From contig JAFTYS010000018.1 in assembly GCA_017461285.1 (NCBI GenBank), forward strand, positions 1-64,000: a DNA stretch of 64,000 nt, given 5' to 3'. Source of the DNA: Bacteroidales bacterium (lineage in GTDB: Bacteria > Bacteroidota > Bacteroidia > Bacteroidales > UBA932). A model generated the notes under the pieces. The model made no database searches, was not told the DNA's origin, and worked only from the letters and a program-made list of their open reading frames with translations. A program made the position numbers and the translations under genes. Positions 1-64,000 of this stretch are shown here, in pieces (within the stretch, counting starts at the first letter, position 1; every line of letters starts with the position of its first letter).

Positions 1-111
1 AATATGATGGGCATGCTGCCACATCAGGCGATAATCAGGTTCATCCTGCCCGCAGGAAGCAAGCAGAATCAATAACGGCAGTATACGAAAAAACATGTTT
101 GGTCTCATCAT
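1..111 (-). CDS. N-terminus of a lipoprotein (partial, runs off the window)
   Basis: Only the first 37 codons are present, starting at an ATG at 111. They encode MMRPNMFF, a hydrophobic stretch, and the lipobox LLASC followed by GQDEP. This is a clear lipoprotein signal peptide; an acidic residue soon after the lipidated Cys is common in exported Bacteroidetes lipoproteins. A -7-like box lies just upstream at 127-134. Nothing of the mature domain is visible, so no function can be given. Confidence 0.7.
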   Translation of the reverse strand, partial: MMRPNMFFRILPLLILLASCGQDEPDYRLMWQHAHHI

Positions 112-126
112 GAGAGCATCTTTTTG

Positions 127-134
127 CAAAGATA
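127..134 (-). promoter_or_regulatory. Promoter -7 box (TATCTTTG) for the partial lipoprotein gene
   Basis: Reads TATCTTTG on the minus strand, matching the Bacteroidetes -7 consensus TAnnTTTG, 15 nt before the ATG at 111. No clear -33 TTTG was found. Confidence 0.5.
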
Positions 135-198
135 TTCAATAACTCCGGAAAAATCTAACGAATGATGGTAAATACACATTACAACCGAAAATCTTTTA

Positions 199-206
199 TA
201 ACTTTG
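199..206 (+). promoter_or_regulatory. Promoter -7 box (TAACTTTG) for the DUF1016 fragment
   Basis: TAACTTTG matches TAnnTTTG and lies 31 nt before the ATG at 238. No convincing -33 element is visible. Confidence 0.45.
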
Positions 207-237
207 CCTAAGGTTTAAGCATTAGAGAGGCAAGACC

Positions 238-580
238 ATGGAGAATTTAACCGTTTCAAGAACATTAAACGAAGATGAGTATAACGAATTACTGCGACAA
301 ACTGTCGCAGTAATCGAGACATACCGATTTCAAACAGCAAAGCACCTGAACACAGCCGCGATGTCTTCCTATTGGGAAATAGGTAAATTACTGGAAGGAA
401 AGAAAATTGAAGGCAAGCACGGTGATGGTGTTGTCAAAAGGTTGTCTGTTGATTTAAAATCTAAATATCCCGATATGGGCTTATCTCCAAGAAACCTTTG
501 GGATATGAAGAAGTTTTATCCCGAAGAATAAGTTACAGGAATTAGTCGCCAATGAAATGAAAATTTCAAATAACGATTAA
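238..580 (+). pseudogene. DUF1016/YhcG-type nuclease, N-terminal fragment with frameshift
   Basis: The open frame 238-531 (97 aa) resembles the N-terminal domain of DUF1016 (YhcG/PDDEXK-type) proteins: a helical region with YWEIGK, then GDGVVKRLSVDL and LSPRNLWDMKKFY. Intact members run to roughly 330-380 aa and have a C-terminal nuclease domain, absent here. After FYPEE the frame stops, but another frame continues at 527 as NKLQELVANE before a stop at 578-580. This fits the usual continuation of the family, so a frameshift followed by loss of the 3' part is likely. The promoter-like box upstream may still be active. Probably a remnant of a mobile or defence-type gene; a genuinely short standalone protein is the less likely alternative. 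Confidence 0.65.
288..314. repeat. Perfect 12-bp inverted repeat inside the DUF1016 fragment
   Basis: ATTACTGCGACA, a 3-nt spacer AAC, then TGTCGCAGTAAT: a perfect hairpin inside the coding sequence (residues about 18-26). No T-tract follows, so it is not a standard terminator. Confidence 0.6.
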
Positions 581-611
581 TACGAATATAACGAAATACC
601 CCAATTTTCCA

Positions 612-2339
612 ATGAACAGAAGACAGACAATCATATGTTCAGGCCTGTCAGCGGCATTTCTGCTGCTGGTCTTTGCATTCTTCAACTTCATTTATCCTTA
701 TCACATCCACTATCAGGAACAGATGCAGATGTTCCGTTTCAGAGCGGATTATTTCCGTGAAAGCATTGCTGTTCCGGGAGGTTTAGGCGACTGGGCCGGA
801 GGCTTCCTCGTACAGTTCTTCTATTATGCTCCGGCAGGCGCCCTCATCATTTCCATACTGCTGGGACTGATTCAGCTGCTTACCTGGAAAAACATGGAGA
901 AGGGATCTTTCGCCGCCTATCCGCTGAGTTTCTTGCCGCCGGCCGCGATGTTCCTCTTCCTATGTGACGAGAACGCGCTCATAACAGCAGCTGTCGCCAT
1001 CATAGCATCCCTGGCCCTGTCCATAGCACTGATGAAGATACGGAAGGCCGGTATCAGAAGCATCATAGCCATTCTCCTCATGCCGGCTATGTACATGCTA
1101 TTCGGAAGCATCAGCATACTTGTACCTGCCGTTATGGCGGTCAGGGCTTTCCTGCGCAAGGAAAACATGAAGGTCACGGCAGCTTTCGCATTCGCCGCCC
1201 TGATGATGGCAGCTGAACTTCCTCTGATAGCTCGCGAATACAGTCCGTACCCTCTTGACAGGCTGTATTTCGGAGTCCATTACCACCGCTACCACAACGC
1301 CATCCCTATGCTTGCATGGATATCCGAGCTGCTCGTTCCTGCAGCAGTCGCCATCGCGCCGTTCTTCAGGAAGGACAGGATGGCGGTCCTGAGCCTGGCA
1401 GTCGCCATCCTGCCTGCAGCATGCCTTGCCCCGACATTCACAGACATGGACAAGGAAAGACTGTTCGGCTACGACTTCATGGCAAGGATGGGACAATGGA
1501 ACAAGATACTCGCGACCTCCGACAGACACGCTCCCGATTCCCCTATCGCTGTGGAATGTACGAATCTTGCGCTCGCAAAGACCGGACATCTGGCCAGCGA
1601 CATGTTCGCCTTTTTCCAGAACGGTCCTGCCGGCCTGCTTCCGGAGTTCACGAGGGATCATTTCTCGCCCGTGCCGACAGGAACGGTCTACTATCATCTG
1701 GGCATGATAAACACTGCCCAGACATTCTTCTTCGAAGCCCAGGAAGGAATTCCTGACTTCCAGAAGAGCGCCAGACTCACGCAGGCCCTGACCAAGACCA
1801 ACCTTATAAACGGAGACTACGAAGTCGCAAGAAAATATGTCAACGCACTCAAGCAGACCCTGTTCTACAGGAAATGGGCGAAGGAGACCGAGAAGCTGCT
1901 GGACAATCCGGGACAGATTAATTCCGTACCGGAATACGCATGGATGCGTTCAGTCAGAATGAAGGAACACGACATCATGTTCAGCCAGGAGGAGCTGGAT
2001 TCGATGCTCGGCCTGCTCTACGTTGAAAACGACACGAACACAATGGCGATGGACTATCTGCTCGCATGGTGCCTGCTTCGCAAGGATCTGCCGCGATTCT
2101 TCGAATGTCACCAGCTTCTGAAGACAGGATATGATGCCCGCCATTATCAGGAAGCTGTCGTCCTTTACTGGGCCCTCACCCACGACGGCCCGGAAGGCAT
2201 GCCTGACTTCATATCAAGAAAGACCGCTGCTAGCTTCACTAAGTTCATTACCGCCCTTCAGAGCGGCAGGAATGAGGCAAGCATGCAGAAGGAATTCGGA
2301 AACACATACTGGTTCTACTATCACTATCGCTTCAAATGA
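612..2339 (+). CDS. Multi-spanning membrane protein with TPR-like C-terminus (M-type, DUF6057-like)
   Basis: 575 aa. About eight hydrophobic segments fill residues 7-275 (clear ones near 7-28, 62-90, 123-141, 150-180, 187-205, 230-252, 259-274). The rest is a hydrophilic helical region with TPR-like units, such as GDYEVARKYVNAL followed by TLFYRKW, ending in the aromatic tail NTYWFYYHYRF. The same layout occurs in three paralogues at 12529-18289. From memory it resembles the Bacteroidetes family annotated DUF6057; its function is unknown to me. Its stop overlaps the start of the CxxCH lipoprotein gene (ATGA at 2336-2339), so the two proteins are made together and probably work together at the inner membrane and periplasm. 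No promoter box was seen directly upstream; readthrough from 199-206 is possible. Confidence 0.7.
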   Translation: MNRRQTIICSGLSAAFLLLVFAFFNFIYPYHIHYQEQMQMFRFRADYFRESIAVPGGLGDWAGGFLVQFFYYAPAGALIISILLGLIQLLTWKNMEKGSFAAYPLSFLPPAAMFLFLCDENALITAAVAIIASLALSIALMKIRKAGIRSIIAILLMPAMYMLFGSISILVPAVMAVRAFLRKENMKVTAAFAFAALMMAAELPLIAREYSPYPLDRLYFGVHYHRYHNAIPMLAWISELLVPAAVAIAPFFRKDRMAVLSLAVAILPAACLAPTFTDMDKERLFGYDFMARMGQWNKILATSDRHAPDSPIAVECTNLALAKTGHLASDMFAFFQNGPAGLLPEFTRDHFSPVPTGTVYYHLGMINTAQTFFFEAQEGIPDFQKSARLTQALTKTNLINGDYEVARKYVNALKQTLFYRKWAKETEKLLDNPGQINSVPEYAWMRSVRMKEHDIMFSQEELDSMLGLLYVENDTNTMAMDYLLAWCLLRKDLPRFFECHQLLKTGYDARHYQEAVVLYWALTHDGPEGMPDFISRKTAASFTKFITALQSGRNEASMQKEFGNTYWFYYHYRFK

Positions 2340-3769
2340 TGAAAAGACTTGCATACATATTCATGAGCATCCTGATGCTCGGCTCATGCTACAGGTTCGA
2401 TCCGGCCGAGGCCCGCTATACAGACGGGCCCGTATGGCCGGACTATATGAATGTGACGGTCCCTGCAGGAATAGCACCGCTCAATTTCTGCTATACCGCC
2501 GAAGACGGTCCGGTACCGGTCACCACCTTCAGCCACGGAGAGATGAGCATCTCCATCAAAGGACGTGAAGTCGTCTGGAAGGACAAGGAATGGAAGAAGC
2601 TTCTCGAAGCCGCAAAGGGAGGAGACATAACCGTCAGGAGCAGCGTGCTTCCCGACGAATGGACCATCCATGTGTCGGAAGACGAGATAGACTACGGCAT
2701 CAACTACCGTCTGATCGCTCCGGGCTATGAAGTATACAGCAAGATGGGCATATACGAAAGAGAACTGTCCGGCTACAAGGAGAGGGCACTCATCGAAAAC
2801 ACACAGTTCGACGGTTGTGTGAACTGCCACTCGTACAACAGAGGCAACCCGGCAGACTACAGCCTCCATATCCGAGGTGCCCACGGCGCCACCCTCCTCA
2901 ACATAGGAGGAGAAATGGCCGCCTACAACACCAAGACAGACAGCACGCTGGGATTCTGCGTATATCCGTACTGGCACCCGGAAGGAGATTACATAGCATA
3001 CTCGTCGAACAACACCCGTCAGGGTTTTCATGTCCTCGCCGACAAGCTGATCGAAGTGTTTGACCTTGATTCGGACCTGCAGGTCTATGACATCAGGAAC
3101 AACTGCCTCATAACTGCCGCATCCGTAAAGGAAAAGGATGTTTGGGAAACCTTCCCGGCATTCTCTGCGGACGGAAAGACATTATACTTCTGTGCGGCAA
3201 CGCCTAGACCGATTCCTGCGGAAACGGATCAGATCAGATACAACCTATGCAGCGTGGATTTTGACCCGGCTACCGGTACAATAGGTTCCCGAATTGACAC
3301 GCTTGTATTCGCAGAAGGCATGGGCAAGAGCGTATCTTTCCCGAAGCCGTCATATGACGGCAGGTTCCTTGTCTATACGCTTTCCGACTATGGAAACTTC
3401 AGCATATGGCATCACGAGGCCGACCTCTGGATAATGGATCTGGCGACAGGCGAATCACGTCCGATGTCCCTCGCGAACAGCGGAGACACCGAATCTTATC
3501 ACAGCTGGTCTTCCAACAGCCGCTGGATGATGTTCAGCAGCCGCAGGGATGACGGTCTGTACACCCGCCTGTTCTTCACCCATATAGACGAGAACGGCCA
3601 GGAGACCAAGCCGTTCATGCTTCCTCAGAAGCATCCTCTCCACTACTACAATTACCTGAACAGGTCCTACAACGTACCGGAGTTCGTTACAGGACCTGTA
3701 GATCTGGACCGTGTAGAGGCCGAAAAGCTGATCAACTCAAGCGAGCGCATCCAGTTCGGCTTCAGATAG
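2336..3769 (+). CDS. Lipoprotein with CxxCH heme-c-like motif and TolB/PD40-type propeller (L-type)
   Basis: 477 aa. Lipobox LMLGSC (Cys18). Then a beta domain with the family signature DYMNVTVPAGIAPLNF (residues 36-51), an RLIAPGY motif (124-130), and CVNCH at 161-165 with a conserved His at 178 (HIRG). C-terminal blades follow with TolB/PD40 features: WHPEGDYIAYSS, TFPAFSADGKTLYF, YHSWSSNSRWMMFSSRRDDG. CxxCH is the covalent heme-c attachment motif; the downstream His could be the other axial ligand (inference). Alternatively the Cys pair could form a disulfide or bind metal. The gene overlaps the M-protein gene upstream by 4 nt and converges with the HdeD-like gene, overlapping it by 8 nt. 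Its role is unknown; the context suggests envelope redox or sensing linked to glycan use. Confidence 0.7.
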   Translation: MMKRLAYIFMSILMLGSCYRFDPAEARYTDGPVWPDYMNVTVPAGIAPLNFCYTAEDGPVPVTTFSHGEMSISIKGREVVWKDKEWKKLLEAAKGGDITVRSSVLPDEWTIHVSEDEIDYGINYRLIAPGYEVYSKMGIYERELSGYKERALIENTQFDGCVNCHSYNRGNPADYSLHIRGAHGATLLNIGGEMAAYNTKTDSTLGFCVYPYWHPEGDYIAYSSNNTRQGFHVLADKLIEVFDLDSDLQVYDIRNNCLITAASVKEKDVWETFPAFSADGKTLYFCAATPRPIPAETDQIRYNLCSVDFDPATGTIGSRIDTLVFAEGMGKSVSFPKPSYDGRFLVYTLSDYGNFSIWHHEADLWIMDLATGESRPMSLANSGDTESYHSWSSNSRWMMFSSRRDDGLYTRLFFTHIDENGQETKPFMLPQKHPLHYYNYLNRSYNVPEFVTGPVDLDRVEAEKLINSSERIQFGFR

Positions 3770-4340
3770 CCTTATCAATATTCCTGAATACTCCTGCGAC
3801 CCAGCAGAGAAGGAAGCCGAATACTATCAGGCCTATACCTGAGAGCACCACCACGGCTGCGACACCTGCGCTGAACGGGTTGACGAGGACCACAAATGAC
3901 AATGCCAGGAGCAGGACACCGCCGATGATTGTCCATCCGGAGCCTTTCACCCTGAAGGTCTCCATATCTCCTCCGAATGCGATAATCATGAACGAGTGGT
4001 ACATCATCCAGATGCCGAGCATGATGGGGAGAAGAGCCATGGTGACACCCGGATATATGCAGAGAAGGAGTCCAAGGATAAGGTCGATCAGTCCTCCCAC
4101 CAACATGTAGCTTCGCATGGCAAGATAGTTTCCGCTCGTGGAAGCAATGATAAGCTGAGCTGCTCCGACAAGAAGCATGAGGATTCCTGCAAGTATGCTC
4201 AATGTCACATAGCTCTGCAGAGGGAATACGAATACTGCGATGCCCAGGGCGATGCAAAGTACACCGGCAAGCATCATGAGCCACCAGTGCTGGACCGCAC
4301 GGCCGGCTCGTTCTGTCAAGTTCTCAAAATGACGTTTCAT
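3762..4340 (-). CDS. HdeD/DUF308-like integral membrane protein
   Basis: 192 aa with six hydrophobic segments in three pairs, beginning near WWLMMLAGVLCIALGIAVFVF. This pattern is typical of the HdeD/DUF308 family, about 180-190 aa, linked in enterobacteria to acid resistance; its function in Bacteroidetes is not established. It is 74 nt downstream of the GH35-type gene, with a 27-nt repeat between them, so it may be the last gene of the long minus-strand operon or separate. No own promoter box was recognised. It converges with the L-type gene with an 8-nt overlap. Confidence 0.75.
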   Translation of the reverse strand: MKRHFENLTERAGRAVQHWWLMMLAGVLCIALGIAVFVFPLQSYVTLSILAGILMLLVGAAQLIIASTSGNYLAMRSYMLVGGLIDLILGLLLCIYPGVTMALLPIMLGIWMMYHSFMIIAFGGDMETFRVKGSGWTIIGGVLLLALSFVVLVNPFSAGVAAVVVLSGIGLIVFGFLLCWVAGVFRNIDKAI

Positions 4341-4387
4341 GGTACTAATAATTAATCAGCACCATGAAATGTCAATTATCATGCCCC

Positions 4388-4414
4388 TGTCATCCTGAGC
4401 GAAGCGAAGGATCT
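4388..4414 (+). repeat. 27-nt dispersed repeat, copy 1
   Basis: Contains the core GAGCGAAGCGAAGGATCT with partly self-complementary ends (ATCCT/AGGAT). It abuts the stop codon of the GH35-type gene (ends 4415). An identical copy in the opposite orientation lies at 9924-9950, so the two copies bracket the three glycoside hydrolase genes. I know this sequence as a frequent intergenic repeat in many bacteria, often mistranslated as HPERSEGS. Confidence 0.85.
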
Positions 4415-6130
4415 CTACCTGTATCTGTAGAGTCTGACATGGAGAACCTTATAGTCTCCCACAGAGATGCGCACATGCCTTCCCTGATGGTCCTGGTCTC
4501 CGTTCAGACGGCGCACATATTCAAAGGAACCGTCAGGCAGGACATCGACCTCGTCGCAGAATCCTATACCGCAACGCTCGGCTGTCCATGAAGGAGATTC
4601 CCCGGCTTCGCCCTGATCGCCCGAACCGGCAGCGGCGAAACCGTCTTCACCGAGGGCTTTCGCTGCCGACGAGCGAGCCTTTTCCGCAGCCGTAGCAAAC
4701 TCCACGACTATGCCGTTTCCTGCGACGATGTACTCATCCTTTGCAAGGCGGATGATGATTCCGCCACCTTCGGGCCATACGCTTCCATCAGTCGCGCGCG
4801 GGTCCCATGGCAAGGTGAAATTGTGGCGGCAGGTCAGCGTCAGGTCACCGTCGGTGATGATGCGCTCCTTGTCGTTCTGATCGAAAAGAAGGCCCCACAT
4901 CGCATCCTTACCCTGCCACGTCGCAACCAACGGCATCATCTCGCGAAGCTTCTCATATCCTTCCACGAAAGGTGTCCCCTGCTCCGCCGAACCGTCCTCG
5001 ATTGCAAACGGGCTGATTCCTATGGCATCATGCTCGCCAAGGACATAGAATGCCCTGACGCCGTTGTTCTGCATATGCTTTGTCTCCGGGATGAAAAGCG
5101 GGTTGTTATGGAGATGATACTGTGCGACCCATCCCTTGAAACCGTCGTCATAAAGGTCCGGAGATAAGAAGTCAAGCGATGGGGCGGCAGCGTGCCATAT
5201 GTCTATGAGATGGGCCAGAGGACCGGCTGACGGATATTCGCCCGGCTTTCGTCCGCGGCTGTTCATGGCCGCGTTGACGTAAAGCGGGACATTGTAGATT
5301 TCCCGTGCAGACTGAGCCATGCGCTCGACGTATCCGGCATAATGCCATGCCATGAAGATCTCGTCCGTGTATATTCCCTCTCCGAACACTTCTGTCCATG
5401 TACCTTTGGTCTTCGCACCGTTTGCCTCCCACTTTTCCTTCATATAAGGGTGGAGCTCCTTCTTATGCTTGCGAAGGAAAGATGTAAGTTCCTGAGGCAC
5501 GGGAGCATTGAACAGACGATCCGCTTCCGGTGAGTGGTCACGGGCATCTTCAAGCATGCCGATCTCATTCTCGATCTGGACCATTATCACAGTTCCATGA
5601 TCCTTGTCAGCTTCAGCGATATGGCCGAGCCAGGCCTTGAAGGCCCTGTTGTCGGCCTGGAACACATTTTCAGAAAAGGCGCTCGCAATCTCCAGAGGCT
5701 TGCCTTCCCTGGTATATGCCCTAGGATACTTCTTGAAATCCTGCTTGAACCATAGCGGTGCATAGCAGCTCATCGAGTTCTTCCATGCACCGAACCACAG
5801 GAAGGCGACCTTGAGACCGTTCCTGCGCGCTTCCTCCAGCACCTTGTCTGTAAGGGAGAAGTCGAATGTTCCTTCGACCGGCTCTAGAAGATCCCAGTAT
5901 GCCGGAACCAGAACGGTATTAAGCCCCATCCTGCGCAGCTTGTCGAAATTCGTCTCTATGTCGGAAGCACATGCTGCCGAGGAATTGCCAAGCTCTCCCC
6001 CGAGTACGATGAAGGGTTTCCCGTCCACCATGAGCTGGACGGCATCACCCTGGCTGCGCAGAGACGATTTCTGCGCAGAAGCTCCTGCCGTAACCAGCAG
6101 GAGCATAATCATCAGAAAGTAATTCTTCAT
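4415..6130 (-). CDS. GH35-type beta-galactosidase (DUF5597-like architecture)
   Basis: 571 aa with a cleavable signal peptide (ASAQ, residues 17-20). The catalytic TIM barrel shows GLNTVLVPAYWDLLEP (69-84), the putative acid/base in VQIENE (Glu189) and the putative nucleophile in IPETKH (Glu349). This layout matches GH35 enzymes with a DUF5597 C-terminus, such as the Cellvibrio and Xanthomonas beta-galactosidases that act on xyloglucan or xylan side chains (known of the family). Likely role: removing terminal galactose from hemicellulose oligosaccharides in the periplasm. The start is 2 nt downstream of the GH10 stop, so it belongs to the same operon. A residue-rich insert near 470-515 (many Ala/Gly) may be a linker. 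Confidence 0.8.
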   Translation of the reverse strand: MKNYFLMIMLLLVTAGASAQKSSLRSQGDAVQLMVDGKPFIVLGGELGNSSAACASDIETNFDKLRRMGLNTVLVPAYWDLLEPVEGTFDFSLTDKVLEEARRNGLKVAFLWFGAWKNSMSCYAPLWFKQDFKKYPRAYTREGKPLEIASAFSENVFQADNRAFKAWLGHIAEADKDHGTVIMVQIENEIGMLEDARDHSPEADRLFNAPVPQELTSFLRKHKKELHPYMKEKWEANGAKTKGTWTEVFGEGIYTDEIFMAWHYAGYVERMAQSAREIYNVPLYVNAAMNSRGRKPGEYPSAGPLAHLIDIWHAAAPSLDFLSPDLYDDGFKGWVAQYHLHNNPLFIPETKHMQNNGVRAFYVLGEHDAIGISPFAIEDGSAEQGTPFVEGYEKLREMMPLVATWQGKDAMWGLLFDQNDKERIITDGDLTLTCRHNFTLPWDPRATDGSVWPEGGGIIIRLAKDEYIVAGNGIVVEFATAAEKARSSAAKALGEDGFAAAGSGDQGEAGESPSWTAERCGIGFCDEVDVLPDGSFEYVRRLNGDQDHQGRHVRISVGDYKVLHVRLYRYR

Positions 6131-6132
6131 TT

Positions 6133-7929
6133 TCAGTTTCTCATCAGACCGTTAGCGAAGCCTGCATAGGCATACTTGCGGTTGTAGTTCTGATCCCAGA
6201 GTCCTACAGGCTCGCCGCCTCTCCATCCTGTGCCGAGAGCGCCAGGGGCGTCGGTAGGACACCACTGAGTTATACCATACTGCTGTGCAGGAGGGACTAT
6301 CTCGAAATACTTGGTGACGATGAAATCATAGTAATCTGCCATCTTCCTATGCTGCTCATCTGTCAGTTGAGAAGTCGAGAGGGTTGTACCGCTACTGTTC
6401 ACATATCCCATATCAAGCTCGGATATCTTCACCAGCTTGCCGGTATTCGCCATCAGCTGCAGCATCTTCACGACATGATCCTCCTTGCTCTTCTGAGTCT
6501 GAGGATTCTCATAATATGAGATATGCATCTGTGTGCCGATTCCGTCGATCTTCGTCACGCCGTCCGACTCCCAGACACCGATCCAGTGGATAAGGCTCTT
6601 GAGCTTCTTGTTGTCGTCCCAGTCAGACTCGAGATTGTAGTCGTTGATGAAGAGTCTCAAAGGAGCTGTTCCACCGAATTCCGCATAATACTTGCGTGCC
6701 TTCTCAATGACGATGCGGACATAATCTCCGGAACCGAGATAGTCCTGCCAATAGAAGTTGTTCGAACTTCCCCACTCTGCAGATTCAAGTTCATAGAATC
6801 CGTCTCCGTTGGTATCACGGCCTGAAACCGACTCATTGACAGCGTCCCATGCAGAGACCCTTGTCGCGGTCACTTCCATCACAGCCTTTATCCAGCGGTC
6901 CATAGCCTCTGTAAGGGCCTCCTTCTTCTCAGCGGCAGTCATAGGCTCGTATGTATAATTCACACCGGTCGCGGTAAACACGAAGTCATCGATATAGATA
7001 TCTCCCACAAACTCTCCGAAGCTGAAGATAAGACGCGTTCCTCCTTCTGCAGTACACTCACACTCGATGTCGACATCCTTCCACTCCGTAGTGAACTGGA
7101 CTCCAGGGAACTCACCGGCAGACTTGTAGCCGTCAGTGATCTGGAAACCTGAGTCAAGCCTTCCGGCTGCAGATCCCTTGATTCTGAATGAAAGAGTATA
7201 CTTCTGGCCGAGTTCGAACGGTTCTGCAAAATCATGAGCGAACTGAGCTTCCCAGTTGTTTACGGCAGACGGATTGGTGACCTTGAAGGCTCCGTTCTCA
7301 ACCGTGCGGCTGGAGTTGTTTCCCCAACCTCCGAAAGGATGTGCACCATCATTGAAATCTGCCTCCAGAAGAACAGCTTCGCCGGTTCCGTCAGGGACCT
7401 CGACCTTCTTTCCCTGGATAAGACCGCGGAGATAATCATTCGACTGCTGCGAATGCCATGCAAGAGTATGACCGTAGACGGTCATGCCGGCCTCCTCGGC
7501 AGCATCAAGGAAATTCCTGACCTGAGTGAAGTCCATGGATCCGTCCCTTCTGAGAATCGATGCCTGCTTCATTGCATTTCCTGCTGTCATTTCATCGAAA
7601 TTCTCTGTAGCCATCTTATATTCTTCAGTCTTGCGCAAGAAGTTGCTGACAGTGACTGCTGCTCCCAGCTTGAAGTCAGGGGATGTCGTCCTGTTCACAT
7701 AATTCTTAAGATAGTCGTACTGGGCAAGATTATCATAAGTCAGCTTGTTGTCAGTTCCCGGCTTCTCCTGTTCAGTACCCTCATTTCCTCCTGTATCCGG
7801 CTTAGGATCCGGCTTTTCGGTCGGGGTCGGTTCCTTCTTTGTCTCGTCCAGATAATCATCCGGGAAACATGATGTCCAGCAGAACATCGCAAGAGCCGCA
7901 GCTCCCGTCATCTTCAAAATTCTCTTCAT
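6133..7929 (-). CDS. GH10 endo-beta-1,4-xylanase lipoprotein with one inserted binding module
   Basis: 598 aa from the ATG at 7929; an upstream TTG at 7944 would overlap the GH5 gene and is less likely. Lipoprotein signal ends at SC (Cys21), followed by a Pro/Glu/Asp-rich linker. The GH10 barrel starts near residue 65, and the conserved WHSQQSNDYL is at about 158-167. A carbohydrate-binding-like beta sandwich of about 140 aa (VLLEADFND to YIDDFVF, about 186-319) is inserted before the second half of the barrel. Acid/base Glu366 (WDAVNES) and nucleophile Glu504 (KISELDMG) are present. Insertion of a module at this site is known from Bacteroidetes Xyn10 enzymes. It is probably surface-anchored and cuts xylan. 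It lies between GH5 (7-nt gap) and GH35 (2-nt gap). Confidence 0.88.
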   Translation of the reverse strand: MKRILKMTGAAALAMFCWTSCFPDDYLDETKKEPTPTEKPDPKPDTGGNEGTEQEKPGTDNKLTYDNLAQYDYLKNYVNRTTSPDFKLGAAVTVSNFLRKTEEYKMATENFDEMTAGNAMKQASILRRDGSMDFTQVRNFLDAAEEAGMTVYGHTLAWHSQQSNDYLRGLIQGKKVEVPDGTGEAVLLEADFNDGAHPFGGWGNNSSRTVENGAFKVTNPSAVNNWEAQFAHDFAEPFELGQKYTLSFRIKGSAAGRLDSGFQITDGYKSAGEFPGVQFTTEWKDVDIECECTAEGGTRLIFSFGEFVGDIYIDDFVFTATGVNYTYEPMTAAEKKEALTEAMDRWIKAVMEVTATRVSAWDAVNESVSGRDTNGDGFYELESAEWGSSNNFYWQDYLGSGDYVRIVIEKARKYYAEFGGTAPLRLFINDYNLESDWDDNKKLKSLIHWIGVWESDGVTKIDGIGTQMHISYYENPQTQKSKEDHVVKMLQLMANTGKLVKISELDMGYVNSSGTTLSTSQLTDEQHRKMADYYDFIVTKYFEIVPPAQQYGITQWCPTDAPGALGTGWRGGEPVGLWDQNYNRKYAYAGFANGLMRN

Positions 7930-7936
7930 AGCGTTA

Positions 7937-9904
7937 TTATTCAATGGTTATCTTATCGATTATTATCGGCTTGCCACCCAAAGACCAGAAGCCTGCAATA
8001 TAGATATGCGCAGGGCTTATTGCATTGCCGTTCTTATCCTTCATCGAGTGGAGGTCTACCACCACCTTGCGCGAGTTTCCGAAATCATACATCGCTGGAT
8101 CGCTCCAGTAATTGTTCTTGTCAAAGAGGCGGAAGGAAACCTGGCTGTCATTGTTGTTTCCGAGTTCGACCGTAATCGTGCTGAAGCCGGAAAGATCCAG
8201 TCCCTCGGCATACTGCCATCCTCCGAAGCCGTACTGGCCGGTGATGAGGGTCCTTGTCGTCTCGTCGAAAGATCCTGTCTCCCAGATCGACGGATTGAAC
8301 ATCGCTGCCGTAAGAGGGAAAGGAGTGATCACATTGACTGCCACAGTCACGGACTTGGTCACGTCCGCCTGTGATGTATACGAAACGGTAAGATTTGCCT
8401 TGCCTTCACGAACGGCAATCAGCTTTCCTCCTTCAACAGACACGATTCCGGTCTTGTCCAGAACGAACTCCGCCTTATCTGTCACCGGCTTCACGGTTCC
8501 GTCCGCATATACGGCATTGACCATCAGGCTCTTGCTGTCACCCATACGGATATCAAGCGTACCTTCCACGCCCTTGATTTCCAAAGACGTCAGTTCTCCT
8601 TCAGGAACAGCTTCACCAGCATATTCCTTGAACCAGTGATATACAGGCCAAGGACATGCTTCAGGGTCATTAAGGAAAGTGTAATTGCCCGGAGTTCCCG
8701 GTACATCCCTGAACTGTGCCAGAAGCTCAGGGCTGGTGAAGATCATCCAGCTCACGTTGCCGGAATTGTCGGCTATGTACTTGAAGTTCGCTCCGAATCC
8801 CTTGCCGCCTGCAACGCCGGTGATGCTCTTTCCCCATGACGAATCATATTTCCTCGGCGCCCAGTCCATCTCGGTGACCATCACAGGCGCATAATCGGCA
8901 ACAGGCTTGATCTGAGCGTCCCAGCCTCTCTGGAATCCTTCATATCCGCCGCCGATGATGCTTCCTTCGATATTCTCCTTAGGTTCCTCCTCAGCATCGC
9001 TGTTATACCAGCCCGGATAGACATGGATCGCGAATCCGATGTTCTCGCCTGTAAAGCGATGCGTCGCATAACCGGCATACTGGGACTGATAGCCAAGACC
9101 CGGAACCCAGATGATGTTGCGTGCGCCATTACCACGTATCTCGTCAATCACTGCCTGGAAATAAAGCTGCATGTTCTTGAAATGGCTGTCGCCGGAACCG
9201 GCATAGGTTCCGTCCGGTCCCTTGATATGGATAGGTTCATTTGCAAGCTCGAACATGACCTTGCCGTTGTTCTTCAGCTTCTTATGCTTCGAAACGATAT
9301 CCCAGACCTTTATCAGGAAGGCCTGATAATCATCGTTCAGGGCGATCTTTTCCGGAGACACCCCAGGAGGACGCATCACGACATACAGTCCCTTCGAATT
9401 GGCGTATTCCACCATAGGTACAAACACCTCGTCCAGATACTTCCTGAAACGGCTTTCAGAGAATCTCTCATGGCCTTCGTACCTGACTGACTCCTGGTTC
9501 GGATCGTCGCTCCAGTACGGGTCCATATGCATACGCACGAAGTTCATCCTCCAGCCGTTCGCCAGAATCTGGTCTATCATGCTCTTGTTGTGGCGCAGAC
9601 ATCCTGCCACATCATAATTGTTCCAAGCCCAGTTGTTGAAGAACGGGCTGAAGGTCTGGCCGAAACCATGAAGATTCACGACATTGCCTTCCGCATCCAT
9701 CAGATAGCGTCCGACGACATTCAGTTCCAGCGGAGTGCCGTCATCGGTATCCGTACCTTCTTCCGGACCGGTTCCTGGTTCCGTTTCCTGTTCTTCCTTA
9801 TCCACAACAGGTTTCTGCTCTTCCAGATAATCATCCGGAAAGCATCCCGGCAGGCCTGCAAACGCCAGCACCGCCGTCATAAGCATAATGGAAAATCGTT
9901 TCAT
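7937..9904 (-). CDS. GH5 family glycanase lipoprotein with Ig-like and C-terminal binding modules
   Basis: 655 aa from the ATG at 9904; the frame is open further upstream but runs into the repeat and the preceding gene. Lipobox LPGC (Cys21), then an acidic linker with EEQ and DTDDG. The GH5 barrel covers about 60-445: RMNFVRMHMDPYW (119-131), acid/base Glu223 in ELANEP, HVYPGWY (294-300), nucleophile Glu345 in VTEMDW. A BIG2-like Ig domain follows (about 455-545), then a beta-sandwich with GGWQYAEGLDLSGFSTITVE that looks like a carbohydrate-binding module. The subfamily is unclear: endoglucanase, mannanase and GH5_21-type xylanase are all possible; the GH10 neighbour favours xylan. The N-terminus after the lipobox (FPDDYL) is nearly identical to the next GH10, suggesting exchange of secretion signals. 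Confidence 0.82.
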   Translation of the reverse strand: MKRFSIMLMTAVLAFAGLPGCFPDDYLEEQKPVVDKEEQETEPGTGPEEGTDTDDGTPLELNVVGRYLMDAEGNVVNLHGFGQTFSPFFNNWAWNNYDVAGCLRHNKSMIDQILANGWRMNFVRMHMDPYWSDDPNQESVRYEGHERFSESRFRKYLDEVFVPMVEYANSKGLYVVMRPPGVSPEKIALNDDYQAFLIKVWDIVSKHKKLKNNGKVMFELANEPIHIKGPDGTYAGSGDSHFKNMQLYFQAVIDEIRGNGARNIIWVPGLGYQSQYAGYATHRFTGENIGFAIHVYPGWYNSDAEEEPKENIEGSIIGGGYEGFQRGWDAQIKPVADYAPVMVTEMDWAPRKYDSSWGKSITGVAGGKGFGANFKYIADNSGNVSWMIFTSPELLAQFRDVPGTPGNYTFLNDPEACPWPVYHWFKEYAGEAVPEGELTSLEIKGVEGTLDIRMGDSKSLMVNAVYADGTVKPVTDKAEFVLDKTGIVSVEGGKLIAVREGKANLTVSYTSQADVTKSVTVAVNVITPFPLTAAMFNPSIWETGSFDETTRTLITGQYGFGGWQYAEGLDLSGFSTITVELGNNNDSQVSFRLFDKNNYWSDPAMYDFGNSRKVVVDLHSMKDKNGNAISPAHIYIAGFWSLGGKPIIIDKITIE

Positions 9905-9917
9905 ATCATCGAACACT

Positions 9918-11054
9918 TTATAAAGATCCTTCGCTTCGCTCAGGATGACACACTGCCATACATTCCATTTCAATAAGCCAGCCCGGACGGCATACAGGAG
10001 CCCATACGAAGACCTTCGGATGGTCCGGGAAGCTTTCCTCGTACATGGCACGGACGCATGCATAGTCAGCGACATCGCGCAGATATACGATCATATGCAT
10101 CACATCGCCGTATGATGCGCCAGCCTCTGCAAGCAGGACCTCGACATTCTCCCACATCCTGAGCGTCTGGAGACGGATGTCTCCCGGGTGGACGATCTGT
10201 CCCTTGTTGTCGATGCTGGCAGTGCCGGAGATGATCACATGTCTGCGGTCATCGTAATCCACGGCCGTACCGCGCTCGAAGGTCACTCCGTATTCGTGGG
10301 TCGGATTCAGATGGGTCGCTCCCTTCAGGTAAGTCACCTTCTCTGCCGGCATACCTGCCGCTGCATATGCATCCAGGGCCACATACGACCCGCACACAGG
10401 ATTGTTTCCTGCGATTCCGGTGCTCGCCAGATAATGCGTTTCCTTCGTAAGTCCCATGGAATCGAAACGCTCCCTTCTGCCCTTCACCACGCCTGCATAG
10501 TTATGGTCCACATCGTGGACGAAGAACCATGTACGGAGGCAGTGGTTCGGGATATCGCATCCCTCTGCCGCGAGAGCGTCAGCAAACTTATCCATTATCA
10601 TATAGGTCTGCTGCTCCGAATCAGGGCCGATGCCGAATCCGTTGCCCATCCAGAGATGCTTGTGGCCAAGATAGTCGAAGGCCCACAGTCCGTCATGCTC
10701 CGAAGGAGCCTCGCATGAAACAAGATAAGCCCACATGGCTATCTTGCTTCCGTCAAGAGGAGGCTGTCCGACTGTCGACACCGCACATTCCCAGCGCCCG
10801 TCCAGCATTCTGTCCAAGGCTTCCGACTGGTTCGCCACATCGCTGAGGAAATAGCGCACGAATACAGGTCTGGCACCGCCGCATTCCTGCACGGCTGCGG
10901 CATCAAAGGCAGCGTGGAGCGCATCCACCTGCTGTCGGAATGTTCCTTCTCCGGACACATGGACCATCATATGGTATTCGCTGAACCCTCCGTCCTTCGA
11001 GAAAGACGAAACCTGCACAGAAGCATTCTTATAATCGATCGTCATATTCTTCAT
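9918..11054 (-). CDS. Chorismatase/XanB2-like protein of the Rid (YjgF) superfamily
   Basis: 378 aa, no signal peptide, so cytoplasmic. The central part has CLRTWFFVHDVD then GRRERF (about 167-195). The C-terminal half has ISGTASIDNKGQIVHPGD followed by WENVEVLLAEAG, the arrangement of chorismatase/FkbO/Hyg5/XanB2-type enzymes, which fuse an N-terminal domain to a YjgF-like barrel and make hydroxybenzoate from chorismate (known of the family). Arg105 of classical RidA does not appear conserved at the aligned site, arguing against simple imine deaminase activity. The start is 5 nt after L3. The last codons CHPERSEGS are encoded exactly by the 27-nt repeat at 9924-9950, so the natural C-terminus may have been replaced by repeat insertion. 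Substrate unproven. Confidence 0.65.
   Translation of the reverse strand: MKNMTIDYKNASVQVSSFSKDGGFSEYHMMVHVSGEGTFRQQVDALHAAFDAAAVQECGGARPVFVRYFLSDVANQSEALDRMLDGRWECAVSTVGQPPLDGSKIAMWAYLVSCEAPSEHDGLWAFDYLGHKHLWMGNGFGIGPDSEQQTYMIMDKFADALAAEGCDIPNHCLRTWFFVHDVDHNYAGVVKGRRERFDSMGLTKETHYLASTGIAGNNPVCGSYVALDAYAAAGMPAEKVTYLKGATHLNPTHEYGVTFERGTAVDYDDRRHVIISGTASIDNKGQIVHPGDIRLQTLRMWENVEVLLAEAGASYGDVMHMIVYLRDVADYACVRAMYEESFPDHPKVFVWAPVCRPGWLIEMECMAVCHPERSEGSL
9924..9950 (-). repeat. 27-nt dispersed repeat, copy 2 (in frame at the 3' end of the chorismatase-like gene)
   Basis: Identical over 27 nt to 4388-4414 but in the opposite orientation. On the minus strand it is read as nine in-frame codons, CHPERSEGS, followed by Leu and stop. 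It lies 19 nt upstream of the GH5 start. Confidence 0.85.
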
Positions 11055-11059
11055 TTATA

Positions 11060-12532
11060 TCATTTTCTTTTAAATCCTACCTTTCGGGCCTCGCCGCTGC
11101 GTGCGAATGACGCTATGTCGCTACCCTTCAATGCGATCTTTCCGCTGACGAATTCCGGTATGTTGTATGAGTACATCTGTGACTCATAATATCTTCGTGG
11201 GTCTCTCTGCGGCAGGAGGAAAGGCTTATGCGCATTTCCGTCGCCGTCTATGTATGAGAAATACGGTTTTGTATAAAGTCCGTCATCCCTTCTTGTGCTG
11301 AACACGAGCCAGCGGCTGTTGCCGCTCCATGAATGATAGCTTTCCACATCGCTGCTGTTGAGCGCCTCCATACAAGAGGTCTTGCCTATATGCAGATCTA
11401 TCGAATAAAGATCGGAATCCTTATGCCAGATCGAGAAGTTTCCGTAATCGCTCAAGGCATAGACAAGGAAGCGGCCGTCAGGAGAGATGCGCGGGAATGA
11501 AACGCTCCTTCCTCCGGTCCTGGCGTTGTATAGGGTGTCGACTTGGGTTCCGAACGAGCAGTCTTCAGGATTGAAGTCCACACGGCACAGGCTGTACTTC
11601 GCTTCCCTGAACTTCTCCGGCATCGGTCCTACAGCTGCTGAAGAGCAGAAATACAGACTCTTTCCGTCAGGAGAAAATGTCGGGAAGGTTTCGAAGGCAC
11701 CTTCGGAACTCAAGACATCGGCCGTGACTATTTCATGCCTTTCAACATCGTATACGACCACATCAGAAGCTTCGTCGAAGACTTCTATCCTGTCCGGGTC
11801 ATGGACAAGAAGGGTCTGGTTGGTCCTGTTCACAGAGAAAGCCACATAGCGTCCGGATGTATGCCAGTACGGATATACCAGGGCGGATATCGTCTCATCA
11901 GTCTTTGTGTCAAGCTTCTCTCTGGTGCCGTCTCTGAATACATATGTTCCTCCGAATTCGGAGCGCATATGCATCAGCATTTCTTCCGGGTCACGGTCGC
12001 GGAAAGAGTGGCAGTTCACGCAGTTGCCCCTGCCCTGGGTGTTTCGGTATATCGCTGTCTCACGGAATGAGGTCAGGTCCCTCTGATATATTCCCATCTC
12101 CTTCCACAGGCTGTATCCCGGAGGTATCAGTCTGTACGCAAGATAAGGGTCCATCTCTTCCGGAGCGACATAAACCTCATACGGAACACATGCAGTCCAT
12201 CCGTCTTCGCCACGGAAGCATAGAGTGAAGGTCATCGTCTTTCCTCTGTTTTCCCGGAGAAGGGTCTTCCAGAGGCCTCGGCCGAAGGCAAAGAGGCCGT
12301 TGTCCGCACGCATGTAACGGACAGCGTCAGCAGTCTCGATCACCAGCGCCCAGTCCCTTTCCAGAGAGTCAATGACTTCAAAATTCAATGGGGCGACATT
12401 GACAGGAACCGTAACATCCTTATAATCAGGGAATATCTCCGGAGCAAAATCCGATTTTACGGTTATGTCTATCTTTGAGGAGCATCCGCAAAACATGAGC
12501 AGCAAAGCTCCGAACATCATCAGTCTTCTCAT
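11060..12532 (-). CDS. Lipoprotein L3: CxxCH motif plus TolB/PD40-type propeller
   Basis: 490 aa. Lipobox MFCGC (Cys17), signature DYKDVTVPVNVAPLNF (36-51), RLIPPGY (134-140), CVNCH at 171-175, conserved His188 in MHMR. Propeller-type strands include WHTSGRYVAFSVN, TFPTFSPDGKSLYF, SFPRISPDGRFLVY and YHSWSGNSRWLVFSTRRDDG. The CVNCHS form makes it closer to the L protein at 2336-3769 than to L1 and L2 (CLNCHHF). The start overlaps the M3 stop by ATGA, so the gene order is M then L as in the + strand pair. Likely lipid-anchored in the envelope. A heme-c role is inferred from the motif only. Confidence 0.7.
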   Translation of the reverse strand: MRRLMMFGALLLMFCGCSSKIDITVKSDFAPEIFPDYKDVTVPVNVAPLNFEVIDSLERDWALVIETADAVRYMRADNGLFAFGRGLWKTLLRENRGKTMTFTLCFRGEDGWTACVPYEVYVAPEEMDPYLAYRLIPPGYSLWKEMGIYQRDLTSFRETAIYRNTQGRGNCVNCHSFRDRDPEEMLMHMRSEFGGTYVFRDGTREKLDTKTDETISALVYPYWHTSGRYVAFSVNRTNQTLLVHDPDRIEVFDEASDVVVYDVERHEIVTADVLSSEGAFETFPTFSPDGKSLYFCSSAAVGPMPEKFREAKYSLCRVDFNPEDCSFGTQVDTLYNARTGGRSVSFPRISPDGRFLVYALSDYGNFSIWHKDSDLYSIDLHIGKTSCMEALNSSDVESYHSWSGNSRWLVFSTRRDDGLYTKPYFSYIDGDGNAHKPFLLPQRDPRRYYESQMYSYNIPEFVSGKIALKGSDIASFARSGEARKVGFKRK

Positions 12533-13980
12533 CTTCCGCTCTCCTTTTCTATAAGTTCATACACTTGATGGAACTGGGACACTATCCTTTGCGAAGGATC
12601 GGCTTCCAGAATGTCCCTCATATCCCCTTCAAGACCCTCATAGCGTATATGCATGTCCGGAAGCTGCGGCGCATGGAATTCTTTCTCCAGGCCTGCCCGC
12701 AGTTCTGCGGCCATTCCACGATAGAACAATGTCTTTTCAAGAATCGATATGTATTTCTCAGCCACATCATATGCTCCAAGCGCGGCATTTGTCTTGATCA
12801 GGACCATAAGCTGTCTCGGATTGGCATTTCCGGAAGTGACGGTATTTGCATCGAAGGCTGCCTGACGTGCAGCGGCATGATAGTCCCATGCCGAATATAC
12901 TGCGCTCTGAAGCGTCAGTCCTGTCTTCAGATTAGGTGTCGGATACATGATGCGGGAGAGGTCCTGCGGATTGTAATACATGAAGTTCTTTACAAGGATT
13001 CCTTTCTGGGCCAGGGCCAGGTTCAGATAACTGACAAGGTAGGTAGGCTGGCGTCTGTCAGCGGTCTTTATTATCCTGTCCCACTCGCCTGTTTCCGTCC
13101 AGTACTGCTCCTGGATAAGACGATAGTAGCTTCTGCTGTGGACCTTGCCATATAAGTTTCCTGCGATGAAGAAGGAGATCACTAGCCCGAGGGCGAGGAT
13201 GGCCTTCGAGTAAGCTGGCTTGACATCCATACGTCCGATGATCCATGCCGCAAGCACTACAGCAGGAACCATTGACCATGCATATGCAGGGAAGAAATAT
13301 GTCGACGGCCATTCATAGTACATGAAAGGAGTAAGAGCATGCTCCCAACCGCTCACAAGCGAGAATCTGACATATATGAATGCCGTCAAGCCCATAACGG
13401 CCGGGAAGATCAGAGCCGCGAGTCCTTTCAGGCCATCCCCTATAACCTCCCACAACAGGGCTGTTACGGCAAATACGACGGCTACACTTCCGGCAGCATG
13501 AAACAGCACCGGAATCATAAGCGCTCCGACAATATATCGCACCGGCCTCCTTGCCACAGACACATATGCATAAAAGCAAGCAAGCATCAGGATGAATGCG
13601 GCATGGCCCTGGAACCTGTAATAGTCATTCTCCATGCACAGGAACAGGAATGCTGCCGGAAGAAGACATAATCCTGCTACTGACTTTGCTTCAGTCCTCC
13701 TGCGAAGAATCCTGTATAGCAGCCATGCAGACAGGATATATATTCCGGTCAGGATGAACGTACCCGCAAACGGGATCCTCATGAACTGGGTCAGGAATGA
13801 AGCCAGAAGTGTCGCCAATCCGCCGGTCCTGGCCAGTTTGGATGCTATATCCGCCCAATCATAAAGGAAGAGGTCGTTGCTCTCGATGTTGTAGAACCGG
13901 AACTCCTGAGCAATGTGGATTCCGGCCGCCATGCATATGCAGACTGCCGCAAATATCAATATGTGGAGACCTTTCTTCAT
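12529..13980 (-). CDS. Membrane protein M3 (M-type, shortened C-terminus)
   Basis: 483 aa. N-terminal hydrophobic segments (about 5-22, 50-90, 105-150, 155-205, 225-275) and a TPR-like region with GAYDVAEKYISILEKTLFYRG, close to the + strand M protein (EVARKYVNALKQTLFYRK). Compared with that 575-aa paralogue it stops about 100 residues early and lacks the aromatic TYW tail shared by the other three copies. Because its stop forms an ATGA overlap with L3, this end looks settled rather than a sequencing error. Function unknown. It follows M2 with a 3-nt gap. Confidence 0.65.
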   Translation of the reverse strand: MKKGLHILIFAAVCICMAAGIHIAQEFRFYNIESNDLFLYDWADIASKLARTGGLATLLASFLTQFMRIPFAGTFILTGIYILSAWLLYRILRRRTEAKSVAGLCLLPAAFLFLCMENDYYRFQGHAAFILMLACFYAYVSVARRPVRYIVGALMIPVLFHAAGSVAVVFAVTALLWEVIGDGLKGLAALIFPAVMGLTAFIYVRFSLVSGWEHALTPFMYYEWPSTYFFPAYAWSMVPAVVLAAWIIGRMDVKPAYSKAILALGLVISFFIAGNLYGKVHSRSYYRLIQEQYWTETGEWDRIIKTADRRQPTYLVSYLNLALAQKGILVKNFMYYNPQDLSRIMYPTPNLKTGLTLQSAVYSAWDYHAAARQAAFDANTVTSGNANPRQLMVLIKTNAALGAYDVAEKYISILEKTLFYRGMAAELRAGLEKEFHAPQLPDMHIRYEGLEGDMRDILEADPSQRIVSQFHQVYELIEKESGR

Positions 13981-13983
13981 ATT

Positions 13984-15396
13984 CTAATATACATAAGCCC
14001 AGTAAGTGTCGGCATATTTCCTTTTCGCCTGACCGGTCTGGCCCTTGCTCATCATTTCAGTAAAGTCGGCAAAACGCTTCCATACGGTTCCGTTTACCGG
14101 AAACCTGTCCAGCACCTGAGGATCACGGGTCGCGATCAGGCACATCGCTTCCTGATAGAGGACAGGCATGGTCCTGGTGTCCTGGTAATGATTGCCTGCG
14201 GCCTGGTTGAACACATTCATGAACATACCGGCATTCTTGTCGGCCAGAAGTGCGCACAAGAAATAATCGGCATATTTCTTATTCTCGGGATATCTGGCGG
14301 TAAGAGCCGTGATATCATTGTAGAAGTCCTTGAAAAGGAAAGGGCTGCCGGTCATCGGATACTCCGGTTCAGCGTCTCTGATCGTCTCCAGTTTCTCCTT
14401 GCGGTCACGCACCCATTTCCTGTTGAATGAGGAGCGGTCAAGGATATCGACATATCGTGCAGCCAGGTCATGATCCTTGAGTGCGATATAGGCATCAGCC
14501 AAGGTCCTCATTGCATCAAAGCTCAACCCCGGAGAAGACTGCAGCGACTGCTGGTACGCGTAATATATGACAGGATTCTGCAGTCCGAGGGCCCTGTAGA
14601 AGAGGATGTTGAACTTCATGGACAGAGGGCCGTCCTGCTGCCTTAAGACAAAATCATCAGCCCCCGACAGACCATATCGGAAAGCATAGTCCGGCAGCCT
14701 GTCTGTCTCAGACAATGCGAGAAGGACATATCTGCGCATGAACCCGTTTGAAAGAGCGTCCTGGCGTGATACGGACTTAAGGATGCCGTCCCAGTCCTCA
14801 TGCTCGCCCATGTAGGCGAGACGGGCGATGGCTTCATGCTGGCGCGTAAGCGGTCCGGCATGAAGAAGATATATCGAAAACATGACTGAAAGAGCCGGCA
14901 CGGCATAAATCAGCCAATTGAATTTCAAAAACTTAGGAAGCTTTGCAGAAATTCTGACAAAGCATGTGAAGATCAGGACGGCAAGAGTAACGGCCGTCAC
15001 GATCGTAAGCATGACGCACACCTTTACCAATGTGATGTCGGTCAGCTGAAGATACACAACGGCTGGAACAGCAAGGAATGACAGCCAGAACAGACCATCG
15101 GAATCCTTGAAAAGCCTCTTCACAATGAGCCACACGCATATGGCCACGAATACAGGAACCGCAGCCTGGACTGCAGCTCCGGCTGCAGGATAGGCGAAGA
15201 ACTTCAGAAGGAAAGAAGCCATATAATTGAAGAGGTCTCCCGGAAGTTCGTACTGTATCGGCAGGAAATCAGGAAGAGCGGTAAAGAAGGATGAGCCTTC
15301 CATCCACACCATGAAATATGGGAAGCAGATATACCATCCGCCCCATACCAGCAGGAATGCCGCAAGTGTTATGATCAGCTTCTTCATATCCTTCAT
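13984..15396 (-). CDS. Membrane protein M2 (M-type, TPR-like C-terminus)
   Basis: 470 aa. First segment near residues 6-28, then PYFMVWMEGSSFF, which matches HYLIWLEGYSFF in M1 and is a conserved loop of the family. Several more membrane segments follow up to about residue 195. The C-terminal half carries the TPR-like unit LKDHDLAARYVDILDRSSFNRKW and ends KYADTYWAYVY. Start chosen at 15396 because its ATG overlaps the stop of L2 (ATGA). Paired with L2. Most similar to M1, suggesting duplication of an L-M pair. Confidence 0.68.
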   Translation of the reverse strand: MKDMKKLIITLAAFLLVWGGWYICFPYFMVWMEGSSFFTALPDFLPIQYELPGDLFNYMASFLLKFFAYPAAGAAVQAAVPVFVAICVWLIVKRLFKDSDGLFWLSFLAVPAVVYLQLTDITLVKVCVMLTIVTAVTLAVLIFTCFVRISAKLPKFLKFNWLIYAVPALSVMFSIYLLHAGPLTRQHEAIARLAYMGEHEDWDGILKSVSRQDALSNGFMRRYVLLALSETDRLPDYAFRYGLSGADDFVLRQQDGPLSMKFNILFYRALGLQNPVIYYAYQQSLQSSPGLSFDAMRTLADAYIALKDHDLAARYVDILDRSSFNRKWVRDRKEKLETIRDAEPEYPMTGSPFLFKDFYNDITALTARYPENKKYADYFLCALLADKNAGMFMNVFNQAAGNHYQDTRTMPVLYQEAMCLIATRDPQVLDRFPVNGTVWKRFADFTEMMSKGQTGQAKRKYADTYWAYVY

Positions 15397-16844
15397 TCTT
15401 CTGTCTTGAACAATTCCTCAGCCTCTTTCGGAAGCTTTACCTCTCCGTCTATGAACTCCGGCACATTGAACGACTTGAGACGCCATGCATGCTGCCGCGG
15501 ATCCTCCTGCGGCAGGAGAAAAGGCTTATCGGGCTTTCCGTTTTCATCTATATATGCAATGAAGAGACGGGTGTACCTTCCGTCCAGCCTGCGGCTTCCG
15601 AAAATCACCCATCTTCCGTCAGATGACCAGGAATGATAGCTGTCCGCCTGTGCTGATGCATTCAGCCTTGAAACATCGACATCTTCCATTGTCTGCAGAT
15701 CCATCATCCTCAGGTCTGCATCCTGATGCCAGATCGGGAAGGTACCGTAGTCAGACCATGTGTAAAGCAGATATCGTCCGTCCTGTGAGACTCTAGGATA
15801 GGAGACGCTTCCACCAAGCTTACGCGAATTGTAAAGGGTATCTACCTGAGCATCAAAAGATCCCGTCTGAGGATCGAAGGCGACGCGAAGCAGGTCGTAA
15901 TGCATGTCCAGAGAGAATTCGACAGGCAGAGAATCGGCCGTATATGATGCGAAATACAGATATTTTCCGTCCGGCGACCAGGCAGGGAAGGTCTCGAGCG
16001 ACTCTTCGGTAAAGAAACGCGGATCCACCAGCACCTCTCCCCTCTCGGTATCATAAACGACCAGGTCTGAAGCGGTATCGAAGACTTCCACCTGCTGACG
16101 TCCTTCTCCGAAGAAGACCTGGTGGGTTGTGTTCGAAGAAAATGCTATATAGCGTCCTTCAGGATGCCATGCAGGATAGGTCGTATTCCTGTTCGGCCAG
16201 ATCTCATCGAACCTGATCTTTGAGAGTCTGCCGTTATGATAAAGAATGGTTCCTCCATTTGCTCCGCGGGCATGGAACATCATGCTTCCAGAAGAATATG
16301 AAGGGAAATGATGGCAGTTGAGGCATGTGGAGATGGTCTCATGGTTTGTGACGATGGCCGATTCCTTAAAGGATGTCAGGTCCCGCTGATAAAGGCCAAG
16401 CTGCCTCCAACTGACGTATCCCGGCTCTATCAGACGGTATGCCACCCAAGGATCTATCTCTCTGTCTTCCACATGGATAGGGAAAGGAAGATATGCCATT
16501 CCCTGCGGATAGTCATCGCTCCATACAGATACATATACGTCAATATTTCCTCCTGCAGCCAGCTTCAGCATCTCGCGCCATTTCTTAAGAGGAATCTGCA
16601 CTACCCCTTCCCTTCCCCTGACCTTCAGGAGTTCATTCCCCTCATGACGGAAACTTGCCTGAATACGGCCGGCATCTTCAACCATGAAGTTCAGAGGGGC
16701 TATATTGCTCGGGATAGTGACTTCAGCATAATCCGGGAAAATCACAGGCCTGCATTCTGCAGCCGACCTGGCTGACTTCCATGATGTACATGCAGTCAGA
16801 CAGATGGCCATGCAGGCTATGAGGAATATGCTGTATCTCTTCAT
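15393..16844 (-). CDS. Lipoprotein L2: CxxCH motif plus TolB/PD40-type propeller
   Basis: 483 aa. Lipobox LTAC (Cys19) then TSWKSARS. Signature DYAEVTIPSNIAPLNF (38-53), RLIEPGY (137-143), CLNCH at 174-178 followed by HFPSYSSGSMMF and the conserved His191 (HARG); propeller strands WHPEGRYIAFSSN, TFPAWSPDGKYLYF, SYPRVSQDGRYLLY, YHSWSSDGRWVIFGSRRLDG. Close to L1 along its whole length. The pair of Met residues before His191 offers another possible axial ligand. Overlaps M2 by ATGA and starts 11 nt after M1. Confidence 0.7.
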   Translation of the reverse strand: MKRYSIFLIACMAICLTACTSWKSARSAAECRPVIFPDYAEVTIPSNIAPLNFMVEDAGRIQASFRHEGNELLKVRGREGVVQIPLKKWREMLKLAAGGNIDVYVSVWSDDYPQGMAYLPFPIHVEDREIDPWVAYRLIEPGYVSWRQLGLYQRDLTSFKESAIVTNHETISTCLNCHHFPSYSSGSMMFHARGANGGTILYHNGRLSKIRFDEIWPNRNTTYPAWHPEGRYIAFSSNTTHQVFFGEGRQQVEVFDTASDLVVYDTERGEVLVDPRFFTEESLETFPAWSPDGKYLYFASYTADSLPVEFSLDMHYDLLRVAFDPQTGSFDAQVDTLYNSRKLGGSVSYPRVSQDGRYLLYTWSDYGTFPIWHQDADLRMMDLQTMEDVDVSRLNASAQADSYHSWSSDGRWVIFGSRRLDGRYTRLFIAYIDENGKPDKPFLLPQEDPRQHAWRLKSFNVPEFIDGEVKLPKEAEELFKTEE

Positions 16845-16855
16845 GTTTCTATCTG

Positions 16856-18289
16856 TTAATAAGAGTAGGCCCAGTATGTATCGGCATACTTTCTCAATGC
16901 CTGGGTTCCTTTGCCTGAATTCATAAGTCCGGCAAAGTCAGCGAACCTCTTCCTTGTGTCTGCGCTGATCCGGATTCCTGCAACAGACTGCGGGTCTATT
17001 GTAGATATCATAAGCAGGGCTTCTTCATACAGACGCGGTATAGGTGTACCTGCAGGATATTGAACTTCAGCGACATAACGGAAAATATCCTTGAACTTCC
17101 CGCCTTCCTGATCGGCTAGAAGCGAACACAGAAGCAGGTCTGCGTATTTACGGTTATCCCTGTTGCGGTCCACCATGGACGATATGACATGGGTAAAATT
17201 CGAAATGGTGGCCTTATACTCGTCATAAGCATATTCCGGTTTCACATTCCTGATGGCCTCAAGTTGCGGAAGTCTTTCCTTTACCCACGCCTTATGGCAT
17301 GAAGAATGGCTGAGGATGTCCACATATTTCCTTGCCAGATCATAATCCTTCAGTTCGATGTATGTGTCAGCAAGCCTCCTGAGCGAAGAAAAGCTAACGC
17401 CGGTCACAGACTGTACACCCTGCTGGTAGGCCTGATGGATGACAGCATTGTACATGTCATTGCACTGATAGAAGAGAGCGTTATAATTCAGACATAGCGG
17501 AGAAATCTTGTCCGTAAAGACAAAATCTGATTCTCCTTGCAGTCCGTACCTGAATGCATGCTCCGTGAGAAGTCCGGATTCAGACAGCGCGAGCAGAGCA
17601 TAGGCACGCTTCAGTTCGTCTGTCCTGGCATCTTTCGGGGAGACAGTGTCCAGGATATCATCCCAACGGCGGTTCTCTCCAAGATATTCCAGACGGGTGT
17701 ACTCCTCATGTGTCCTTTTACCGTTTTCATCTCTGGCGATGAACCATACTGAAACAGAAGCCGCAACAACAGTCAGAGCCATATTCAGATATATGTTTCC
17801 CATCCGTTCAGGCACTTTCCATTCAGGCTTGACGAATGCCGTTACGGCAAGCGTCAGGACCATCAATATCAAGGATGCGATATCAGCAGTTACAGTATAA
17901 TAGAGATGGAAATCCCAGAACTGACGATAGGTTATGAATGCAAGCGGAATTACGGAAACCCATAGGATATCTTCAGGATTCTTGAAAAGGCGTATGAGGA
18001 TAATTCCCAAACAGAATGCAGGAATTACTGTCAGGAGTGACTGAATTGCCGCTCCCAGCAACGGTATGTGATAAAACTGATGCAGGAACGCGCCGATATA
18101 GCCTGGCAGGCCTTCCTTTATGCTGAAATACTGTGAGGCAAAGTCCGGAAGAGTCGAAAAGAACGAATACCCTTCCAGCCAGATCAGATAGTGGCGGTAG
18201 CAGAAGAACCAGACCGACCAGAAGACGACGAAAAGCAGGGCTGCAATCACCAGCAGGGACCTCACAGGGGTAAAAAACGATTTCTTCAT
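16856..18289 (-). CDS. Membrane protein M1 (M-type, TPR-like C-terminus)
   Basis: 477 aa from the ATG at 18289 (MKKSFF); a longer start at 18313 would overlap L1 and is less likely. Hydrophobic segments lie near 9-32, 62-90, 95-115, 120-145 and 160-180, with the loop HYLIWLEGYSFF shared with M2. The C-terminal half contains LKDYDLARKYVDIL and ends KYADTYWAYSY. Follows L1 by 7 nt. Role unknown; pairing with a CxxCH lipoprotein is constant. Confidence 0.68.
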   Translation of the reverse strand: MKKSFFTPVRSLLVIAALLFVVFWSVWFFCYRHYLIWLEGYSFFSTLPDFASQYFSIKEGLPGYIGAFLHQFYHIPLLGAAIQSLLTVIPAFCLGIILIRLFKNPEDILWVSVIPLAFITYRQFWDFHLYYTVTADIASLILMVLTLAVTAFVKPEWKVPERMGNIYLNMALTVVAASVSVWFIARDENGKRTHEEYTRLEYLGENRRWDDILDTVSPKDARTDELKRAYALLALSESGLLTEHAFRYGLQGESDFVFTDKISPLCLNYNALFYQCNDMYNAVIHQAYQQGVQSVTGVSFSSLRRLADTYIELKDYDLARKYVDILSHSSCHKAWVKERLPQLEAIRNVKPEYAYDEYKATISNFTHVISSMVDRNRDNRKYADLLLCSLLADQEGGKFKDIFRYVAEVQYPAGTPIPRLYEEALLMISTIDPQSVAGIRISADTRKRFADFAGLMNSGKGTQALRKYADTYWAYSY

Positions 18290-18296
18290 ATCCAGC

Positions 18297-19757
18297 CTAT
18301 TTTTCCGGTTCAAAAAGTTTCACAACGGAATCCGGCAGGTCGACTTCCCCATCGATGAATTCCGGTACATTATAGGACTTCAGACGCCACAGATTATACC
18401 TAGGGTCTTCCTGCGGAAGAAGGAAAGGCTTGTCAGGATTTCCATCTTCATCAAGATATGCGATATAGAGTCTGGTATATCTTCCGTCAAGCCTGCGGCT
18501 TCCGAACACGATCCATCGGCCCTCCGACGACCATGAATGATAGCTGTCAGCCTCTTCAGGGGCGTTCAGGCAAGATACATCCACATGCTCCATTGTCATG
18601 AGATCGATCATCCTGAGGTCTGCTTCAGGATGCCATATAGGGAAGGTTCCGTACTCGGACCAAGTATAAAGCAGGTATCGGCCATCAGCGGAAATCCTTG
18701 GATATGACGCACTTCCGCCCGATATTTCAGCATTATAAATGGTATCTGTCTGTCCGAAGGTCTTTGTTGAAGCATCGAATGGTACACGCAGGAGGTGGTA
18801 ATGCATCTGTTCCACCTGATCAGGAAGGTTCTTTGCATCAGCGGCGGCATAATAAAGATGTTTTCCATCCGGAGACCAGGCAGGGAAAGTCTCGAGAGTC
18901 TCTTCCGTCATGAAACGCGGGTCTGTGATGACTTCGCCGGTCTCAGTATCATACACAAGCAGGTCTGAGGCATAGTCATATACCTCAAGAGGCTTCTCAC
19001 CGTGAAGGTAGAAGGTCTGTCTTGTAGTATTTGACGAAAAAGCGATCAGGCGGCCGTCGGGGTGCCATGCAGGATATGTGGTATTCTTCTTCGGGCCGAT
19101 TTCATTGAACTTGATCTTCGAGAGCTTGCCGTCATGATAGAGGATCGTACCTCCGTTTCCGCCGCGGGCATGGAACATCATGCTCTGCGAAGAATAAGCA
19201 GGGAAATGGTGGCAGTTCAGACAGGTCTCGTTGTCTGTCGCATTAGTTACAATGGCTGACTCTTCAAAACTTGAAAGGTTCCTTTGGAAAAGGCCCAGCT
19301 GCCTCCAGCTTCTGTAGCCGGGCTCTATCAGACGGTATGCGACCCAAGGATCGATCTCCGTTTCTTCTACATGAATCGGGAAAGGCAGATATGCAACTCC
19401 CTGCGGATGCTCTTCATTCCATACAGACACATACACATCAATGTTTCCTCCTGCAGCTTGAGCCAGCAGTGAGCGCCATTTCTTGAGAGGAATCTGAATT
19501 ACGCCTTCCTTACCCTTTACCTTAAGGAGTTGATTTCCTTCATGACTGAAGCTGGCCTGAATGTGGCCGGCATCTTCCACCATGAAGTTAAGAGGAGCGA
19601 TATTGGCCGGAACTGTGACTTCAGTATAATCCGGAAAGATCACAGGACGGCAATCTGCAGAAATGCTGGCAGACTTCCAGGACGAACATCCGGATAAAAT
19701 GATAATGCTCAATACGATGAGACACTTCGATATAGTATCCCTGTTATATAGTTGCAT
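18297..19757 (-). CDS. Lipoprotein L1: CxxCH motif plus TolB/PD40-type propeller, first gene of the operon
   Basis: 486 aa from the ATG at 19757. The frame is open to 19799, but that start lies upstream of the promoter -7 box (19787-19794); 19769 is also possible. Lipobox LSGC (Cys24) then SSWKSAS. Signature DYTEVTVPANIAPLNF (43-58), CLNCH at 179-183, conserved His196 (HARGG), and propeller strands WHPDGRLIAFSSN, TFPAWSPDGKHLYYAA, YHSWSSEGRWIVFGSRRLDG. Highly similar to L2. It heads the L-M-L-M-M-L array. Confidence 0.7.
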   Translation of the reverse strand: MQLYNRDTISKCLIVLSIIILSGCSSWKSASISADCRPVIFPDYTEVTVPANIAPLNFMVEDAGHIQASFSHEGNQLLKVKGKEGVIQIPLKKWRSLLAQAAGGNIDVYVSVWNEEHPQGVAYLPFPIHVEETEIDPWVAYRLIEPGYRSWRQLGLFQRNLSSFEESAIVTNATDNETCLNCHHFPAYSSQSMMFHARGGNGGTILYHDGKLSKIKFNEIGPKKNTTYPAWHPDGRLIAFSSNTTRQTFYLHGEKPLEVYDYASDLLVYDTETGEVITDPRFMTEETLETFPAWSPDGKHLYYAAADAKNLPDQVEQMHYHLLRVPFDASTKTFGQTDTIYNAEISGGSASYPRISADGRYLLYTWSEYGTFPIWHPEADLRMIDLMTMEHVDVSCLNAPEEADSYHSWSSEGRWIVFGSRRLDGRYTRLYIAYLDEDGNPDKPFLLPQEDPRYNLWRLKSYNVPEFIDGEVDLPDSVVKLFEPEK

Positions 19758-19786
19758 ATACTTGGTCATTAATCGTGTTAATCCTA

Positions 19787-19817
19787 CAAATATACGCATT
19801 TATTCTCACTGTGGCAA
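19787..19817 (-). promoter_or_regulatory. Promoter of the L/M-glycanase operon
   Basis: On the minus strand: TTG (19815-19817), a 20-nt spacer, then TATATTTG (19787-19794), a good Bacteroidetes -33/-7 pair. The expected transcript start is near 19781, which decides the start codon of L1. The -33 element lies 4 nt from the T-tract of the upstream terminator. Confidence 0.75.
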
Positions 19818-19821
19818 TAAT

Positions 19822-19849
19822 AAAAAAGGAGGTCCTCGAAAGGACCTCC
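19822..19849 (-). terminator. Rho-independent terminator of the xus operon
   Basis: Stem GGAGGTCCT/AGGACCTCC (9 bp, 19828-19849) with a 4-nt loop, followed on the minus strand by six T and then ATTATT. It lies 22 nt downstream of the xylanase stop. Confidence 0.9.
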
Positions 19850-19871
19850 AATATTGAAAGAGTGTATCAGA

Positions 19872-22190
19872 TTACTTGCCTGAAAGACCGGCTGCGAATC
19901 CGGCGTAAGTGTGCTTACGTCCGTAGTTCACATCCCAGAGACCTACTGGCTCACCGCCTCTCCAGCCTGTGCCGAGAGATCCGCCTGGGTCAGATGTGCA
20001 CCACTGTGTGATACCATACTGCTGAGCTGCAGGGATGATCTCAAGGTACTTGCTTACGATGAACTTGTAGAAGTCAGCCATCTTCTGGTGCTGATCCTCA
20101 GTTACTGCTGTAGCTGCGATGCCTGCACCGAATGCCTTCTCAACGATACCCATGTCAAGCTCTGAAATCTTTACGAGCTTGCCTGAATCTGCAAGGAGTT
20201 CGAACATCTTGACGATAGACTCCTCCTGCTTCTTCTGGTCAGCCTCATCGAGGATGTAGCTTACGTGCATCTGAGTACCGATACCGTCGATCTTGGTCTG
20301 ACCGTCAGCCTCCCAAACCTTGATCCACTCGATAAGGCTCTTGAGCTTCTTGTTGTCATCCCACCAAGACTCGAGGTTGTAGTCGTTGATGAAGAGCTTG
20401 AGTTCTGCAGGGTTGCCGCCGAACTCCTCATAGTACTCACGTGCCTTTCCTACAACAAGACGTACATAGTCCTCGCTTCCGAGGTAGTCCTGCCAGTAGA
20501 AGTTAGCTTCAGGATCGCCTGTTTCACCAGACTGAAGGTCGTACTTGCCGTCACCGTCGTTGTCAACGCCTGAGATAGGCTCGTTTACAGCATCCCAAGC
20601 CTTTACCTTGCCGGCAGTAACTTCCATCATACCCTTGATCCACTTGTCCATAGCCTTAGTGAGGGTATCCTTCTTCTCTTCTGGAGTCTGTGGAGTTCTT
20701 CCGCCAGGGAGCTCGATGGTGTAGCTCTGGATGATTCTTGCAGCGGAACCTGCACCTGCAGGATACTCCTTCGCAACGAAGTTCGCTGTTCCTTCAGGAT
20801 CGTCGCAGTTACCGTTTGCGACAACTTCTGTACCGTTGATCTTGAACGAGATATTGTCAAAGTAGTAATTGTTAGCCTGAGCAAAGTCGTTGAGGTTGAA
20901 TGCGATTGCATCACCACCATTCATTGCAGCCTCTGCCGTACCGGAAGAAGTATAAGTAGTCCACTCCTCAGTGAAGTTAACAGTTCCGATGGCAGCCCAG
21001 TGGATATATCCGCCAGGGCCAATGTGAGTCTGAGTACCAGCAGAAGCCTCCTTGTCAGCACGTACATCCATAGATACTTCCCAAGAATCACCTTCCTTCA
21101 TAGGAGTATCAGGGAAATAGATCCAGAACTGTGTATCCCACGCAGCAGAAGCCATATCCTGTGACTTCACAAGGATACAGGTCCTCTGAACTTCCTGAGT
21201 CTTAGGGATCTCAACCATCTCGATCTTCTTGTACTGACTTACAATACGTGCAGGAGATGGATCTGGTGCAGGATATTCCTTTGCGAAGAAGCTCTGAGTT
21301 GCTTCAGGATCGTCGCAAGAACCGTTCACGACCTGCTCCACGCCGTTGAGCTTGAAGCTGATGTTATCGAAATACCATGTATTTGCGGTAGCAAGGTCAT
21401 TAAGGTTGAATGCAATCGAATATCCGCCAGCAGCTGCTGCTTCTACAGTACCTGAATTAGTCCATGTAGTCCACTCTGTCTTGAACGCAGGGTTACCGAT
21501 AGCAGCCCAATGGAGATAGCCTCCTGGGGTTGCACTATGGGTCTGTGTACCAGGAGCAGCCTCTGTAAGGGCGTAGATATCCATCGACACTTCCCATGCA
21601 TCACCCTCCTTGAACTCGGTAGGGCACATGATCCAGAACTGGGTGTCCCATGCTGCAGAAACCATGTCCTGAGAAACGACCTCGATACAGGTTCTGTCAA
21701 TCATCTTCTCTACTGGAACAAGTTCCGGAGTATAGTTAGGATCGATTCTGTCAGCGATGAGGGTGTTCAGGAACTTGTTGTTCTGCTGTGAGTGCCATGC
21801 GAGGGTATGTCCGTATACAGACATTCCTGCATTGACAGCCTCGTTCACGAATTCCTCTACAGTGTCGAAGTTCATGTTACCGTTGTTGCCTACAACAGAA
21901 GCATGCTTCATGGCATTGCCCGGAGTCATCTCATCGAAGTTCGAAACAGCCATCAGATATTCCTGACCGTGCTGAACGAAAGCGCTGGCAGTGACGCCTG
22001 CTCCCAACTTGAAGTCGGGAGAGGCTGTACGGTCCACATAGTTCTTCAGTACGTCATACTCCTTGAGGTACTCGTACTGCTCAAGATTAGCCGGCTTTTC
22101 AACAGGGAATTCCTTCACCTCATTGACAGCACAAGATACAAGACCTGTGAAAGCGGCTGCAAGAAATAATATCTTACTATAGTGTTTCAT
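19872..22190 (-). CDS. GH10 endo-xylanase with two tandem inserted CBMs (Xyn10 of the xus locus)
   Basis: 772 aa lipoprotein (VSC, Cys20). The GH10 barrel begins near residue 40; WHSQQNNKFL is at 132-141. Two homologous modules interrupt it: about 166-335 and 336-490, each beginning RTCI and sharing SAAWDTQFWI, WAAIG and NISFK. The barrel then resumes with acid/base Glu537 (WDAVNEP) and nucleophile Glu678 (KISELDMG). The same layout is known for the xylan-induced surface xylanases of Prevotella bryantii and Bacteroides intestinalis, whose inserted modules bind xylan. Last gene of the xus operon, 20 nt after xusE, before a strong terminator. Confidence 0.92.
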   Translation of the reverse strand: MKHYSKILFLAAAFTGLVSCAVNEVKEFPVEKPANLEQYEYLKEYDVLKNYVDRTASPDFKLGAGVTASAFVQHGQEYLMAVSNFDEMTPGNAMKHASVVGNNGNMNFDTVEEFVNEAVNAGMSVYGHTLAWHSQQNNKFLNTLIADRIDPNYTPELVPVEKMIDRTCIEVVSQDMVSAAWDTQFWIMCPTEFKEGDAWEVSMDIYALTEAAPGTQTHSATPGGYLHWAAIGNPAFKTEWTTWTNSGTVEAAAAGGYSIAFNLNDLATANTWYFDNISFKLNGVEQVVNGSCDDPEATQSFFAKEYPAPDPSPARIVSQYKKIEMVEIPKTQEVQRTCILVKSQDMASAAWDTQFWIYFPDTPMKEGDSWEVSMDVRADKEASAGTQTHIGPGGYIHWAAIGTVNFTEEWTTYTSSGTAEAAMNGGDAIAFNLNDFAQANNYYFDNISFKINGTEVVANGNCDDPEGTANFVAKEYPAGAGSAARIIQSYTIELPGGRTPQTPEEKKDTLTKAMDKWIKGMMEVTAGKVKAWDAVNEPISGVDNDGDGKYDLQSGETGDPEANFYWQDYLGSEDYVRLVVGKAREYYEEFGGNPAELKLFINDYNLESWWDDNKKLKSLIEWIKVWEADGQTKIDGIGTQMHVSYILDEADQKKQEESIVKMFELLADSGKLVKISELDMGIVEKAFGAGIAATAVTEDQHQKMADFYKFIVSKYLEIIPAAQQYGITQWCTSDPGGSLGTGWRGGEPVGLWDVNYGRKHTYAGFAAGLSGK

Positions 22191-22210
22191 ATCTTAGTCA
22201 CTTTAAATAG

Positions 22211-23737
22211 TTATTCCTTATAGGTAGGTACGTAGGTCTCCATCTTGATCTCGCGGCTGCGTGATACGAGAGTATCCTTGATAGCATACTTCTTCTCACC
22301 GAAGTCAACGGTGTAGTCAAGATAGATACCGTCACGGTCCTTGTTGCCCCATGCGAGCTTCTCACCGTCCTTTACATACTTACCAGTACCGCTTGCTGTA
22401 ATGCCTTCGGTAGCTGAAGAAACTGTACAGTTGCCGCTTGCATCGAATGTAAGCTTAACTGCGCAAGTCTTGGCAACAACTTCTGAAGTCTCGAAGGTTT
22501 CAGTCTTAAGACCGCCTTCACCAGGACCGATCTTCTCAAGACCTGACCAGCTCTTCCAGCCTTCTGTAGACTGAGCCTCGAAGTCACCACCTGCGATAAG
22601 GTTCACATCAGAACCCTTCTCAGTGAATGTAACGTCGTCGAGCATAAGAGTGATAGCCTTGTCACCGAAGCACCATGTAAGCTTGTCATATACGTCCTTG
22701 TCAGGCTTTACAGTCATTGTGATCTCCTTCCACTCAGTAGAGAAGCTCATACCGTGGCTGTAGTTCTGGTCGTCTGTAGTAGAAGACTGAAGGAATACGC
22801 TGCACCAGCTATAATCCTCTGTAGCGGCAGCCTTGCACTTGAATGTATATTCCTTGCCGGACTTCATAGGCTCGGCAAGCTGATACCATACCTGTGCGCT
22901 CCAGTTAGCATCGCCTGCTGTAGGGTTTGCCATATGAAGAGCGTAGTTGCTGGTAACTGTAGTTGTGGTAACCTTTGAGATGTTTGCAGTAACAGGAAGT
23001 GTAACAGCGTCGAGAGACTGAGTGTACAGTCTTACAACCTCGTCATTCTCAACATACTGTGCGTGACGTACTGTCGTACCTGCATCCTGACCTGTAACTG
23101 TGTCGACACCGCGGCGAAGCCAGCTGCCGTCCCATGGGTTCACATACTTCACACCGTAGAGGGTGTAGTCCATAGGCTGCACATTCCACAATGCTGCATT
23201 TGTACGGATCGGTGTCTCGCCCTCGATAAGAGGAGTACCGCTCTTGATCTGGTCTGCACCCTTGATGATGTCAGTCATGACTACAGGGATGATGTAGTTT
23301 GTCTTTATTGCATCAGGATCAGCAAAGAATGCGTCAGTAAGAGTAACCTCTACACCACCCATATGAGTACCTGCGTAGTCAAGCTTGTCAGAAGAGAGAG
23401 TATAATAGCTCTCTGGCAGAACCTTTACAGGAGTGCCGTCAGGATAGTACACATTCTCAGCGATAGACTCATCAACGTCAATGCCGATAACGACATCCTT
23501 ACCCTTGTAAGAACCACCTATGGTACCATAGATGATGAACTTGTGCTGATTGTCAAGCGAAGTGTCGAAAGTCTCAGAATCTCCAAGCACGATTGTGCGG
23601 ACAGGCATCTGATATGCGAAGTATGCAGAAATACCGCCCTCATAATCAGGGAATATCTTCTCCTGGTTATGACAAGATGCAAGGGAAGCCAAGACAACTC
23701 CAGCAGACAAAATCCTAAAAATATTTCTCAATTTCAT
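22211..23737 (-). CDS. xusE: XusE-type surface lipoprotein (DUF1735 plus CBM-like domain)
   Basis: 508 aa. Lipobox LASC (Cys22). Residues about 30-165 look like a DUF1735 domain (YYTLSSDKLDY, then GGVEVTLTDAFF). A CBM4_9-like beta sandwich lies around 260-390 (EYTFKCKAAATEDYSW and MLDDVTFTE), followed by a beta domain with TFDASGNCTVSS. Its place between the second SusD and the GH10 xylanase is that of xusE in known xylan loci. Likely a surface xylan-binding protein; no catalytic residues are apparent. Confidence 0.8.
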   Translation of the reverse strand: MKLRNIFRILSAGVVLASLASCHNQEKIFPDYEGGISAYFAYQMPVRTIVLGDSETFDTSLDNQHKFIIYGTIGGSYKGKDVVIGIDVDESIAENVYYPDGTPVKVLPESYYTLSSDKLDYAGTHMGGVEVTLTDAFFADPDAIKTNYIIPVVMTDIIKGADQIKSGTPLIEGETPIRTNAALWNVQPMDYTLYGVKYVNPWDGSWLRRGVDTVTGQDAGTTVRHAQYVENDEVVRLYTQSLDAVTLPVTANISKVTTTTVTSNYALHMANPTAGDANWSAQVWYQLAEPMKSGKEYTFKCKAAATEDYSWCSVFLQSSTTDDQNYSHGMSFSTEWKEITMTVKPDKDVYDKLTWCFGDKAITLMLDDVTFTEKGSDVNLIAGGDFEAQSTEGWKSWSGLEKIGPGEGGLKTETFETSEVVAKTCAVKLTFDASGNCTVSSATEGITASGTGKYVKDGEKLAWGNKDRDGIYLDYTVDFGEKKYAIKDTLVSRSREIKMETYVPTYKE

Positions 23738-23770
23738 AATATTCTATCTTTAATGTCTATATAACACATG

Positions 23771-25561
23771 TTACCAACCTGTATTCTGGTCGAGGTTGCT
23801 CCACTTCTTAACTTCTGCGTCAGGAATTGGTCCGTAGTACATGTAATCCTTGTAATTACGGTTCTCGACGTCGATCACGTTATACTGAAGCTGACCGGCA
23901 ACCTGCTTAACATCCATACCCTTGGTCGGAACGTTGAGGTCAGCCTTCCAACGTCTGAGGTCCCAGAAACGCTTGTTCTCGAAGCACATCTCGATACGAC
24001 GCTCGTTGCGGATAAGCTGGCGCATCATTTCAGGATCACCTGCACATGTTTCAAGATATGGGTCATTTCCACCGACACCGATACCTGCACGCTGACGGAT
24101 AGCCTTGATCACGTCATATGCGCTGTAACCGTTATTGCCGGTACCCTTAGGTCCCCATGCCTCGTTTGCAGCCTCTGCGTAAGCAAGGAAGATCTCAGTG
24201 AAACGGATGTATACAGGATAGTGGAACTGAGCAAGCTGCGATGACGGATTAGGGTTACAGTCGTCACGCAGAAGCTTGCGGAGATAGTATCCTGTACGTG
24301 TAGAATTCGCAATCTTGTTCAGACCGTTGTCATCAGCAGAATATGAACCAGTGATGATCTCTGTATCACGGTAAACTGTACCGTTATACATCACATACTC
24401 GCTGAGACGAGGGTCACGGTCTGCATATGGATTCTGTGCTGAATAACCGCTGCCTGAAGCCTCGATAGGATAACCGTTTGCCATTGGGAAAGCGTCTACG
24501 AGGTTCTGAGTAGGGTTGATGCGGCCGTTTCCGTAAAGTGTTGGAGGGAAGTTGTCAAGCTCCTGAGAGAGACCGAAGTCATAGTCGGCAGTACCGTTGC
24601 TGTTACCACCTCTCCAGATGATCTCCTTAGGGTTCTCACCACCTTCGAGAGCATTGATGACCTCCTTCTGCATGTACCACTTATGTCCCTGAGGGTCCAT
24701 TCCTGATACACCGCCTACGAACTTGAGAACGTCAGCTGCAAGGTTGGCAGCCTCTTCAGAAGTAACCTCTGTACCATCTCTGAATGCAGGGCTTGATGCG
24801 AGGAGAGCTGTCTGAGCCTTGATAGCCTTACAGATGAGTCCATCGATACGGCCACGCATGCTGGCACCGAACATCACGTTGTAGTCAACGTAGTTTGCAT
24901 CGATTTCCTTATACTTGGCTGGAAGCTGATCGTTGCTTGTCAGATCCTTATATGTAAGAGGAAGAAGTTCGATAGCTGCATCGAGGTCCTTGTAGATCTG
25001 CTCTACACAAGCCTGGAAAGTATCTCTTGCCTTGTTGAAGTCAGTACCAGGGCCTTCAGTATAAGTGATCACAGGAACTCCGAGGAGCTGATCACCTACC
25101 CAACCTCCGTGGTTTCTGATAAGGTAGTACATGTTCAGGGCGCGGAGTGCATAAGCCTCACCGCTTACGTGATCCTTGAACATCTGCTGCTTGTGAGGAA
25201 CTGCAGACCACTTCACACTCTCTACATTCTCGAGGAAGATGTTGAGATACTGGATGGTAGCCTTGCGGGCAACCCACTGAGACATAGGGTCGTTGGTAGC
25301 TGCCCAAGATCCCTGTGCCATAGCACGATAGCTGTTGTCAAGGTTATTGGTCACAGCATCGTCAGTTGCGATATCTGTAGTACTCTTGGTCTCGAACGGG
25401 AGGTTTGCATATGCATATCCCAAGATACCCTGAGCACTAGACGCATTCTGGAAGACCACGTCTACGGTCTGTGCATTCTCCACAGAAGGCTCGAAGAGGT
25501 CGTCACATGCGCTGAATGTGGTTACCAAAGCCACAAAAGCTATAATATTCTTTAGTTTCAT
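23771..25561 (-). CDS. xusD: SusD/RagB-family glycan-binding lipoprotein (second pair)
   Basis: 596 aa. Lipobox FSAC (Cys19) followed by DDLFEP. Alpha-helical N-terminal TPR-like part with AYANLPFETKSTTDIATDD and ALRALNMYYLIRNHGGW, and the typical C-terminal motif IRNERRIEMCFENKRFWDLRRW (about 545-566), ending NTGW. It caps the partner TonB-dependent transporter encoded 18 nt upstream and binds incoming xylo-oligosaccharides at the cell surface (known of the family). Confidence 0.9.
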   Translation of the reverse strand: MKLKNIIAFVALVTTFSACDDLFEPSVENAQTVDVVFQNASSAQGILGYAYANLPFETKSTTDIATDDAVTNNLDNSYRAMAQGSWAATNDPMSQWVARKATIQYLNIFLENVESVKWSAVPHKQQMFKDHVSGEAYALRALNMYYLIRNHGGWVGDQLLGVPVITYTEGPGTDFNKARDTFQACVEQIYKDLDAAIELLPLTYKDLTSNDQLPAKYKEIDANYVDYNVMFGASMRGRIDGLICKAIKAQTALLASSPAFRDGTEVTSEEAANLAADVLKFVGGVSGMDPQGHKWYMQKEVINALEGGENPKEIIWRGGNSNGTADYDFGLSQELDNFPPTLYGNGRINPTQNLVDAFPMANGYPIEASGSGYSAQNPYADRDPRLSEYVMYNGTVYRDTEIITGSYSADDNGLNKIANSTRTGYYLRKLLRDDCNPNPSSQLAQFHYPVYIRFTEIFLAYAEAANEAWGPKGTGNNGYSAYDVIKAIRQRAGIGVGGNDPYLETCAGDPEMMRQLIRNERRIEMCFENKRFWDLRRWKADLNVPTKGMDVKQVAGQLQYNVIDVENRNYKDYMYYGPIPDAEVKKWSNLDQNTGW

Positions 25562-25579
25562 TGTTCTCTGGTTTTAATG

Positions 25580-28423
25580 TTAGAATACGAGCTTTACTCC
25601 AAGATTGTAGAAACGTGTCTGAGGAGCAGAACCCACGTTCATTTCCATATGCTTGCGCTCAGGAGAGATAGTGAGGAGGTTGCTTCCGCTTACGTATGCA
25701 GAGAATCCCTTCACGATCTTGTTGTTTGCAAGAACAGACTGAGGCATCTCGTAAGTGAGCTGAACCTTCGCAAGGTCGATGCGGTTTGTGCTGTACATCC
25801 AGAAGTCTGAATCCTGAAGGTTGTTTGCACCTTCCGATACGGTAAGGCGTGGATATGTGGCAGTTGCAGCTGTCTCAGGAGTCCAACGGTCACGAACCAC
25901 TGCTGAATACTTGTCTTCAGCGTCGATCCAGTAGTATGAATTGTTCTTGAGGCCATATGCACCGTAACCTGCAGTAGCGATAGCGAAGAGTGTGAAGCTC
26001 TTGTATCTGAGGGTAAGGTTAGCACCCATTGTGAGAGGGCTTCCATACCATCCGCCCTTGCCGAGGAATACGCGGTCGTCATTGTTGATCACGTTGTCAC
26101 CGTTCTGGTCGATGTACTTGATGTCACCAGGGCGTGGAGTAGAACCGAGGTTCTGCTCAGGCCATGCAGCGATTTCCTCTTCTGACTGGAAGAGACCTGC
26201 GCTCTGGTATCCCCAGATGCCGTCGAGAGGCTTGCCCTCACGCTGTCTGTGGTCAGTGTACACTTCGTCACGGCGGCTTGCCATAGTGTCATACCATGTA
26301 GCGTTCACACCTGCACCGATTGTGAAGTCACCGAAGGTCTTCTTGTAGTTTACGCTTACATCAAAACCTGTACGAGCATTGTTGTTGTAGTTCATCCAAG
26401 GAATGAATGACTGGTCAGGATAAGATGTAGCCATGTGTGAAGGCCATGTAGTGGTGTTGTCGATCAGGTATCCTTCCATTGACTGGATGAAGTATGATGC
26501 GTCCACTGTGAGGCTTCTGTTGAAGAAGGCACCCTTCACATTTGCAGAAACTTCCTTACGCTTGATAAAGGTAAGAAGATCGTTGGCACCACGGGTAGAT
26601 ACAGCATACTGTGAATCCTCACCGTCTGCCCAACCGTAACCCCATCTGTCAGTTGCCCATGTAGGAGCGTAGAGATAGTATCCGGCGATGTCGATATCCT
26701 GGTTGAGTTCACTTGCAGAAACGCTGAATGTAAGGTTGTTGACAACGTCTGAATCCTTAAGGAAAGACTCGTTGGCAATGTTCCATCCGAGGGTTACTGA
26801 AGGTGAGAATGCACCACGATGTCCAGGAGCAAGCTTCGCAGAGTGTACGAAAGCGCCGCTGAAATCAACATAATATCTGTGGTCGTAGTTGTATGCTGCG
26901 AGAATACCGAGGTTAGCGTTAGCGATACGATGGTATTCACCGGCGAGAGTCTGACGGAATGCGCCTGCAACGAGCATAGCGTTTACGTTATGCACTGAGT
27001 TGAAGGTTCTGTTATAGTTGAACTGACCGCTCCAGAGGATAGTCATGTCAGCATCAGAACCATTGATGTTCTGGTTTCCTGACTTTCTTTCAACACCCTC
27101 CTGCTTGAGGTCTGTGATATACTCCTGTCCGTTGTACATTGACCATGTAGGAGTGTAGATAGCATATTCATTATCGTATGAAGTCGAATATGAAGTAGCA
27201 TAGTCCATTGCGAACATAGTCTTGAAGGTAAGACCCTTGAGAACCCTCTTAAGGTCGAACTCGACTCCTGTATCGAACTGGAACTGACGGCTTGTCCACT
27301 TGCTCTTTCCTGCTGCATACATGTCAGCGAAGACGTTGGTCTTGTTCTGCTGTGTACCTGCAAGGAAATAATCTCTTCCGTCCAGATTGATGATGTTGCC
27401 TGATGCGTTGATGAGATCCCAAGCTGCAACAGCGTTAGGGTCGATCAGATCTGTAGGGATGAGCGGGTGAGCATGCTGAGGGAAGTTTGGACGCATTGTT
27501 GCGGCTGCCTCCCAATAGTTGCCCTTAGCTGACTTTGAGTCGTAGAATGTAGTGTTTGCGTTGATGTAAGCCTTGATGAAGTCATTAAGCTTTACGTCTA
27601 CGTTACCACGTACGTTGAAGCGGCTTGTGTTGTTGTTTGCTGCCTCACCTACTGTAAGGAAGTCACCCTGATTGTAGTAGCTGATGTTGCTATAGAAGTG
27701 AGCACGTCCGCCACCACCTGAAATTTCAGCAGTAACGTCAGTACGGTTATAAGCCTTGTTGATGTACTCAGGAGAGTAGTAGTCAACATCCGGATAACGG
27801 TAAGGGTTCACACCTGCACTGTGGTGATAGATCTCTTCCTGAGAGTAGAGAGCTGGCTTGCCGTCGTTTGCAAGAGCCTCATTGTAATAAGTCATGTACT
27901 CAGCTGCACCAAGATACTCTGGGAAAGCCTTTGCGACATGAACACCTGTATTTGCACGCACTGCAACGCTGAGTCCGTCATTTGTTCCACGCTTTGTGGT
28001 GATGAGGACAGCGCCCTTTGCTGCACGGCTACCGTAGAGAACGACTGCCTGTGCACTCTTAAGGAATGTGATCTGAGAGATCTCTGAAGGGAGGATATTG
28101 TTAGCGGCACGTGGAACACCGTCGATAAGCACGAGATATCCCTGGTTGTTGTCACCATCCATACCCCAGAGCGAATTGCCGTTGAAACCACTCACATATG
28201 CCTGCATGTTGTCAAGGCTGTATGTGTTGTAGTTCTTGTCAGTCAGTTCCTCATAATCCAATACGGCAACGCTACCGATAAGGTCACTTTCGGCAACCGT
28301 ACGATATGCGACCTGGACCTGAGTATCGCCATCTGATTCATTCTCTGCTGTCTGAGCGTTCATCATGAAAGGAGAAACAGCCAGCATTGCAAATAGAATG
28401 AAAGTTGATTTAATATATTTCAT
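25580..28423 (-). CDS. xusC: SusC-type TonB-dependent transporter (second pair), without carboxypeptidase-like domain
   Basis: 947 aa with signal peptide ending MNAQ. Unlike the first SusC it lacks the N-terminal carboxypeptidase-D regulatory-like domain: the plug begins almost at once (SVAVLDYEEL near 52, VLIDGVPRA near 105, GAVLITTKRG near 140). A 22-strand-type barrel follows, ending FYNLGVKLVF. Imports oligosaccharides with the SusD encoded just downstream. The missing domain suggests a different gating or TonB contact. Confidence 0.88.
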   Translation of the reverse strand: MKYIKSTFILFAMLAVSPFMMNAQTAENESDGDTQVQVAYRTVAESDLIGSVAVLDYEELTDKNYNTYSLDNMQAYVSGFNGNSLWGMDGDNNQGYLVLIDGVPRAANNILPSEISQITFLKSAQAVVLYGSRAAKGAVLITTKRGTNDGLSVAVRANTGVHVAKAFPEYLGAAEYMTYYNEALANDGKPALYSQEEIYHHSAGVNPYRYPDVDYYSPEYINKAYNRTDVTAEISGGGGRAHFYSNISYYNQGDFLTVGEAANNNTSRFNVRGNVDVKLNDFIKAYINANTTFYDSKSAKGNYWEAAATMRPNFPQHAHPLIPTDLIDPNAVAAWDLINASGNIINLDGRDYFLAGTQQNKTNVFADMYAAGKSKWTSRQFQFDTGVEFDLKRVLKGLTFKTMFAMDYATSYSTSYDNEYAIYTPTWSMYNGQEYITDLKQEGVERKSGNQNINGSDADMTILWSGQFNYNRTFNSVHNVNAMLVAGAFRQTLAGEYHRIANANLGILAAYNYDHRYYVDFSGAFVHSAKLAPGHRGAFSPSVTLGWNIANESFLKDSDVVNNLTFSVSASELNQDIDIAGYYLYAPTWATDRWGYGWADGEDSQYAVSTRGANDLLTFIKRKEVSANVKGAFFNRSLTVDASYFIQSMEGYLIDNTTTWPSHMATSYPDQSFIPWMNYNNNARTGFDVSVNYKKTFGDFTIGAGVNATWYDTMASRRDEVYTDHRQREGKPLDGIWGYQSAGLFQSEEEIAAWPEQNLGSTPRPGDIKYIDQNGDNVINNDDRVFLGKGGWYGSPLTMGANLTLRYKSFTLFAIATAGYGAYGLKNNSYYWIDAEDKYSAVVRDRWTPETAATATYPRLTVSEGANNLQDSDFWMYSTNRIDLAKVQLTYEMPQSVLANNKIVKGFSAYVSGSNLLTISPERKHMEMNVGSAPQTRFYNLGVKLVF

Positions 28424-28464
28424 TGCCTATTCTTTAATAGTTATACACTTAATTCTCCTTATGA

Positions 28465-30417
28465 TTACCAGCCCGGATTCTGTGGGAAGTCAGCATAGAG
28501 GTAAACCTCGCTGTCTGGCAATGGGAACCAATAATGCTTAGTACCGAATACGCGCTCGAGAATAACCTCTTCACGGAAGTTTGCTACCTGAGCATCCCTA
28601 GGGTCATTGCTCTTGTACCAGTCTGCGTCGTGTACGCGGTCAAACTCCTGAGAAGTCTTGATTGTATAAGGAGCCTCGGTAAGGAGGAGCCAACGCTGAA
28701 GGTCGCTGAAACGATGACCTTCGAACATAAGCTCGACAGCACGCTCGCGGCGGATTTCATCCATATAGGCTGTACCTGCGAACTTCGCGTGAACGTCACC
28801 TGCACCGCATCTCGCACGTACCTTATTAATAGCATCTTCTGAAGTAAGGTTGCAGTTGCTAGCCTTGTTTGTCCTTGAGAAGTTTGCATCCTTGGCAGCT
28901 GCTGCCTCAGCATACATGAGGTATACATCAGCAAGACGCATATAAGGAAGGTATACGTGTACTGCAGAACCCCAGTCATAGTCGCGGTCGATCACATTAC
29001 ATGTGTGAGGAACGAGCTTCTGGATGAAGTAACCTGTACGGCTGCCGTTTGCTACAGGACGCATGTTACCGCCTGTATAAAGCTGGCAATATACATATGC
29101 CTCACGGTCACCGGCTGCTCCATGGAGATACTGGAATCCGTCGAATACGATGTCATGGTAGAAACGTGGGTCACGGCCCTTGAACGGGAAGTTAGGATCG
29201 AATCCTGAATCCGGATCGTCAAGAGGGAGACCGTTTGCCATACCGTACATGTTCACAGCGTTTGCTGTAGGCTGGTGGATCACGTTATCGTGCTCAACGA
29301 GACCGGCAACCTTAGGTCCGAATACCTTTGAAGTGTTCCAGTGTGAACCGTTGAAGTCTGATGAAGGGCCACGGAAGATAGCCTCTACAGTACCAGGCAT
29401 GAGCCAGTTCTGCTTGCGGGTGTAGAAGTTGTCAGAGAAGCGTGTCTTTGCGTCTTCTGCCTTCTCGTGCATGTATACATCCTCGAAATTATACTCTGCA
29501 AGTGAATACTGTGTCTGACCTGCCTCAACAAGAGCAAGAAGTTCACCGAAAGCCTCGGCAGCCTTGTTCATGTACTCTGTATTGTAAGCATAAGTCTTGC
29601 CGCTTGCAATAGCTCCGAGCTGTGCGCCGTGCTCCATAAGTGGAGAACCTGCCCAAAGGTAGCACTTGCCGAGATATGCGAGAGCCATTACCTTATTAAT
29701 ACGGAGCATGTTCTTTCCAGAAGTAGCCTTACCTGTAGAAGTGTCATCCCAGTTGATAGGGAGAAGGTCTGCAGCGCGACGGAAGTCCTCTGCACATCTG
29801 TCAGCACACTCCTGATAAGAAAGACGAGGAAGGTTGAGAGGTTCGTTGGCCTCAAATGCCTTGTCGATATATGGAAGGCCGCCAACCCAGTTGATCATCT
29901 CGAAATGCCACCATGCACGGAAGAAGTAGAGCTGACCTGCGATAAGGTCCTTCTCCTCCTTTGAACCGTTGACCATCTTGCCTGCTTCGAGAGCCTCAAG
30001 ACCTACGTTAGCCTTACGGATACAATACCATACATGTCCCCAGAGAGAGTGGTCGAACTTGTTGGTAGAAGTAGGGTTGCTGCTTGGCTTGTAAATCCAG
30101 TTTCCGCCGCTGCCGTTGTTCCAGATATATCTGAAGTTACCGAGGTCAGCCTGGTGAGTCATACGGTTGTCAGCCTCAGGGTTGAAGATTTCGTCATCTC
30201 CCCAGTTCCAAGACGGACACCAGTTACATTTTTCCTTGTCAGGAATACAGTTGTAGATCTCCTCCACGAAACCCTGGAAGTTTCGGAAGTTCACAAATGG
30301 GGTTTCGCCTGAGATTGTTGAGTCGGCTTCCTTGTCAAGATAACTCTCGCAAGAGACAACAGACATTCCCAGAGTCAGGGCAAGTCCCAACAATATAAAA
30401 TTGAATATTCTTTTCAT
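28465..30417 (-). CDS. xusB: SusD/RagB-family glycan-binding lipoprotein (first pair)
   Basis: 650 aa from the ATG at 30417; a TTG at 30426 is in frame but not needed. Lipobox VVSC (Cys23). Typical features are YFFRAWWHFEMINWVGGLPY (about 165-184), a region rich in Trp near the N-terminus (CNWCPSWNWGDDE), and the C-terminal IRRERAVELMFEGHRFSDLQRW, ending NPGW. Starts 13 nt after the partner SusC. Family role: lid of the outer-membrane importer and sugar binding. Confidence 0.9.
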   Translation of the reverse strand: MKRIFNFILLGLALTLGMSVVSCESYLDKEADSTISGETPFVNFRNFQGFVEEIYNCIPDKEKCNWCPSWNWGDDEIFNPEADNRMTHQADLGNFRYIWNNGSGGNWIYKPSSNPTSTNKFDHSLWGHVWYCIRKANVGLEALEAGKMVNGSKEEKDLIAGQLYFFRAWWHFEMINWVGGLPYIDKAFEANEPLNLPRLSYQECADRCAEDFRRAADLLPINWDDTSTGKATSGKNMLRINKVMALAYLGKCYLWAGSPLMEHGAQLGAIASGKTYAYNTEYMNKAAEAFGELLALVEAGQTQYSLAEYNFEDVYMHEKAEDAKTRFSDNFYTRKQNWLMPGTVEAIFRGPSSDFNGSHWNTSKVFGPKVAGLVEHDNVIHQPTANAVNMYGMANGLPLDDPDSGFDPNFPFKGRDPRFYHDIVFDGFQYLHGAAGDREAYVYCQLYTGGNMRPVANGSRTGYFIQKLVPHTCNVIDRDYDWGSAVHVYLPYMRLADVYLMYAEAAAAKDANFSRTNKASNCNLTSEDAINKVRARCGAGDVHAKFAGTAYMDEIRRERAVELMFEGHRFSDLQRWLLLTEAPYTIKTSQEFDRVHDADWYKSNDPRDAQVANFREEVILERVFGTKHYWFPLPDSEVYLYADFPQNPGW

Positions 30418-30430
30418 TGCCTTCAATCAA

Positions 30431-33400
30431 TTAAAGTGTAAACTTAACACCAAGGTTGAAACGCCTTACAGTAGGGTAAGCACCACCGCCTCCGCCGTAT
30501 CCGCCGAGGTTAGACTCACGGTCGTCAGGCATGCGTGTCCAGAGCCAGAGGTTGTTACCGTTCAAGTAAATCTTGAGAGAGCTCAGACCGATCTTCTTTG
30601 CCCATCCGCCGTATACGGTATAAGCAACTTCAAGGTTCTTTACACGGAAGTAAGATCCGTCGAAGAGGTACTGAGTAGCATCATTGTAGCTAGGAGTTCT
30701 GTTGAATGCAGGAACTACAACGTCAGCGTCAGGAGTCAGAGCAGACCACCACTCACCTACATTATATACTGTATTCAGCTTGCTGCCGAAAGATGAGAGA
30801 GGAACGTCACGGGTAACGTTTGTTACACCATAAAGCTGTACGAATGCGCTGAAGCCTTTGTATTCAACTCCGATTGTTGCATTGTATGTGTTTTCTGGAG
30901 TTCCGGTGAAGCCGTAAGGAGCAGAGTCCTTGCTGTCGATCACACCGTTTCCGTCGAAGTCTACTATATAATAGTCACCAGGAAGTCTCTGTGCATCGTT
31001 TGTTTCGTGTGCAGGTGAACCGTAAACCTCATCCCAAGTGTTGAGGAAGCCGGCATCGATATGAGACCTGTACTGTCCGATTGCATAACCTGCCTGCTTC
31101 TGGTAGTTAGGAAGAAGCTCAGGGTCGTCCTTCTTGAGGATCACGTTCTCAGCATGTGTCATGTTGAAGTTACCCCAGAGGCGGAGAGAGTTTCTGAACT
31201 GCTTGTTGACACGGAGTTCGAGCTCATAACCAGTAGCACGTACCCTACCGAGGTTCACTGTTGGAGGAGTACCACCGAAGTATCCTGGTACTGAACGCTC
31301 GCCACCGCTTACGAGGATGTCTGTACGGTCATCCTGGAACACCTCGACCGAACCTGCGATCAGACCCTTGAAGAGGTTATAGTCGAGACCGACGTTCATC
31401 TTAGTAACAGTCTCCCACTTAACGTCAGGGTTACCGATTGCTGACTCTCTATACCATTCATATATAGAGTTTGTCTGGTTGAGGTCCATGCAGGTAGTTC
31501 CGCCGTATGCCCACTGTGACATGTAAAGCCAGCGCTGACCTACGTTGTCGTCACCGATCTGACCATATGATGCACGGAGCTTGAGGAACTCTACGATTCT
31601 CTTCTCGCGGAGATACTTCATGAAAGGCTCTTCACTGATGGTCCATCCGATGGCACCTGACTGGAAGAATGCGAAACGGTTTACATCAGCAAACTTCTCA
31701 GAACCGTTGTATGCACCGTTGTACTCAGCATGGTAACGTCCGTTCCATGAATAAGTCATACGGAATGCCCAGTCCTCACGATAATAAGGGATCATAGATC
31801 CTGTTGCGTTCTCTGAACGGCTGAAGAGACCCATGGCGCTTACATCATGCTTCTTGAATGTGCGTGCCCAGTTCACCTGGCCCTGATAGTAGAGGTTACG
31901 CATTGTAGACCAGTTGTTCACCTGGCCACCGCCTGTTGTCCACTTGATAGGCTGAGAGTAGTCGAAACCGTTATATGCGTCGAACTGGCTCTTGAGGTAC
32001 TCCTGACCTGTGACAGGGTCGATCCATCTGAACTGAGGGTCGTTATACATATCGCTCACACCACGTCCTGACTCTACGAACTGGTTGTCCCATGAGATCA
32101 GAGCTCTGAGTGAGAGACCCTTTGTGATGAAACCGAGGTCCTGCTCGAGGGTGAAGTCGGTGTTGATACGGTTTGTTGTAGTCTCGAAGATACCACCAGT
32201 AGAAAGGTTCTGAGCCGAGTTGGTAACGTTCGAAGTCTGTGGATAGTAACCCCAAGCGCCGTCAGAATATACAGGAAGGAACACGTCCGGTGCGATGTTG
32301 TAAGCACCTGCCCACTGCTGCTGAATCTGCCAGATATCGTTGGTAGAGTTCATTGTAGGAGCGATTCTTCTTGCACTTGAACCTGCGAGGTTAACTCTCA
32401 AGGTAGTAGTCTTTGTGATGCTGAAGTCGAGGTTGCTTCGTACGTTGATTCGGTCGTAGCCGTATCCTGACTCATAACCACGGTTGTTAGGATATACCTT
32501 GAAAAGGTCACCTTCATTAATGTAGTCCGCAGCTGCAAAGTACTTCACGAACTTTGTACCACCGCTTACATTGACATTCGCCTGATAAGACATTGCGAAG
32601 TCGTTGAAGAGGGCCTTCTGCCAGTCTACGTTAGGATAACGCTCCTGCTGAGCTACGGTAGTCTGGTTGCGGTAGTTCTCGATGAAAGCCTGAGGACGGA
32701 TGTACTCCCAAGAGTCAACACCTGTTACAGGAAGCTCGTGCTCGAGAGATACGTTACGTGCCATGAGTGCATCGTAAGAGTCCATCTTGTTAGGCAGCTT
32801 TGAAGGAGCCTTCATTGTTGCATTGAAACCGACATCGATTCTTGCCTTGCCTTCAGTACCACGCTTTGTAGTCACGAGGATGACACCGTTCGCGCCCTTC
32901 ACACCATAGACTGCAGTCGCAGAAGCATCCTTAAGAACAGAGATGCTCTCAACTGATGAAATGTCCACGGTTGTCATAGGACGCTCGATACCGTCCACGA
33001 GGACGAGAGGGTCGTTTCCGTTCCATGAAGATCCGCTTCGGATTGTGATCTTAGGATCCTCCTCACCTGGCATACCTGTACTCTGGGTTGTAACAACACC
33101 AGGAAGGTTACCTGTAAGGGCAGCACCGACGCTGCTGACTCCGGCCGCTCTTTCGAGGACCTCACCTGTAGTCTGGGTGATCGCACCGACTACGGAAGCC
33201 TTCTTCTGCTGGCCGTAACCGACCACGATTGTCTCCTCGAGCATGAGGCTGTCATCCTTGAGGACAACCTTCATTGCCGACTTCGATACAGGAACCTCGA
33301 CGGTCTCCATACCGATGAAGGAAACAACCAGTACTGCTTTGTCATTTGGAACAGTCAGAGCAAAATTACCGTCCAAGTCGGTAACCGTACCCACAGTTTC

Positions 33401-33556
33401 ATTGCCCTTAAGAGCAACGCCACCACCAATGACAGGATCGCCATTGCTGTCCACGACAACTCCCTTCGCTGTAAACTGCTGTGCCGATGCCATGAGGCAG
33501 CTGAACAACAGACCGAAAACAAGCGCAGGAATCTTTCGATTTAGTTTTGTTTTCAT
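30431..33556 (-). CDS. xusA: SusC-type TonB-dependent transporter (first pair), first gene of the xus operon
   Basis: 1041 aa. Signal peptide ends MASAQ. Carboxypeptidase-D regulatory-like domain at about 28-114 (GKGVVVDSNGDPVIGGGVAL-type start, LDGNFALTV). TonB box region EETIVVGYGQQKK (about 132-144). Plug with LVLVDGIERP and GANGVILVTTKRG, barrel ending FNLGVKFTL. Imports xylan fragments with the following SusD. The promoter box TACATTTG (33620-33627) lies upstream, and the divergent HTCS gene is the likely regulator. Confidence 0.92.
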   Translation of the reverse strand: MKTKLNRKIPALVFGLLFSCLMASAQQFTAKGVVVDSNGDPVIGGGVALKGNETVGTVTDLDGNFALTVPNDKAVLVVSFIGMETVEVPVSKSAMKVVLKDDSLMLEETIVVGYGQQKKASVVGAITQTTGEVLERAAGVSSVGAALTGNLPGVVTTQSTGMPGEEDPKITIRSGSSWNGNDPLVLVDGIERPMTTVDISSVESISVLKDASATAVYGVKGANGVILVTTKRGTEGKARIDVGFNATMKAPSKLPNKMDSYDALMARNVSLEHELPVTGVDSWEYIRPQAFIENYRNQTTVAQQERYPNVDWQKALFNDFAMSYQANVNVSGGTKFVKYFAAADYINEGDLFKVYPNNRGYESGYGYDRINVRSNLDFSITKTTTLRVNLAGSSARRIAPTMNSTNDIWQIQQQWAGAYNIAPDVFLPVYSDGAWGYYPQTSNVTNSAQNLSTGGIFETTTNRINTDFTLEQDLGFITKGLSLRALISWDNQFVESGRGVSDMYNDPQFRWIDPVTGQEYLKSQFDAYNGFDYSQPIKWTTGGGQVNNWSTMRNLYYQGQVNWARTFKKHDVSAMGLFSRSENATGSMIPYYREDWAFRMTYSWNGRYHAEYNGAYNGSEKFADVNRFAFFQSGAIGWTISEEPFMKYLREKRIVEFLKLRASYGQIGDDNVGQRWLYMSQWAYGGTTCMDLNQTNSIYEWYRESAIGNPDVKWETVTKMNVGLDYNLFKGLIAGSVEVFQDDRTDILVSGGERSVPGYFGGTPPTVNLGRVRATGYELELRVNKQFRNSLRLWGNFNMTHAENVILKKDDPELLPNYQKQAGYAIGQYRSHIDAGFLNTWDEVYGSPAHETNDAQRLPGDYYIVDFDGNGVIDSKDSAPYGFTGTPENTYNATIGVEYKGFSAFVQLYGVTNVTRDVPLSSFGSKLNTVYNVGEWWSALTPDADVVVPAFNRTPSYNDATQYLFDGSYFRVKNLEVAYTVYGGWAKKIGLSSLKIYLNGNNLWLWTRMPDDRESNLGGYGGGGGAYPTVRRFNLGVKFTL

Positions 33557-33599
33557 TACGGGTTAGTTTAAATTAATAATTTGGTTTATGTGTAACTAT

Positions 33600-33628
33600 G
33601 TACATTCGTTTCAGCATAACAAATGTAC
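33600..33628. promoter_or_regulatory. xus operon promoter region with inverted repeat over the -7 box
   Basis: The minus-strand box TACATTTG (33620-33627) fits TAnnTTTG. GTACATT (33600-33606) and AATGTAC (33622-33628) form a 7-bp perfect inverted repeat with a 15-nt spacer that overlaps the box and the expected start. CAAAT also recurs at 33620, 33644 and 33662, so this is a candidate site for the HTCS DNA-binding domain. No -33 TTTG at the normal 19-nt distance. Confidence 0.5.
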
Positions 33629-33743
33629 GCATAAAAACGCACACAAATGCACCTTTTGATACAAATAAGTACACGGGTGAAACAACGAAGCATTTTTTTG
33701 ATGTCAATGTTTCAACAACGCAAGAAAATTCAAAAAATTATTG

Positions 33744-33751
33744 TAATTTTG
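33744..33751 (+). promoter_or_regulatory. Promoter -7 box (TAATTTTG) of the HTCS gene
   Basis: TAATTTTG matches TAnnTTTG, 28 nt before the ATG at 33780. The surrounding sequence is A/T-rich and has no clear -33 box. Confidence 0.5.
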
Positions 33752-33779
33752 CAACAAAAGCACTGAAACATCCGCCCAT

Positions 33780-36700
33780 ATGAAACATTTAAGATTATTA
33801 ATCGCAACATTACTGCTTATTTCGGCAACATCCGGTACAGCACAGACAGCACGCCTGTACACCTCTGCAGACGGCCTTGCAAACAGCCATATCTACGACA
33901 TTTTCCAGGACAGTAAAGGCTTCATATGGATATCGACGGAAAACGGACTGTCCAAGTTCGACGGAATGAAGTTCTCGACGTTCAGATACGACCGTTTGAA
34001 CGAAAACACGATCGCCAGCAACACGATCCGAAGCGTCCATGAAGACAGCAAGGGACGGTTCTGGGTCGGAACATCAGCAGGTCTTCAGGTATTCGACACA
34101 GAATACAGCACATTTACAAAAGTAAACCTGGAGGACTGGAGCGTACCGGATTCCGACCAGCACATAATCTCCGTCATGGAGCTGGAGATCATGGACAAGA
34201 ACAGGATCCTTGCAGCCACTTCAGGACACGGCATCTACATACTTGACGCCGACGACCACGGGATAGACCACGAACTGCAGAACACCCTGAACAAGATGCT
34301 CCCTTCAAAGTTCATCGAGAACACGTTTCTGGACAGCAAGGGAAGACTTTGGGTGACAACGGACATGGGAGGATTGAACATCTTCGACATGAAGAGCCTG
34401 ACGGAAGTGAAAGACATATGGAAAAACGGTCTGTCAAAAGAATCCATGGACACCTTCAATTCATTCACGGAAGAAACACAGACCGGTAATATATATATAG
34501 GTTCATCCAACTTCGGCATCCTCGTATATGAGGAGGAGTCAGGGAAAATCAGAAAGACCCTAGGCTACTCCGGTCAGGATTACAGCATAATGTCGATGAC
34601 CATCAACAACGTCGTTCCACGATACGGTGAACGGACATTCCTTGTAGGAACCGAAAACAACGGCATCAAGCTGTTCAACGCAAATACCGAAAGCATCAGG
34701 GACGTACGCATTTCCAGCGTACCTTTCAACACATCCGGATGGAAGGTACAGTGCATGGAGGAAGACAGCCAGGGCAACGTATGGGTAGGAGCCATACAGA
34801 AGGGAGTCCTGATAATACCTAAATCAATGTTCGGCTTCAGGCACATCGACTTCAACAAGACGGAAAACGGCGGACACGGCAACATAAGCGTGACTTCAGT
34901 GATTTCCGACGAAGAAAGAGACTGTCTTTGGGTCGGAACGGACGGAGGCGGTATATTCCAGACCGACAGATACAGCACATTCGCCAACATTACGGCCGGA
35001 AACTCAAAGCTGAGCAACAACTCGATAATGTCGCTCGCATTGGACAAGCGTGGAACCTTATGGGTAGCCACATATCTGGGCGGTCTGTTCTCATACACAC
35101 CTGAGCGAGGAGTAAGAGCATTCCGGGATCAGGCAAGACTAGGCAACGACAAGACATACACACTGGCATATGATCAGGAAAAGGACGTCCTGTATGTAGG
35201 AACGCACGGAAACGGATTCTCCATGATAGACGCTGCCGGAGAGAGACTGCTGAAGACCTGGGACGAGGACGACGAATACAAATGGATCAGTTATCTGTCC
35301 ATGGACAGTTCCGGCCTGCTCTGGATCGGTACCTACAACGGTCCCATGACTTATGACAGCAGCACGGACAAGCTCAACATGTACGAACTGGTAAAGGACA
35401 AGTCAATACGCGTGAATGCGATATACGAAAGCAAGGCAGGAGACGTATGGCTCGGCACAGGCGAAGGCCTCATCAAGCTTGACAGAGCTACGAGGGAGAA
35501 GACTGTATACACCGAGGGAGAAGGACTCGCAAGCAACTCCGTATCAGGCATTCTTGAAGACGACGAAGGCAACCTGTGGATATCCACATTCAACGGATTG
35601 TCACGCCTCGACCATGAATCAGGCACATTCAAGAACTTCTACCAGCACGACGGACTGCAGGAAAACGAATTCAACGTCAGGGCTGCGTACAAGTCAGCAA
35701 ACGGCAGGATGTATTTCGGAGGAATAAACGGTCTGACCGCATTCAGTCCGCAGTATGTGGAAAGGCAGAAGACCCCTGTCCCTCCTCTTTATCTGTCCAA
35801 TCTGAGCGTAATGAACGAGGACATAAAATATGACCCTCTCAAAGGCAAGGACAACATGCTTGACAAACACATTTCGGAAGCGACGATGATCACCCTCCCG
35901 AACCACGCCAACATGTTCTCGCTGGAATTCTCCGTGCTGGAATACACCAACCCGAAGAAGATATCATACGAATACAAGATGGAAGGTCTGGAAAGGTCAT
36001 GGAACCGGACACTTGACGGGTCCCAGATCGCGACATATACGAATCTTCCATCCGGCAGGTACAGGATGAAGATAAAGGCGTTCTACGAAGGAGAACCTGA
36101 TGCTTTTTCATATAAGGAGATCGGCATAAGGATACTTCCGCCATGGTATATGACGGTCTGGGCATGGATAGTATACACGATATTGGGATTGCTGGCTGTG
36201 ATGATGGTCATAAGGCAAAGGCGTAGGAAGATTGCCCTGAAAAATCAGCAGGAGGAATCCCAGATGAAGGAAATGAAACTTCAGATGTTCACGAATATCT
36301 CGCATGAGATCCGCACTCCGCTCACTCTTGTCATGAATCCTCTGAAGAAGATGAGGGAAGAGGAACGCGACCCTCGTCAGAAGGAACTGTATAACCTGAT
36401 GTACCGCAACAGTCTGCGCATCCTGAGGCTTGTAAACCAGCTGCTTGACATCCGAAAAGTGGACAACGGACAGATGAAGATGCATTTCCTCGAGACTGAC
36501 ATCGTATACTTCATAAAGGATATAATGCAGTCATTCGAGAATCTGGCGATAAGCAGAAGTATTGATTTCCAGCTCGATCCGTCTGATGAGGTCATCAATC
36601 TCTGGATAGACCAGGGTAACTTCGACAAGATAATATTCAACATTCTCTCGAACGCGTTCAAGTTCACACCGGACAGAGGATCGGTGAAGATAAGCATAAG

Positions 36701-37916
36701 CAAACCGATACCTAATCACGGAATTCTGGATTCGTACATAGAGAATTATGTGGAATTCATCATTGAGAACAGCGGAGATCATATTGAAGAGAAACATCTT
36801 GAGAAACTGTTTGACAGGTTCTATCAGGTAGACATCAGAGATGCGAAGATGGGATCGGGAGTGGGGCTCAATCTCGCAAAGCTGCTTGTTGACCTGCATC
36901 ATGGCAACATTTCTGCATTCAACACTGAAGACGGAGTAGCTTTCCGCGTCAGGATCCCGGTCGGATGCGGGCATCTTACCGCCGATGAAATGACAAAGCC
37001 TCAGAATCATAAGGACCTGTATACAAAGAATCCGATCATCTCTGACTCGGACTACTCAAGTGTTGAAGACGTGACATACAACGTTCCGTCAGACGAGGGG
37101 AAGAATGCAAGACATTCGAAAAGAAAGAACATCGTGCTTGTAGACGATGACAGCGAGATGAGGGCATATCTGAAACTCGAGTTGCAGAGCATCTACAACG
37201 TCGAGGTGTGCGCAAACGGAAAGGAGGCATGGTCAAAGATTTCCACAACGATTCCTGACGCCGTAATCACTGACCTCATCATGGACAAGATGGACGGCGC
37301 CGAACTTTGCGAAAAGATCAAGAAGAATCCGGGCACGAACCATATCCCTGTCATATTGCTGACATCGTCCACAGACGAGCAGAGCCACAACAGGTGCATC
37401 AAGAGCGGAGCAGACCGTTTCTTCACCAAGCCGATATCGCTGGAAATCCTGAAGAGCGCCCTGGCAAGCGCCATCGCAACGAGGGAGACGATAAAGAACA
37501 AATACACCAGGGAGATTGACTACGGATACGGAGACATCAAGATGAACAATGCGGACAACCAGCTGGCGACCAAGGTAATAGCTATCATCCGCAAGAACAT
37601 CGAGAACACCGAATTCAGCGTCGAGGAACTCAGCCGCGAGGTCGGAATGAGCCGCGTGCATCTTAACAGAAAGCTGAAGGAGATGATGAACATATCTCCA
37701 AGCAACCTGATAAGGTCAATACGCCTCAAGCAGGCCGCTTATCTGCTGATAAACAACAAGGTGAACATTTCAGAAGTTGCATACAAGGTGGGATTCTCGA
37801 CCCACTCATACTTCTCGAATTCGTTCCATGATTATTTCGGAATGACGCCGAAGGAGTTTACGGCACAGTACATGAACTGCACTGATGAAGAGACCTTGAA
37901 GAAGATCTTCGGTTAG
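33780..37916 (+). CDS. Hybrid two-component system (HTCS) regulator of the xylan locus
   Basis: 1378 aa. Signal peptide (about 1-22), then fourteen or so two-component-regulator propeller repeats of the type DSKGFIWISTENGLSKFDG up to about residue 690, a Y_Y_Y domain (about 715-785), and a membrane segment WAWIVYTILGLLAVMMVI (about 795-813). Next come a histidine kinase with His842 in ISHEIRTPL and an ATPase domain ending in GSGVGLNLAK, a receiver domain with Asp1165 in TDLIMDKM, and an AraC-type HTH (about 1280-1370: VSEVAYKVGF-type motif). The periplasmic part probably binds xylo-oligosaccharides, and the cytoplasmic end activates the divergent xus operon. The stop codon abuts the 3' end of tRNA-Arg. 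Confidence 0.95.
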   Translation: MKHLRLLIATLLLISATSGTAQTARLYTSADGLANSHIYDIFQDSKGFIWISTENGLSKFDGMKFSTFRYDRLNENTIASNTIRSVHEDSKGRFWVGTSAGLQVFDTEYSTFTKVNLEDWSVPDSDQHIISVMELEIMDKNRILAATSGHGIYILDADDHGIDHELQNTLNKMLPSKFIENTFLDSKGRLWVTTDMGGLNIFDMKSLTEVKDIWKNGLSKESMDTFNSFTEETQTGNIYIGSSNFGILVYEEESGKIRKTLGYSGQDYSIMSMTINNVVPRYGERTFLVGTENNGIKLFNANTESIRDVRISSVPFNTSGWKVQCMEEDSQGNVWVGAIQKGVLIIPKSMFGFRHIDFNKTENGGHGNISVTSVISDEERDCLWVGTDGGGIFQTDRYSTFANITAGNSKLSNNSIMSLALDKRGTLWVATYLGGLFSYTPERGVRAFRDQARLGNDKTYTLAYDQEKDVLYVGTHGNGFSMIDAAGERLLKTWDEDDEYKWISYLSMDSSGLLWIGTYNGPMTYDSSTDKLNMYELVKDKSIRVNAIYESKAGDVWLGTGEGLIKLDRATREKTVYTEGEGLASNSVSGILEDDEGNLWISTFNGLSRLDHESGTFKNFYQHDGLQENEFNVRAAYKSANGRMYFGGINGLTAFSPQYVERQKTPVPPLYLSNLSVMNEDIKYDPLKGKDNMLDKHISEATMITLPNHANMFSLEFSVLEYTNPKKISYEYKMEGLERSWNRTLDGSQIATYTNLPSGRYRMKIKAFYEGEPDAFSYKEIGIRILPPWYMTVWAWIVYTILGLLAVMMVIRQRRRKIALKNQQEESQMKEMKLQMFTNISHEIRTPLTLVMNPLKKMREEERDPRQKELYNLMYRNSLRILRLVNQLLDIRKVDNGQMKMHFLETDIVYFIKDIMQSFENLAISRSIDFQLDPSDEVINLWIDQGNFDKIIFNILSNAFKFTPDRGSVKISISKPIPNHGILDSYIENYVEFIIENSGDHIEEKHLEKLFDRFYQVDIRDAKMGSGVGLNLAKLLVDLHHGNISAFNTEDGVAFRVRIPVGCGHLTADEMTKPQNHKDLYTKNPIISDSDYSSVEDVTYNVPSDEGKNARHSKRKNIVLVDDDSEMRAYLKLELQSIYNVEVCANGKEAWSKISTTIPDAVITDLIMDKMDGAELCEKIKKNPGTNHIPVILLTSSTDEQSHNRCIKSGADRFFTKPISLEILKSALASAIATRETIKNKYTREIDYGYGDIKMNNADNQLATKVIAIIRKNIENTEFSVEELSREVGMSRVHLNRKLKEMMNISPSNLIRSIRLKQAAYLLINNKVNISEVAYKVGFSTHSYFSNSFHDYFGMTPKEFTAQYMNCTDEETLKKIFG

Positions 37917-37988
37917 TACCCCCATGCGGAATCGAACCGCAACCGTCAGAACCGGAATCTGAAATTCTATCCATTAAACTATAGGGGC
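37917..37988 (-). tRNA. tRNA-Arg (anticodon CCG)
   Basis: A complete cloverleaf can be drawn: acceptor GCCCCTA/TGGGGGT with two G-U pairs, D stem GTTT/GAAT, anticodon stem TCAGA/TCTGA with loop TTCCGGT (anticodon CCG), T stem TGCGG/CCGCA with loop TTCGATT, and discriminator A. CCA is not encoded. The promoter box is in the inverted repeat at 37999-38025. Confidence 0.92.
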
Positions 37989-37998
37989 AATGGGAAGG

Positions 37999-38025
37999 CA
38001 AAGTTAGCATTTTTTTCTAACTTTG
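37999..38025. promoter_or_regulatory. Divergent promoter pair for tRNA-Arg and fabD built as an inverted repeat
   Basis: CAAAGTTAG (37999-38007) and CTAACTTTG (38017-38025) are a perfect inverted repeat. Each arm contains TAACTTTG, a TAnnTTTG -7 box: minus strand for the tRNA (10 nt upstream), plus strand for fabD (ending 4 nt before its ATG). The arms are separated by nine mostly T residues. Confidence 0.65.
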
Positions 38026-38029
38026 CGTC

Positions 38030-38878
38030 ATGAAAGCGTATGTATTTCCCGGCCAGGGCTCGCAATTCACGGGCATGGCCAAAGATCTTTATGACAACAG
38101 CCCTGTCGCACATGAGATGCTTGAGAGGGCAAATGAAATCCTAGGATTCCGCATCACTGACATAATGTTCGAAGGAAGCGCCGAGGAACTGAAACAGACA
38201 AAGGTAACCCAGCCTGCAATTTTCCTTCATTCCACCGTAATGGCTAAATGCCTTCCGGATTTCGCCCCGGACATGGTTGCAGGACACTCACTTGGAGAAT
38301 TTTCGGCACTTGTGGCAGCAGGGACAATGGATTTTGAAGACGGCCTCAGGCTCGTGGCCATCCGTGCAGGAGCCATGCAGAAGGCATGCGAGCAGAATCC
38401 AGGCGCTATGGCAGCGGTCATCGCACTTGACGCCGCGAGAATCGAAGAAATCTGCGCCGGCTGCGAAGGCATCGTCGTTCCGGCGAACTATAACTGCGAA
38501 GGCCAGATCGTGGTTTCAGGAGAAAAGGCGGCAGTAGAGGCTGCTTGCGTCAAAATGAAGGAGGCGGGAGCCAAAAGAGCCCTGATGCTTCCTGTAGGCG
38601 GCGCCTTCCACTCCCCTCTCATGGAGCCGGCACGAGAAGAGCTTGCCAAAGGCATAGAAAGCACTGTCTTCAAGACCCCTGTCTGTCCTGTCTATCAGAA
38701 CGTTACCGCACTAGCTTCAACTGATCCGGAAACAATCAAGGCAAATCTTCTTGCCCAGCTCACCGCACCGGTAAGATGGACACAGAGCGTCAGGAACATG
38801 GCTGCGGACGGCGCGTCGGAATTTATCGAACTTGGACCGGGCAGCGTCCTGAAAGGACTTATTGCAAAGATTCTCTAG
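38030..38878 (+). CDS. fabD: Malonyl-CoA:ACP transacylase
   Basis: 282 aa, the usual length of about 290. PGQGSQ at 7-12, nucleophile Ser87 in GHSLGE, active-site His194 in GAFHSP. It transfers malonyl from CoA to acyl carrier protein to feed fatty-acid elongation in the cytoplasm. It stands alone, not in a fab cluster. The promoter box ends 4 nt before the ATG, so the mRNA may have almost no leader. Confidence 0.97.
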   Translation: MKAYVFPGQGSQFTGMAKDLYDNSPVAHEMLERANEILGFRITDIMFEGSAEELKQTKVTQPAIFLHSTVMAKCLPDFAPDMVAGHSLGEFSALVAAGTMDFEDGLRLVAIRAGAMQKACEQNPGAMAAVIALDAARIEEICAGCEGIVVPANYNCEGQIVVSGEKAAVEAACVKMKEAGAKRALMLPVGGAFHSPLMEPAREELAKGIESTVFKTPVCPVYQNVTALASTDPETIKANLLAQLTAPVRWTQSVRNMAADGASEFIELGPGSVLKGLIAKIL

Positions 38879-38887
38879 ATTTTTTGC

Positions 38888-38916
38888 TTGATTCTCGACA
38901 AAAGTCCGTAAATTTG
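38888..38916 (+). promoter_or_regulatory. nifJ promoter
   Basis: TTG (38888-38890), an 18-nt spacer, and TAAATTTG (38909-38916), giving a leader of about 40 nt before the ATG at 38961. Confidence 0.65.
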
Positions 38917-38960
38917 TATGATTGCGAAAATTTTAAATTCTATATAAACATTTAAAGCAT

Positions 38961-41900
38961 ATGGCAAACGAGAAAAAATTCGTCACTTGTGACGGTAACT
39001 GGGCAGCGGCGCATATCGCATACCTTTTCAGCGAGCATGCAGCCATCTACCCTATCACCCCATCTTCGACCATGGCAGAGTACGTGGACGAGTGGGCGGC
39101 TCAGGGTAAGAAGAACCTCTTCGGTGAGGTTGTGAAGGTAACTGAAATGCAGAGTGAAGGCGGTGCTGCAGGTGCAGTGCACGGCTCGCTCCAGGCAGGT
39201 GCTCTCACAACCACATTCACAGCATCGCAGGGTCTCCTTCTCATGATTCCGAACATGTACAAGATCGCCGGTGAAATGCTTCCTACAGTATTCCACGTTT
39301 CGGCCCGCGCCCTTGCATCACACGCCCTCTCCATCTTCGGAGACCACCAGGACGTGATGGCTTGCCGTCAGACAGGTTTTGCAATGCTTGCATCGGCTTC
39401 GGTGCAGGAAGCCCTCGACATGGCTGCCGTGGCACATCTCTCGGCTATCAAGTCAAGCATTCCTTTCCTCCATTTCTTCGACGGTTTCCGTACTTCTCAT
39501 GAGATCCAGAAGATCGAACTCATCGACGAGGCCGCTCTTAAGGAGATGGTAAGCACAAAGGCTCTTGCGAACTTCCGTGCGAAGGCGCTCTCTCCAGACG
39601 CTCCTGTAACCCGCGGTACAGCACAGAACGGAGACGTATATTTCCAGGCAAGAGAGGCATGCAACCAGTACTACGATGCAGTTCCTGATATCGTTGCACG
39701 CTACATGGGCGAGATCAGCGAGCTTACAGGCCGCGAGTACCGTCCTTTCGACTACTATGGAGACGCAGAGGCAGAGAACGTAATCGTTGCCATGGGCTCT
39801 GTTACAGAGACGATCAAGGAGACCATCGACTACCTCGCATCACAGGGAAAGAAGGTCGGACTGATGACCGTTCGCCTCTACAGACCTTTCTCTGCAAAGT
39901 ATTTCATGAAGGCTCTTCCGAAGAGCGTGAAGAGAATCGCCGTACTCGACAGGACAAAGGAGCCGGGAGCACTCGGAGAACCATTGTTCCTCGACATCAA
40001 GACCCTTTTCCAGGGCGTAGAGAACGCACCTCTCGTGATCGGAGGACGCTATGGCCTTTCTTCAAAGGACACAACTCCTGCACAGATCGTTTCAGTATAT
40101 GAGAACCTCGCGATGGCTGAGCCAAAGGACGGCTTCACTGTCGGCATCGTCGACGACGTGACATTCAAGTCGCTTCCTCAGAAGGAGGAGTTCTCGATCG
40201 TGAAGCCGGGCACAACAGAGTGCAAGTTCTTCGGTCTCGGTTCTGACGGTACCGTCGGCGCGAACAAGAACACCATCAAGATCATCGGTGACAATACACC
40301 TAAGTACTGCCAGGCATATTTCGACTATGACTCGAAGAAGTCAGGCGGATACACATGCTCGCACCTCCGTTTCGGTGACCTCCCTATCAAGGCTCCTTAT
40401 CTTGTAGGAACCCCTGATTTCGTTGCATGCCACGTCCCTTCATACCTTACAGAGTATGACGTGCTCAAGGGCATCAAGGAGAACGGTACCCTCATCCTCA
40501 ACAGCCTCTGGGACGAGGAAGAGACCCTCAAGAGGATCCCTGACCATGTAAAGGCTGTCATCGGAAAGAAGAACATCACCCTTTACATCATCAACGCTAC
40601 AAAGATCGCGGCTGAGATCGGACTCGGCGGACGTACCAACACCATCCTCCAGTCAGCATTCTTCAAGATTACAGGCATCATCCCTTACGAGGAGGCTGTA
40701 GGATACATGAAGAAGGCCATCGTCAAGAGCTACGGCAAGAAGGGCGAGCACATCGTGAACATGAACTATGCTGCTGTTGACCGCGGCGGCGAGTATACGA
40801 AGGTCGAGATTCCTGCTGACTGGAAGGACATCACAGCGAAGTTCGAGAATCCAAACGCAGCACGCCTCGCTCCTGCATTCGTGAAGGAGATCGCAGACGT
40901 AGTGAACGCTCAGGCCGGCGACACTCTTCCTGTAAGCGTATTCAACGAATATGTAGACGGAACGATCCCTGCAGGCACAACCGCATACGAGAAGCGCGGC
41001 GTTGCAGTAAAGGTTCCTGAATGGCAGGCAGAGCACTGTATCCAGTGCAACAGCTGTGCATTCGTATGTCCTCATGCTGCCATCCGTCCGTTCCTTCTTA
41101 CTGACGAGGAGGCTGCTGCAGTTCCTGCAGGTCTCAAGTATCAGGACGGCAAGGCTCAGTTCAAGGCTTACAAGTTCGCCCTCAGCGTATCAGTACTCGA
41201 CTGTACAGGCTGCGGCAACTGTGCTGACGTCTGCCCTTCAAAGGAGAAGGCTCTCGTGATGAAGCCGCTCGGAACACAGGAGGCAGAGCAGGCAAACTTC
41301 GATTACCTCCACTCACACATCGGATACAAGGACAACGTGCAGCCTAAGGCACAGAACGTGAAGAACGCTCAGTTCGCTCAGCCTCTCTTCGAGTTCTCTG
41401 GCGCTTGCGCAGGCTGCGGCGAGACTCCATCCATCAAGACCATCACACAGCTCTTCGGCGACCACATGATGATCGCGAACGCAACAGGATGTTCATCTAT
41501 CTATGGCGCATCATTCCCTGCAGCCCCTTACTGCAAGAACAACGAAGGCCACGGTCCTGCATGGGCAAACTCACTCTTCGAGGACTTCTGCGAGTTCGGT
41601 CTCGGTATGAAGCTCGGTTCAGACAGGGCACGCGCGACTGTAGCACGCCTCATGGAGGAAGGTCTTGCATGCTCTTGCTGCACAGACGAGATGAAGGGTC
41701 TCTTCACCCAGTGGCTCGAGAACAAGAACGACGCGAAGGTTACACGCGAGGTCGCTGACAAGCTCATCCCTCTCTGCGAGGGTTGCGGCTGCGACGTATG
41801 CAAGGGCCTTGTAGAGTACAAGACATTCATCCCTGCACGCAGCCAGTGGATCATCGGCGGTGACGGTGCATCATACGACATCGGATACGGCGGACTCGAC

Positions 41901-42485
41901 CATGTGCTCGCATCTGGCGAGAATGTGAACATCCTCGTTCTCGATACAGAGGTTTACTCGAATACCGGCGGACAGTCTTCAAAGGCTACTCCAGCAGGAG
42001 CAATCGCGAAGTTCGCCGCTTCAGGCAAGAGGGTACGCAAGAAGGACCTCGGAATGATGGCTATGAGCTACGGATATGTATATGTCGCACAGGTTGCGAT
42101 GGGCGCATCTCCAGCTCAGTACTTCAACGCTATCAAGGAGGCTGAGGCATATGACGGTCCGTCACTCGTGATCGCTTACGCTCCTTGTATCAACCATGGT
42201 CTCAAGGCCGGCATGGGTCTCAGCCAGAAGGAGGAGAAGCTCGCGGTAGAGTGCGGTTACTGGCACCTCTACAGGTACAACCCTGCACTTGAGGGAACAG
42301 ACAAGAATCCGTTCACTCTCGACAGCAAGGAGCCTGACTGGAGCAAGTTCCAGGACTTCCTCAAGGGTGAGGTCCGTTTCGCTTCTCTCTACAAGATGTA
42401 TCCTGATTCAGCAGAAGAACTCCTCCAGAAGACAGAGGAATTCGCTAAGGTTCGTCTTGAGACTTATAAGAGACTTGCTAAATAA
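38961..42485 (+). CDS. nifJ: Pyruvate:ferredoxin (flavodoxin) oxidoreductase
   Basis: 1174 aa, full length for the single-chain enzyme. It oxidises pyruvate to acetyl-CoA and CO2 and reduces ferredoxin, central to anaerobic energy metabolism. Seen in order: N-terminal TPP-pyrimidine domain (YPITPSSTMAEYVDEW), gamma domain, two [4Fe-4S] motifs (CIQCNSCAFVCP near 693 and CTGCGNCADVCP near 748), then the TPP-binding domain with CAGCGETP, GCGCDVC and the GDGASYDIGYGG Mg-TPP motif (about 970). Codons lean strongly to GAG, CTC and AAG, as in highly expressed genes. The next gene starts within its stop codon. A matching ferredoxin is at 47128-47298. Confidence 0.97.
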   Translation: MANEKKFVTCDGNWAAAHIAYLFSEHAAIYPITPSSTMAEYVDEWAAQGKKNLFGEVVKVTEMQSEGGAAGAVHGSLQAGALTTTFTASQGLLLMIPNMYKIAGEMLPTVFHVSARALASHALSIFGDHQDVMACRQTGFAMLASASVQEALDMAAVAHLSAIKSSIPFLHFFDGFRTSHEIQKIELIDEAALKEMVSTKALANFRAKALSPDAPVTRGTAQNGDVYFQAREACNQYYDAVPDIVARYMGEISELTGREYRPFDYYGDAEAENVIVAMGSVTETIKETIDYLASQGKKVGLMTVRLYRPFSAKYFMKALPKSVKRIAVLDRTKEPGALGEPLFLDIKTLFQGVENAPLVIGGRYGLSSKDTTPAQIVSVYENLAMAEPKDGFTVGIVDDVTFKSLPQKEEFSIVKPGTTECKFFGLGSDGTVGANKNTIKIIGDNTPKYCQAYFDYDSKKSGGYTCSHLRFGDLPIKAPYLVGTPDFVACHVPSYLTEYDVLKGIKENGTLILNSLWDEEETLKRIPDHVKAVIGKKNITLYIINATKIAAEIGLGGRTNTILQSAFFKITGIIPYEEAVGYMKKAIVKSYGKKGEHIVNMNYAAVDRGGEYTKVEIPADWKDITAKFENPNAARLAPAFVKEIADVVNAQAGDTLPVSVFNEYVDGTIPAGTTAYEKRGVAVKVPEWQAEHCIQCNSCAFVCPHAAIRPFLLTDEEAAAVPAGLKYQDGKAQFKAYKFALSVSVLDCTGCGNCADVCPSKEKALVMKPLGTQEAEQANFDYLHSHIGYKDNVQPKAQNVKNAQFAQPLFEFSGACAGCGETPSIKTITQLFGDHMMIANATGCSSIYGASFPAAPYCKNNEGHGPAWANSLFEDFCEFGLGMKLGSDRARATVARLMEEGLACSCCTDEMKGLFTQWLENKNDAKVTREVADKLIPLCEGCGCDVCKGLVEYKTFIPARSQWIIGGDGASYDIGYGGLDHVLASGENVNILVLDTEVYSNTGGQSSKATPAGAIAKFAASGKRVRKKDLGMMAMSYGYVYVAQVAMGASPAQYFNAIKEAEAYDGPSLVIAYAPCINHGLKAGMGLSQKEEKLAVECGYWHLYRYNPALEGTDKNPFTLDSKEPDWSKFQDFLKGEVRFASLYKMYPDSAEELLQKTEEFAKVRLETYKRLAK

Positions 42486-43498
42486 TGAGAAGAATCATCA
42501 TTTCCATATTACTCAGCGCAGCCTTCATGGCTGCGCCGAGTGTTTATGCAGGTGCCCAAAGCGTCTGCAGGCTGGAGCCGTCTATGACAATACTTCTTTA
42601 TCCGGAAGGTCAGACAGTTTCTTCAGGTCTGACTGAAGATGGAAAACCCAAAACGTCAAATGAACTGACCGGGCCGGAATGGACTGACGAGACCGGAAGG
42701 ATCGGAAACATCTCTGACAGTGCCCGAATAGATATTTATCTACCAAAGAAGGGCAACGGTCAGATGATAATCGTATGTCCCGGCGGAGGCTACAGATATG
42801 TATCTGCACGCAAGGAAGGTCTCCATGTCGCAGACTGGATGGTATCCAGAGGCATAGCAACAGTTGTAGTAAAATATAGGATGCCGGACGGTCATTGGGA
42901 AGTTCCGCTTACTGATATACAGAATGCCTTCCGTTACTGCAGGGCACATGCTTCCGAGTGGGGAGTGAAGCAGATAGGAGTGATCGGTTTCTCTGCCGGA
43001 GGCCATCTGGCGGCCTGCGCGAGCACATTATATACAGATGCTGTGACAAGACCTGACTTCTCGGTCCTGATTTATCCTGTAATATCATTGGACAGGAAAT
43101 ACACGCATCAGGGAACCAGGAACAATCTCCTCGGAAAAGATGAAATCTGGGAGGACCGAGACAAAAAGGTTGACGAATTCATGGAAGCTCAGAAGCTGCA
43201 TCACGACCTGCTTGAGCATTACTCTCTCCAGAACCATATTTCTTCCGACACACCTGTTACATTTCTGGCTCACTGCACAGACGATGCTACAGTCCCTGTC
43301 GAACACAGTCTGATGTACTATTCAAGGCTCAACGACTGCAAGGTTCCTGTGGAAATGCACATATATCCTGAAGGGGGACATGGATGGGGCTTCTCATCCG
43401 AGAAATGGGCAGGAAAGGGGAAAGACAAGCTTTCCTATGCAAGAAAAGAGTTCGACGCTTCTTTAGAACGCTGGCTGGAAAGTATCAGAACGAAGTAA
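42485..43498 (+). CDS. Secreted alpha/beta hydrolase, acetyl-xylan or feruloyl esterase-like
   Basis: 337 aa with signal peptide (about 1-23). Oxyanion region CPGGGY (98-103), nucleophile Ser170 in GFSAGG, Asp266 in CTDDATVP, His299 in GGHGWGF. The family includes Bacteroidetes BD-FAE-like and acetyl-xylan esterases that remove ester groups from xylan fragments (known of relatives). The xylan locus 5 kb away makes this reasonable, but the substrate is inferred. The ATG overlaps the last A of the nifJ stop, so translation is coupled to nifJ; this is an unusual partner. The 3' end overlaps the convergent LysR gene by 14 nt. Confidence 0.82.
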   Translation: MRRIIISILLSAAFMAAPSVYAGAQSVCRLEPSMTILLYPEGQTVSSGLTEDGKPKTSNELTGPEWTDETGRIGNISDSARIDIYLPKKGNGQMIIVCPGGGYRYVSARKEGLHVADWMVSRGIATVVVKYRMPDGHWEVPLTDIQNAFRYCRAHASEWGVKQIGVIGFSAGGHLAACASTLYTDAVTRPDFSVLIYPVISLDRKYTHQGTRNNLLGKDEIWEDRDKKVDEFMEAQKLHHDLLEHYSLQNHISSDTPVTFLAHCTDDATVPVEHSLMYYSRLNDCKVPVEMHIYPEGGHGWGFSSEKWAGKGKDKLSYARKEFDASLERWLESIRTK

Positions 43499-44090
43499 GG
43501 TATTCCTTAAGAAGACGACAAAGCTTCGTACATGCGAATGCCTGTGTCGGTCTGTAAAGGACATCAAAATATACCGATTTCTCATGGGTGGCTTTAAAGT
43601 CACCCATTTTTGGTGGCCGGGAAACAGACATCCTCACTCTGGCGATCGAATCAGGATTAATGTCGAACGGAGATTCCGGCGAAGGTTTCAGCTCGAGAAC
43701 AAGATCTGCATCCTCGAATATGGCCTTCTCGAAGGAAACTTCAGGATGGACGGTCATGAATTCCTCCAGAGCCGGTGCGACAAAGAAGGAATATAGCTCT
43801 TCAGAGGCAGAAATGCGCACCTGAGCATCCTGAAGGTGGACGAAAAGATTCCCTGCCGCCGCACATTCTTCTGCAATCCTTACGGCATGTTCCAAAAGCA
43901 CTTCACCCTGAGGCGTCAGTACTACCTCACCGCGAAGTCTTTCAAACAGCTTCACCCCTGTCGCCTTTTCCAGTTCCGACACATTCTGACTGACAGCAGG
44001 CTGTGTGATACCCAGCTCGGCCGCGGCCTTGGTGAAACTTTTTTCACGTGCCACGGTCATGAATACCTTCAATCTGAAATCTTCGAACAT
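43485..44090 (-). CDS. Short LysR-family regulator
   Basis: 201 aa from the ATG at 44090; the frame is open to 44195 but the promoter box lies at 44106-44113. Winged HTH at about 1-65: FMTVAREKSFTKAAAELGIT then PAVSQNVSELE, a textbook LysR domain. The effector domain is only about 110 aa (ISASEELYSFFVAPALEEF onward), roughly half the usual size, so it may lack the second lobe. It could control itself or the divergent M16 protease; an inverted repeat lies between them. Confidence 0.82.
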   Translation of the reverse strand: MFEDFRLKVFMTVAREKSFTKAAAELGITQPAVSQNVSELEKATGVKLFERLRGEVVLTPQGEVLLEHAVRIAEECAAAGNLFVHLQDAQVRISASEELYSFFVAPALEEFMTVHPEVSFEKAIFEDADLVLELKPSPESPFDINPDSIARVRMSVSRPPKMGDFKATHEKSVYFDVLYRPTQAFACTKLCRLLKEYLTSF

Positions 44091-44105
44091 ATCCTCTGTT
44101 TTGGA

Positions 44106-44113
44106 CAAAGATA
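44106..44113 (-). promoter_or_regulatory. Promoter -7 box (TATCTTTG) of the LysR gene
   Basis: TATCTTTG on the minus strand, 15 nt before the ATG at 44090; decides the short start. Confidence 0.6.
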
Positions 44114-44123
44114 CAATATTTTT

Positions 44124-44155
44124 AGATTGTCTTTCTGGAAAAAATAAGACAATCT
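44124..44155. promoter_or_regulatory. Inverted repeat between lysR and the M16 protease gene, candidate operator
   Basis: AGATTGTCTT (44124-44133) and AAGACAATCT (44146-44155) are a perfect 10-bp inverted repeat with a 12-nt spacer. It covers the -33 zone of the lysR promoter and ends 15 nt before the -7 box of the divergent gene. Confidence 0.55.
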
Positions 44156-44170
44156 TTACATTATTATAAT

Positions 44171-44178
44171 TATATTTG
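44171..44178 (+). promoter_or_regulatory. Promoter -7 box (TATATTTG) of the M16 protease gene
   Basis: TATATTTG matches TAnnTTTG; about 75 nt of leader before the ATG at 44258. Confidence 0.55.
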
Positions 44179-44257
44179 TAGCTTATACGCAACATTAGCG
44201 TCTAACAATCATATACTTGAAACTAATCAAACCAAAACGAACATAAATCTTTAGAGT

Positions 44258-47050
44258 ATGAAACGTTTATTTATCATCATCGCGGCCATGTTCGCCGCCA
44301 TCATGGCATTCGGTCAGACTCCGCTTCCAAACGATCCTGCAGTAAGGACCGGAAAGCTGGAGAACGGAATGACCTATTACATCCGTCACAATGACCAGCC
44401 TGCACAGAGAGCAGAATTCTATCTTGCCACTGACGTGGGAGCATTCCAGGAAGAGGATCATCAGGACGGTCTCGCCCACTTCCTCGAGCACATGTGCTTC
44501 AACGGTACCAAGAATTTCCCTGGCAAGGCGCTTCTCGACTGGCTTCAGAGCATCGGAGCAGAATTCGGTAGAAACATCAACGCTTCTACAGGATTCGAGC
44601 AGACACAGTATATGCTCAACAACATCCCTGTCGTAAGGGAGACAATCGTTGACTCATGCCTCCTCATCCTCCACGATTATTCTCACTTCGTGACCTGCGA
44701 TCCTGCTGAAATCGATGCGGAGAGAGGCGTCATCCTCGAGGAGAGACGTACAAGAAGAAACGCAGAGTGGAGACTCTTCGAGAAGTCGCTTCCATATTAC
44801 TATGGTGACACTCCATATGCAAGAAGAACCCTCATCGGTGGAGAGGAGCAGCTCAAGACTTTCGCACCTGAGAGCCTTACAAGCTTCTATGAAACATGGT
44901 GTCGTCCTGATCTTCAGGCAGTTATCGTAGTCGGTGACGTGGACGTCGATCAGATCGAGGCAAAGATCAAGACTATCTTCGCCGACATCCCTGCACCGGT
45001 AAATCCTCAGCCTAAGGTTCTCCACAAGATTCCGGATAATGTAGAGCCTATCGTAGGTATCCTTACAGATCCTGAGATGACTTCTTCAAGCATCGAGGTA
45101 CTTTGGAAGAGCGAGCCTATGCCTAAGGAGTTCATGAACACTGACGTGGCATTCATGACAGACCTCATCAAGATGTATGTACGCCTCATCATGCGTGAGC
45201 GTTTCTCAGATATCACAGCCAAGCCTGACGCACCGTTCCTTGGAGCAAGCTTCTCTATCAGCAACCTCTGCAACTCATGTGACGCTACAATGGGTACTGT
45301 ATCATTCAAGGAAGGTGATGCTGTGAACGCATTCACTGCATTCATGACTGAAATCGAGAAGATGAAGAGATTCGGATTCACCGACGGTGAGGTTCAGCGT
45401 GCAAAGGACAACATCATCAGCAGTTACGAGCGCGCTGTAGAGGCTGCCCCTACCCGCAAGAACGCTGAGTTCGTTTACCCGCTTCTTTACAACTTCTACG
45501 ACAATTCTCCTTATATGGAGCCAGAGACAGAGCTTCAGCTTGCACAGATGGTATGCGCACAGCTCAACGCTCAGATCCTCAACCAGGTAGTAGCTCAGCT
45601 CATCACTGACGAGAACATGGTGATCCTTTACAACGGTCCTGAAAAGGCCGGTCTCGTAAATCCTACAGAGCAGGAGCTCACAGGCGTTCTTGCTGCTGTG
45701 AAGAATGCAGAGATCGCAGCGAACGTAGAGGACAGCGTGAACGAGCCTTTCATCAGCGGCGACCTCAAGGGTTCAGCTGTAAAGAAGGAGGCTGAGACTA
45801 TCTATGGCGCAACTGAATGGACACTCAAGAACGGTGTGAAGGTTGTCGTACTCCCTACACAGTACAAGCAGGATCAGGTAATGTTCACCATCAAGAAGGA
45901 CGGAGGAAACAGTCTTATCGCAACTGAGGACATGCCTTCATTCGAGCAGAACATCTGGACTCTCTTCCTCAACAACTCAGGAATCTCCAAGTTCTCCGGA
46001 ACACAGGTTCCTAAGATGCTTGCAGGAAAGAACCTCAGCGTAACTCCTTTCATCGGTGCTACACAGCATGGCGTTCAGGGATCAAGCACTCCTAAGGATT
46101 TCGAGACTGCACTCCAGATCACGTACCTCTACTTTGCAGATCCACGCTTCGACGAGGCTGAGTATGAGACAGGAATCCAGCAGATCAAGGCTATCCTTCC
46201 TAATATCGCAAAGAACCCTGACTTCCTCTTCCAGAACGCTGCAAACAGGATCCTTTATAACAATCCACGTCTTGCAGAACTCAATGACGAGACTCTTGCA
46301 AAGGCTGATCTTGCTACTATCGAGAGAGTTTACAGAGAACTCTTCAAGGATGCTGCAGGTGCCGAGATGTATATTACCGGTAATGTTGATCCAGCTGCCA
46401 TCAAGCCGCTTGTTGAGAAGTATATCGGTTCTATCGCAAAGGGCAAGAAGGCTGCCAAGGTAAATCAGGACAATGTAATCAGCATCGTGAAGGGTCAGGT
46501 TGACGAGACTGTGAAGCTCCCTATGGAGACTCCTAAGTCAACCGTAATCCAGGTCTATACAGCTTACATGCCTGTTGACACCAAGACAGAGGTTGCTCTC
46601 GAGGTTGCAAACTATGTTCTCGACATGATCTATACAAAGACCATCCGTGAGGAAGAAGGCGGTACATACGGCGTAGGTACTGCAATGGTAGGTCAGAGGG
46701 ATCCTGAGGAAAGGGTGATCATCCAGGTTCAGTTCGACACAAATCCTGAGCAGGCTGCAAAGCTCAGCGAGCTTGCTATCAAGGGTCTGAAGGAACTCGC
46801 TGAGAACGGTCCTGAGCAGGACAAGTTCAACATGGCGATCGAGAACTTCAAGAAGAACCTCCCAGAGTCAAGAATCAACAACTCATACTGGTTCAGCAAT
46901 CTCCAGAATTACTATGAGCATGGTATCGACTTTGACGCTGAGTACGAGGCTGCCGTTAACTCAGTCACCCCAGCTGACGTGAAGGCTGTCCTTCAGGCAG
47001 TGCTTGCACAGAACAACCTTATCGAGATTACATCTGCTCCTCAGGAGTAG
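44258..47050 (+). CDS. M16 family zinc metalloprotease (insulinase/pitrilysin type)
   Basis: 930 aa with a signal peptide (about 1-20). Inverted zinc motif HFLEH (74-78) with the third ligand region around AERGVILEE (about 150). Two M16 and two M16_C lobes are expected from the length; the C-terminal half (from about 520) has no zinc motif, as usual for the inactive half. Probably degrades peptides in the periplasm. Codon use is strongly biased, suggesting high expression. A bidirectional terminator follows at 47071-47104. Confidence 0.93.
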   Translation: MKRLFIIIAAMFAAIMAFGQTPLPNDPAVRTGKLENGMTYYIRHNDQPAQRAEFYLATDVGAFQEEDHQDGLAHFLEHMCFNGTKNFPGKALLDWLQSIGAEFGRNINASTGFEQTQYMLNNIPVVRETIVDSCLLILHDYSHFVTCDPAEIDAERGVILEERRTRRNAEWRLFEKSLPYYYGDTPYARRTLIGGEEQLKTFAPESLTSFYETWCRPDLQAVIVVGDVDVDQIEAKIKTIFADIPAPVNPQPKVLHKIPDNVEPIVGILTDPEMTSSSIEVLWKSEPMPKEFMNTDVAFMTDLIKMYVRLIMRERFSDITAKPDAPFLGASFSISNLCNSCDATMGTVSFKEGDAVNAFTAFMTEIEKMKRFGFTDGEVQRAKDNIISSYERAVEAAPTRKNAEFVYPLLYNFYDNSPYMEPETELQLAQMVCAQLNAQILNQVVAQLITDENMVILYNGPEKAGLVNPTEQELTGVLAAVKNAEIAANVEDSVNEPFISGDLKGSAVKKEAETIYGATEWTLKNGVKVVVLPTQYKQDQVMFTIKKDGGNSLIATEDMPSFEQNIWTLFLNNSGISKFSGTQVPKMLAGKNLSVTPFIGATQHGVQGSSTPKDFETALQITYLYFADPRFDEAEYETGIQQIKAILPNIAKNPDFLFQNAANRILYNNPRLAELNDETLAKADLATIERVYRELFKDAAGAEMYITGNVDPAAIKPLVEKYIGSIAKGKKAAKVNQDNVISIVKGQVDETVKLPMETPKSTVIQVYTAYMPVDTKTEVALEVANYVLDMIYTKTIREEEGGTYGVGTAMVGQRDPEERVIIQVQFDTNPEQAAKLSELAIKGLKELAENGPEQDKFNMAIENFKKNLPESRINNSYWFSNLQNYYEHGIDFDAEYEAAVNSVTPADVKAVLQAVLAQNNLIEITSAPQE

Positions 47051-47070
47051 GTGTAACCTCACCTATAAAC

Positions 47071-47104
47071 AAAAAATCCAAGGCTTTCAGCCTTGGATTT
47101 TTTT
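47071..47104. terminator. Bidirectional terminator between the M16 protease and ferredoxin genes
   Basis: ATCCAAGGCT and AGCCTTGGAT form a 10-bp stem with a 3-nt loop, preceded by six A and followed by seven T, so it can end transcripts from both sides. Confidence 0.92.
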
Positions 47105-47127
47105 GTCTGTGAATACAGGCTACTGGA

Positions 47128-47298
47128 TTATTCGCCTGGTACGATTGCACCCATTGGGCATACGTCTGCACAAGTTCCGCAGTCGATGCATACGTTTGGA
47201 TCGATCTTGTAGATGTCACCCTCTGAAATAGCGCCTGTAGGGCACTCGCCAAGACATGTACCGCAAGCAGCGCAGTCTTCTGTAATTCTGTAAGCCAT
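47128..47298 (-). CDS. 2[4Fe-4S] ferredoxin
   Basis: 56 aa, a gene shorter than usual ORF cut-offs. It begins MAYRITEDCAACGTC, has a second cluster motif CIDCGTCADVCP and ends IVPGE. Two CxxCxxCxxxCP motifs make it a clostridial-type ferredoxin. It is a likely electron acceptor for the NifJ enzyme encoded 5 kb away (inference). It has its own promoter (47359-47389) and a small hairpin in the leader. Confidence 0.95.
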   Translation of the reverse strand: MAYRITEDCAACGTCLGECPTGAISEGDIYKIDPNVCIDCGTCADVCPMGAIVPGE

Positions 47299-47335
47299 TT
47301 TCTTATCCTTTTAAAAGTTAGTATATTCAATCACG

Positions 47336-47350
47336 ATGCCTCAAAGGCAT
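47336..47350 (-). other. Small hairpin at the start of the ferredoxin leader
   Basis: ATGCCT, 3-nt spacer, AGGCAT: a perfect 6-bp stem at or near the 5' end of the transcript. Might protect the mRNA; inference only. Confidence 0.4.
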
Positions 47351-47358
47351 TCCAACTG

Positions 47359-47389
47359 CAAATTTAGACAAATAATTTAGATATTCAAA
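47359..47389 (-). promoter_or_regulatory. Ferredoxin promoter, full consensus
   Basis: TTTG (47386-47389), exactly 19 nt, then TAAATTTG (47359-47366) on the minus strand: the best match in the window to the Bacteroidetes consensus. Confidence 0.85.
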
Positions 47390-47412
47390 GTCAGACTTCA
47401 CATGATTTGTAC

Positions 47413-47420
47413 TATCTTTG
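47413..47420 (+). promoter_or_regulatory. Promoter -7 box (TATCTTTG) of the DUF1573 gene
   Basis: TATCTTTG, 26 nt before the ATG at 47447. It lies downstream of the first in-frame start (47402), which excludes that start. Confidence 0.6.
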
Positions 47421-47446
47421 TCATAGGTATATATAAACGTCAGATC

Positions 47447-48544
47447 ATGATAAGGAACACACTTGCGGCCATAGCTGCATCATTCATATTCAGCGTATTG
47501 TCACTTTCGGCACAGGAAAGGCTGGCAAACGGTATCGAGTTCGACAGATATGTCCATAATTTCGGAGATATCCTGCTCGATAACGGTCCTGTCTCATGTA
47601 CATTCACTCTCAGCAACAAAGGAAACAAGCCGGTGGTGATATACAATGTGACGACTACATGCGGCTGCACAGACGTCGAATGGACCAGGGAGCCCATAAG
47701 AGCCGGAGGCAAGGGCGAGATCACTGTGACATATTCCAACGATGAAGGCCCCTACCCTTTCGACAAGAGCCTCACCGTATATATGTCTGATGAGAAGAAA
47801 CCGGTGATCCTCAAGCTCAGGGGTGTTTCAAACGAGAAGCCTCGTCCTCTGGAAGATCTGTATCCGGTCCATTATGGTTCTCTGGGGGTGAAGGAAGATC
47901 TGATTTCATGCGGAAATCTGGAGCAAGGCGGAAGCAGGAGTGATGCCTTCATGGTGGCGAACCTGTCTTCGGCCCCGATAGACCTTACATTCAGCCAGAT
48001 TTCCGAGAATCTGACACTCAGCGTTTCGCAAAATCCGATTCCGGCAAAAGGTACAGCCGAGGTAAGGTTCACTGTCAAGGCTGACCGTGATATCTGGGGC
48101 AAGCATACATATTGGGCTGTTCCTTTGCTCAACGGTAAAAGCTACAGGAACGGTGAGGGCAGCGACAAGATAGGAGTACGAGCATTCACAAAGGAGAATT
48201 TCAGCAATCTGACCGACGAACAGAAACAGAAGGGCCCTATGCCTCGCTTCGAGACCAGCACATTCTCATTCGGAAATGCGAAGATCGGCACGGAGATACA
48301 TGCCACATTCAAGTTCAAGAATGAAGGAAAGAGTGATTTCCTCATATACAAGGTCGATACAGATGCATGTTGCTATTCTCATAGCGACATCCCGGTAGCA
48401 GGCCCCGGCGAGACCGTTTCGTTCAGGGTACATATCGACACCAAGGACATGAAGAAGGGTGAGAGTCTGACGATCATCACATTGACTACAAACTCCCCTA
48501 CCCGTCCGATCATCAATCTTTTTGTTTCGGGATATCTGGAGTAA
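47447..48544 (+). CDS. Tandem DUF1573 periplasmic/envelope protein
   Basis: 365 aa with signal peptide (MIRNTLAAIAASF to SLSAQ). Two Ig-like DUF1573 units: FDRYVHNFGDI with TTTCGCTDVEW (about 30-125), and FETSTFSFGNAKIGTEIHATF with KVDTDACCYS (about 265-365). DUF1573 proteins are common in Bacteroidetes envelopes, with no agreed function; the Cys-Gly-Cys and Cys-Cys motifs are typical. A long hairpin follows the stop. Confidence 0.82.
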   Translation: MIRNTLAAIAASFIFSVLSLSAQERLANGIEFDRYVHNFGDILLDNGPVSCTFTLSNKGNKPVVIYNVTTTCGCTDVEWTREPIRAGGKGEITVTYSNDEGPYPFDKSLTVYMSDEKKPVILKLRGVSNEKPRPLEDLYPVHYGSLGVKEDLISCGNLEQGGSRSDAFMVANLSSAPIDLTFSQISENLTLSVSQNPIPAKGTAEVRFTVKADRDIWGKHTYWAVPLLNGKSYRNGEGSDKIGVRAFTKENFSNLTDEQKQKGPMPRFETSTFSFGNAKIGTEIHATFKFKNEGKSDFLIYKVDTDACCYSHSDIPVAGPGETVSFRVHIDTKDMKKGESLTIITLTTNSPTRPIINLFVSGYLE

Positions 48545-48550
48545 CAATTC

Positions 48551-48605
48551 ACATACGGGCTCGGGAAACAGAAAAGAAGGGGAAATGTTTCCCGAGCCCA
48601 TATGT
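48551..48605. other. Long hairpin between the DUF1573 and metal transporter genes
   Basis: Arms 48551-48570 and 48586-48605 pair over 20 positions with one mismatch; the inner 14 bp (GGGCTCGGGAAACA) are perfect, with a 15-nt purine-rich loop. No T-run follows on either strand, so a factor-independent terminator is uncertain. A terminator, RNA processing site or leader structure of the transporter mRNA are all possible. Confidence 0.65.
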
Positions 48606-48608
48606 AAA

Positions 48609-48622
48609 TTTATCATGATAAA
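48609..48622. promoter_or_regulatory. 14-bp perfect palindrome upstream of the metal transporter, candidate operator
   Basis: TTTATCATGATAAA is a perfect palindrome ending 11 nt before the ATG at 48634. Size and position suit a metal-responsive repressor site of the Fur or DtxR/MntR kind; inference. Confidence 0.45.
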
Positions 48623-48633
48623 GATTTCTGACA

Positions 48634-49851
48634 ATGCATTTGTTTATTGATATATTGAGGAACAGCATTCTGATTACAGGACTGGTCGTTGTCATGATGA
48701 TGATGATCGAGTCGTTGAATATCGAGTCGAAAGGATTGCTGTTCAAGGGATTGAAGCGTACGAAAGTCGGTCAGGTAGTGTTCGGAGCTCTTCTGGGATC
48801 AATCCCGGGATGCATGGGAGGTTTTGCAACTGTTTCTCCCTATACACACCGGCTTTTCAGTTTCGGAGCTCTTGTAGCCATGATGATAGCATCTTCAGGT
48901 GACGAGGCTTTCGTCATGCTCGCCATGATTCCTGATCAGGCGCTTATACTTTTTGCCGTACTCTTCATAATTGCCGTGATTGTCGGCATCGGCACGGACA
49001 GGATATATGACAGGATTCATGAAAAGCATTGCGACAAGCAGGATCATGAAGAATGCGGAGCTGATACAGACTGCCATGACGGCTATGTAGTGCACGAACT
49101 TTCTGACTGCTGTGATGACAGCCCGGAAACCAGGAATACGGAGAAATGCTTCCACACATGTCACGACGAGGCACACAACGGCATGTCCATATCTTCTCAC
49201 AAGCACAAGCGACATTACGGATGGAAGAGGATAGTGATGTTCATCGGCCTTGCAGTTTTCATCGCGGCACTGGCATCAGGACAGTTGGGACATGACCATT
49301 CCGCACACGCAGAACATGCCCATCATGAGCATCATCATGCCACGATCGAGACTGAGCATGAGCACGACGGATTTCATATCGATCTGCTGAGCGAGGATTG
49401 GATGAATGTCCTGTTTGCAGGATTGAGCGTGATAGTTCTTTTCGTCCTTCTGCTTGCTTCAGATCATTTTGTGGAAGAACATCTCTGGAACCATATAGTG
49501 AAGAAGCATCTTCCGACAATATTCGCATGGACATTCGGTGTGCTGCTGGTTCTCGGAATTGCTCTCCAGTATGTCGATATAGACCGATGGATCAGTGATA
49601 ATGTCGCACTCATGATTCTATTGGCGACATTGATAGGAATCATTCCGGAATCCGGTCCTCATCTGATTTTCGTAACACTGTTTGCTGCCGGTGTAGTGCC
49701 GTTCCCTGTTCTCCTGGCAAGTTCGATATCTCAGGACGGTCATGCTTCGATTCCGCTTCTGGCAGAAAGCAAGAAGAGCTTCGCCTGGGCGAAGCTCATC
49801 AATTGCGTTGTTGCCATCATCGCAGGATTCGGTGCGATGATCCTTATGTAA
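48634..49851 (+). CDS. Histidine-rich multi-spanning metal transporter (ArsP_2/putative manganese exporter type)
   Basis: 405 aa. Membrane segments near 5-30, 45-70, 75-100, 100-122, then a cytoplasmic or periplasmic loop (about 125-200) very rich in His, Asp and Cys (for example HEKHCDKQDHEECG). A second His-rich loop is at about 222-245 (HDHSAHAEHAHHEHHH). Five or so further segments follow, with IGIIPESGPHLIFV repeating the earlier GSIPGCMGGF theme, i.e. an inverted-repeat fold. This fits the family described as putative 10-TM heavy-metal exporter. The metal is unknown (Mn, Zn or another). A palindrome sits right upstream. Confidence 0.78.
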   Translation: MHLFIDILRNSILITGLVVVMMMMIESLNIESKGLLFKGLKRTKVGQVVFGALLGSIPGCMGGFATVSPYTHRLFSFGALVAMMIASSGDEAFVMLAMIPDQALILFAVLFIIAVIVGIGTDRIYDRIHEKHCDKQDHEECGADTDCHDGYVVHELSDCCDDSPETRNTEKCFHTCHDEAHNGMSISSHKHKRHYGWKRIVMFIGLAVFIAALASGQLGHDHSAHAEHAHHEHHHATIETEHEHDGFHIDLLSEDWMNVLFAGLSVIVLFVLLLASDHFVEEHLWNHIVKKHLPTIFAWTFGVLLVLGIALQYVDIDRWISDNVALMILLATLIGIIPESGPHLIFVTLFAAGVVPFPVLLASSISQDGHASIPLLAESKKSFAWAKLINCVVAIIAGFGAMILM

Positions 49852-49859
49852 CGGGACTC

Positions 49860-51461
49860 CTATCTATAGACCAGTTCCCACTCATCCACATGCATCACAG
49901 AGCCGACACCACCTGTGAAATAATCACCATACTGGCTTGACGATGCTACCGCAACGATATATTTCGGTTTGCGGACAGTATCCCTGTAATCCAGGACACA
50001 CTCGAACTCCACATATTTACCTTCTGTATCGACATCGGTCTCAAGTCTGCCCAGAGCGATGATATGAGGGTCATTGTCGAAATCCACGAAAGTCTGGGAG
50101 GCTGTCATTACTCTGAACGGCTCATCCCAGTCTGCAAGCAGGATCATGATCTGAGCCTTATCCATCTGTCCCATCTTGTCAGAATGCTCTCCGGATGCAT
50201 TATCTATGACTTTCGGAGCATAAGAATAATAACCCTTGAGCGAGTACGGCCTTGATGTGAACGGAGTACCCCAGTCGAGTTCCGCTCCGACTCCTCCTGA
50301 AATGGTAGCTTTCAGGAACTGTCCTGTAAAGATATTGCCGGCTGCAAACATACCGAACACCTTCACGCTTTCAAGACGGACAGCTGTTCCGGAAACCACG
50401 AACTTTGTTTCAGGACGGGTGGAATTGACAGCAGACATCATGTTGACTCCGGAATTGGCACATCCCCATACCTGCTCCACTCCTTCAGGCATCGGATACC
50501 ATGTATAACCGCCCGGATCACCCTGATGCCACTCATCGAAAGACATGTTAGGAAGCTGGACAGGATTTTCCGTGACGAACGCATATTCTTCGCTTATCTC
50601 ATCGTCGCATACGACTCTTGCCATATATTCCGTACCAGGTTTCAGCTGATCCACAAAAGCATGGATCTCCGTTCCCTTGACATCCGTTGCCAGCTTGATC
50701 CATGATTCGGCACCCGTCTCCTTGTACTGTATATAAGGAGTACCGTTTCCTTTGAATACGGCATTGATATCCGCCTTGTAGCACCATGCATTTACGGATG
50801 TGATTTCCAGATTGATCAGCTTATGGACAGCAGTGAACTGCCATTCGTAATACTCCAGATCCTTATAGACCGTGAATGTCCTGGATATCACACAGTCCAG
50901 ATTCATCGGAAGAATGACCTTTTCCCTTTTTTCAACCGTCTCGTTACCGACTGCAACGTAACCGAAGGTCGAATCGATCTGCGAACCCTGGGCCTCAAGC
51001 TTCATCCTTTCGAAACGGATATCGGACAATGACTGGCCTTCCGGAAAATATGCTATTATCGTCTTCTTCTCTATATCAAAGACGGCTTCCCCTACCATTC
51101 CGTCACATACGACATATCTCTCTATAGGCTGCTCAGCCACTATAGTCCACTCATATGTCTGATCAGGATATGTCTGATACGATATCACGAAAGGCTTGGT
51201 AAGGTCGAGGATCTCCGGCATCTCAACAGAAGGAACGGCACCTTCAGTAAATTCATAGTCCAAGACAGCCGACATGGAGATATCAGCAGTCTCTTCAAGC
51301 ACGACCTTTACTGTTCTTGAAGCTGCATCAATGGTGACAGACTTCTGTCCTTCCACTTCAAATGCAGTGATTTCAGCCACGCTGAGCGGATATGACAAAG
51401 GATTCTCGAGGCAGGAAACTGCCATGATCATAGCAGTTATGATTATCAATGTTCTTTTCAT
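49860..51461 (-). CDS. PCMD-domain surface lipoprotein, last gene of the DUF4493/PCMD operon
   Basis: 533 aa. Lipobox VSC (Cys16). N-terminal Ig-like domains (about 25-310) and a C-terminal putative carbohydrate metabolism domain (PCMD, about 318-533): MSFDEWHQ, AAGNIFTGQF, LDWGTPFTSRPYSLKGYYSY, and the end YFTGGVGSVMHVDEWELVY. PCMD is a jelly-roll-like domain frequent in Bacteroidales surface proteins, suggested to bind or act on glycans but unproven. It overlaps the barrel gene by ATGA. The same domain ends two other genes of this operon. Confidence 0.8.
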   Translation of the reverse strand: MKRTLIIITAMIMAVSCLENPLSYPLSVAEITAFEVEGQKSVTIDAASRTVKVVLEETADISMSAVLDYEFTEGAVPSVEMPEILDLTKPFVISYQTYPDQTYEWTIVAEQPIERYVVCDGMVGEAVFDIEKKTIIAYFPEGQSLSDIRFERMKLEAQGSQIDSTFGYVAVGNETVEKREKVILPMNLDCVISRTFTVYKDLEYYEWQFTAVHKLINLEITSVNAWCYKADINAVFKGNGTPYIQYKETGAESWIKLATDVKGTEIHAFVDQLKPGTEYMARVVCDDEISEEYAFVTENPVQLPNMSFDEWHQGDPGGYTWYPMPEGVEQVWGCANSGVNMMSAVNSTRPETKFVVSGTAVRLESVKVFGMFAAGNIFTGQFLKATISGGVGAELDWGTPFTSRPYSLKGYYSYAPKVIDNASGEHSDKMGQMDKAQIMILLADWDEPFRVMTASQTFVDFDNDPHIIALGRLETDVDTEGKYVEFECVLDYRDTVRKPKYIVAVASSSQYGDYFTGGVGSVMHVDEWELVYR

Positions 51462-52273
51462 TTCCTGTCACCTCCATTCTTTTTTGAAACAGCAGGAAGA
51501 TAGAACGAAAGTCCCAGGTTTATCGACAAAGGATTTATCCTGAAATTCGCGCCGCTCTGCTGCATGACACTGACGTCAACCTTGTTGGTTTCCTGTCTGA
51601 TATACTGGTAACTCAAGCCTAAGATTCCCACTGCGACTTCAACGCAGACCTCATTCGTAGCAAAGACACAAAGTCCCGGCACGACATTGAGCGCAGCTCC
51701 ATATATATCCTGGAACGTACCCTGATTACGGCCGTTCACGACCTGATATGATACAGACTGCCCGATATCGCAACCAAGACGCAATTCTCCGAACATGGCG
51801 ATCCTGCGGCTGTTGGCTATAGGCATATAGTACCTGGCCGTAACAGCACCCGAATATGAATTCTTCAGAAAATGGAAATCATTCAGGTCAAATGAAGCCA
51901 GATCACCTAAAGAGAGACCAAGAGTGTTAAGTCCCAGTTCTGTCCTGTCATAATCAAATCTGGCACCGATGGAAAGATTGTCTTTGATGAAATATGAGAA
52001 CGATGGTGCCACGCCATATGTCTGCAAGCTTCCCTTTACTCCCGAAAGGAGAGAGAACAAGGCCGAATATCCGGCATCATCAGCTCCGTTGCCGAGATCA
52101 TATGTCTTATAAGAAAACGACAGTCCTCCTCCCATATATCCCTTAGGGATGAAAACGGAGTTCATCTTGCCTACACCGCGGTCAAAGGCAGCAGCCTCTT
52201 CCTCGGAAGAAGAGGCTGACACCATAGGTGCGATGATGATAATGCACAGAAAAGTCAATAATAACTTCTTCAT
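51458..52273 (-). CDS. Small outer-membrane beta-barrel-like protein
   Basis: 271 aa with cleavable signal (MVSASS). Amphipathic strands alternate throughout (GGGLSFSYKTYDLG, SIGARFDYDRTELG, GAVTARYYMP, LGLSFYLP), as in 8- to 12-stranded outer-membrane barrels. No family name is recognised. Its start overlaps the stop of the 752-aa PCMD gene by one base. It may anchor or export the surface lipoproteins of the operon, or merely be a porin-like component. Confidence 0.65.
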   Translation of the reverse strand: MKKLLLTFLCIIIIAPMVSASSSEEEAAAFDRGVGKMNSVFIPKGYMGGGLSFSYKTYDLGNGADDAGYSALFSLLSGVKGSLQTYGVAPSFSYFIKDNLSIGARFDYDRTELGLNTLGLSLGDLASFDLNDFHFLKNSYSGAVTARYYMPIANSRRIAMFGELRLGCDIGQSVSYQVVNGRNQGTFQDIYGAALNVVPGLCVFATNEVCVEVAVGILGLSYQYIRQETNKVDVSVMQQSGANFRINPLSINLGLSFYLPAVSKKNGGDRK

Positions 52274-54531
52274 TATCTTATGTTTTTCATTACTGCTTCA
52301 AATTCCGCTGGCGTAAGTTCTGCCGGATCATAGATCAGTTCAAGCTCATCAAGATACATGGTACTTCCGAGACCACCGGTGAAGTAGTCACCATAACGGC
52401 TGGCTGCTCCTGCTATCACAATGTAAGAAGGCTCTTCGAGACTTCTGTACTCAAGAGGAATCGTAAAGCGGATATAACCGTTTTGATTACCAAGATTGTC
52501 AGTAGTGTTGTCCTGTGAGATGAATCCTCCGTAAGCGATGATATCAGGATTGTTCTCCGATGTATCCACAAAGCGGTTGTCACCGGTACTGATCTCGAAA
52601 GGCTTGCTCCAGTTGGTAAGGAATATCTGTATCTGACAGAAGTCCATCTGTCCATTGAGATATGAGTAGTTCGATGACGTCCTGTTGATGGCAACCGGCT
52701 CATATCTGTACCATCCGCGAAGAGCCAGAGGACGTGAATTGAACGGAATACCCCAATCAAGCTTAGCTCCGACAGGACTCAAAGTAGCAGCGCCGAAATC
52801 TCCGGTATAGATATTTCCGGCTGCGAAATTACTGAGAAGCTCGCCTGACTCCATTCTGGCTGCCTTTCCGCTTATGACAATCGTCTCTTCCGGTGTCGTC
52901 GGTACAAGGCTCTGTCCGAGGATATCTGCGGTTCCTTCGTTTGCAGAGTCCCAGACAAGATGGTTGTTATAGTCATCTGTCGCATACCATGCCTTTCCTA
53001 CCTTTACCCAGTCATCAAAGCTGAGGTTATAAACTGTCTCTTCTGTAGGATATGTGCTGAATGTAATCTCGGTAGCAGTCTTGCCGTCAGCCTTGTCCTT
53101 TGCAGAAGTAGCGCGGAACACATAATCAGCTCCAGGTTCGAGATTGTTCAGACATGCGCTGTAAGTAAGGCTCTCGAGGTCTATGTCCATCAACGAAGGA
53201 TCCATCTCGGTCCACTCGGAATCAGAAACCTTTCTGTACTCGAATGAAAGTCCTTCCGGTGCAGACTTCGAGAAGAATCGTCCGGAGAGTGTAGCGAAGC
53301 CGGACCAAGGCATCACTGAAACAGTCTCAGCAACAATATCGGAAACAATTGAAAAAGCAAAATCACATCTTGCATATCTCTCATATGTATCGATTACCGT
53401 CAAAGACATGAGATAAGGCTTGTTGTCAGGCGAAATGGAAAGACGGCTTACGAAGTCGGTAATGTCAATGGTAGCTGTAAGATCACCTTCAGACACAGAC
53501 GAAGCTGTGATTCCTATATCTTCCATGATCTGAAGCTCCTCATCGCTGATATTAACAAAGTCGGTCAGCTGAGGGAGTCCTTCTGCAAGAAGATACTCAT
53601 CCAGATGAGAAATGACAAGACTCTTTATTCCTCTACCGGCAGTAAAGGTAAAGGACTTGAGGATGTCGTTTCCAAGAGGATAAATGATTCCTTCCTCATC
53701 CGGATTGAATTCCGGATTAGTGCTGTATGAAGGCATTATCGTCTTGTCAAAATTGAGATTGATCTTATGTTCGTAAGATTCCTTGAATTCTCCGTCAAGA
53801 AGAATGTTCAGAACCATTGCGCCATCGATCTCCTCCCTCTCTCCAAGGGTGAACTCAAAATGATAGTGCTCGGCCATCTCAACCTGTGCAAGCTCTGCAG
53901 TGGTCGAATACATGGCACCGTCTGCATTGCGAAGCTTGAGCGTATATGTCAGAATCCTGTTTTCCGGAACCTCAAAATAAGCGGTATCTGTAAATGAGCC
54001 GAAACTTGGATCATCAGGCATATCGTATGATGCAAAAGTCAGGGTCTCACCGTTTGAAACGGCAAGTTCGTAAGATGGGAATTTCGATGAGAAGTCATCG
54101 TCTTCAGGGAACTTCACACTGAACTTGATCTTGCCAAGCTTACAGTTTATGTCAACTGTAGAATGGGTCTCGGCATATATCCTGACCGTATTTTCGCCGA
54201 AATACTTAGGACTGTTGAATGCAGTACCGTCTTCACCGGAAGTAGCGGTGACACGATACTTGTCCATCAGGAGCTCAATAGGTTCCTCTTCCGTTACTGT
54301 CCTGTGATCCTCTATGGTCTTGGCCAGGACATCATCTGAATAATAAAGGTCAAGTCTGTAAACGATATCCTCCTCTTCCTCGCTCTTGAGATGCACGAGA
54401 TCATCAAGTTCATCAGAGACACCGACAGTAAGATAACCGTACCTCCGGTCTCCGCTGACTCTCGAATCCGTACAGGACAGAGCAGAAAGAGCAAGAATCA
54501 TCAGACCTGCATATCTTATGATCTTCTTCAT
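52273..54531 (-). CDS. DUF4493 plus PCMD surface lipoprotein
   Basis: 752 aa. Lipobox LSC (Cys20). A DUF4493-like N-terminal half begins YGYLTVGVSDELDDL, with DKYRVTATSGEDG and TVDINCKLGKIKFSVKF. A middle fibronectin-like piece lies near 425-500 (LEPGADYVFRATSA). The PCMD is at about 510-740: LSFDDWVKVG, AAGNIYTGDFGAA, LDWGIPFNSRPLALRGWYRY and YFTGGLGSTMYLDELELIYD. DUF4493 is found in Bacteroidetes surface proteins whose role is unknown. Spacing to its neighbours (11 nt upstream, 1-nt overlap downstream) indicates one operon. Confidence 0.8.
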   Translation of the reverse strand: MKKIIRYAGLMILALSALSCTDSRVSGDRRYGYLTVGVSDELDDLVHLKSEEEEDIVYRLDLYYSDDVLAKTIEDHRTVTEEEPIELLMDKYRVTATSGEDGTAFNSPKYFGENTVRIYAETHSTVDINCKLGKIKFSVKFPEDDDFSSKFPSYELAVSNGETLTFASYDMPDDPSFGSFTDTAYFEVPENRILTYTLKLRNADGAMYSTTAELAQVEMAEHYHFEFTLGEREEIDGAMVLNILLDGEFKESYEHKINLNFDKTIMPSYSTNPEFNPDEEGIIYPLGNDILKSFTFTAGRGIKSLVISHLDEYLLAEGLPQLTDFVNISDEELQIMEDIGITASSVSEGDLTATIDITDFVSRLSISPDNKPYLMSLTVIDTYERYARCDFAFSIVSDIVAETVSVMPWSGFATLSGRFFSKSAPEGLSFEYRKVSDSEWTEMDPSLMDIDLESLTYSACLNNLEPGADYVFRATSAKDKADGKTATEITFSTYPTEETVYNLSFDDWVKVGKAWYATDDYNNHLVWDSANEGTADILGQSLVPTTPEETIVISGKAARMESGELLSNFAAGNIYTGDFGAATLSPVGAKLDWGIPFNSRPLALRGWYRYEPVAINRTSSNYSYLNGQMDFCQIQIFLTNWSKPFEISTGDNRFVDTSENNPDIIAYGGFISQDNTTDNLGNQNGYIRFTIPLEYRSLEEPSYIVIAGAASRYGDYFTGGLGSTMYLDELELIYDPAELTPAEFEAVMKNIR

Positions 54532-54542
54532 GACAAGTCAGT

Positions 54543-55775
54543 TTAATTAGCCGGAACAATAATCGTTACTACCGGATATTCACCGTCGATCAGGATCTCC
54601 TCTTCATTGCTGTCGCTGGCCTTGAGAGTAAACTCTACAGTCTGACCGCCCGCAACACCGCATAATGTATCGATGAACGGAGTGAGTTCGAACACGATTT
54701 CCGTAGCTCCGAGAACCTCATCACCCACAGGAAGACCGAACGGCTTCCATATATCCGCATCATTGATAAGGTCAATATAGTCTTTTTTTCCGATCATTGA
54801 AACAGCCGACTTGAAGTTCGGGCTGACCTCAACGACAAAGGTCTGGATTCCAGCCGGAGCCTTGATGGTCATGCTGATTTCGTCACCTTTCTTGATGCTA
54901 ACCGGATCAAAGAACGGATTGGCCTCCCATACGATGGATGGCTTGGTCTGTTCTTCCTCACTGCCGGAATCATCTCCATCACCGAAATCAGGTCTGTCAA
55001 CATATGGTTCGTCAAGGCCGTCAATGAATATATCATCACTGATCTCATTGAAGTCCGTGACTACATCGATTGTCACACCTCCGATCGTACCTGTCACCTT
55101 TGCATCAATGGTAACGATATGATGCTCGGCTGGCTGAGGATTCTTCACATAATATACAGCTGTAGCTTCAGTATTGTCAATGCTTCTGTATCCCTTCACC
55201 TTGACTTCGAGACCTCTCGGAAGGAAATAACCGGCCTTTCCGGTTCCGAAATCATCTACTGACTCATTCTTGGTCCATACAAGTTCACCAAGTCCGTTGC
55301 CGACTACAACTTCGTAAGTAGCAAGCTCCTTCTTGAAATTCTCGGTAAGCTCGATGGTCACCTTGCAGTTATATGGCACGCACTTCAGCTGAAGGTCGGT
55401 CACCTCACCTGCCTTGATCACGAAAGTGTCATCCGCCCTGTAGATCGGCTGTTCGAAAGCAGCCGGCTCAGTATCCGGAGATGTTACAGATATCGTATAT
55501 GTACCTGAGCTGAGTTCAATGATCGTACCGATGAATTCACTGTATTTACCCTTGTAAGTGGTAGGGCCGATTATCTCGACGTCGTAATTCGACACATCAG
55601 TGTAGTCGATTATCCCATCATCAGCCTTTGTGTTGACTGTTATGTAGTCAGCGAGCTCGACAATGTTCAATGACAGGCTTCCCGTCTCTACCGGATCTTC
55701 CACCACCGTATTGGCAGGTTTGCAAGAGACCAGACATATGATTACCGCCAATGCCTGGAAAAACATCTTTTTCAT
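54543..55775 (-). CDS. DUF4493 lipoprotein
   Basis: 410 aa from the ATG at 55775 (MKKMFF); the longer open frame to 55829 lacks a signal peptide at its start. Lipobox LVSC. A DUF4493-like region to about residue 235 contains GSLSLNIVELADYI, TYTISVTSPDTEPAAF, CKVTIELTENFKKEL and AEHHIVTIDAKVTG. An acidic linker (FGDGDDSGSEEE) leads to a C-terminal beta domain without the PCMD signature. It resembles the N-terminal part of its two large neighbours. Confidence 0.72.
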   Translation of the reverse strand: MKKMFFQALAVIICLVSCKPANTVVEDPVETGSLSLNIVELADYITVNTKADDGIIDYTDVSNYDVEIIGPTTYKGKYSEFIGTIIELSSGTYTISVTSPDTEPAAFEQPIYRADDTFVIKAGEVTDLQLKCVPYNCKVTIELTENFKKELATYEVVVGNGLGELVWTKNESVDDFGTGKAGYFLPRGLEVKVKGYRSIDNTEATAVYYVKNPQPAEHHIVTIDAKVTGTIGGVTIDVVTDFNEISDDIFIDGLDEPYVDRPDFGDGDDSGSEEEQTKPSIVWEANPFFDPVSIKKGDEISMTIKAPAGIQTFVVEVSPNFKSAVSMIGKKDYIDLINDADIWKPFGLPVGDEVLGATEIVFELTPFIDTLCGVAGGQTVEFTLKASDSNEEEILIDGEYPVVTIIVPAN

Positions 55776-55803
55776 ATCGTTATATTTTATCATTATCTTG
55801 TTG

Positions 55804-58083
55804 TTAGTAAGTAAGTTCGACATTGTCAATCCTCAATACGGAACCGATGTGGGCAGTCTGCTGCTTGCCCGCGATCTCCATGCTGACAGCTGTATTGACT
55901 GATCCGCTTGTGGTTGATCTGAATGAAATGTATATGCTTGCAGCCTTAGCCTTCGTATTGGAATAGAGTACAGGTATCTCACACTGTGCCCACTCCGAGC
56001 TTGCCGCACCGTCAAGTTTTTCAGATCTTGCGATCTCGTTGCCGTCCTTGTCCTTCATGGATATAGTGACGGCAAATGTCTCATTGTTTATCGGGGCATA
56101 TTTATACCAGAACTTCACAGAAGTCGGGCGGCTGGCAAAGGCACGTCCGTCAGCTGAATGATTTCCGTCATTATCTGCCTTTCCTATCCAGATTTCTCCA
56201 GGAACACTGGTTCCTACCGCCGTACCGTCAGTATTGCCGCTGCCCACGTTTACAGTATATACCATTGCAGAACGGTCACCTTCATACCTGTCTGTCGAAT
56301 AGGCGGTGCATGGGAAGTTCTTGCAGAAATTCGATGTCCATGCAGTATGGCCGTCCGGCATGGTCTTCTTGCTGTTCACCGCCCACCACGGATCTGTATC
56401 ATCCTCATTATAAGGGAGATACCACTCACGATCATAATCATATAGCCATCCTAACGGAGACACATGCATCACGGTAGTATGATACTCTTCAAATCCCGGA
56501 TTGCCTATCTGAAGCTCCTCTTCCGTAGTGACGGCCACAAGATTGGAAACAAGATTAGGATTTCCGTTATAGATGGTCCTGAAATAGTACAGGGTATTTG
56601 GTCTTACCTCTAAAGTACCGAAGTCCAGGACTCCGTTATCGGCCGACTTATAGCTCACCCAGTCATTCCACGAATATCCGTCTTCACTGACCTGAAGGGT
56701 GAAGAGGCTGCTGACACCGGTACTTACCTGCACCTTAGGAGAAACTATCCTGTTCGCCCAGACATCGCCTTCATCAAGCAGAAGGGTCTGATAGATGGCA
56801 TAAGCTGTAGCCGTAAGTTCCAAGGTAGTCTCATGATCCACATCATCGACAACCCTGATAGAGAATGACGCGATGTTTTCATCCCTGGTGAGAGACGCGA
56901 TGTTTTCATTCACCATGGTAAAGAAGTCCGTCATCGTGAGGTATGTCAGCCTCCTCGAGCCCTTCATGTTGTCCTGCCAGCTGAAGCCCGCGTCAGCAAG
57001 AGCTTCCTTGACAGAAGGATCAAGGGAAGGATCTGCAAGGTCGATTTCCTGACCTAACGGAATTCCCGGCAACAAGGACCTGTAATCGGAATCTATCCTG
57101 AAGAAGAAGTTCTTCAGACCGGCTCTTGCCACAGCCGATATTGTTGCTCCGTTTCCGTTTTCATCACCCTCGATTATGGCGTGATCCCCTTCGACGAATC
57201 CAGCAGCGACGATCTGTGGAGAATCCTGAGGAGCCCAAGCCTCCTGAATCACCGCATCAATATTCTTCTCGATGATATTGTCATCTGTAGTAATGTTCAC
57301 CTTAAGAGTACCATATCTCGGTTCTGCAGAAATCGCAAGCGTGAGATGGTCATTCGGCTTAGTCGCGATCGTGTCAAGCACAACGAATTTCCAAGAAGAT
57401 TCATCATTGAGTTCAGTCTGACCCATGAACTCGATCTGCACGCTGTCCGACGCCATCATATATGCATCCTTCTTCTGATCCTTCTTATAACGGAGAATCT
57501 GCTTCTTCTTCACCTGATCCAGATTTGTGAAACGCACAAAGAAGTCATAGAACGATCCTGGAACCGTTCTGTCGTAATCCACTGTGATCCTGACATTCGA
57601 GACCTTCGCCACAGCAGACACCATATTCCTCACAGGGTTGCCTGATTCATCGAGACCTCCGTCAACCGTGAACTCTTCCTCTGCAAGAAAATACGGCTTG
57701 TCAAATCCGCAGGCGGTAGAGTCACCATGGAAGGCAAGAAGCTTCCAATCTCCGGCCACGACCTTGAATACGGAATCCTTAGCCTCATCATATCTGCCGA
57801 AATAGATTCGGTTCCAGGTTTCCTTCTTTGAATCGGCCTTCCTTTTCGAATACCTGTACAGTTCAACATACAGGCTGTCTGCCGGAGGTACAAGAGATTC
57901 GTCCATCCCGAGAGATCCGTCATCTCCCTTGACAGGAACGATCTGCACCTTGTCATCGACATCCACTGCGACCTGAAGCAGTCCGATCTCATCCGCACCG
58001 TCACGGAAGTCATCGAACTGGTTCTTCATGCACGAGGTCATGACGATTGCCAGCAGACCCGGTAAGAATCTTAATTTTTTCAT
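55804..58083 (-). CDS. DUF4493 plus PCMD surface lipoprotein
   Basis: 759 aa. Lipobox MTSC (Cys18). DUF4493-like features in the first 290 residues (LLQVAVDVDD, VAGDWKLLAFHGDST, AKVSNVRITVDYD), Ig-like middle, and a C-terminal PCMD-type domain from about 545: IGNPGFEEYHTT, WAVNSKKTMPDGHTAWTSNF, GRAFASRPTSVKFWYKY and ending RIDNVELTY. The PCMD is more divergent than in the other two proteins. It sits 17 nt after the fimbrillin-like gene. Confidence 0.78.
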   Translation of the reverse strand: MKKLRFLPGLLAIVMTSCMKNQFDDFRDGADEIGLLQVAVDVDDKVQIVPVKGDDGSLGMDESLVPPADSLYVELYRYSKRKADSKKETWNRIYFGRYDEAKDSVFKVVAGDWKLLAFHGDSTACGFDKPYFLAEEEFTVDGGLDESGNPVRNMVSAVAKVSNVRITVDYDRTVPGSFYDFFVRFTNLDQVKKKQILRYKKDQKKDAYMMASDSVQIEFMGQTELNDESSWKFVVLDTIATKPNDHLTLAISAEPRYGTLKVNITTDDNIIEKNIDAVIQEAWAPQDSPQIVAAGFVEGDHAIIEGDENGNGATISAVARAGLKNFFFRIDSDYRSLLPGIPLGQEIDLADPSLDPSVKEALADAGFSWQDNMKGSRRLTYLTMTDFFTMVNENIASLTRDENIASFSIRVVDDVDHETTLELTATAYAIYQTLLLDEGDVWANRIVSPKVQVSTGVSSLFTLQVSEDGYSWNDWVSYKSADNGVLDFGTLEVRPNTLYYFRTIYNGNPNLVSNLVAVTTEEELQIGNPGFEEYHTTVMHVSPLGWLYDYDREWYLPYNEDDTDPWWAVNSKKTMPDGHTAWTSNFCKNFPCTAYSTDRYEGDRSAMVYTVNVGSGNTDGTAVGTSVPGEIWIGKADNDGNHSADGRAFASRPTSVKFWYKYAPINNETFAVTISMKDKDGNEIARSEKLDGAASSEWAQCEIPVLYSNTKAKAASIYISFRSTTSGSVNTAVSMEIAGKQQTAHIGSVLRIDNVELTY

Positions 58084-58100
58084 TATAAATATATTAACTG

Positions 58101-60080
58101 TTATTTCGAATATTCTATCTTATGTCCGAAAGACACCATGGTATTACTTCCTAAAATCGAGCGTCCTAATGACACACTATATATCAATGAAGGATTTGAC
58201 GTTGTAAGAGTCAGACTCTGCCCGCACACCAGATATCCTTTATTATCAAAGCCTCCTACATCTCCGAAAGCTCCTGCACCTTGATAATAATCTTTACCTA
58301 TTACAAGAGTAGCACCTGTACCGCTACTTGTCGCATTTGAAGTACAAGCTGCGATATTCATGTTCATAGTTGAAGAATTAGATGTGACATTGTGTCGGCA
58401 GGCACATGCCGTGATGACCTTGATACCCTCGGATCCAGGTATATGGAAGCCAGGACTTCTTATGGCATCCGTTGTCTGGAAAACCACTCTGTTATCACTG
58501 TATGATGTACCTATCATACCCCATGACGGGCTCATGTTCGAAGGATTTGCTGTAGTGAAGTCAGCTGTAAGCGGAAGTCCGGTAATATGGAAGTCTCTTG
58601 ATGCGCTTATCGTCATCTTGCCGGCTTTTGCTGAAGCGGTCATCGAATATTTTCGCCAGGCTGTTCTTGTAAGGTTACCGAAATCGAGTATATTGCTGCC
58701 ATCTAAACTCTTTTCATCTGCAGTTGAAACTCCCTCGACAGATGCGGTAAAGCTGTCCAGAATATCAGGATGGACATTGATTTCAGCCTTTACTCCTGCA
58801 ATCAAGGTATTGGTATGGGAATTGGCACCGTCAACATCACCGCTCTCATACTTGTCATACGAAGTCTCGCCGTCAAGAACAAGTCTTACACCCGGATCAG
58901 GAACAGTAACACTGACTGATTCAAGTGATGCATTATTGCCATATATCTTATAATAAGGAGCGAATGTATATGTACCTCCAGGAAGAAGATACCACTCATC
59001 CAGGATATCCATGGTTATAGTTCCTCCTGTTATCGGAGTCTCATTGTCAAACACCTTGGAACGCACGATATTTCCCTGAGCATCAATAAGTTTTGCGCCC
59101 CACTCCTCTATCAGTTTATCAGAAGAGCCGGACTTGCTCATGATAAAGGACACCTGAGTTCCGGAGAGAAGACCGTTGACAGTGGCGTGCTCGACCGATG
59201 GTGACGAACAAGAGATATCGAAGCTTTCGAATTCGCCATCGATCGTTATCGGAATGATATAGCCGGCCTTGTCAGAAAAATCGAATCCTCCTGAAAGAGA
59301 GCCGTCCGAACTGTATGACTTGACCATATATGTTCCGTCATCCTTGGAAAGAACTAACGAAAAGCCTTTTTCAAGATTAACAGGAGGGACAGAAATGTAA
59401 GTGTATCCTTCCGTCTGAACAGGAACCGTTATCTGAAGTCCCAGCTCTGTAGAAACCTCTATGACTTCCGTACCAAGATCCAATGTCACAGGAGAAAGAT
59501 GTTCAAGCTCGTTTCCCACAAAAGAGATCTGTGACAGACCATCCATTTCCACCGTAAGTTCAAGCATGGCTCCTACATGATGCATCTCCGCATATATCCC
59601 GTCCGGATCATAAGCAGCTGATGCATAAAGGAATGGCTCATGTCTTCCGCTCTGGTTGGCATAATAGAAGACCACCTTCCCTTCCTGCAGATCCGTCGTA
59701 ACGACAGATTCCTTTGAAGGATATGTGAATATGCATTCCTGAGGTTCGGAATTCATTGAAACGAAACCGGTAAACGATGCGCTTCCAGGATCATCAGCAT
59801 CAACAGAATATAAAGTCAGCTCGGCCGCACCGACACTTCCGTCTGAAGCTCCGGCAGTGATCCTGACCATATCATCATCATCCCAAGAAAGAGCCGTTCC
59901 TTCGACAGTCATTCTGGTATCAGGATGGAATGATGCCGACAAGGAAACCGGATAATCATTGGTATGCGTACTCTCGGGCACGTCAGGGCCGGTTACCGAA
60001 CAAGCGGTAATCAGCGACGCGATTCCGAGATACAGCAATCCAGCCAGTCTCCTTATTCCGATAACCTTTCCCCTCATCAT
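58101..60080 (-). CDS. Fimbrillin-like (Mfa-type) lipoprotein
   Basis: 659 aa. Signal peptide and lipobox ITAC. N-terminal region with SLSASFHPDTRMTVEGTALSWDDDDMV-type start (about 45-75), FTYPSKE, HHVGAMLELTVEM and IPITIDGEF (about 280), a layout typical of fimbrillin family proteins (Mfa1/FimA-like). Beyond residue 290 further Ig-like or adhesin domains follow, so it is longer than a simple pilin (about 300-400 aa) and may be a tip or a standalone adhesin. Start overlaps the preceding DUF4493 gene (ATGA). Confidence 0.68.
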   Translation of the reverse strand: MMRGKVIGIRRLAGLLYLGIASLITACSVTGPDVPESTHTNDYPVSLSASFHPDTRMTVEGTALSWDDDDMVRITAGASDGSVGAAELTLYSVDADDPGSASFTGFVSMNSEPQECIFTYPSKESVVTTDLQEGKVVFYYANQSGRHEPFLYASAAYDPDGIYAEMHHVGAMLELTVEMDGLSQISFVGNELEHLSPVTLDLGTEVIEVSTELGLQITVPVQTEGYTYISVPPVNLEKGFSLVLSKDDGTYMVKSYSSDGSLSGGFDFSDKAGYIIPITIDGEFESFDISCSSPSVEHATVNGLLSGTQVSFIMSKSGSSDKLIEEWGAKLIDAQGNIVRSKVFDNETPITGGTITMDILDEWYLLPGGTYTFAPYYKIYGNNASLESVSVTVPDPGVRLVLDGETSYDKYESGDVDGANSHTNTLIAGVKAEINVHPDILDSFTASVEGVSTADEKSLDGSNILDFGNLTRTAWRKYSMTASAKAGKMTISASRDFHITGLPLTADFTTANPSNMSPSWGMIGTSYSDNRVVFQTTDAIRSPGFHIPGSEGIKVITACACRHNVTSNSSTMNMNIAACTSNATSSGTGATLVIGKDYYQGAGAFGDVGGFDNKGYLVCGQSLTLTTSNPSLIYSVSLGRSILGSNTMVSFGHKIEYSK

Positions 60081-60964
60081 TCATCCTCCATTACTGAACC
60101 GGAAACATAGTCCTGTACCTTCAGGCCGTTTTCTACAGAAACCCTCTGCCCGGAAATTATGAACTTTATGTTCTGACTGATCACAGGATCACCCGTATAT
60201 CGTACATTGAACGTCACGTCATCACCTGCATTCAGAGCCACTGGCTCACCGGTCTGCTCATCATCAAGGAATCCGGTCTTCACAGGAACATATTCCTCCG
60301 CACCGTCAACACGGATGAAAAGCGTATATCGGAGATACACCGGAGTTTCATACAGATTGTAATATCCGGATTTATCAACAGAATCGAAAGAGAGACTGCG
60401 GAGAAGAATCTCCTCAGATGAGGCCTGAGAGCTTTCTTCTTCAGATTCTTCCTCTTCAGGATATGTAACCTCATCGACATCCAGTCTGAATGCATCGAAT
60501 GATTCGAACATTGAATTGTCGAAATAGACCGACACCTTGGCATTCGCCACCTGGCAGAGAACCCAGACAGAAGCCGTCTGGCCGTTAACAACGGAAAAGA
60601 CCTCGCTGACACCTGCATACCTTAAGCATCCGTATCCGGCTTCCGCCACTTCCTCGGAGCAACTCTCGGCTTCCATCCTGAATATTCCGTAATACCAATC
60701 CATAGGCCACGAGACATCACCATACCTGAATTTCTCAGATGTGGCATAGCCGTCCAGACCGGCAAAACGGAAGTAGTAATCGTCAACTTCCGACTGGCTC
60801 TGAAGGGATTTTATCTCGATATCCGGTGCGAGTGAAAGAGTCACTTTGCCTTTGCCTGAAACCGGCTCTTCGAGCCTTTCGTTCAAGCTGTCGCAAGACG
60901 ACAGTAAAACAATCGCCAACGCCGATATGATCAGCGTAACCGGACGCACTGCGTGCAGGAACAT
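60077..60964 (-). CDS. DUF4493 lipoprotein, first gene of the DUF4493/PCMD operon
   Basis: 295 aa. Lipobox LLSSC (Cys24). Signature GKGKVTLSLAPDIEIKS and later ASVWVLCQVANAKVSVYFD, like the N-terminal halves of its larger neighbours. It includes an acidic stretch EEEESEEESSQASSEE. Promoter box at 61037-61044. Possibly an anchor or early subunit of a surface structure, by analogy with fimbrial loci; not proven. Confidence 0.72.
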   Translation of the reverse strand: MFLHAVRPVTLIISALAIVLLSSCDSLNERLEEPVSGKGKVTLSLAPDIEIKSLQSQSEVDDYYFRFAGLDGYATSEKFRYGDVSWPMDWYYGIFRMEAESCSEEVAEAGYGCLRYAGVSEVFSVVNGQTASVWVLCQVANAKVSVYFDNSMFESFDAFRLDVDEVTYPEEEESEEESSQASSEEILLRSLSFDSVDKSGYYNLYETPVYLRYTLFIRVDGAEEYVPVKTGFLDDEQTGEPVALNAGDDVTFNVRYTGDPVISQNIKFIISGQRVSVENGLKVQDYVSGSVMEDE

Positions 60965-61036
60965 TCTAAATTATTATTTTGGTTAAAATCTTATTCTTAT
61001 TGGTGTAAAATTGCCTCTACACCCGCATATATCATG

Positions 61037-61044
61037 CAAATATA
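61037..61044 (-). promoter_or_regulatory. Promoter -7 box (TATATTTG) of the DUF4493/PCMD operon
   Basis: TATATTTG on the minus strand, giving a leader of about 65 nt before the ATG at 60964. The divergent box for the BACON gene is 43 nt away. Confidence 0.6.
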
Positions 61045-61086
61045 GTGTTTTTTCTTCTTAATTTCATTCTTTATTTCAATTTTCCA

Positions 61087-61094
61087 TATCTTTG
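61087..61094 (+). promoter_or_regulatory. Promoter -7 box (TATCTTTG) of the BACON gene, possibly leaderless
   Basis: TATCTTTG ends only 5 nt before the ATG at 61100, so transcription should begin at or very near the start codon. Confidence 0.6.
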
Positions 61095-61099
61095 CCGAC

Positions 61100-62473
61100 A
61101 TGAAAAAACGCTCCTACTTCCTGCATTGTATCATATTTCTGATCCTATCGGTCATAATGGCCGGTTGCGAGATCCTGCACCCTCAGGAGCCGATCACGAT
61201 CAATCCTGCCGGGATTGTCTGCAGTCATGAAGGAGGTGAATTCGTAATAGATGTAAAAGGTGAGAAGGGATGGACTGTCAGCGGAATGCCGGAGTGGGTG
61301 AAGGTGAGATGCGGAAGCGATCTGGCAGTCATTGTCATAGAACATAACGAAAGCTTCGGAAGAAGCTGCAGACTTAATTTCACAGATGATCATTCATCTG
61401 CCACATTGGAAATATCCCAGGAAAGCAGCAATATGCTGGCTGTCAGCACTGACACGATAACTGCAGACTACAGGGAAGGGACTTTCAGCATTGATGTGGA
61501 ATGCTACAGGAGCTGGAACATGGAATGCAGCCATGACTGGATGACGGCAGATGCATATTCAGGCGAAGGCCCTGCCACAATCACCATAAGCATATCTAAA
61601 AACAGCGGCACAGAGGACAGAAACGGCTTCATATCATTTACATCCGGCGGTCTGTCATCGGAAATCAGCGTCACCCAGCTGAAAGGGCCTGTCCTTGGAG
61701 TGGAGAAAGACATGATCGAGATTGACGGAGACGGTGGCGTAGTACAGGTTCTGTACATGAGCGACCATGATGTGGAGATCACTTCGGAATGCGACTGGAT
61801 ACGCCTCATCAGCAAGGGTTCAAACATCAAGATGATCGCTTTCGAAGTACTGAAGAACAGCGCAGGTCCGCGTGAAGGAAGGGTAAAGGTAAGCCTGATT
61901 GAATATCCTGAAATCTTCCGCGAAATCACCGTGTCTCAAGGAGAAAGGATCAGCCATCCATCCCTGAGCATTGAGGAGGGAACATATATGGAAATATCCT
62001 CAAAGGGGACGATCCGGCTTCATCCGATATTCGAAGATATGACTGACACCAGCCTGAGATGGAGCTCTGATTCACCGGAAACGGCATCTGTTGACGACGA
62101 TGGCATCATATATATATACAGGAGCGGCAGATGTTTCATCACGGCAAGCAACGCATATCACAGGGTGAAGGCTTCAATCGATCTGAACATCAGGCTGAAG
62201 GCATCTTCCATGAAGGTGCTCCTCAACGATCAGGACATGAGCATAAATCCTGTAGCCGTGAGATATCCCGGAGAATCCTTGAAGGCAAGCATAGTCATGG
62301 ATCCGCCAGAGGCATACTCGGATGACATCATCCTGTATGCCGACGACACTGAATCCATTGAAATCGAGGGAAGAAGCATCAGATGTCTGAAGCCGGGAAA
62401 GAGCACGATACACGCGGAATCCGTATATCAGAAGCTTCAGGCACAGTTCACCATCATCGTATTGGAGCCGTAG
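61100..62473 (+). CDS. Lipoprotein with BACON repeats and an Ig-like domain
   Basis: 457 aa. Lipobox MAGC (Cys24). Three BACON-type units: about 40-112 (GGEFVIDVKGEKGWTVSG, then CRLNFTDD), 113-200 (REGTFSIDVECYRSWNMEC, NGFISFTSG) and 205-290 (DGGVVQVLYMSDHDVEITS, EGRVKVSL). Then comes a BIG2-like domain (LRWSSDSPETASVDDDGIIY, about 310-375) and a final Ig-like region. BACON domains are thought to mediate surface binding to mucin or glycans (known of the family). Divergent from the DUF4493/PCMD operon and possibly co-regulated. Converges with the DUF3575 gene, with a 20-nt overlap. Confidence 0.85.
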   Translation: MKKRSYFLHCIIFLILSVIMAGCEILHPQEPITINPAGIVCSHEGGEFVIDVKGEKGWTVSGMPEWVKVRCGSDLAVIVIEHNESFGRSCRLNFTDDHSSATLEISQESSNMLAVSTDTITADYREGTFSIDVECYRSWNMECSHDWMTADAYSGEGPATITISISKNSGTEDRNGFISFTSGGLSSEISVTQLKGPVLGVEKDMIEIDGDGGVVQVLYMSDHDVEITSECDWIRLISKGSNIKMIAFEVLKNSAGPREGRVKVSLIEYPEIFREITVSQGERISHPSLSIEEGTYMEISSKGTIRLHPIFEDMTDTSLRWSSDSPETASVDDDGIIYIYRSGRCFITASNAYHRVKASIDLNIRLKASSMKVLLNDQDMSINPVAVRYPGESLKASIVMDPPEAYSDDIILYADDTESIEIEGRSIRCLKPGKSTIHAESVYQKLQAQFTIIVLEP

Positions 62474-63302
62474 TCCTGTATCTTCTCAACGAGAATCTGT
62501 AAGACAGGTTGATTCCGACCTTTGTGATACCGATGTCGGTATTGACCTCATGCTTGAAGTAGGTCTTGCCGTCTTCTGCCGGATAAATGCGTTTCTGCTG
62601 ATACGAAGAATATCCCAGGCCTACATAATACTCCAGATTCCAGTGACCCTTTCTGTCCAGAGGATGCGAATATCCGTAAGTAAGACCGAAGCTCAATGCC
62701 GGATACTTTGTACCGGAATCATAGCGGTCATCTATACCGTTCTGATAAATGATCGTTGCTCCGTCCTTGTCGCGCCACTCAAGGGTGTACCAGGCTGCAT
62801 TGGCATGGAGACCGACAAAATATCCTTTCGTCATAGCCCGGCCGCCGAACCACCAGCGGAGTTCCGGAGCAAGTCCATATATATTGGTCTGCTTGTTAGG
62901 ATAGAATACATTCCATCTGCTGTACCATCCGTTCAGGTCAAGTGAGAGATTCCTTGCAAGCTGGATTTCCAGTCCTCCATACGGAATCACTATGGCGTCT
63001 GAAAGAAGATTGGTCTTGAATCCCAGCATCCAAGGAGTAGCATAATATGGCTTTGAGCTGTAGTCACCTGACTTCCTCATCGCTTTATACTCGCGGCGAC
63101 TGAGGATGACAGTGTCACGTATATAAGCATTCTCCGGTACCGTTATCGTAACCAGAAGGCTGTCCGGAGCCTTGATAGAGACATCATCAAGCTTGAGATA
63201 TCCAGAATATGTCTGGGCTGAAGCCGTACGACAAACAGCCACGAACATCACTACAAACAGTATTGACAAACGTCTGACGATATTTCCTTTCATTACTTTC
63301 AT
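62454..63302 (-). CDS. DUF3575 outer-membrane protein
   Basis: 282 aa, signal peptide ending TASAQ (start at 63302 or 63293). An N-terminal domain with LDDVSIKAPDSLLVTITV (about 37-80) leads to a DUF3575-like barrel: GFKTNLLSDAIVIPYGGLEIQL (about 94-115), YGLAPELRWWFGG, VGLHANAAWYTLEWR, GLGYSSYQQKRIY. DUF3575 proteins often accompany Mfa/FimA-type fimbrial loci in Bacteroidales, which fits the fimbrillin-like gene nearby. Promoter box at 63317-63324. Confidence 0.8.
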   Translation of the reverse strand: MKVMKGNIVRRLSILFVVMFVAVCRTASAQTYSGYLKLDDVSIKAPDSLLVTITVPENAYIRDTVILSRREYKAMRKSGDYSSKPYYATPWMLGFKTNLLSDAIVIPYGGLEIQLARNLSLDLNGWYSRWNVFYPNKQTNIYGLAPELRWWFGGRAMTKGYFVGLHANAAWYTLEWRDKDGATIIYQNGIDDRYDSGTKYPALSFGLTYGYSHPLDRKGHWNLEYYVGLGYSSYQQKRIYPAEDGKTYFKHEVNTDIGITKVGINLSYRFSLRRYRTTAPIR

Positions 63303-63316
63303 ATTTTAATTCGAGA

Positions 63317-63324
63317 CAAAAATA
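63317..63324 (-). promoter_or_regulatory. Promoter -7 box (TATTTTTG) of the DUF3575 gene
   Basis: TATTTTTG on the minus strand, 14 nt before the ATG at 63302; it lies back to back with the parE box. Confidence 0.45.
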
Positions 63325-63336
63325 GGAAATTTTCGC

Positions 63337-63344
63337 TATATTTG
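63337..63344 (+). promoter_or_regulatory. Promoter -7 box (TATATTTG) of parE
   Basis: TATATTTG, 17-23 nt before the candidate start codons at 63362 and 63368. Confidence 0.55.
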
Positions 63345-63367
63345 CACGATTATGTCCTTAAATGAAT

Positions 63368-64000
63368 ATGGCAAACGAAATTATACAGAACAGCTACGGT
63401 GACGAGAACATCAGAACGTTGGAAGGTGTCGAGCATATACGTCTCAGACCGGGAATGTATATCGGAACACTTGGAAACGGAGATGACCCGGCAGACGGAA
63501 TATACGTGCTTCTAAAGGAAGTCGTGGACAACTCCATCGATGAGTTCTCTGCAGGCTTCGGAAAGCAGATACAGATCAGCGTTACAGACAAGGAGGTTAC
63601 AGTCAGGGACTTCGGACGAGGCATCCCTCTCAATTCCGTTGTCAAGGCAGTCAGCATCCTCAACACAGGAGGAAAATATGACTCCAAGGGTTACAAGAAG
63701 TCAGTAGGACTCAACGGAGTCGGTCTCAAGGCCGTGAATGCTCTTTCCTCTCATTTCTATGTTGAAGCATATCGCGACGGGATGTGCTCGTACGCAGAAT
63801 TCAGTGCGGGCAAGCTGCTGAATGACGGAATGAAGGAGACAAAGGAGAAGAACGGAACATATGTGAAGTTCATTCCCGATGAGAATCTGTTTGTAGGATA
63901 CTCCTATAATCTCGAATTTGTCGAGTCGATGGTCAAGAACTATTCTTACCTCAAGAAAGGACTGACCCTCAATCTCAACGGCACTCCATACAAGTCTGAA
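63368..64000 (+). CDS. parE: DNA topoisomerase IV subunit B (partial, runs off the window)
   Basis: 211 codons are present. It starts MANEIIQNSYGDENIRTLEG; an in-frame ATG at 63362 is also possible. The GHKL ATPase motifs are clear: HIRLRPGMYIG, LLKEVVDNSIDEF (Asn/Asp for ATP-Mg), VRDFGRGIPL and KKSVGLNGVGLKAVNALS. The wording matches Bacteroidetes ParE better than GyrB. ParE decatenates replicated chromosomes together with ParC. The transducer and TOPRIM domains lie beyond the window. Confidence 0.9.
   Translation, partial: MANEIIQNSYGDENIRTLEGVEHIRLRPGMYIGTLGNGDDPADGIYVLLKEVVDNSIDEFSAGFGKQIQISVTDKEVTVRDFGRGIPLNSVVKAVSILNTGGKYDSKGYKKSVGLNGVGLKAVNALSSHFYVEAYRDGMCSYAEFSAGKLLNDGMKETKEKNGTYVKFIPDENLFVGYSYNLEFVESMVKNYSYLKKGLTLNLNGTPYKSE

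Follow-up and report, generated by a model that had tools for sequence, protein, structure and literature searches.

A stretch of 64,000 nucleotides from a Bacteroidales bacterium (positions 1 to 64,000 of contig JAFTYS010000018.1, assembly GCA_017461285.1; here called the window) encodes four propeller lipoproteins with a CxxCH motif (L) and four membrane proteins with a TPR-like region (M). This arrangement raises the question of whether L and M make up an envelope system of their own, whether L carries heme, and whether the pair serves the breakdown of the polysaccharide targeted by the surrounding genes. We find that L and M are a real two-protein envelope system, undescribed as far as the literature searched goes. 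The notes below set out what the genes and their relatives in other genomes indicate about its working.

Organisation of the locus

The genes named in a preliminary description of this DNA are real and stand in the order given there, with a six-gene array transcribed as L-M-L-M-M-L and a separate M-L pair:

612..2339, plus strand: M1, full-length DUF6057 protein, about nine membrane helices followed by a TPR-like arm; structure modelled
2336..3769, plus strand: L1, propeller lipoprotein, CVNCH at nt 2816-2830; structure modelled
11060..12532, minus strand: L2, propeller lipoprotein, CVNCH at nt 12008-12022
12529..13980, minus strand: M2, DUF6057 protein, long membrane domain, shortened C-terminus
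13984..15396, minus strand: M3, DUF6057 protein, short form
15393..16844, minus strand: L3, propeller lipoprotein, CLNCH at nt 16311-16325
16856..18289, minus strand: M4, DUF6057 membrane protein, short form, ATG start
18297..19757, minus strand: L4, heme-c-motif TolB-type propeller lipoprotein, 486 aa, CLNCH at residues 179-183, nt 19209-19223
19787..19817, minus strand: Bacteroidetes-type promoter-like element TTG-N20-TATATTTG, upstream of L4
19828..19849, minus strand: intrinsic-terminator-like hairpin and T tract, between GH10 and L4
33780-37916, plus strand: hybrid two-component regulator

The mechanical open reading frame of M4 begins further out, at a TTG at 18313. The array belongs to a minus-strand xylan-type polysaccharide utilisation locus, in which two SusC/SusD-type pairs, a BT_3987-like protein and a GH10 enzyme come before it; downstream of it follow a RidA-domain protein, a GH5-type enzyme, a GH10 with CBM4_9 and a GH35/42-like enzyme. 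A comparison of the array with plasmid records gave no match.

Some neighbouring features are recorded here in their own right. The gene at 9918-11054 encodes a protein of 378 aa whose C-terminal domain is Ribonuc_L-PSP (RidA), and begins after a 5-base gap from the array; its cluster was found in 8 of 80 L loci. Its end, and the upstream extension of the GH5 frame, read through a short element (9918-9960) translating as PERSEGS or SEAKDL, which we take to resemble an interspersed bacterial repeat. Farther along lie a putative ten-helix heavy-metal exporter (ArsP_2) adjoining a DUF1573 protein (48634-49851) and a series of DUF4493 and PCMD proteins with no known function (49860-60964).

The preliminary description had also placed the array in one transcript with xylanases, a proposal that fares differently at the two ends. 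Because the hairpin (nine pairs, fold z -4.65) and the promoter-like element separate GH10 from L4, the array is most likely its own transcription unit and is unlikely to share a transcript with the xylanase upstream. At the other end the array possibly reads on, across the 5-base gap, into the RidA-like gene and beyond, so that a transcript shared with the downstream RidA-like, GH5 and GH10 genes is possible. Both elements were compared in the window and seven relatives in which GH10 precedes the array: the hairpin is kept in all eight with changed letters, TAnnTTTG, quoted as the -7 consensus in PMC7366714, is present in all eight, and the alignment places TTG at -22 or -23 in seven. TAnnTTTG occurs 27 times on both window strands, and a 110-base stretch of one strand is expected to hold 0.02. 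Scanned in general for promoters and terminators, the window did not rise above shuffles (13 vs 14.3 and 8 vs 8.5).

The L protein

All four L proteins are, as had been proposed, propeller lipoproteins with one CxxCH each. PD40 repeats score over the curated cut-off in every one, in a six-bladed TolB-type propeller with which L1 ends at residue 477, and most listed homologues (best 120 of 7964 and best 120 of 2720, by protein-database annotation) carry PF26549 or PF26550 with PD40. No known cytochrome c family of Pfam or NCBIfam scored over its cut-off in L. The L proteins also differ from TolB of the Tol-Pal system, in that they fall far below the cut-off of the TolB equivalog TIGR02800 (24.7 to 37.5 bits vs 343.15), bear CxxCH and are paired with M. 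The hydrazine synthase alpha subunit (5c2v_A) aligns with L1 over chain residues 53-431 only. According to PMC12758564, this subunit carries its hemes in the middle domain and the C-terminal one, whereas L has its CxxCH within the propeller, ends there and has no heme domains after it.

A lipoprotein-like signal is present in the L proteins of the window, and a strict lipobox rule recognised 51 of 100 L proteins. An acidic signal for surface export has been described (PMC5080379). At least two acidic residues at +2 to +7 were found in 5 of the 51 recognised L proteins, compared with 28 of the 32 recognised among 46 SusD and GH10 neighbours; since L mostly appears to be without the export signal of these neighbours, it is most likely periplasmic and not on the surface.

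The M protein

All four M proteins are members of DUF6057 (PF19529), with 561, 277, 184 and 191 bits against a Pfam gathering score of 29.8. Pfam gives no function for this family, and no mention of its name was found in the literature library searched. The M1 model bears out the view that M joins membrane segments to a TPR-like region, which it places after the membrane helices.

An acidic residue in the first periplasmic loop is a feature of GT-C glycosyltransferases, among which TMTC and TMEM260 are known to carry TPR arms; in TMTC proteins the membrane domain is joined to lumenal TPRs. M is like these proteins in its multispan membrane domain, its TPR-like arm and its acidic first-loop residue, Glu or Asp being present in 109 of 112 M proteins and absent in two distant ones. 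M is unlike them in giving no family match, and the fold and profile support for a GT-C-like membrane domain with a TPR arm is moderate, with no match in the profile comparison with TMEM260. The profile alignments comprised 9 sequences of 24 loci for PMT_2, 12 of 20 for TMEM260 and 11 of 18 for FtsW. Weak PF19529 matches across the phylum were considered as distant M proteins and rejected; the one examined (L097) looks by eye to be of FtsW type.

Pairing of L and M across genomes

The pair is conserved well beyond this locus, and the co-occurrence that the preliminary description proposed to look for was found. Among 218 sampled Bacteroidales genomes, long L hits (at least 298 bits) occur in 25 and DUF6057 (E 1e-10 or better) in the same 25, which span 21 families; this L count does not include 58 more genomes whose only propeller matches are weaker or partial. 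In a second draw, which overlaps the first, L was present in 53 of 393 genomes. Many of the genomes hold several paralogous M-L pairs.

Gene order was compared in the best 80 of 171 genome loci encoding L. Of the 100 L frames of at least 400 aa, 86 have M immediately upstream in the same orientation; seven others have M downstream only, three lie at a contig edge and four have no M of at least 400 aa alongside. Three of these four (L021, L067 and L072) adjoin shorter M pieces, which leaves L092. Over the 86 pairs, M and L distances correlate with r 0.91, and none of 2000 permutations gave a value above 0.15. By co-occurrence, adjacency and distance correlation the pair looks obligate. It is accessory in genomes, because a genome (G304) of the same genus as the nearest genome (G001), whose L and M genes share a contig, shows neither. 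The six-gene array itself is also borne by a Bacteroidales contig from goat caecum (locus L023).

The CxxCH site

Exactly one CxxCH was found in 223 of 223 near homologues, made up of 103 distinct L locus frames and 120 listed proteins; the latter are the best 120 of 7964 homologues, so that the count leans to near relatives. A second set, the best 120 of 2720 homologues centred on a relative that has no CxxCH (genome G662, locus L108), retains the motif in 113. One of the seven proteins without the full motif has Ser in place of the first Cys, and the other six, one of them a fragment, form a single clade.

In this clade C161, C164 and H165 are gone, and with them R125, Y131, N163, H178, Y210, E240, E271, H389, R404, Q431, N446 and others, about two dozen near-invariant residues in all, at positions at least 97% constant in 233 proteins with CxxCH. 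D243 is mostly replaced by Glu, and one of the six members keeps R180. The propeller core is retained, including P35, Y37, W86, W213, H214, P274, S277, D279, G280, K425 and others. This co-loss is confined to one clade and is one evolutionary event. As CxxCH was lost together with near-invariant residues while the propeller core stayed, it probably sits in one functional site or pocket; the constancy of the motif and its co-loss thus uphold the view of L as bearing a heme-c-type motif at an apparent functional site. Our blade assignment, from the DSSP of the model, places CxxCH at the start of one innermost strand and the conserved Y210, E271, H389 and N446 (L1 numbering) in other inner strands. 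With hand-made lists, inner strands hold 12 of 28 lost residues vs 6 of 39 kept ones.

The divergent L without CxxCH (L108, 5606-7153) still has DUF6057 upstream and provides a natural form without the heme motif. Since its M keeps E36 and most constant residues despite the CxxCH-less L, M may not depend on heme.

Heme supply

L could have proved common in genomes without a cytochrome c maturation system, and this was not observed. PF01578, the CcsA/CcmC/CcmF type of assembly protein, is present in 182 of the 218 genomes, comprising 25/25 with L and 157/193 without (Fisher p 0.008, uncorrected for kinship). It was also found in 31 of 32 further L genomes, all except G525; overall, 56 of 57 L-bearing genomes have it. 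The test is a modest one, because the assembly protein is widespread in the order in any case. The cytochrome NrfA was considered as a reason for L genomes to keep the assembly protein and was rejected, being over cut-off in only 18 of the 57.

Within the 80 loci no CcsA/CcsB-like gene was found near L, and only one of 679 other neighbours carries CxxCH. By eye, among the matches listed, G663, G640 and G647 have CcsA-type genes at most about 8 kb from L. In the second of these, an M-L pair (locus L104, 6206-17644) shares its strand with imelysin, a di-heme oxidoreductase and a PF01578-matching gene. Cytochromes other than NrfA may account for the retained assembly protein; in the nearest genome, G001, a CCP/MauG protein adjoins CcsA.

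Proposed working and alternatives

We consider it about an even chance that L and M form an obligate envelope module in which L is a probable heme enzyme or sensor and M its inner-membrane anchor and control. L would be a lipoprotein facing the periplasm, in which a small beta domain at the N-terminus precedes the six-bladed propeller, and heme would most likely be held covalently at CxxCH, near the conserved inner-strand residues. Such a heme looks catalytic or ligand-binding rather than a plain electron carrier. M would lie in the inner membrane, with a GT-C-like membrane domain and, in the periplasm, a TPR-like arm to which L most likely docks. Our best guess is thus that L acts in the periplasm as a heme enzyme or sensor, which M anchors and controls at the inner membrane.

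The predicted covalent attachment of heme at CxxCH is itself likely. What pulls against it is that the cofactor-free AF2 model of L1 has the motif in a beta strand, where cysteines three apart would tend to face opposite ways. The predicted strand, the lack of a cytochrome family match over cut-off and the genome G525, which has L but no PF01578, all speak for a TolB-like scaffold on which CxxCH is a site for a disulfide or a metal and not for heme. We regard such a site as distinctly unlikely, given that the His is as constant as the cysteines and disappeared along with them, as did other histidines and arginines, and that nearly every L genome has the assembly protein. Somewhat less improbable, and still on the unlikely side, is that M is an active GT-C glycosyltransferase, for which L would be a specificity subunit or acceptor and any heme structural; the likeness of M to TMTC proteins speaks for it, and the absence of a family match sets M apart from them. 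The two ideas can be combined in a heme-gated periplasmic glycosyltransferase, in which a c-type heme at the propeller mouth of L senses redox state, a small gas or an oxidant and switches a GT-C-type activity of M via the TPR arm. We hold this to be a long shot; if true, envelope glycosylation would follow redox conditions.

The preliminary description had tied the array to xylan utilisation, as an accessory that either passes electrons to polysaccharide breakdown or senses it. The position of GH10 before the array in the window and seven relatives, five of which also have RidA-like, GH5 and GH10 genes after it, fits this reading. It is opposed by the promoter-like element and terminator after GH10 in all eight, by the varied genes with which the pair stands away from this group, and by the window proteins scanned, none of which was named as an oxidative enzyme of polysaccharides; we rate it very improbable. 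Nor do the loci establish a general link to polysaccharide breakdown. A SusC-type receptor occurs in 31 of the 80 loci, a raw count from flanks of at most 10 kb, often cut by contig ends, and elsewhere the neighbours vary, with an ABC ATPase gene in 15 loci of Parabacteroides and relatives. No neighbours pointing to a substrate or signal were found among the L loci examined. On this evidence, the xylan link is a local trait, seen in a single group of relatives from the gut.

Significance

The component families are already catalogued by sequence, and the new part appears to be the system. TfcP of Myxococcus, a repurposed cytochrome c that supports an envelope protein outside respiration (PMC8833165), is like the proposed L as a c-type heme protein outside respiration, and differs in being a small cytochrome c domain, not a propeller. 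The full-text literature searched, available in part, yielded no case of a heme-c protein with its attachment motif in a propeller strand. The L-M pair is carried by some gut Bacteroidales, and strict pairing, paralogous pairs and a natural motif-less clade make its role testable in cultured Parabacteroides. Covalent heme, if L holds it, would make L a heme-c protein of this kind, and the proposed working, if true, would also assign a function to DUF6057.
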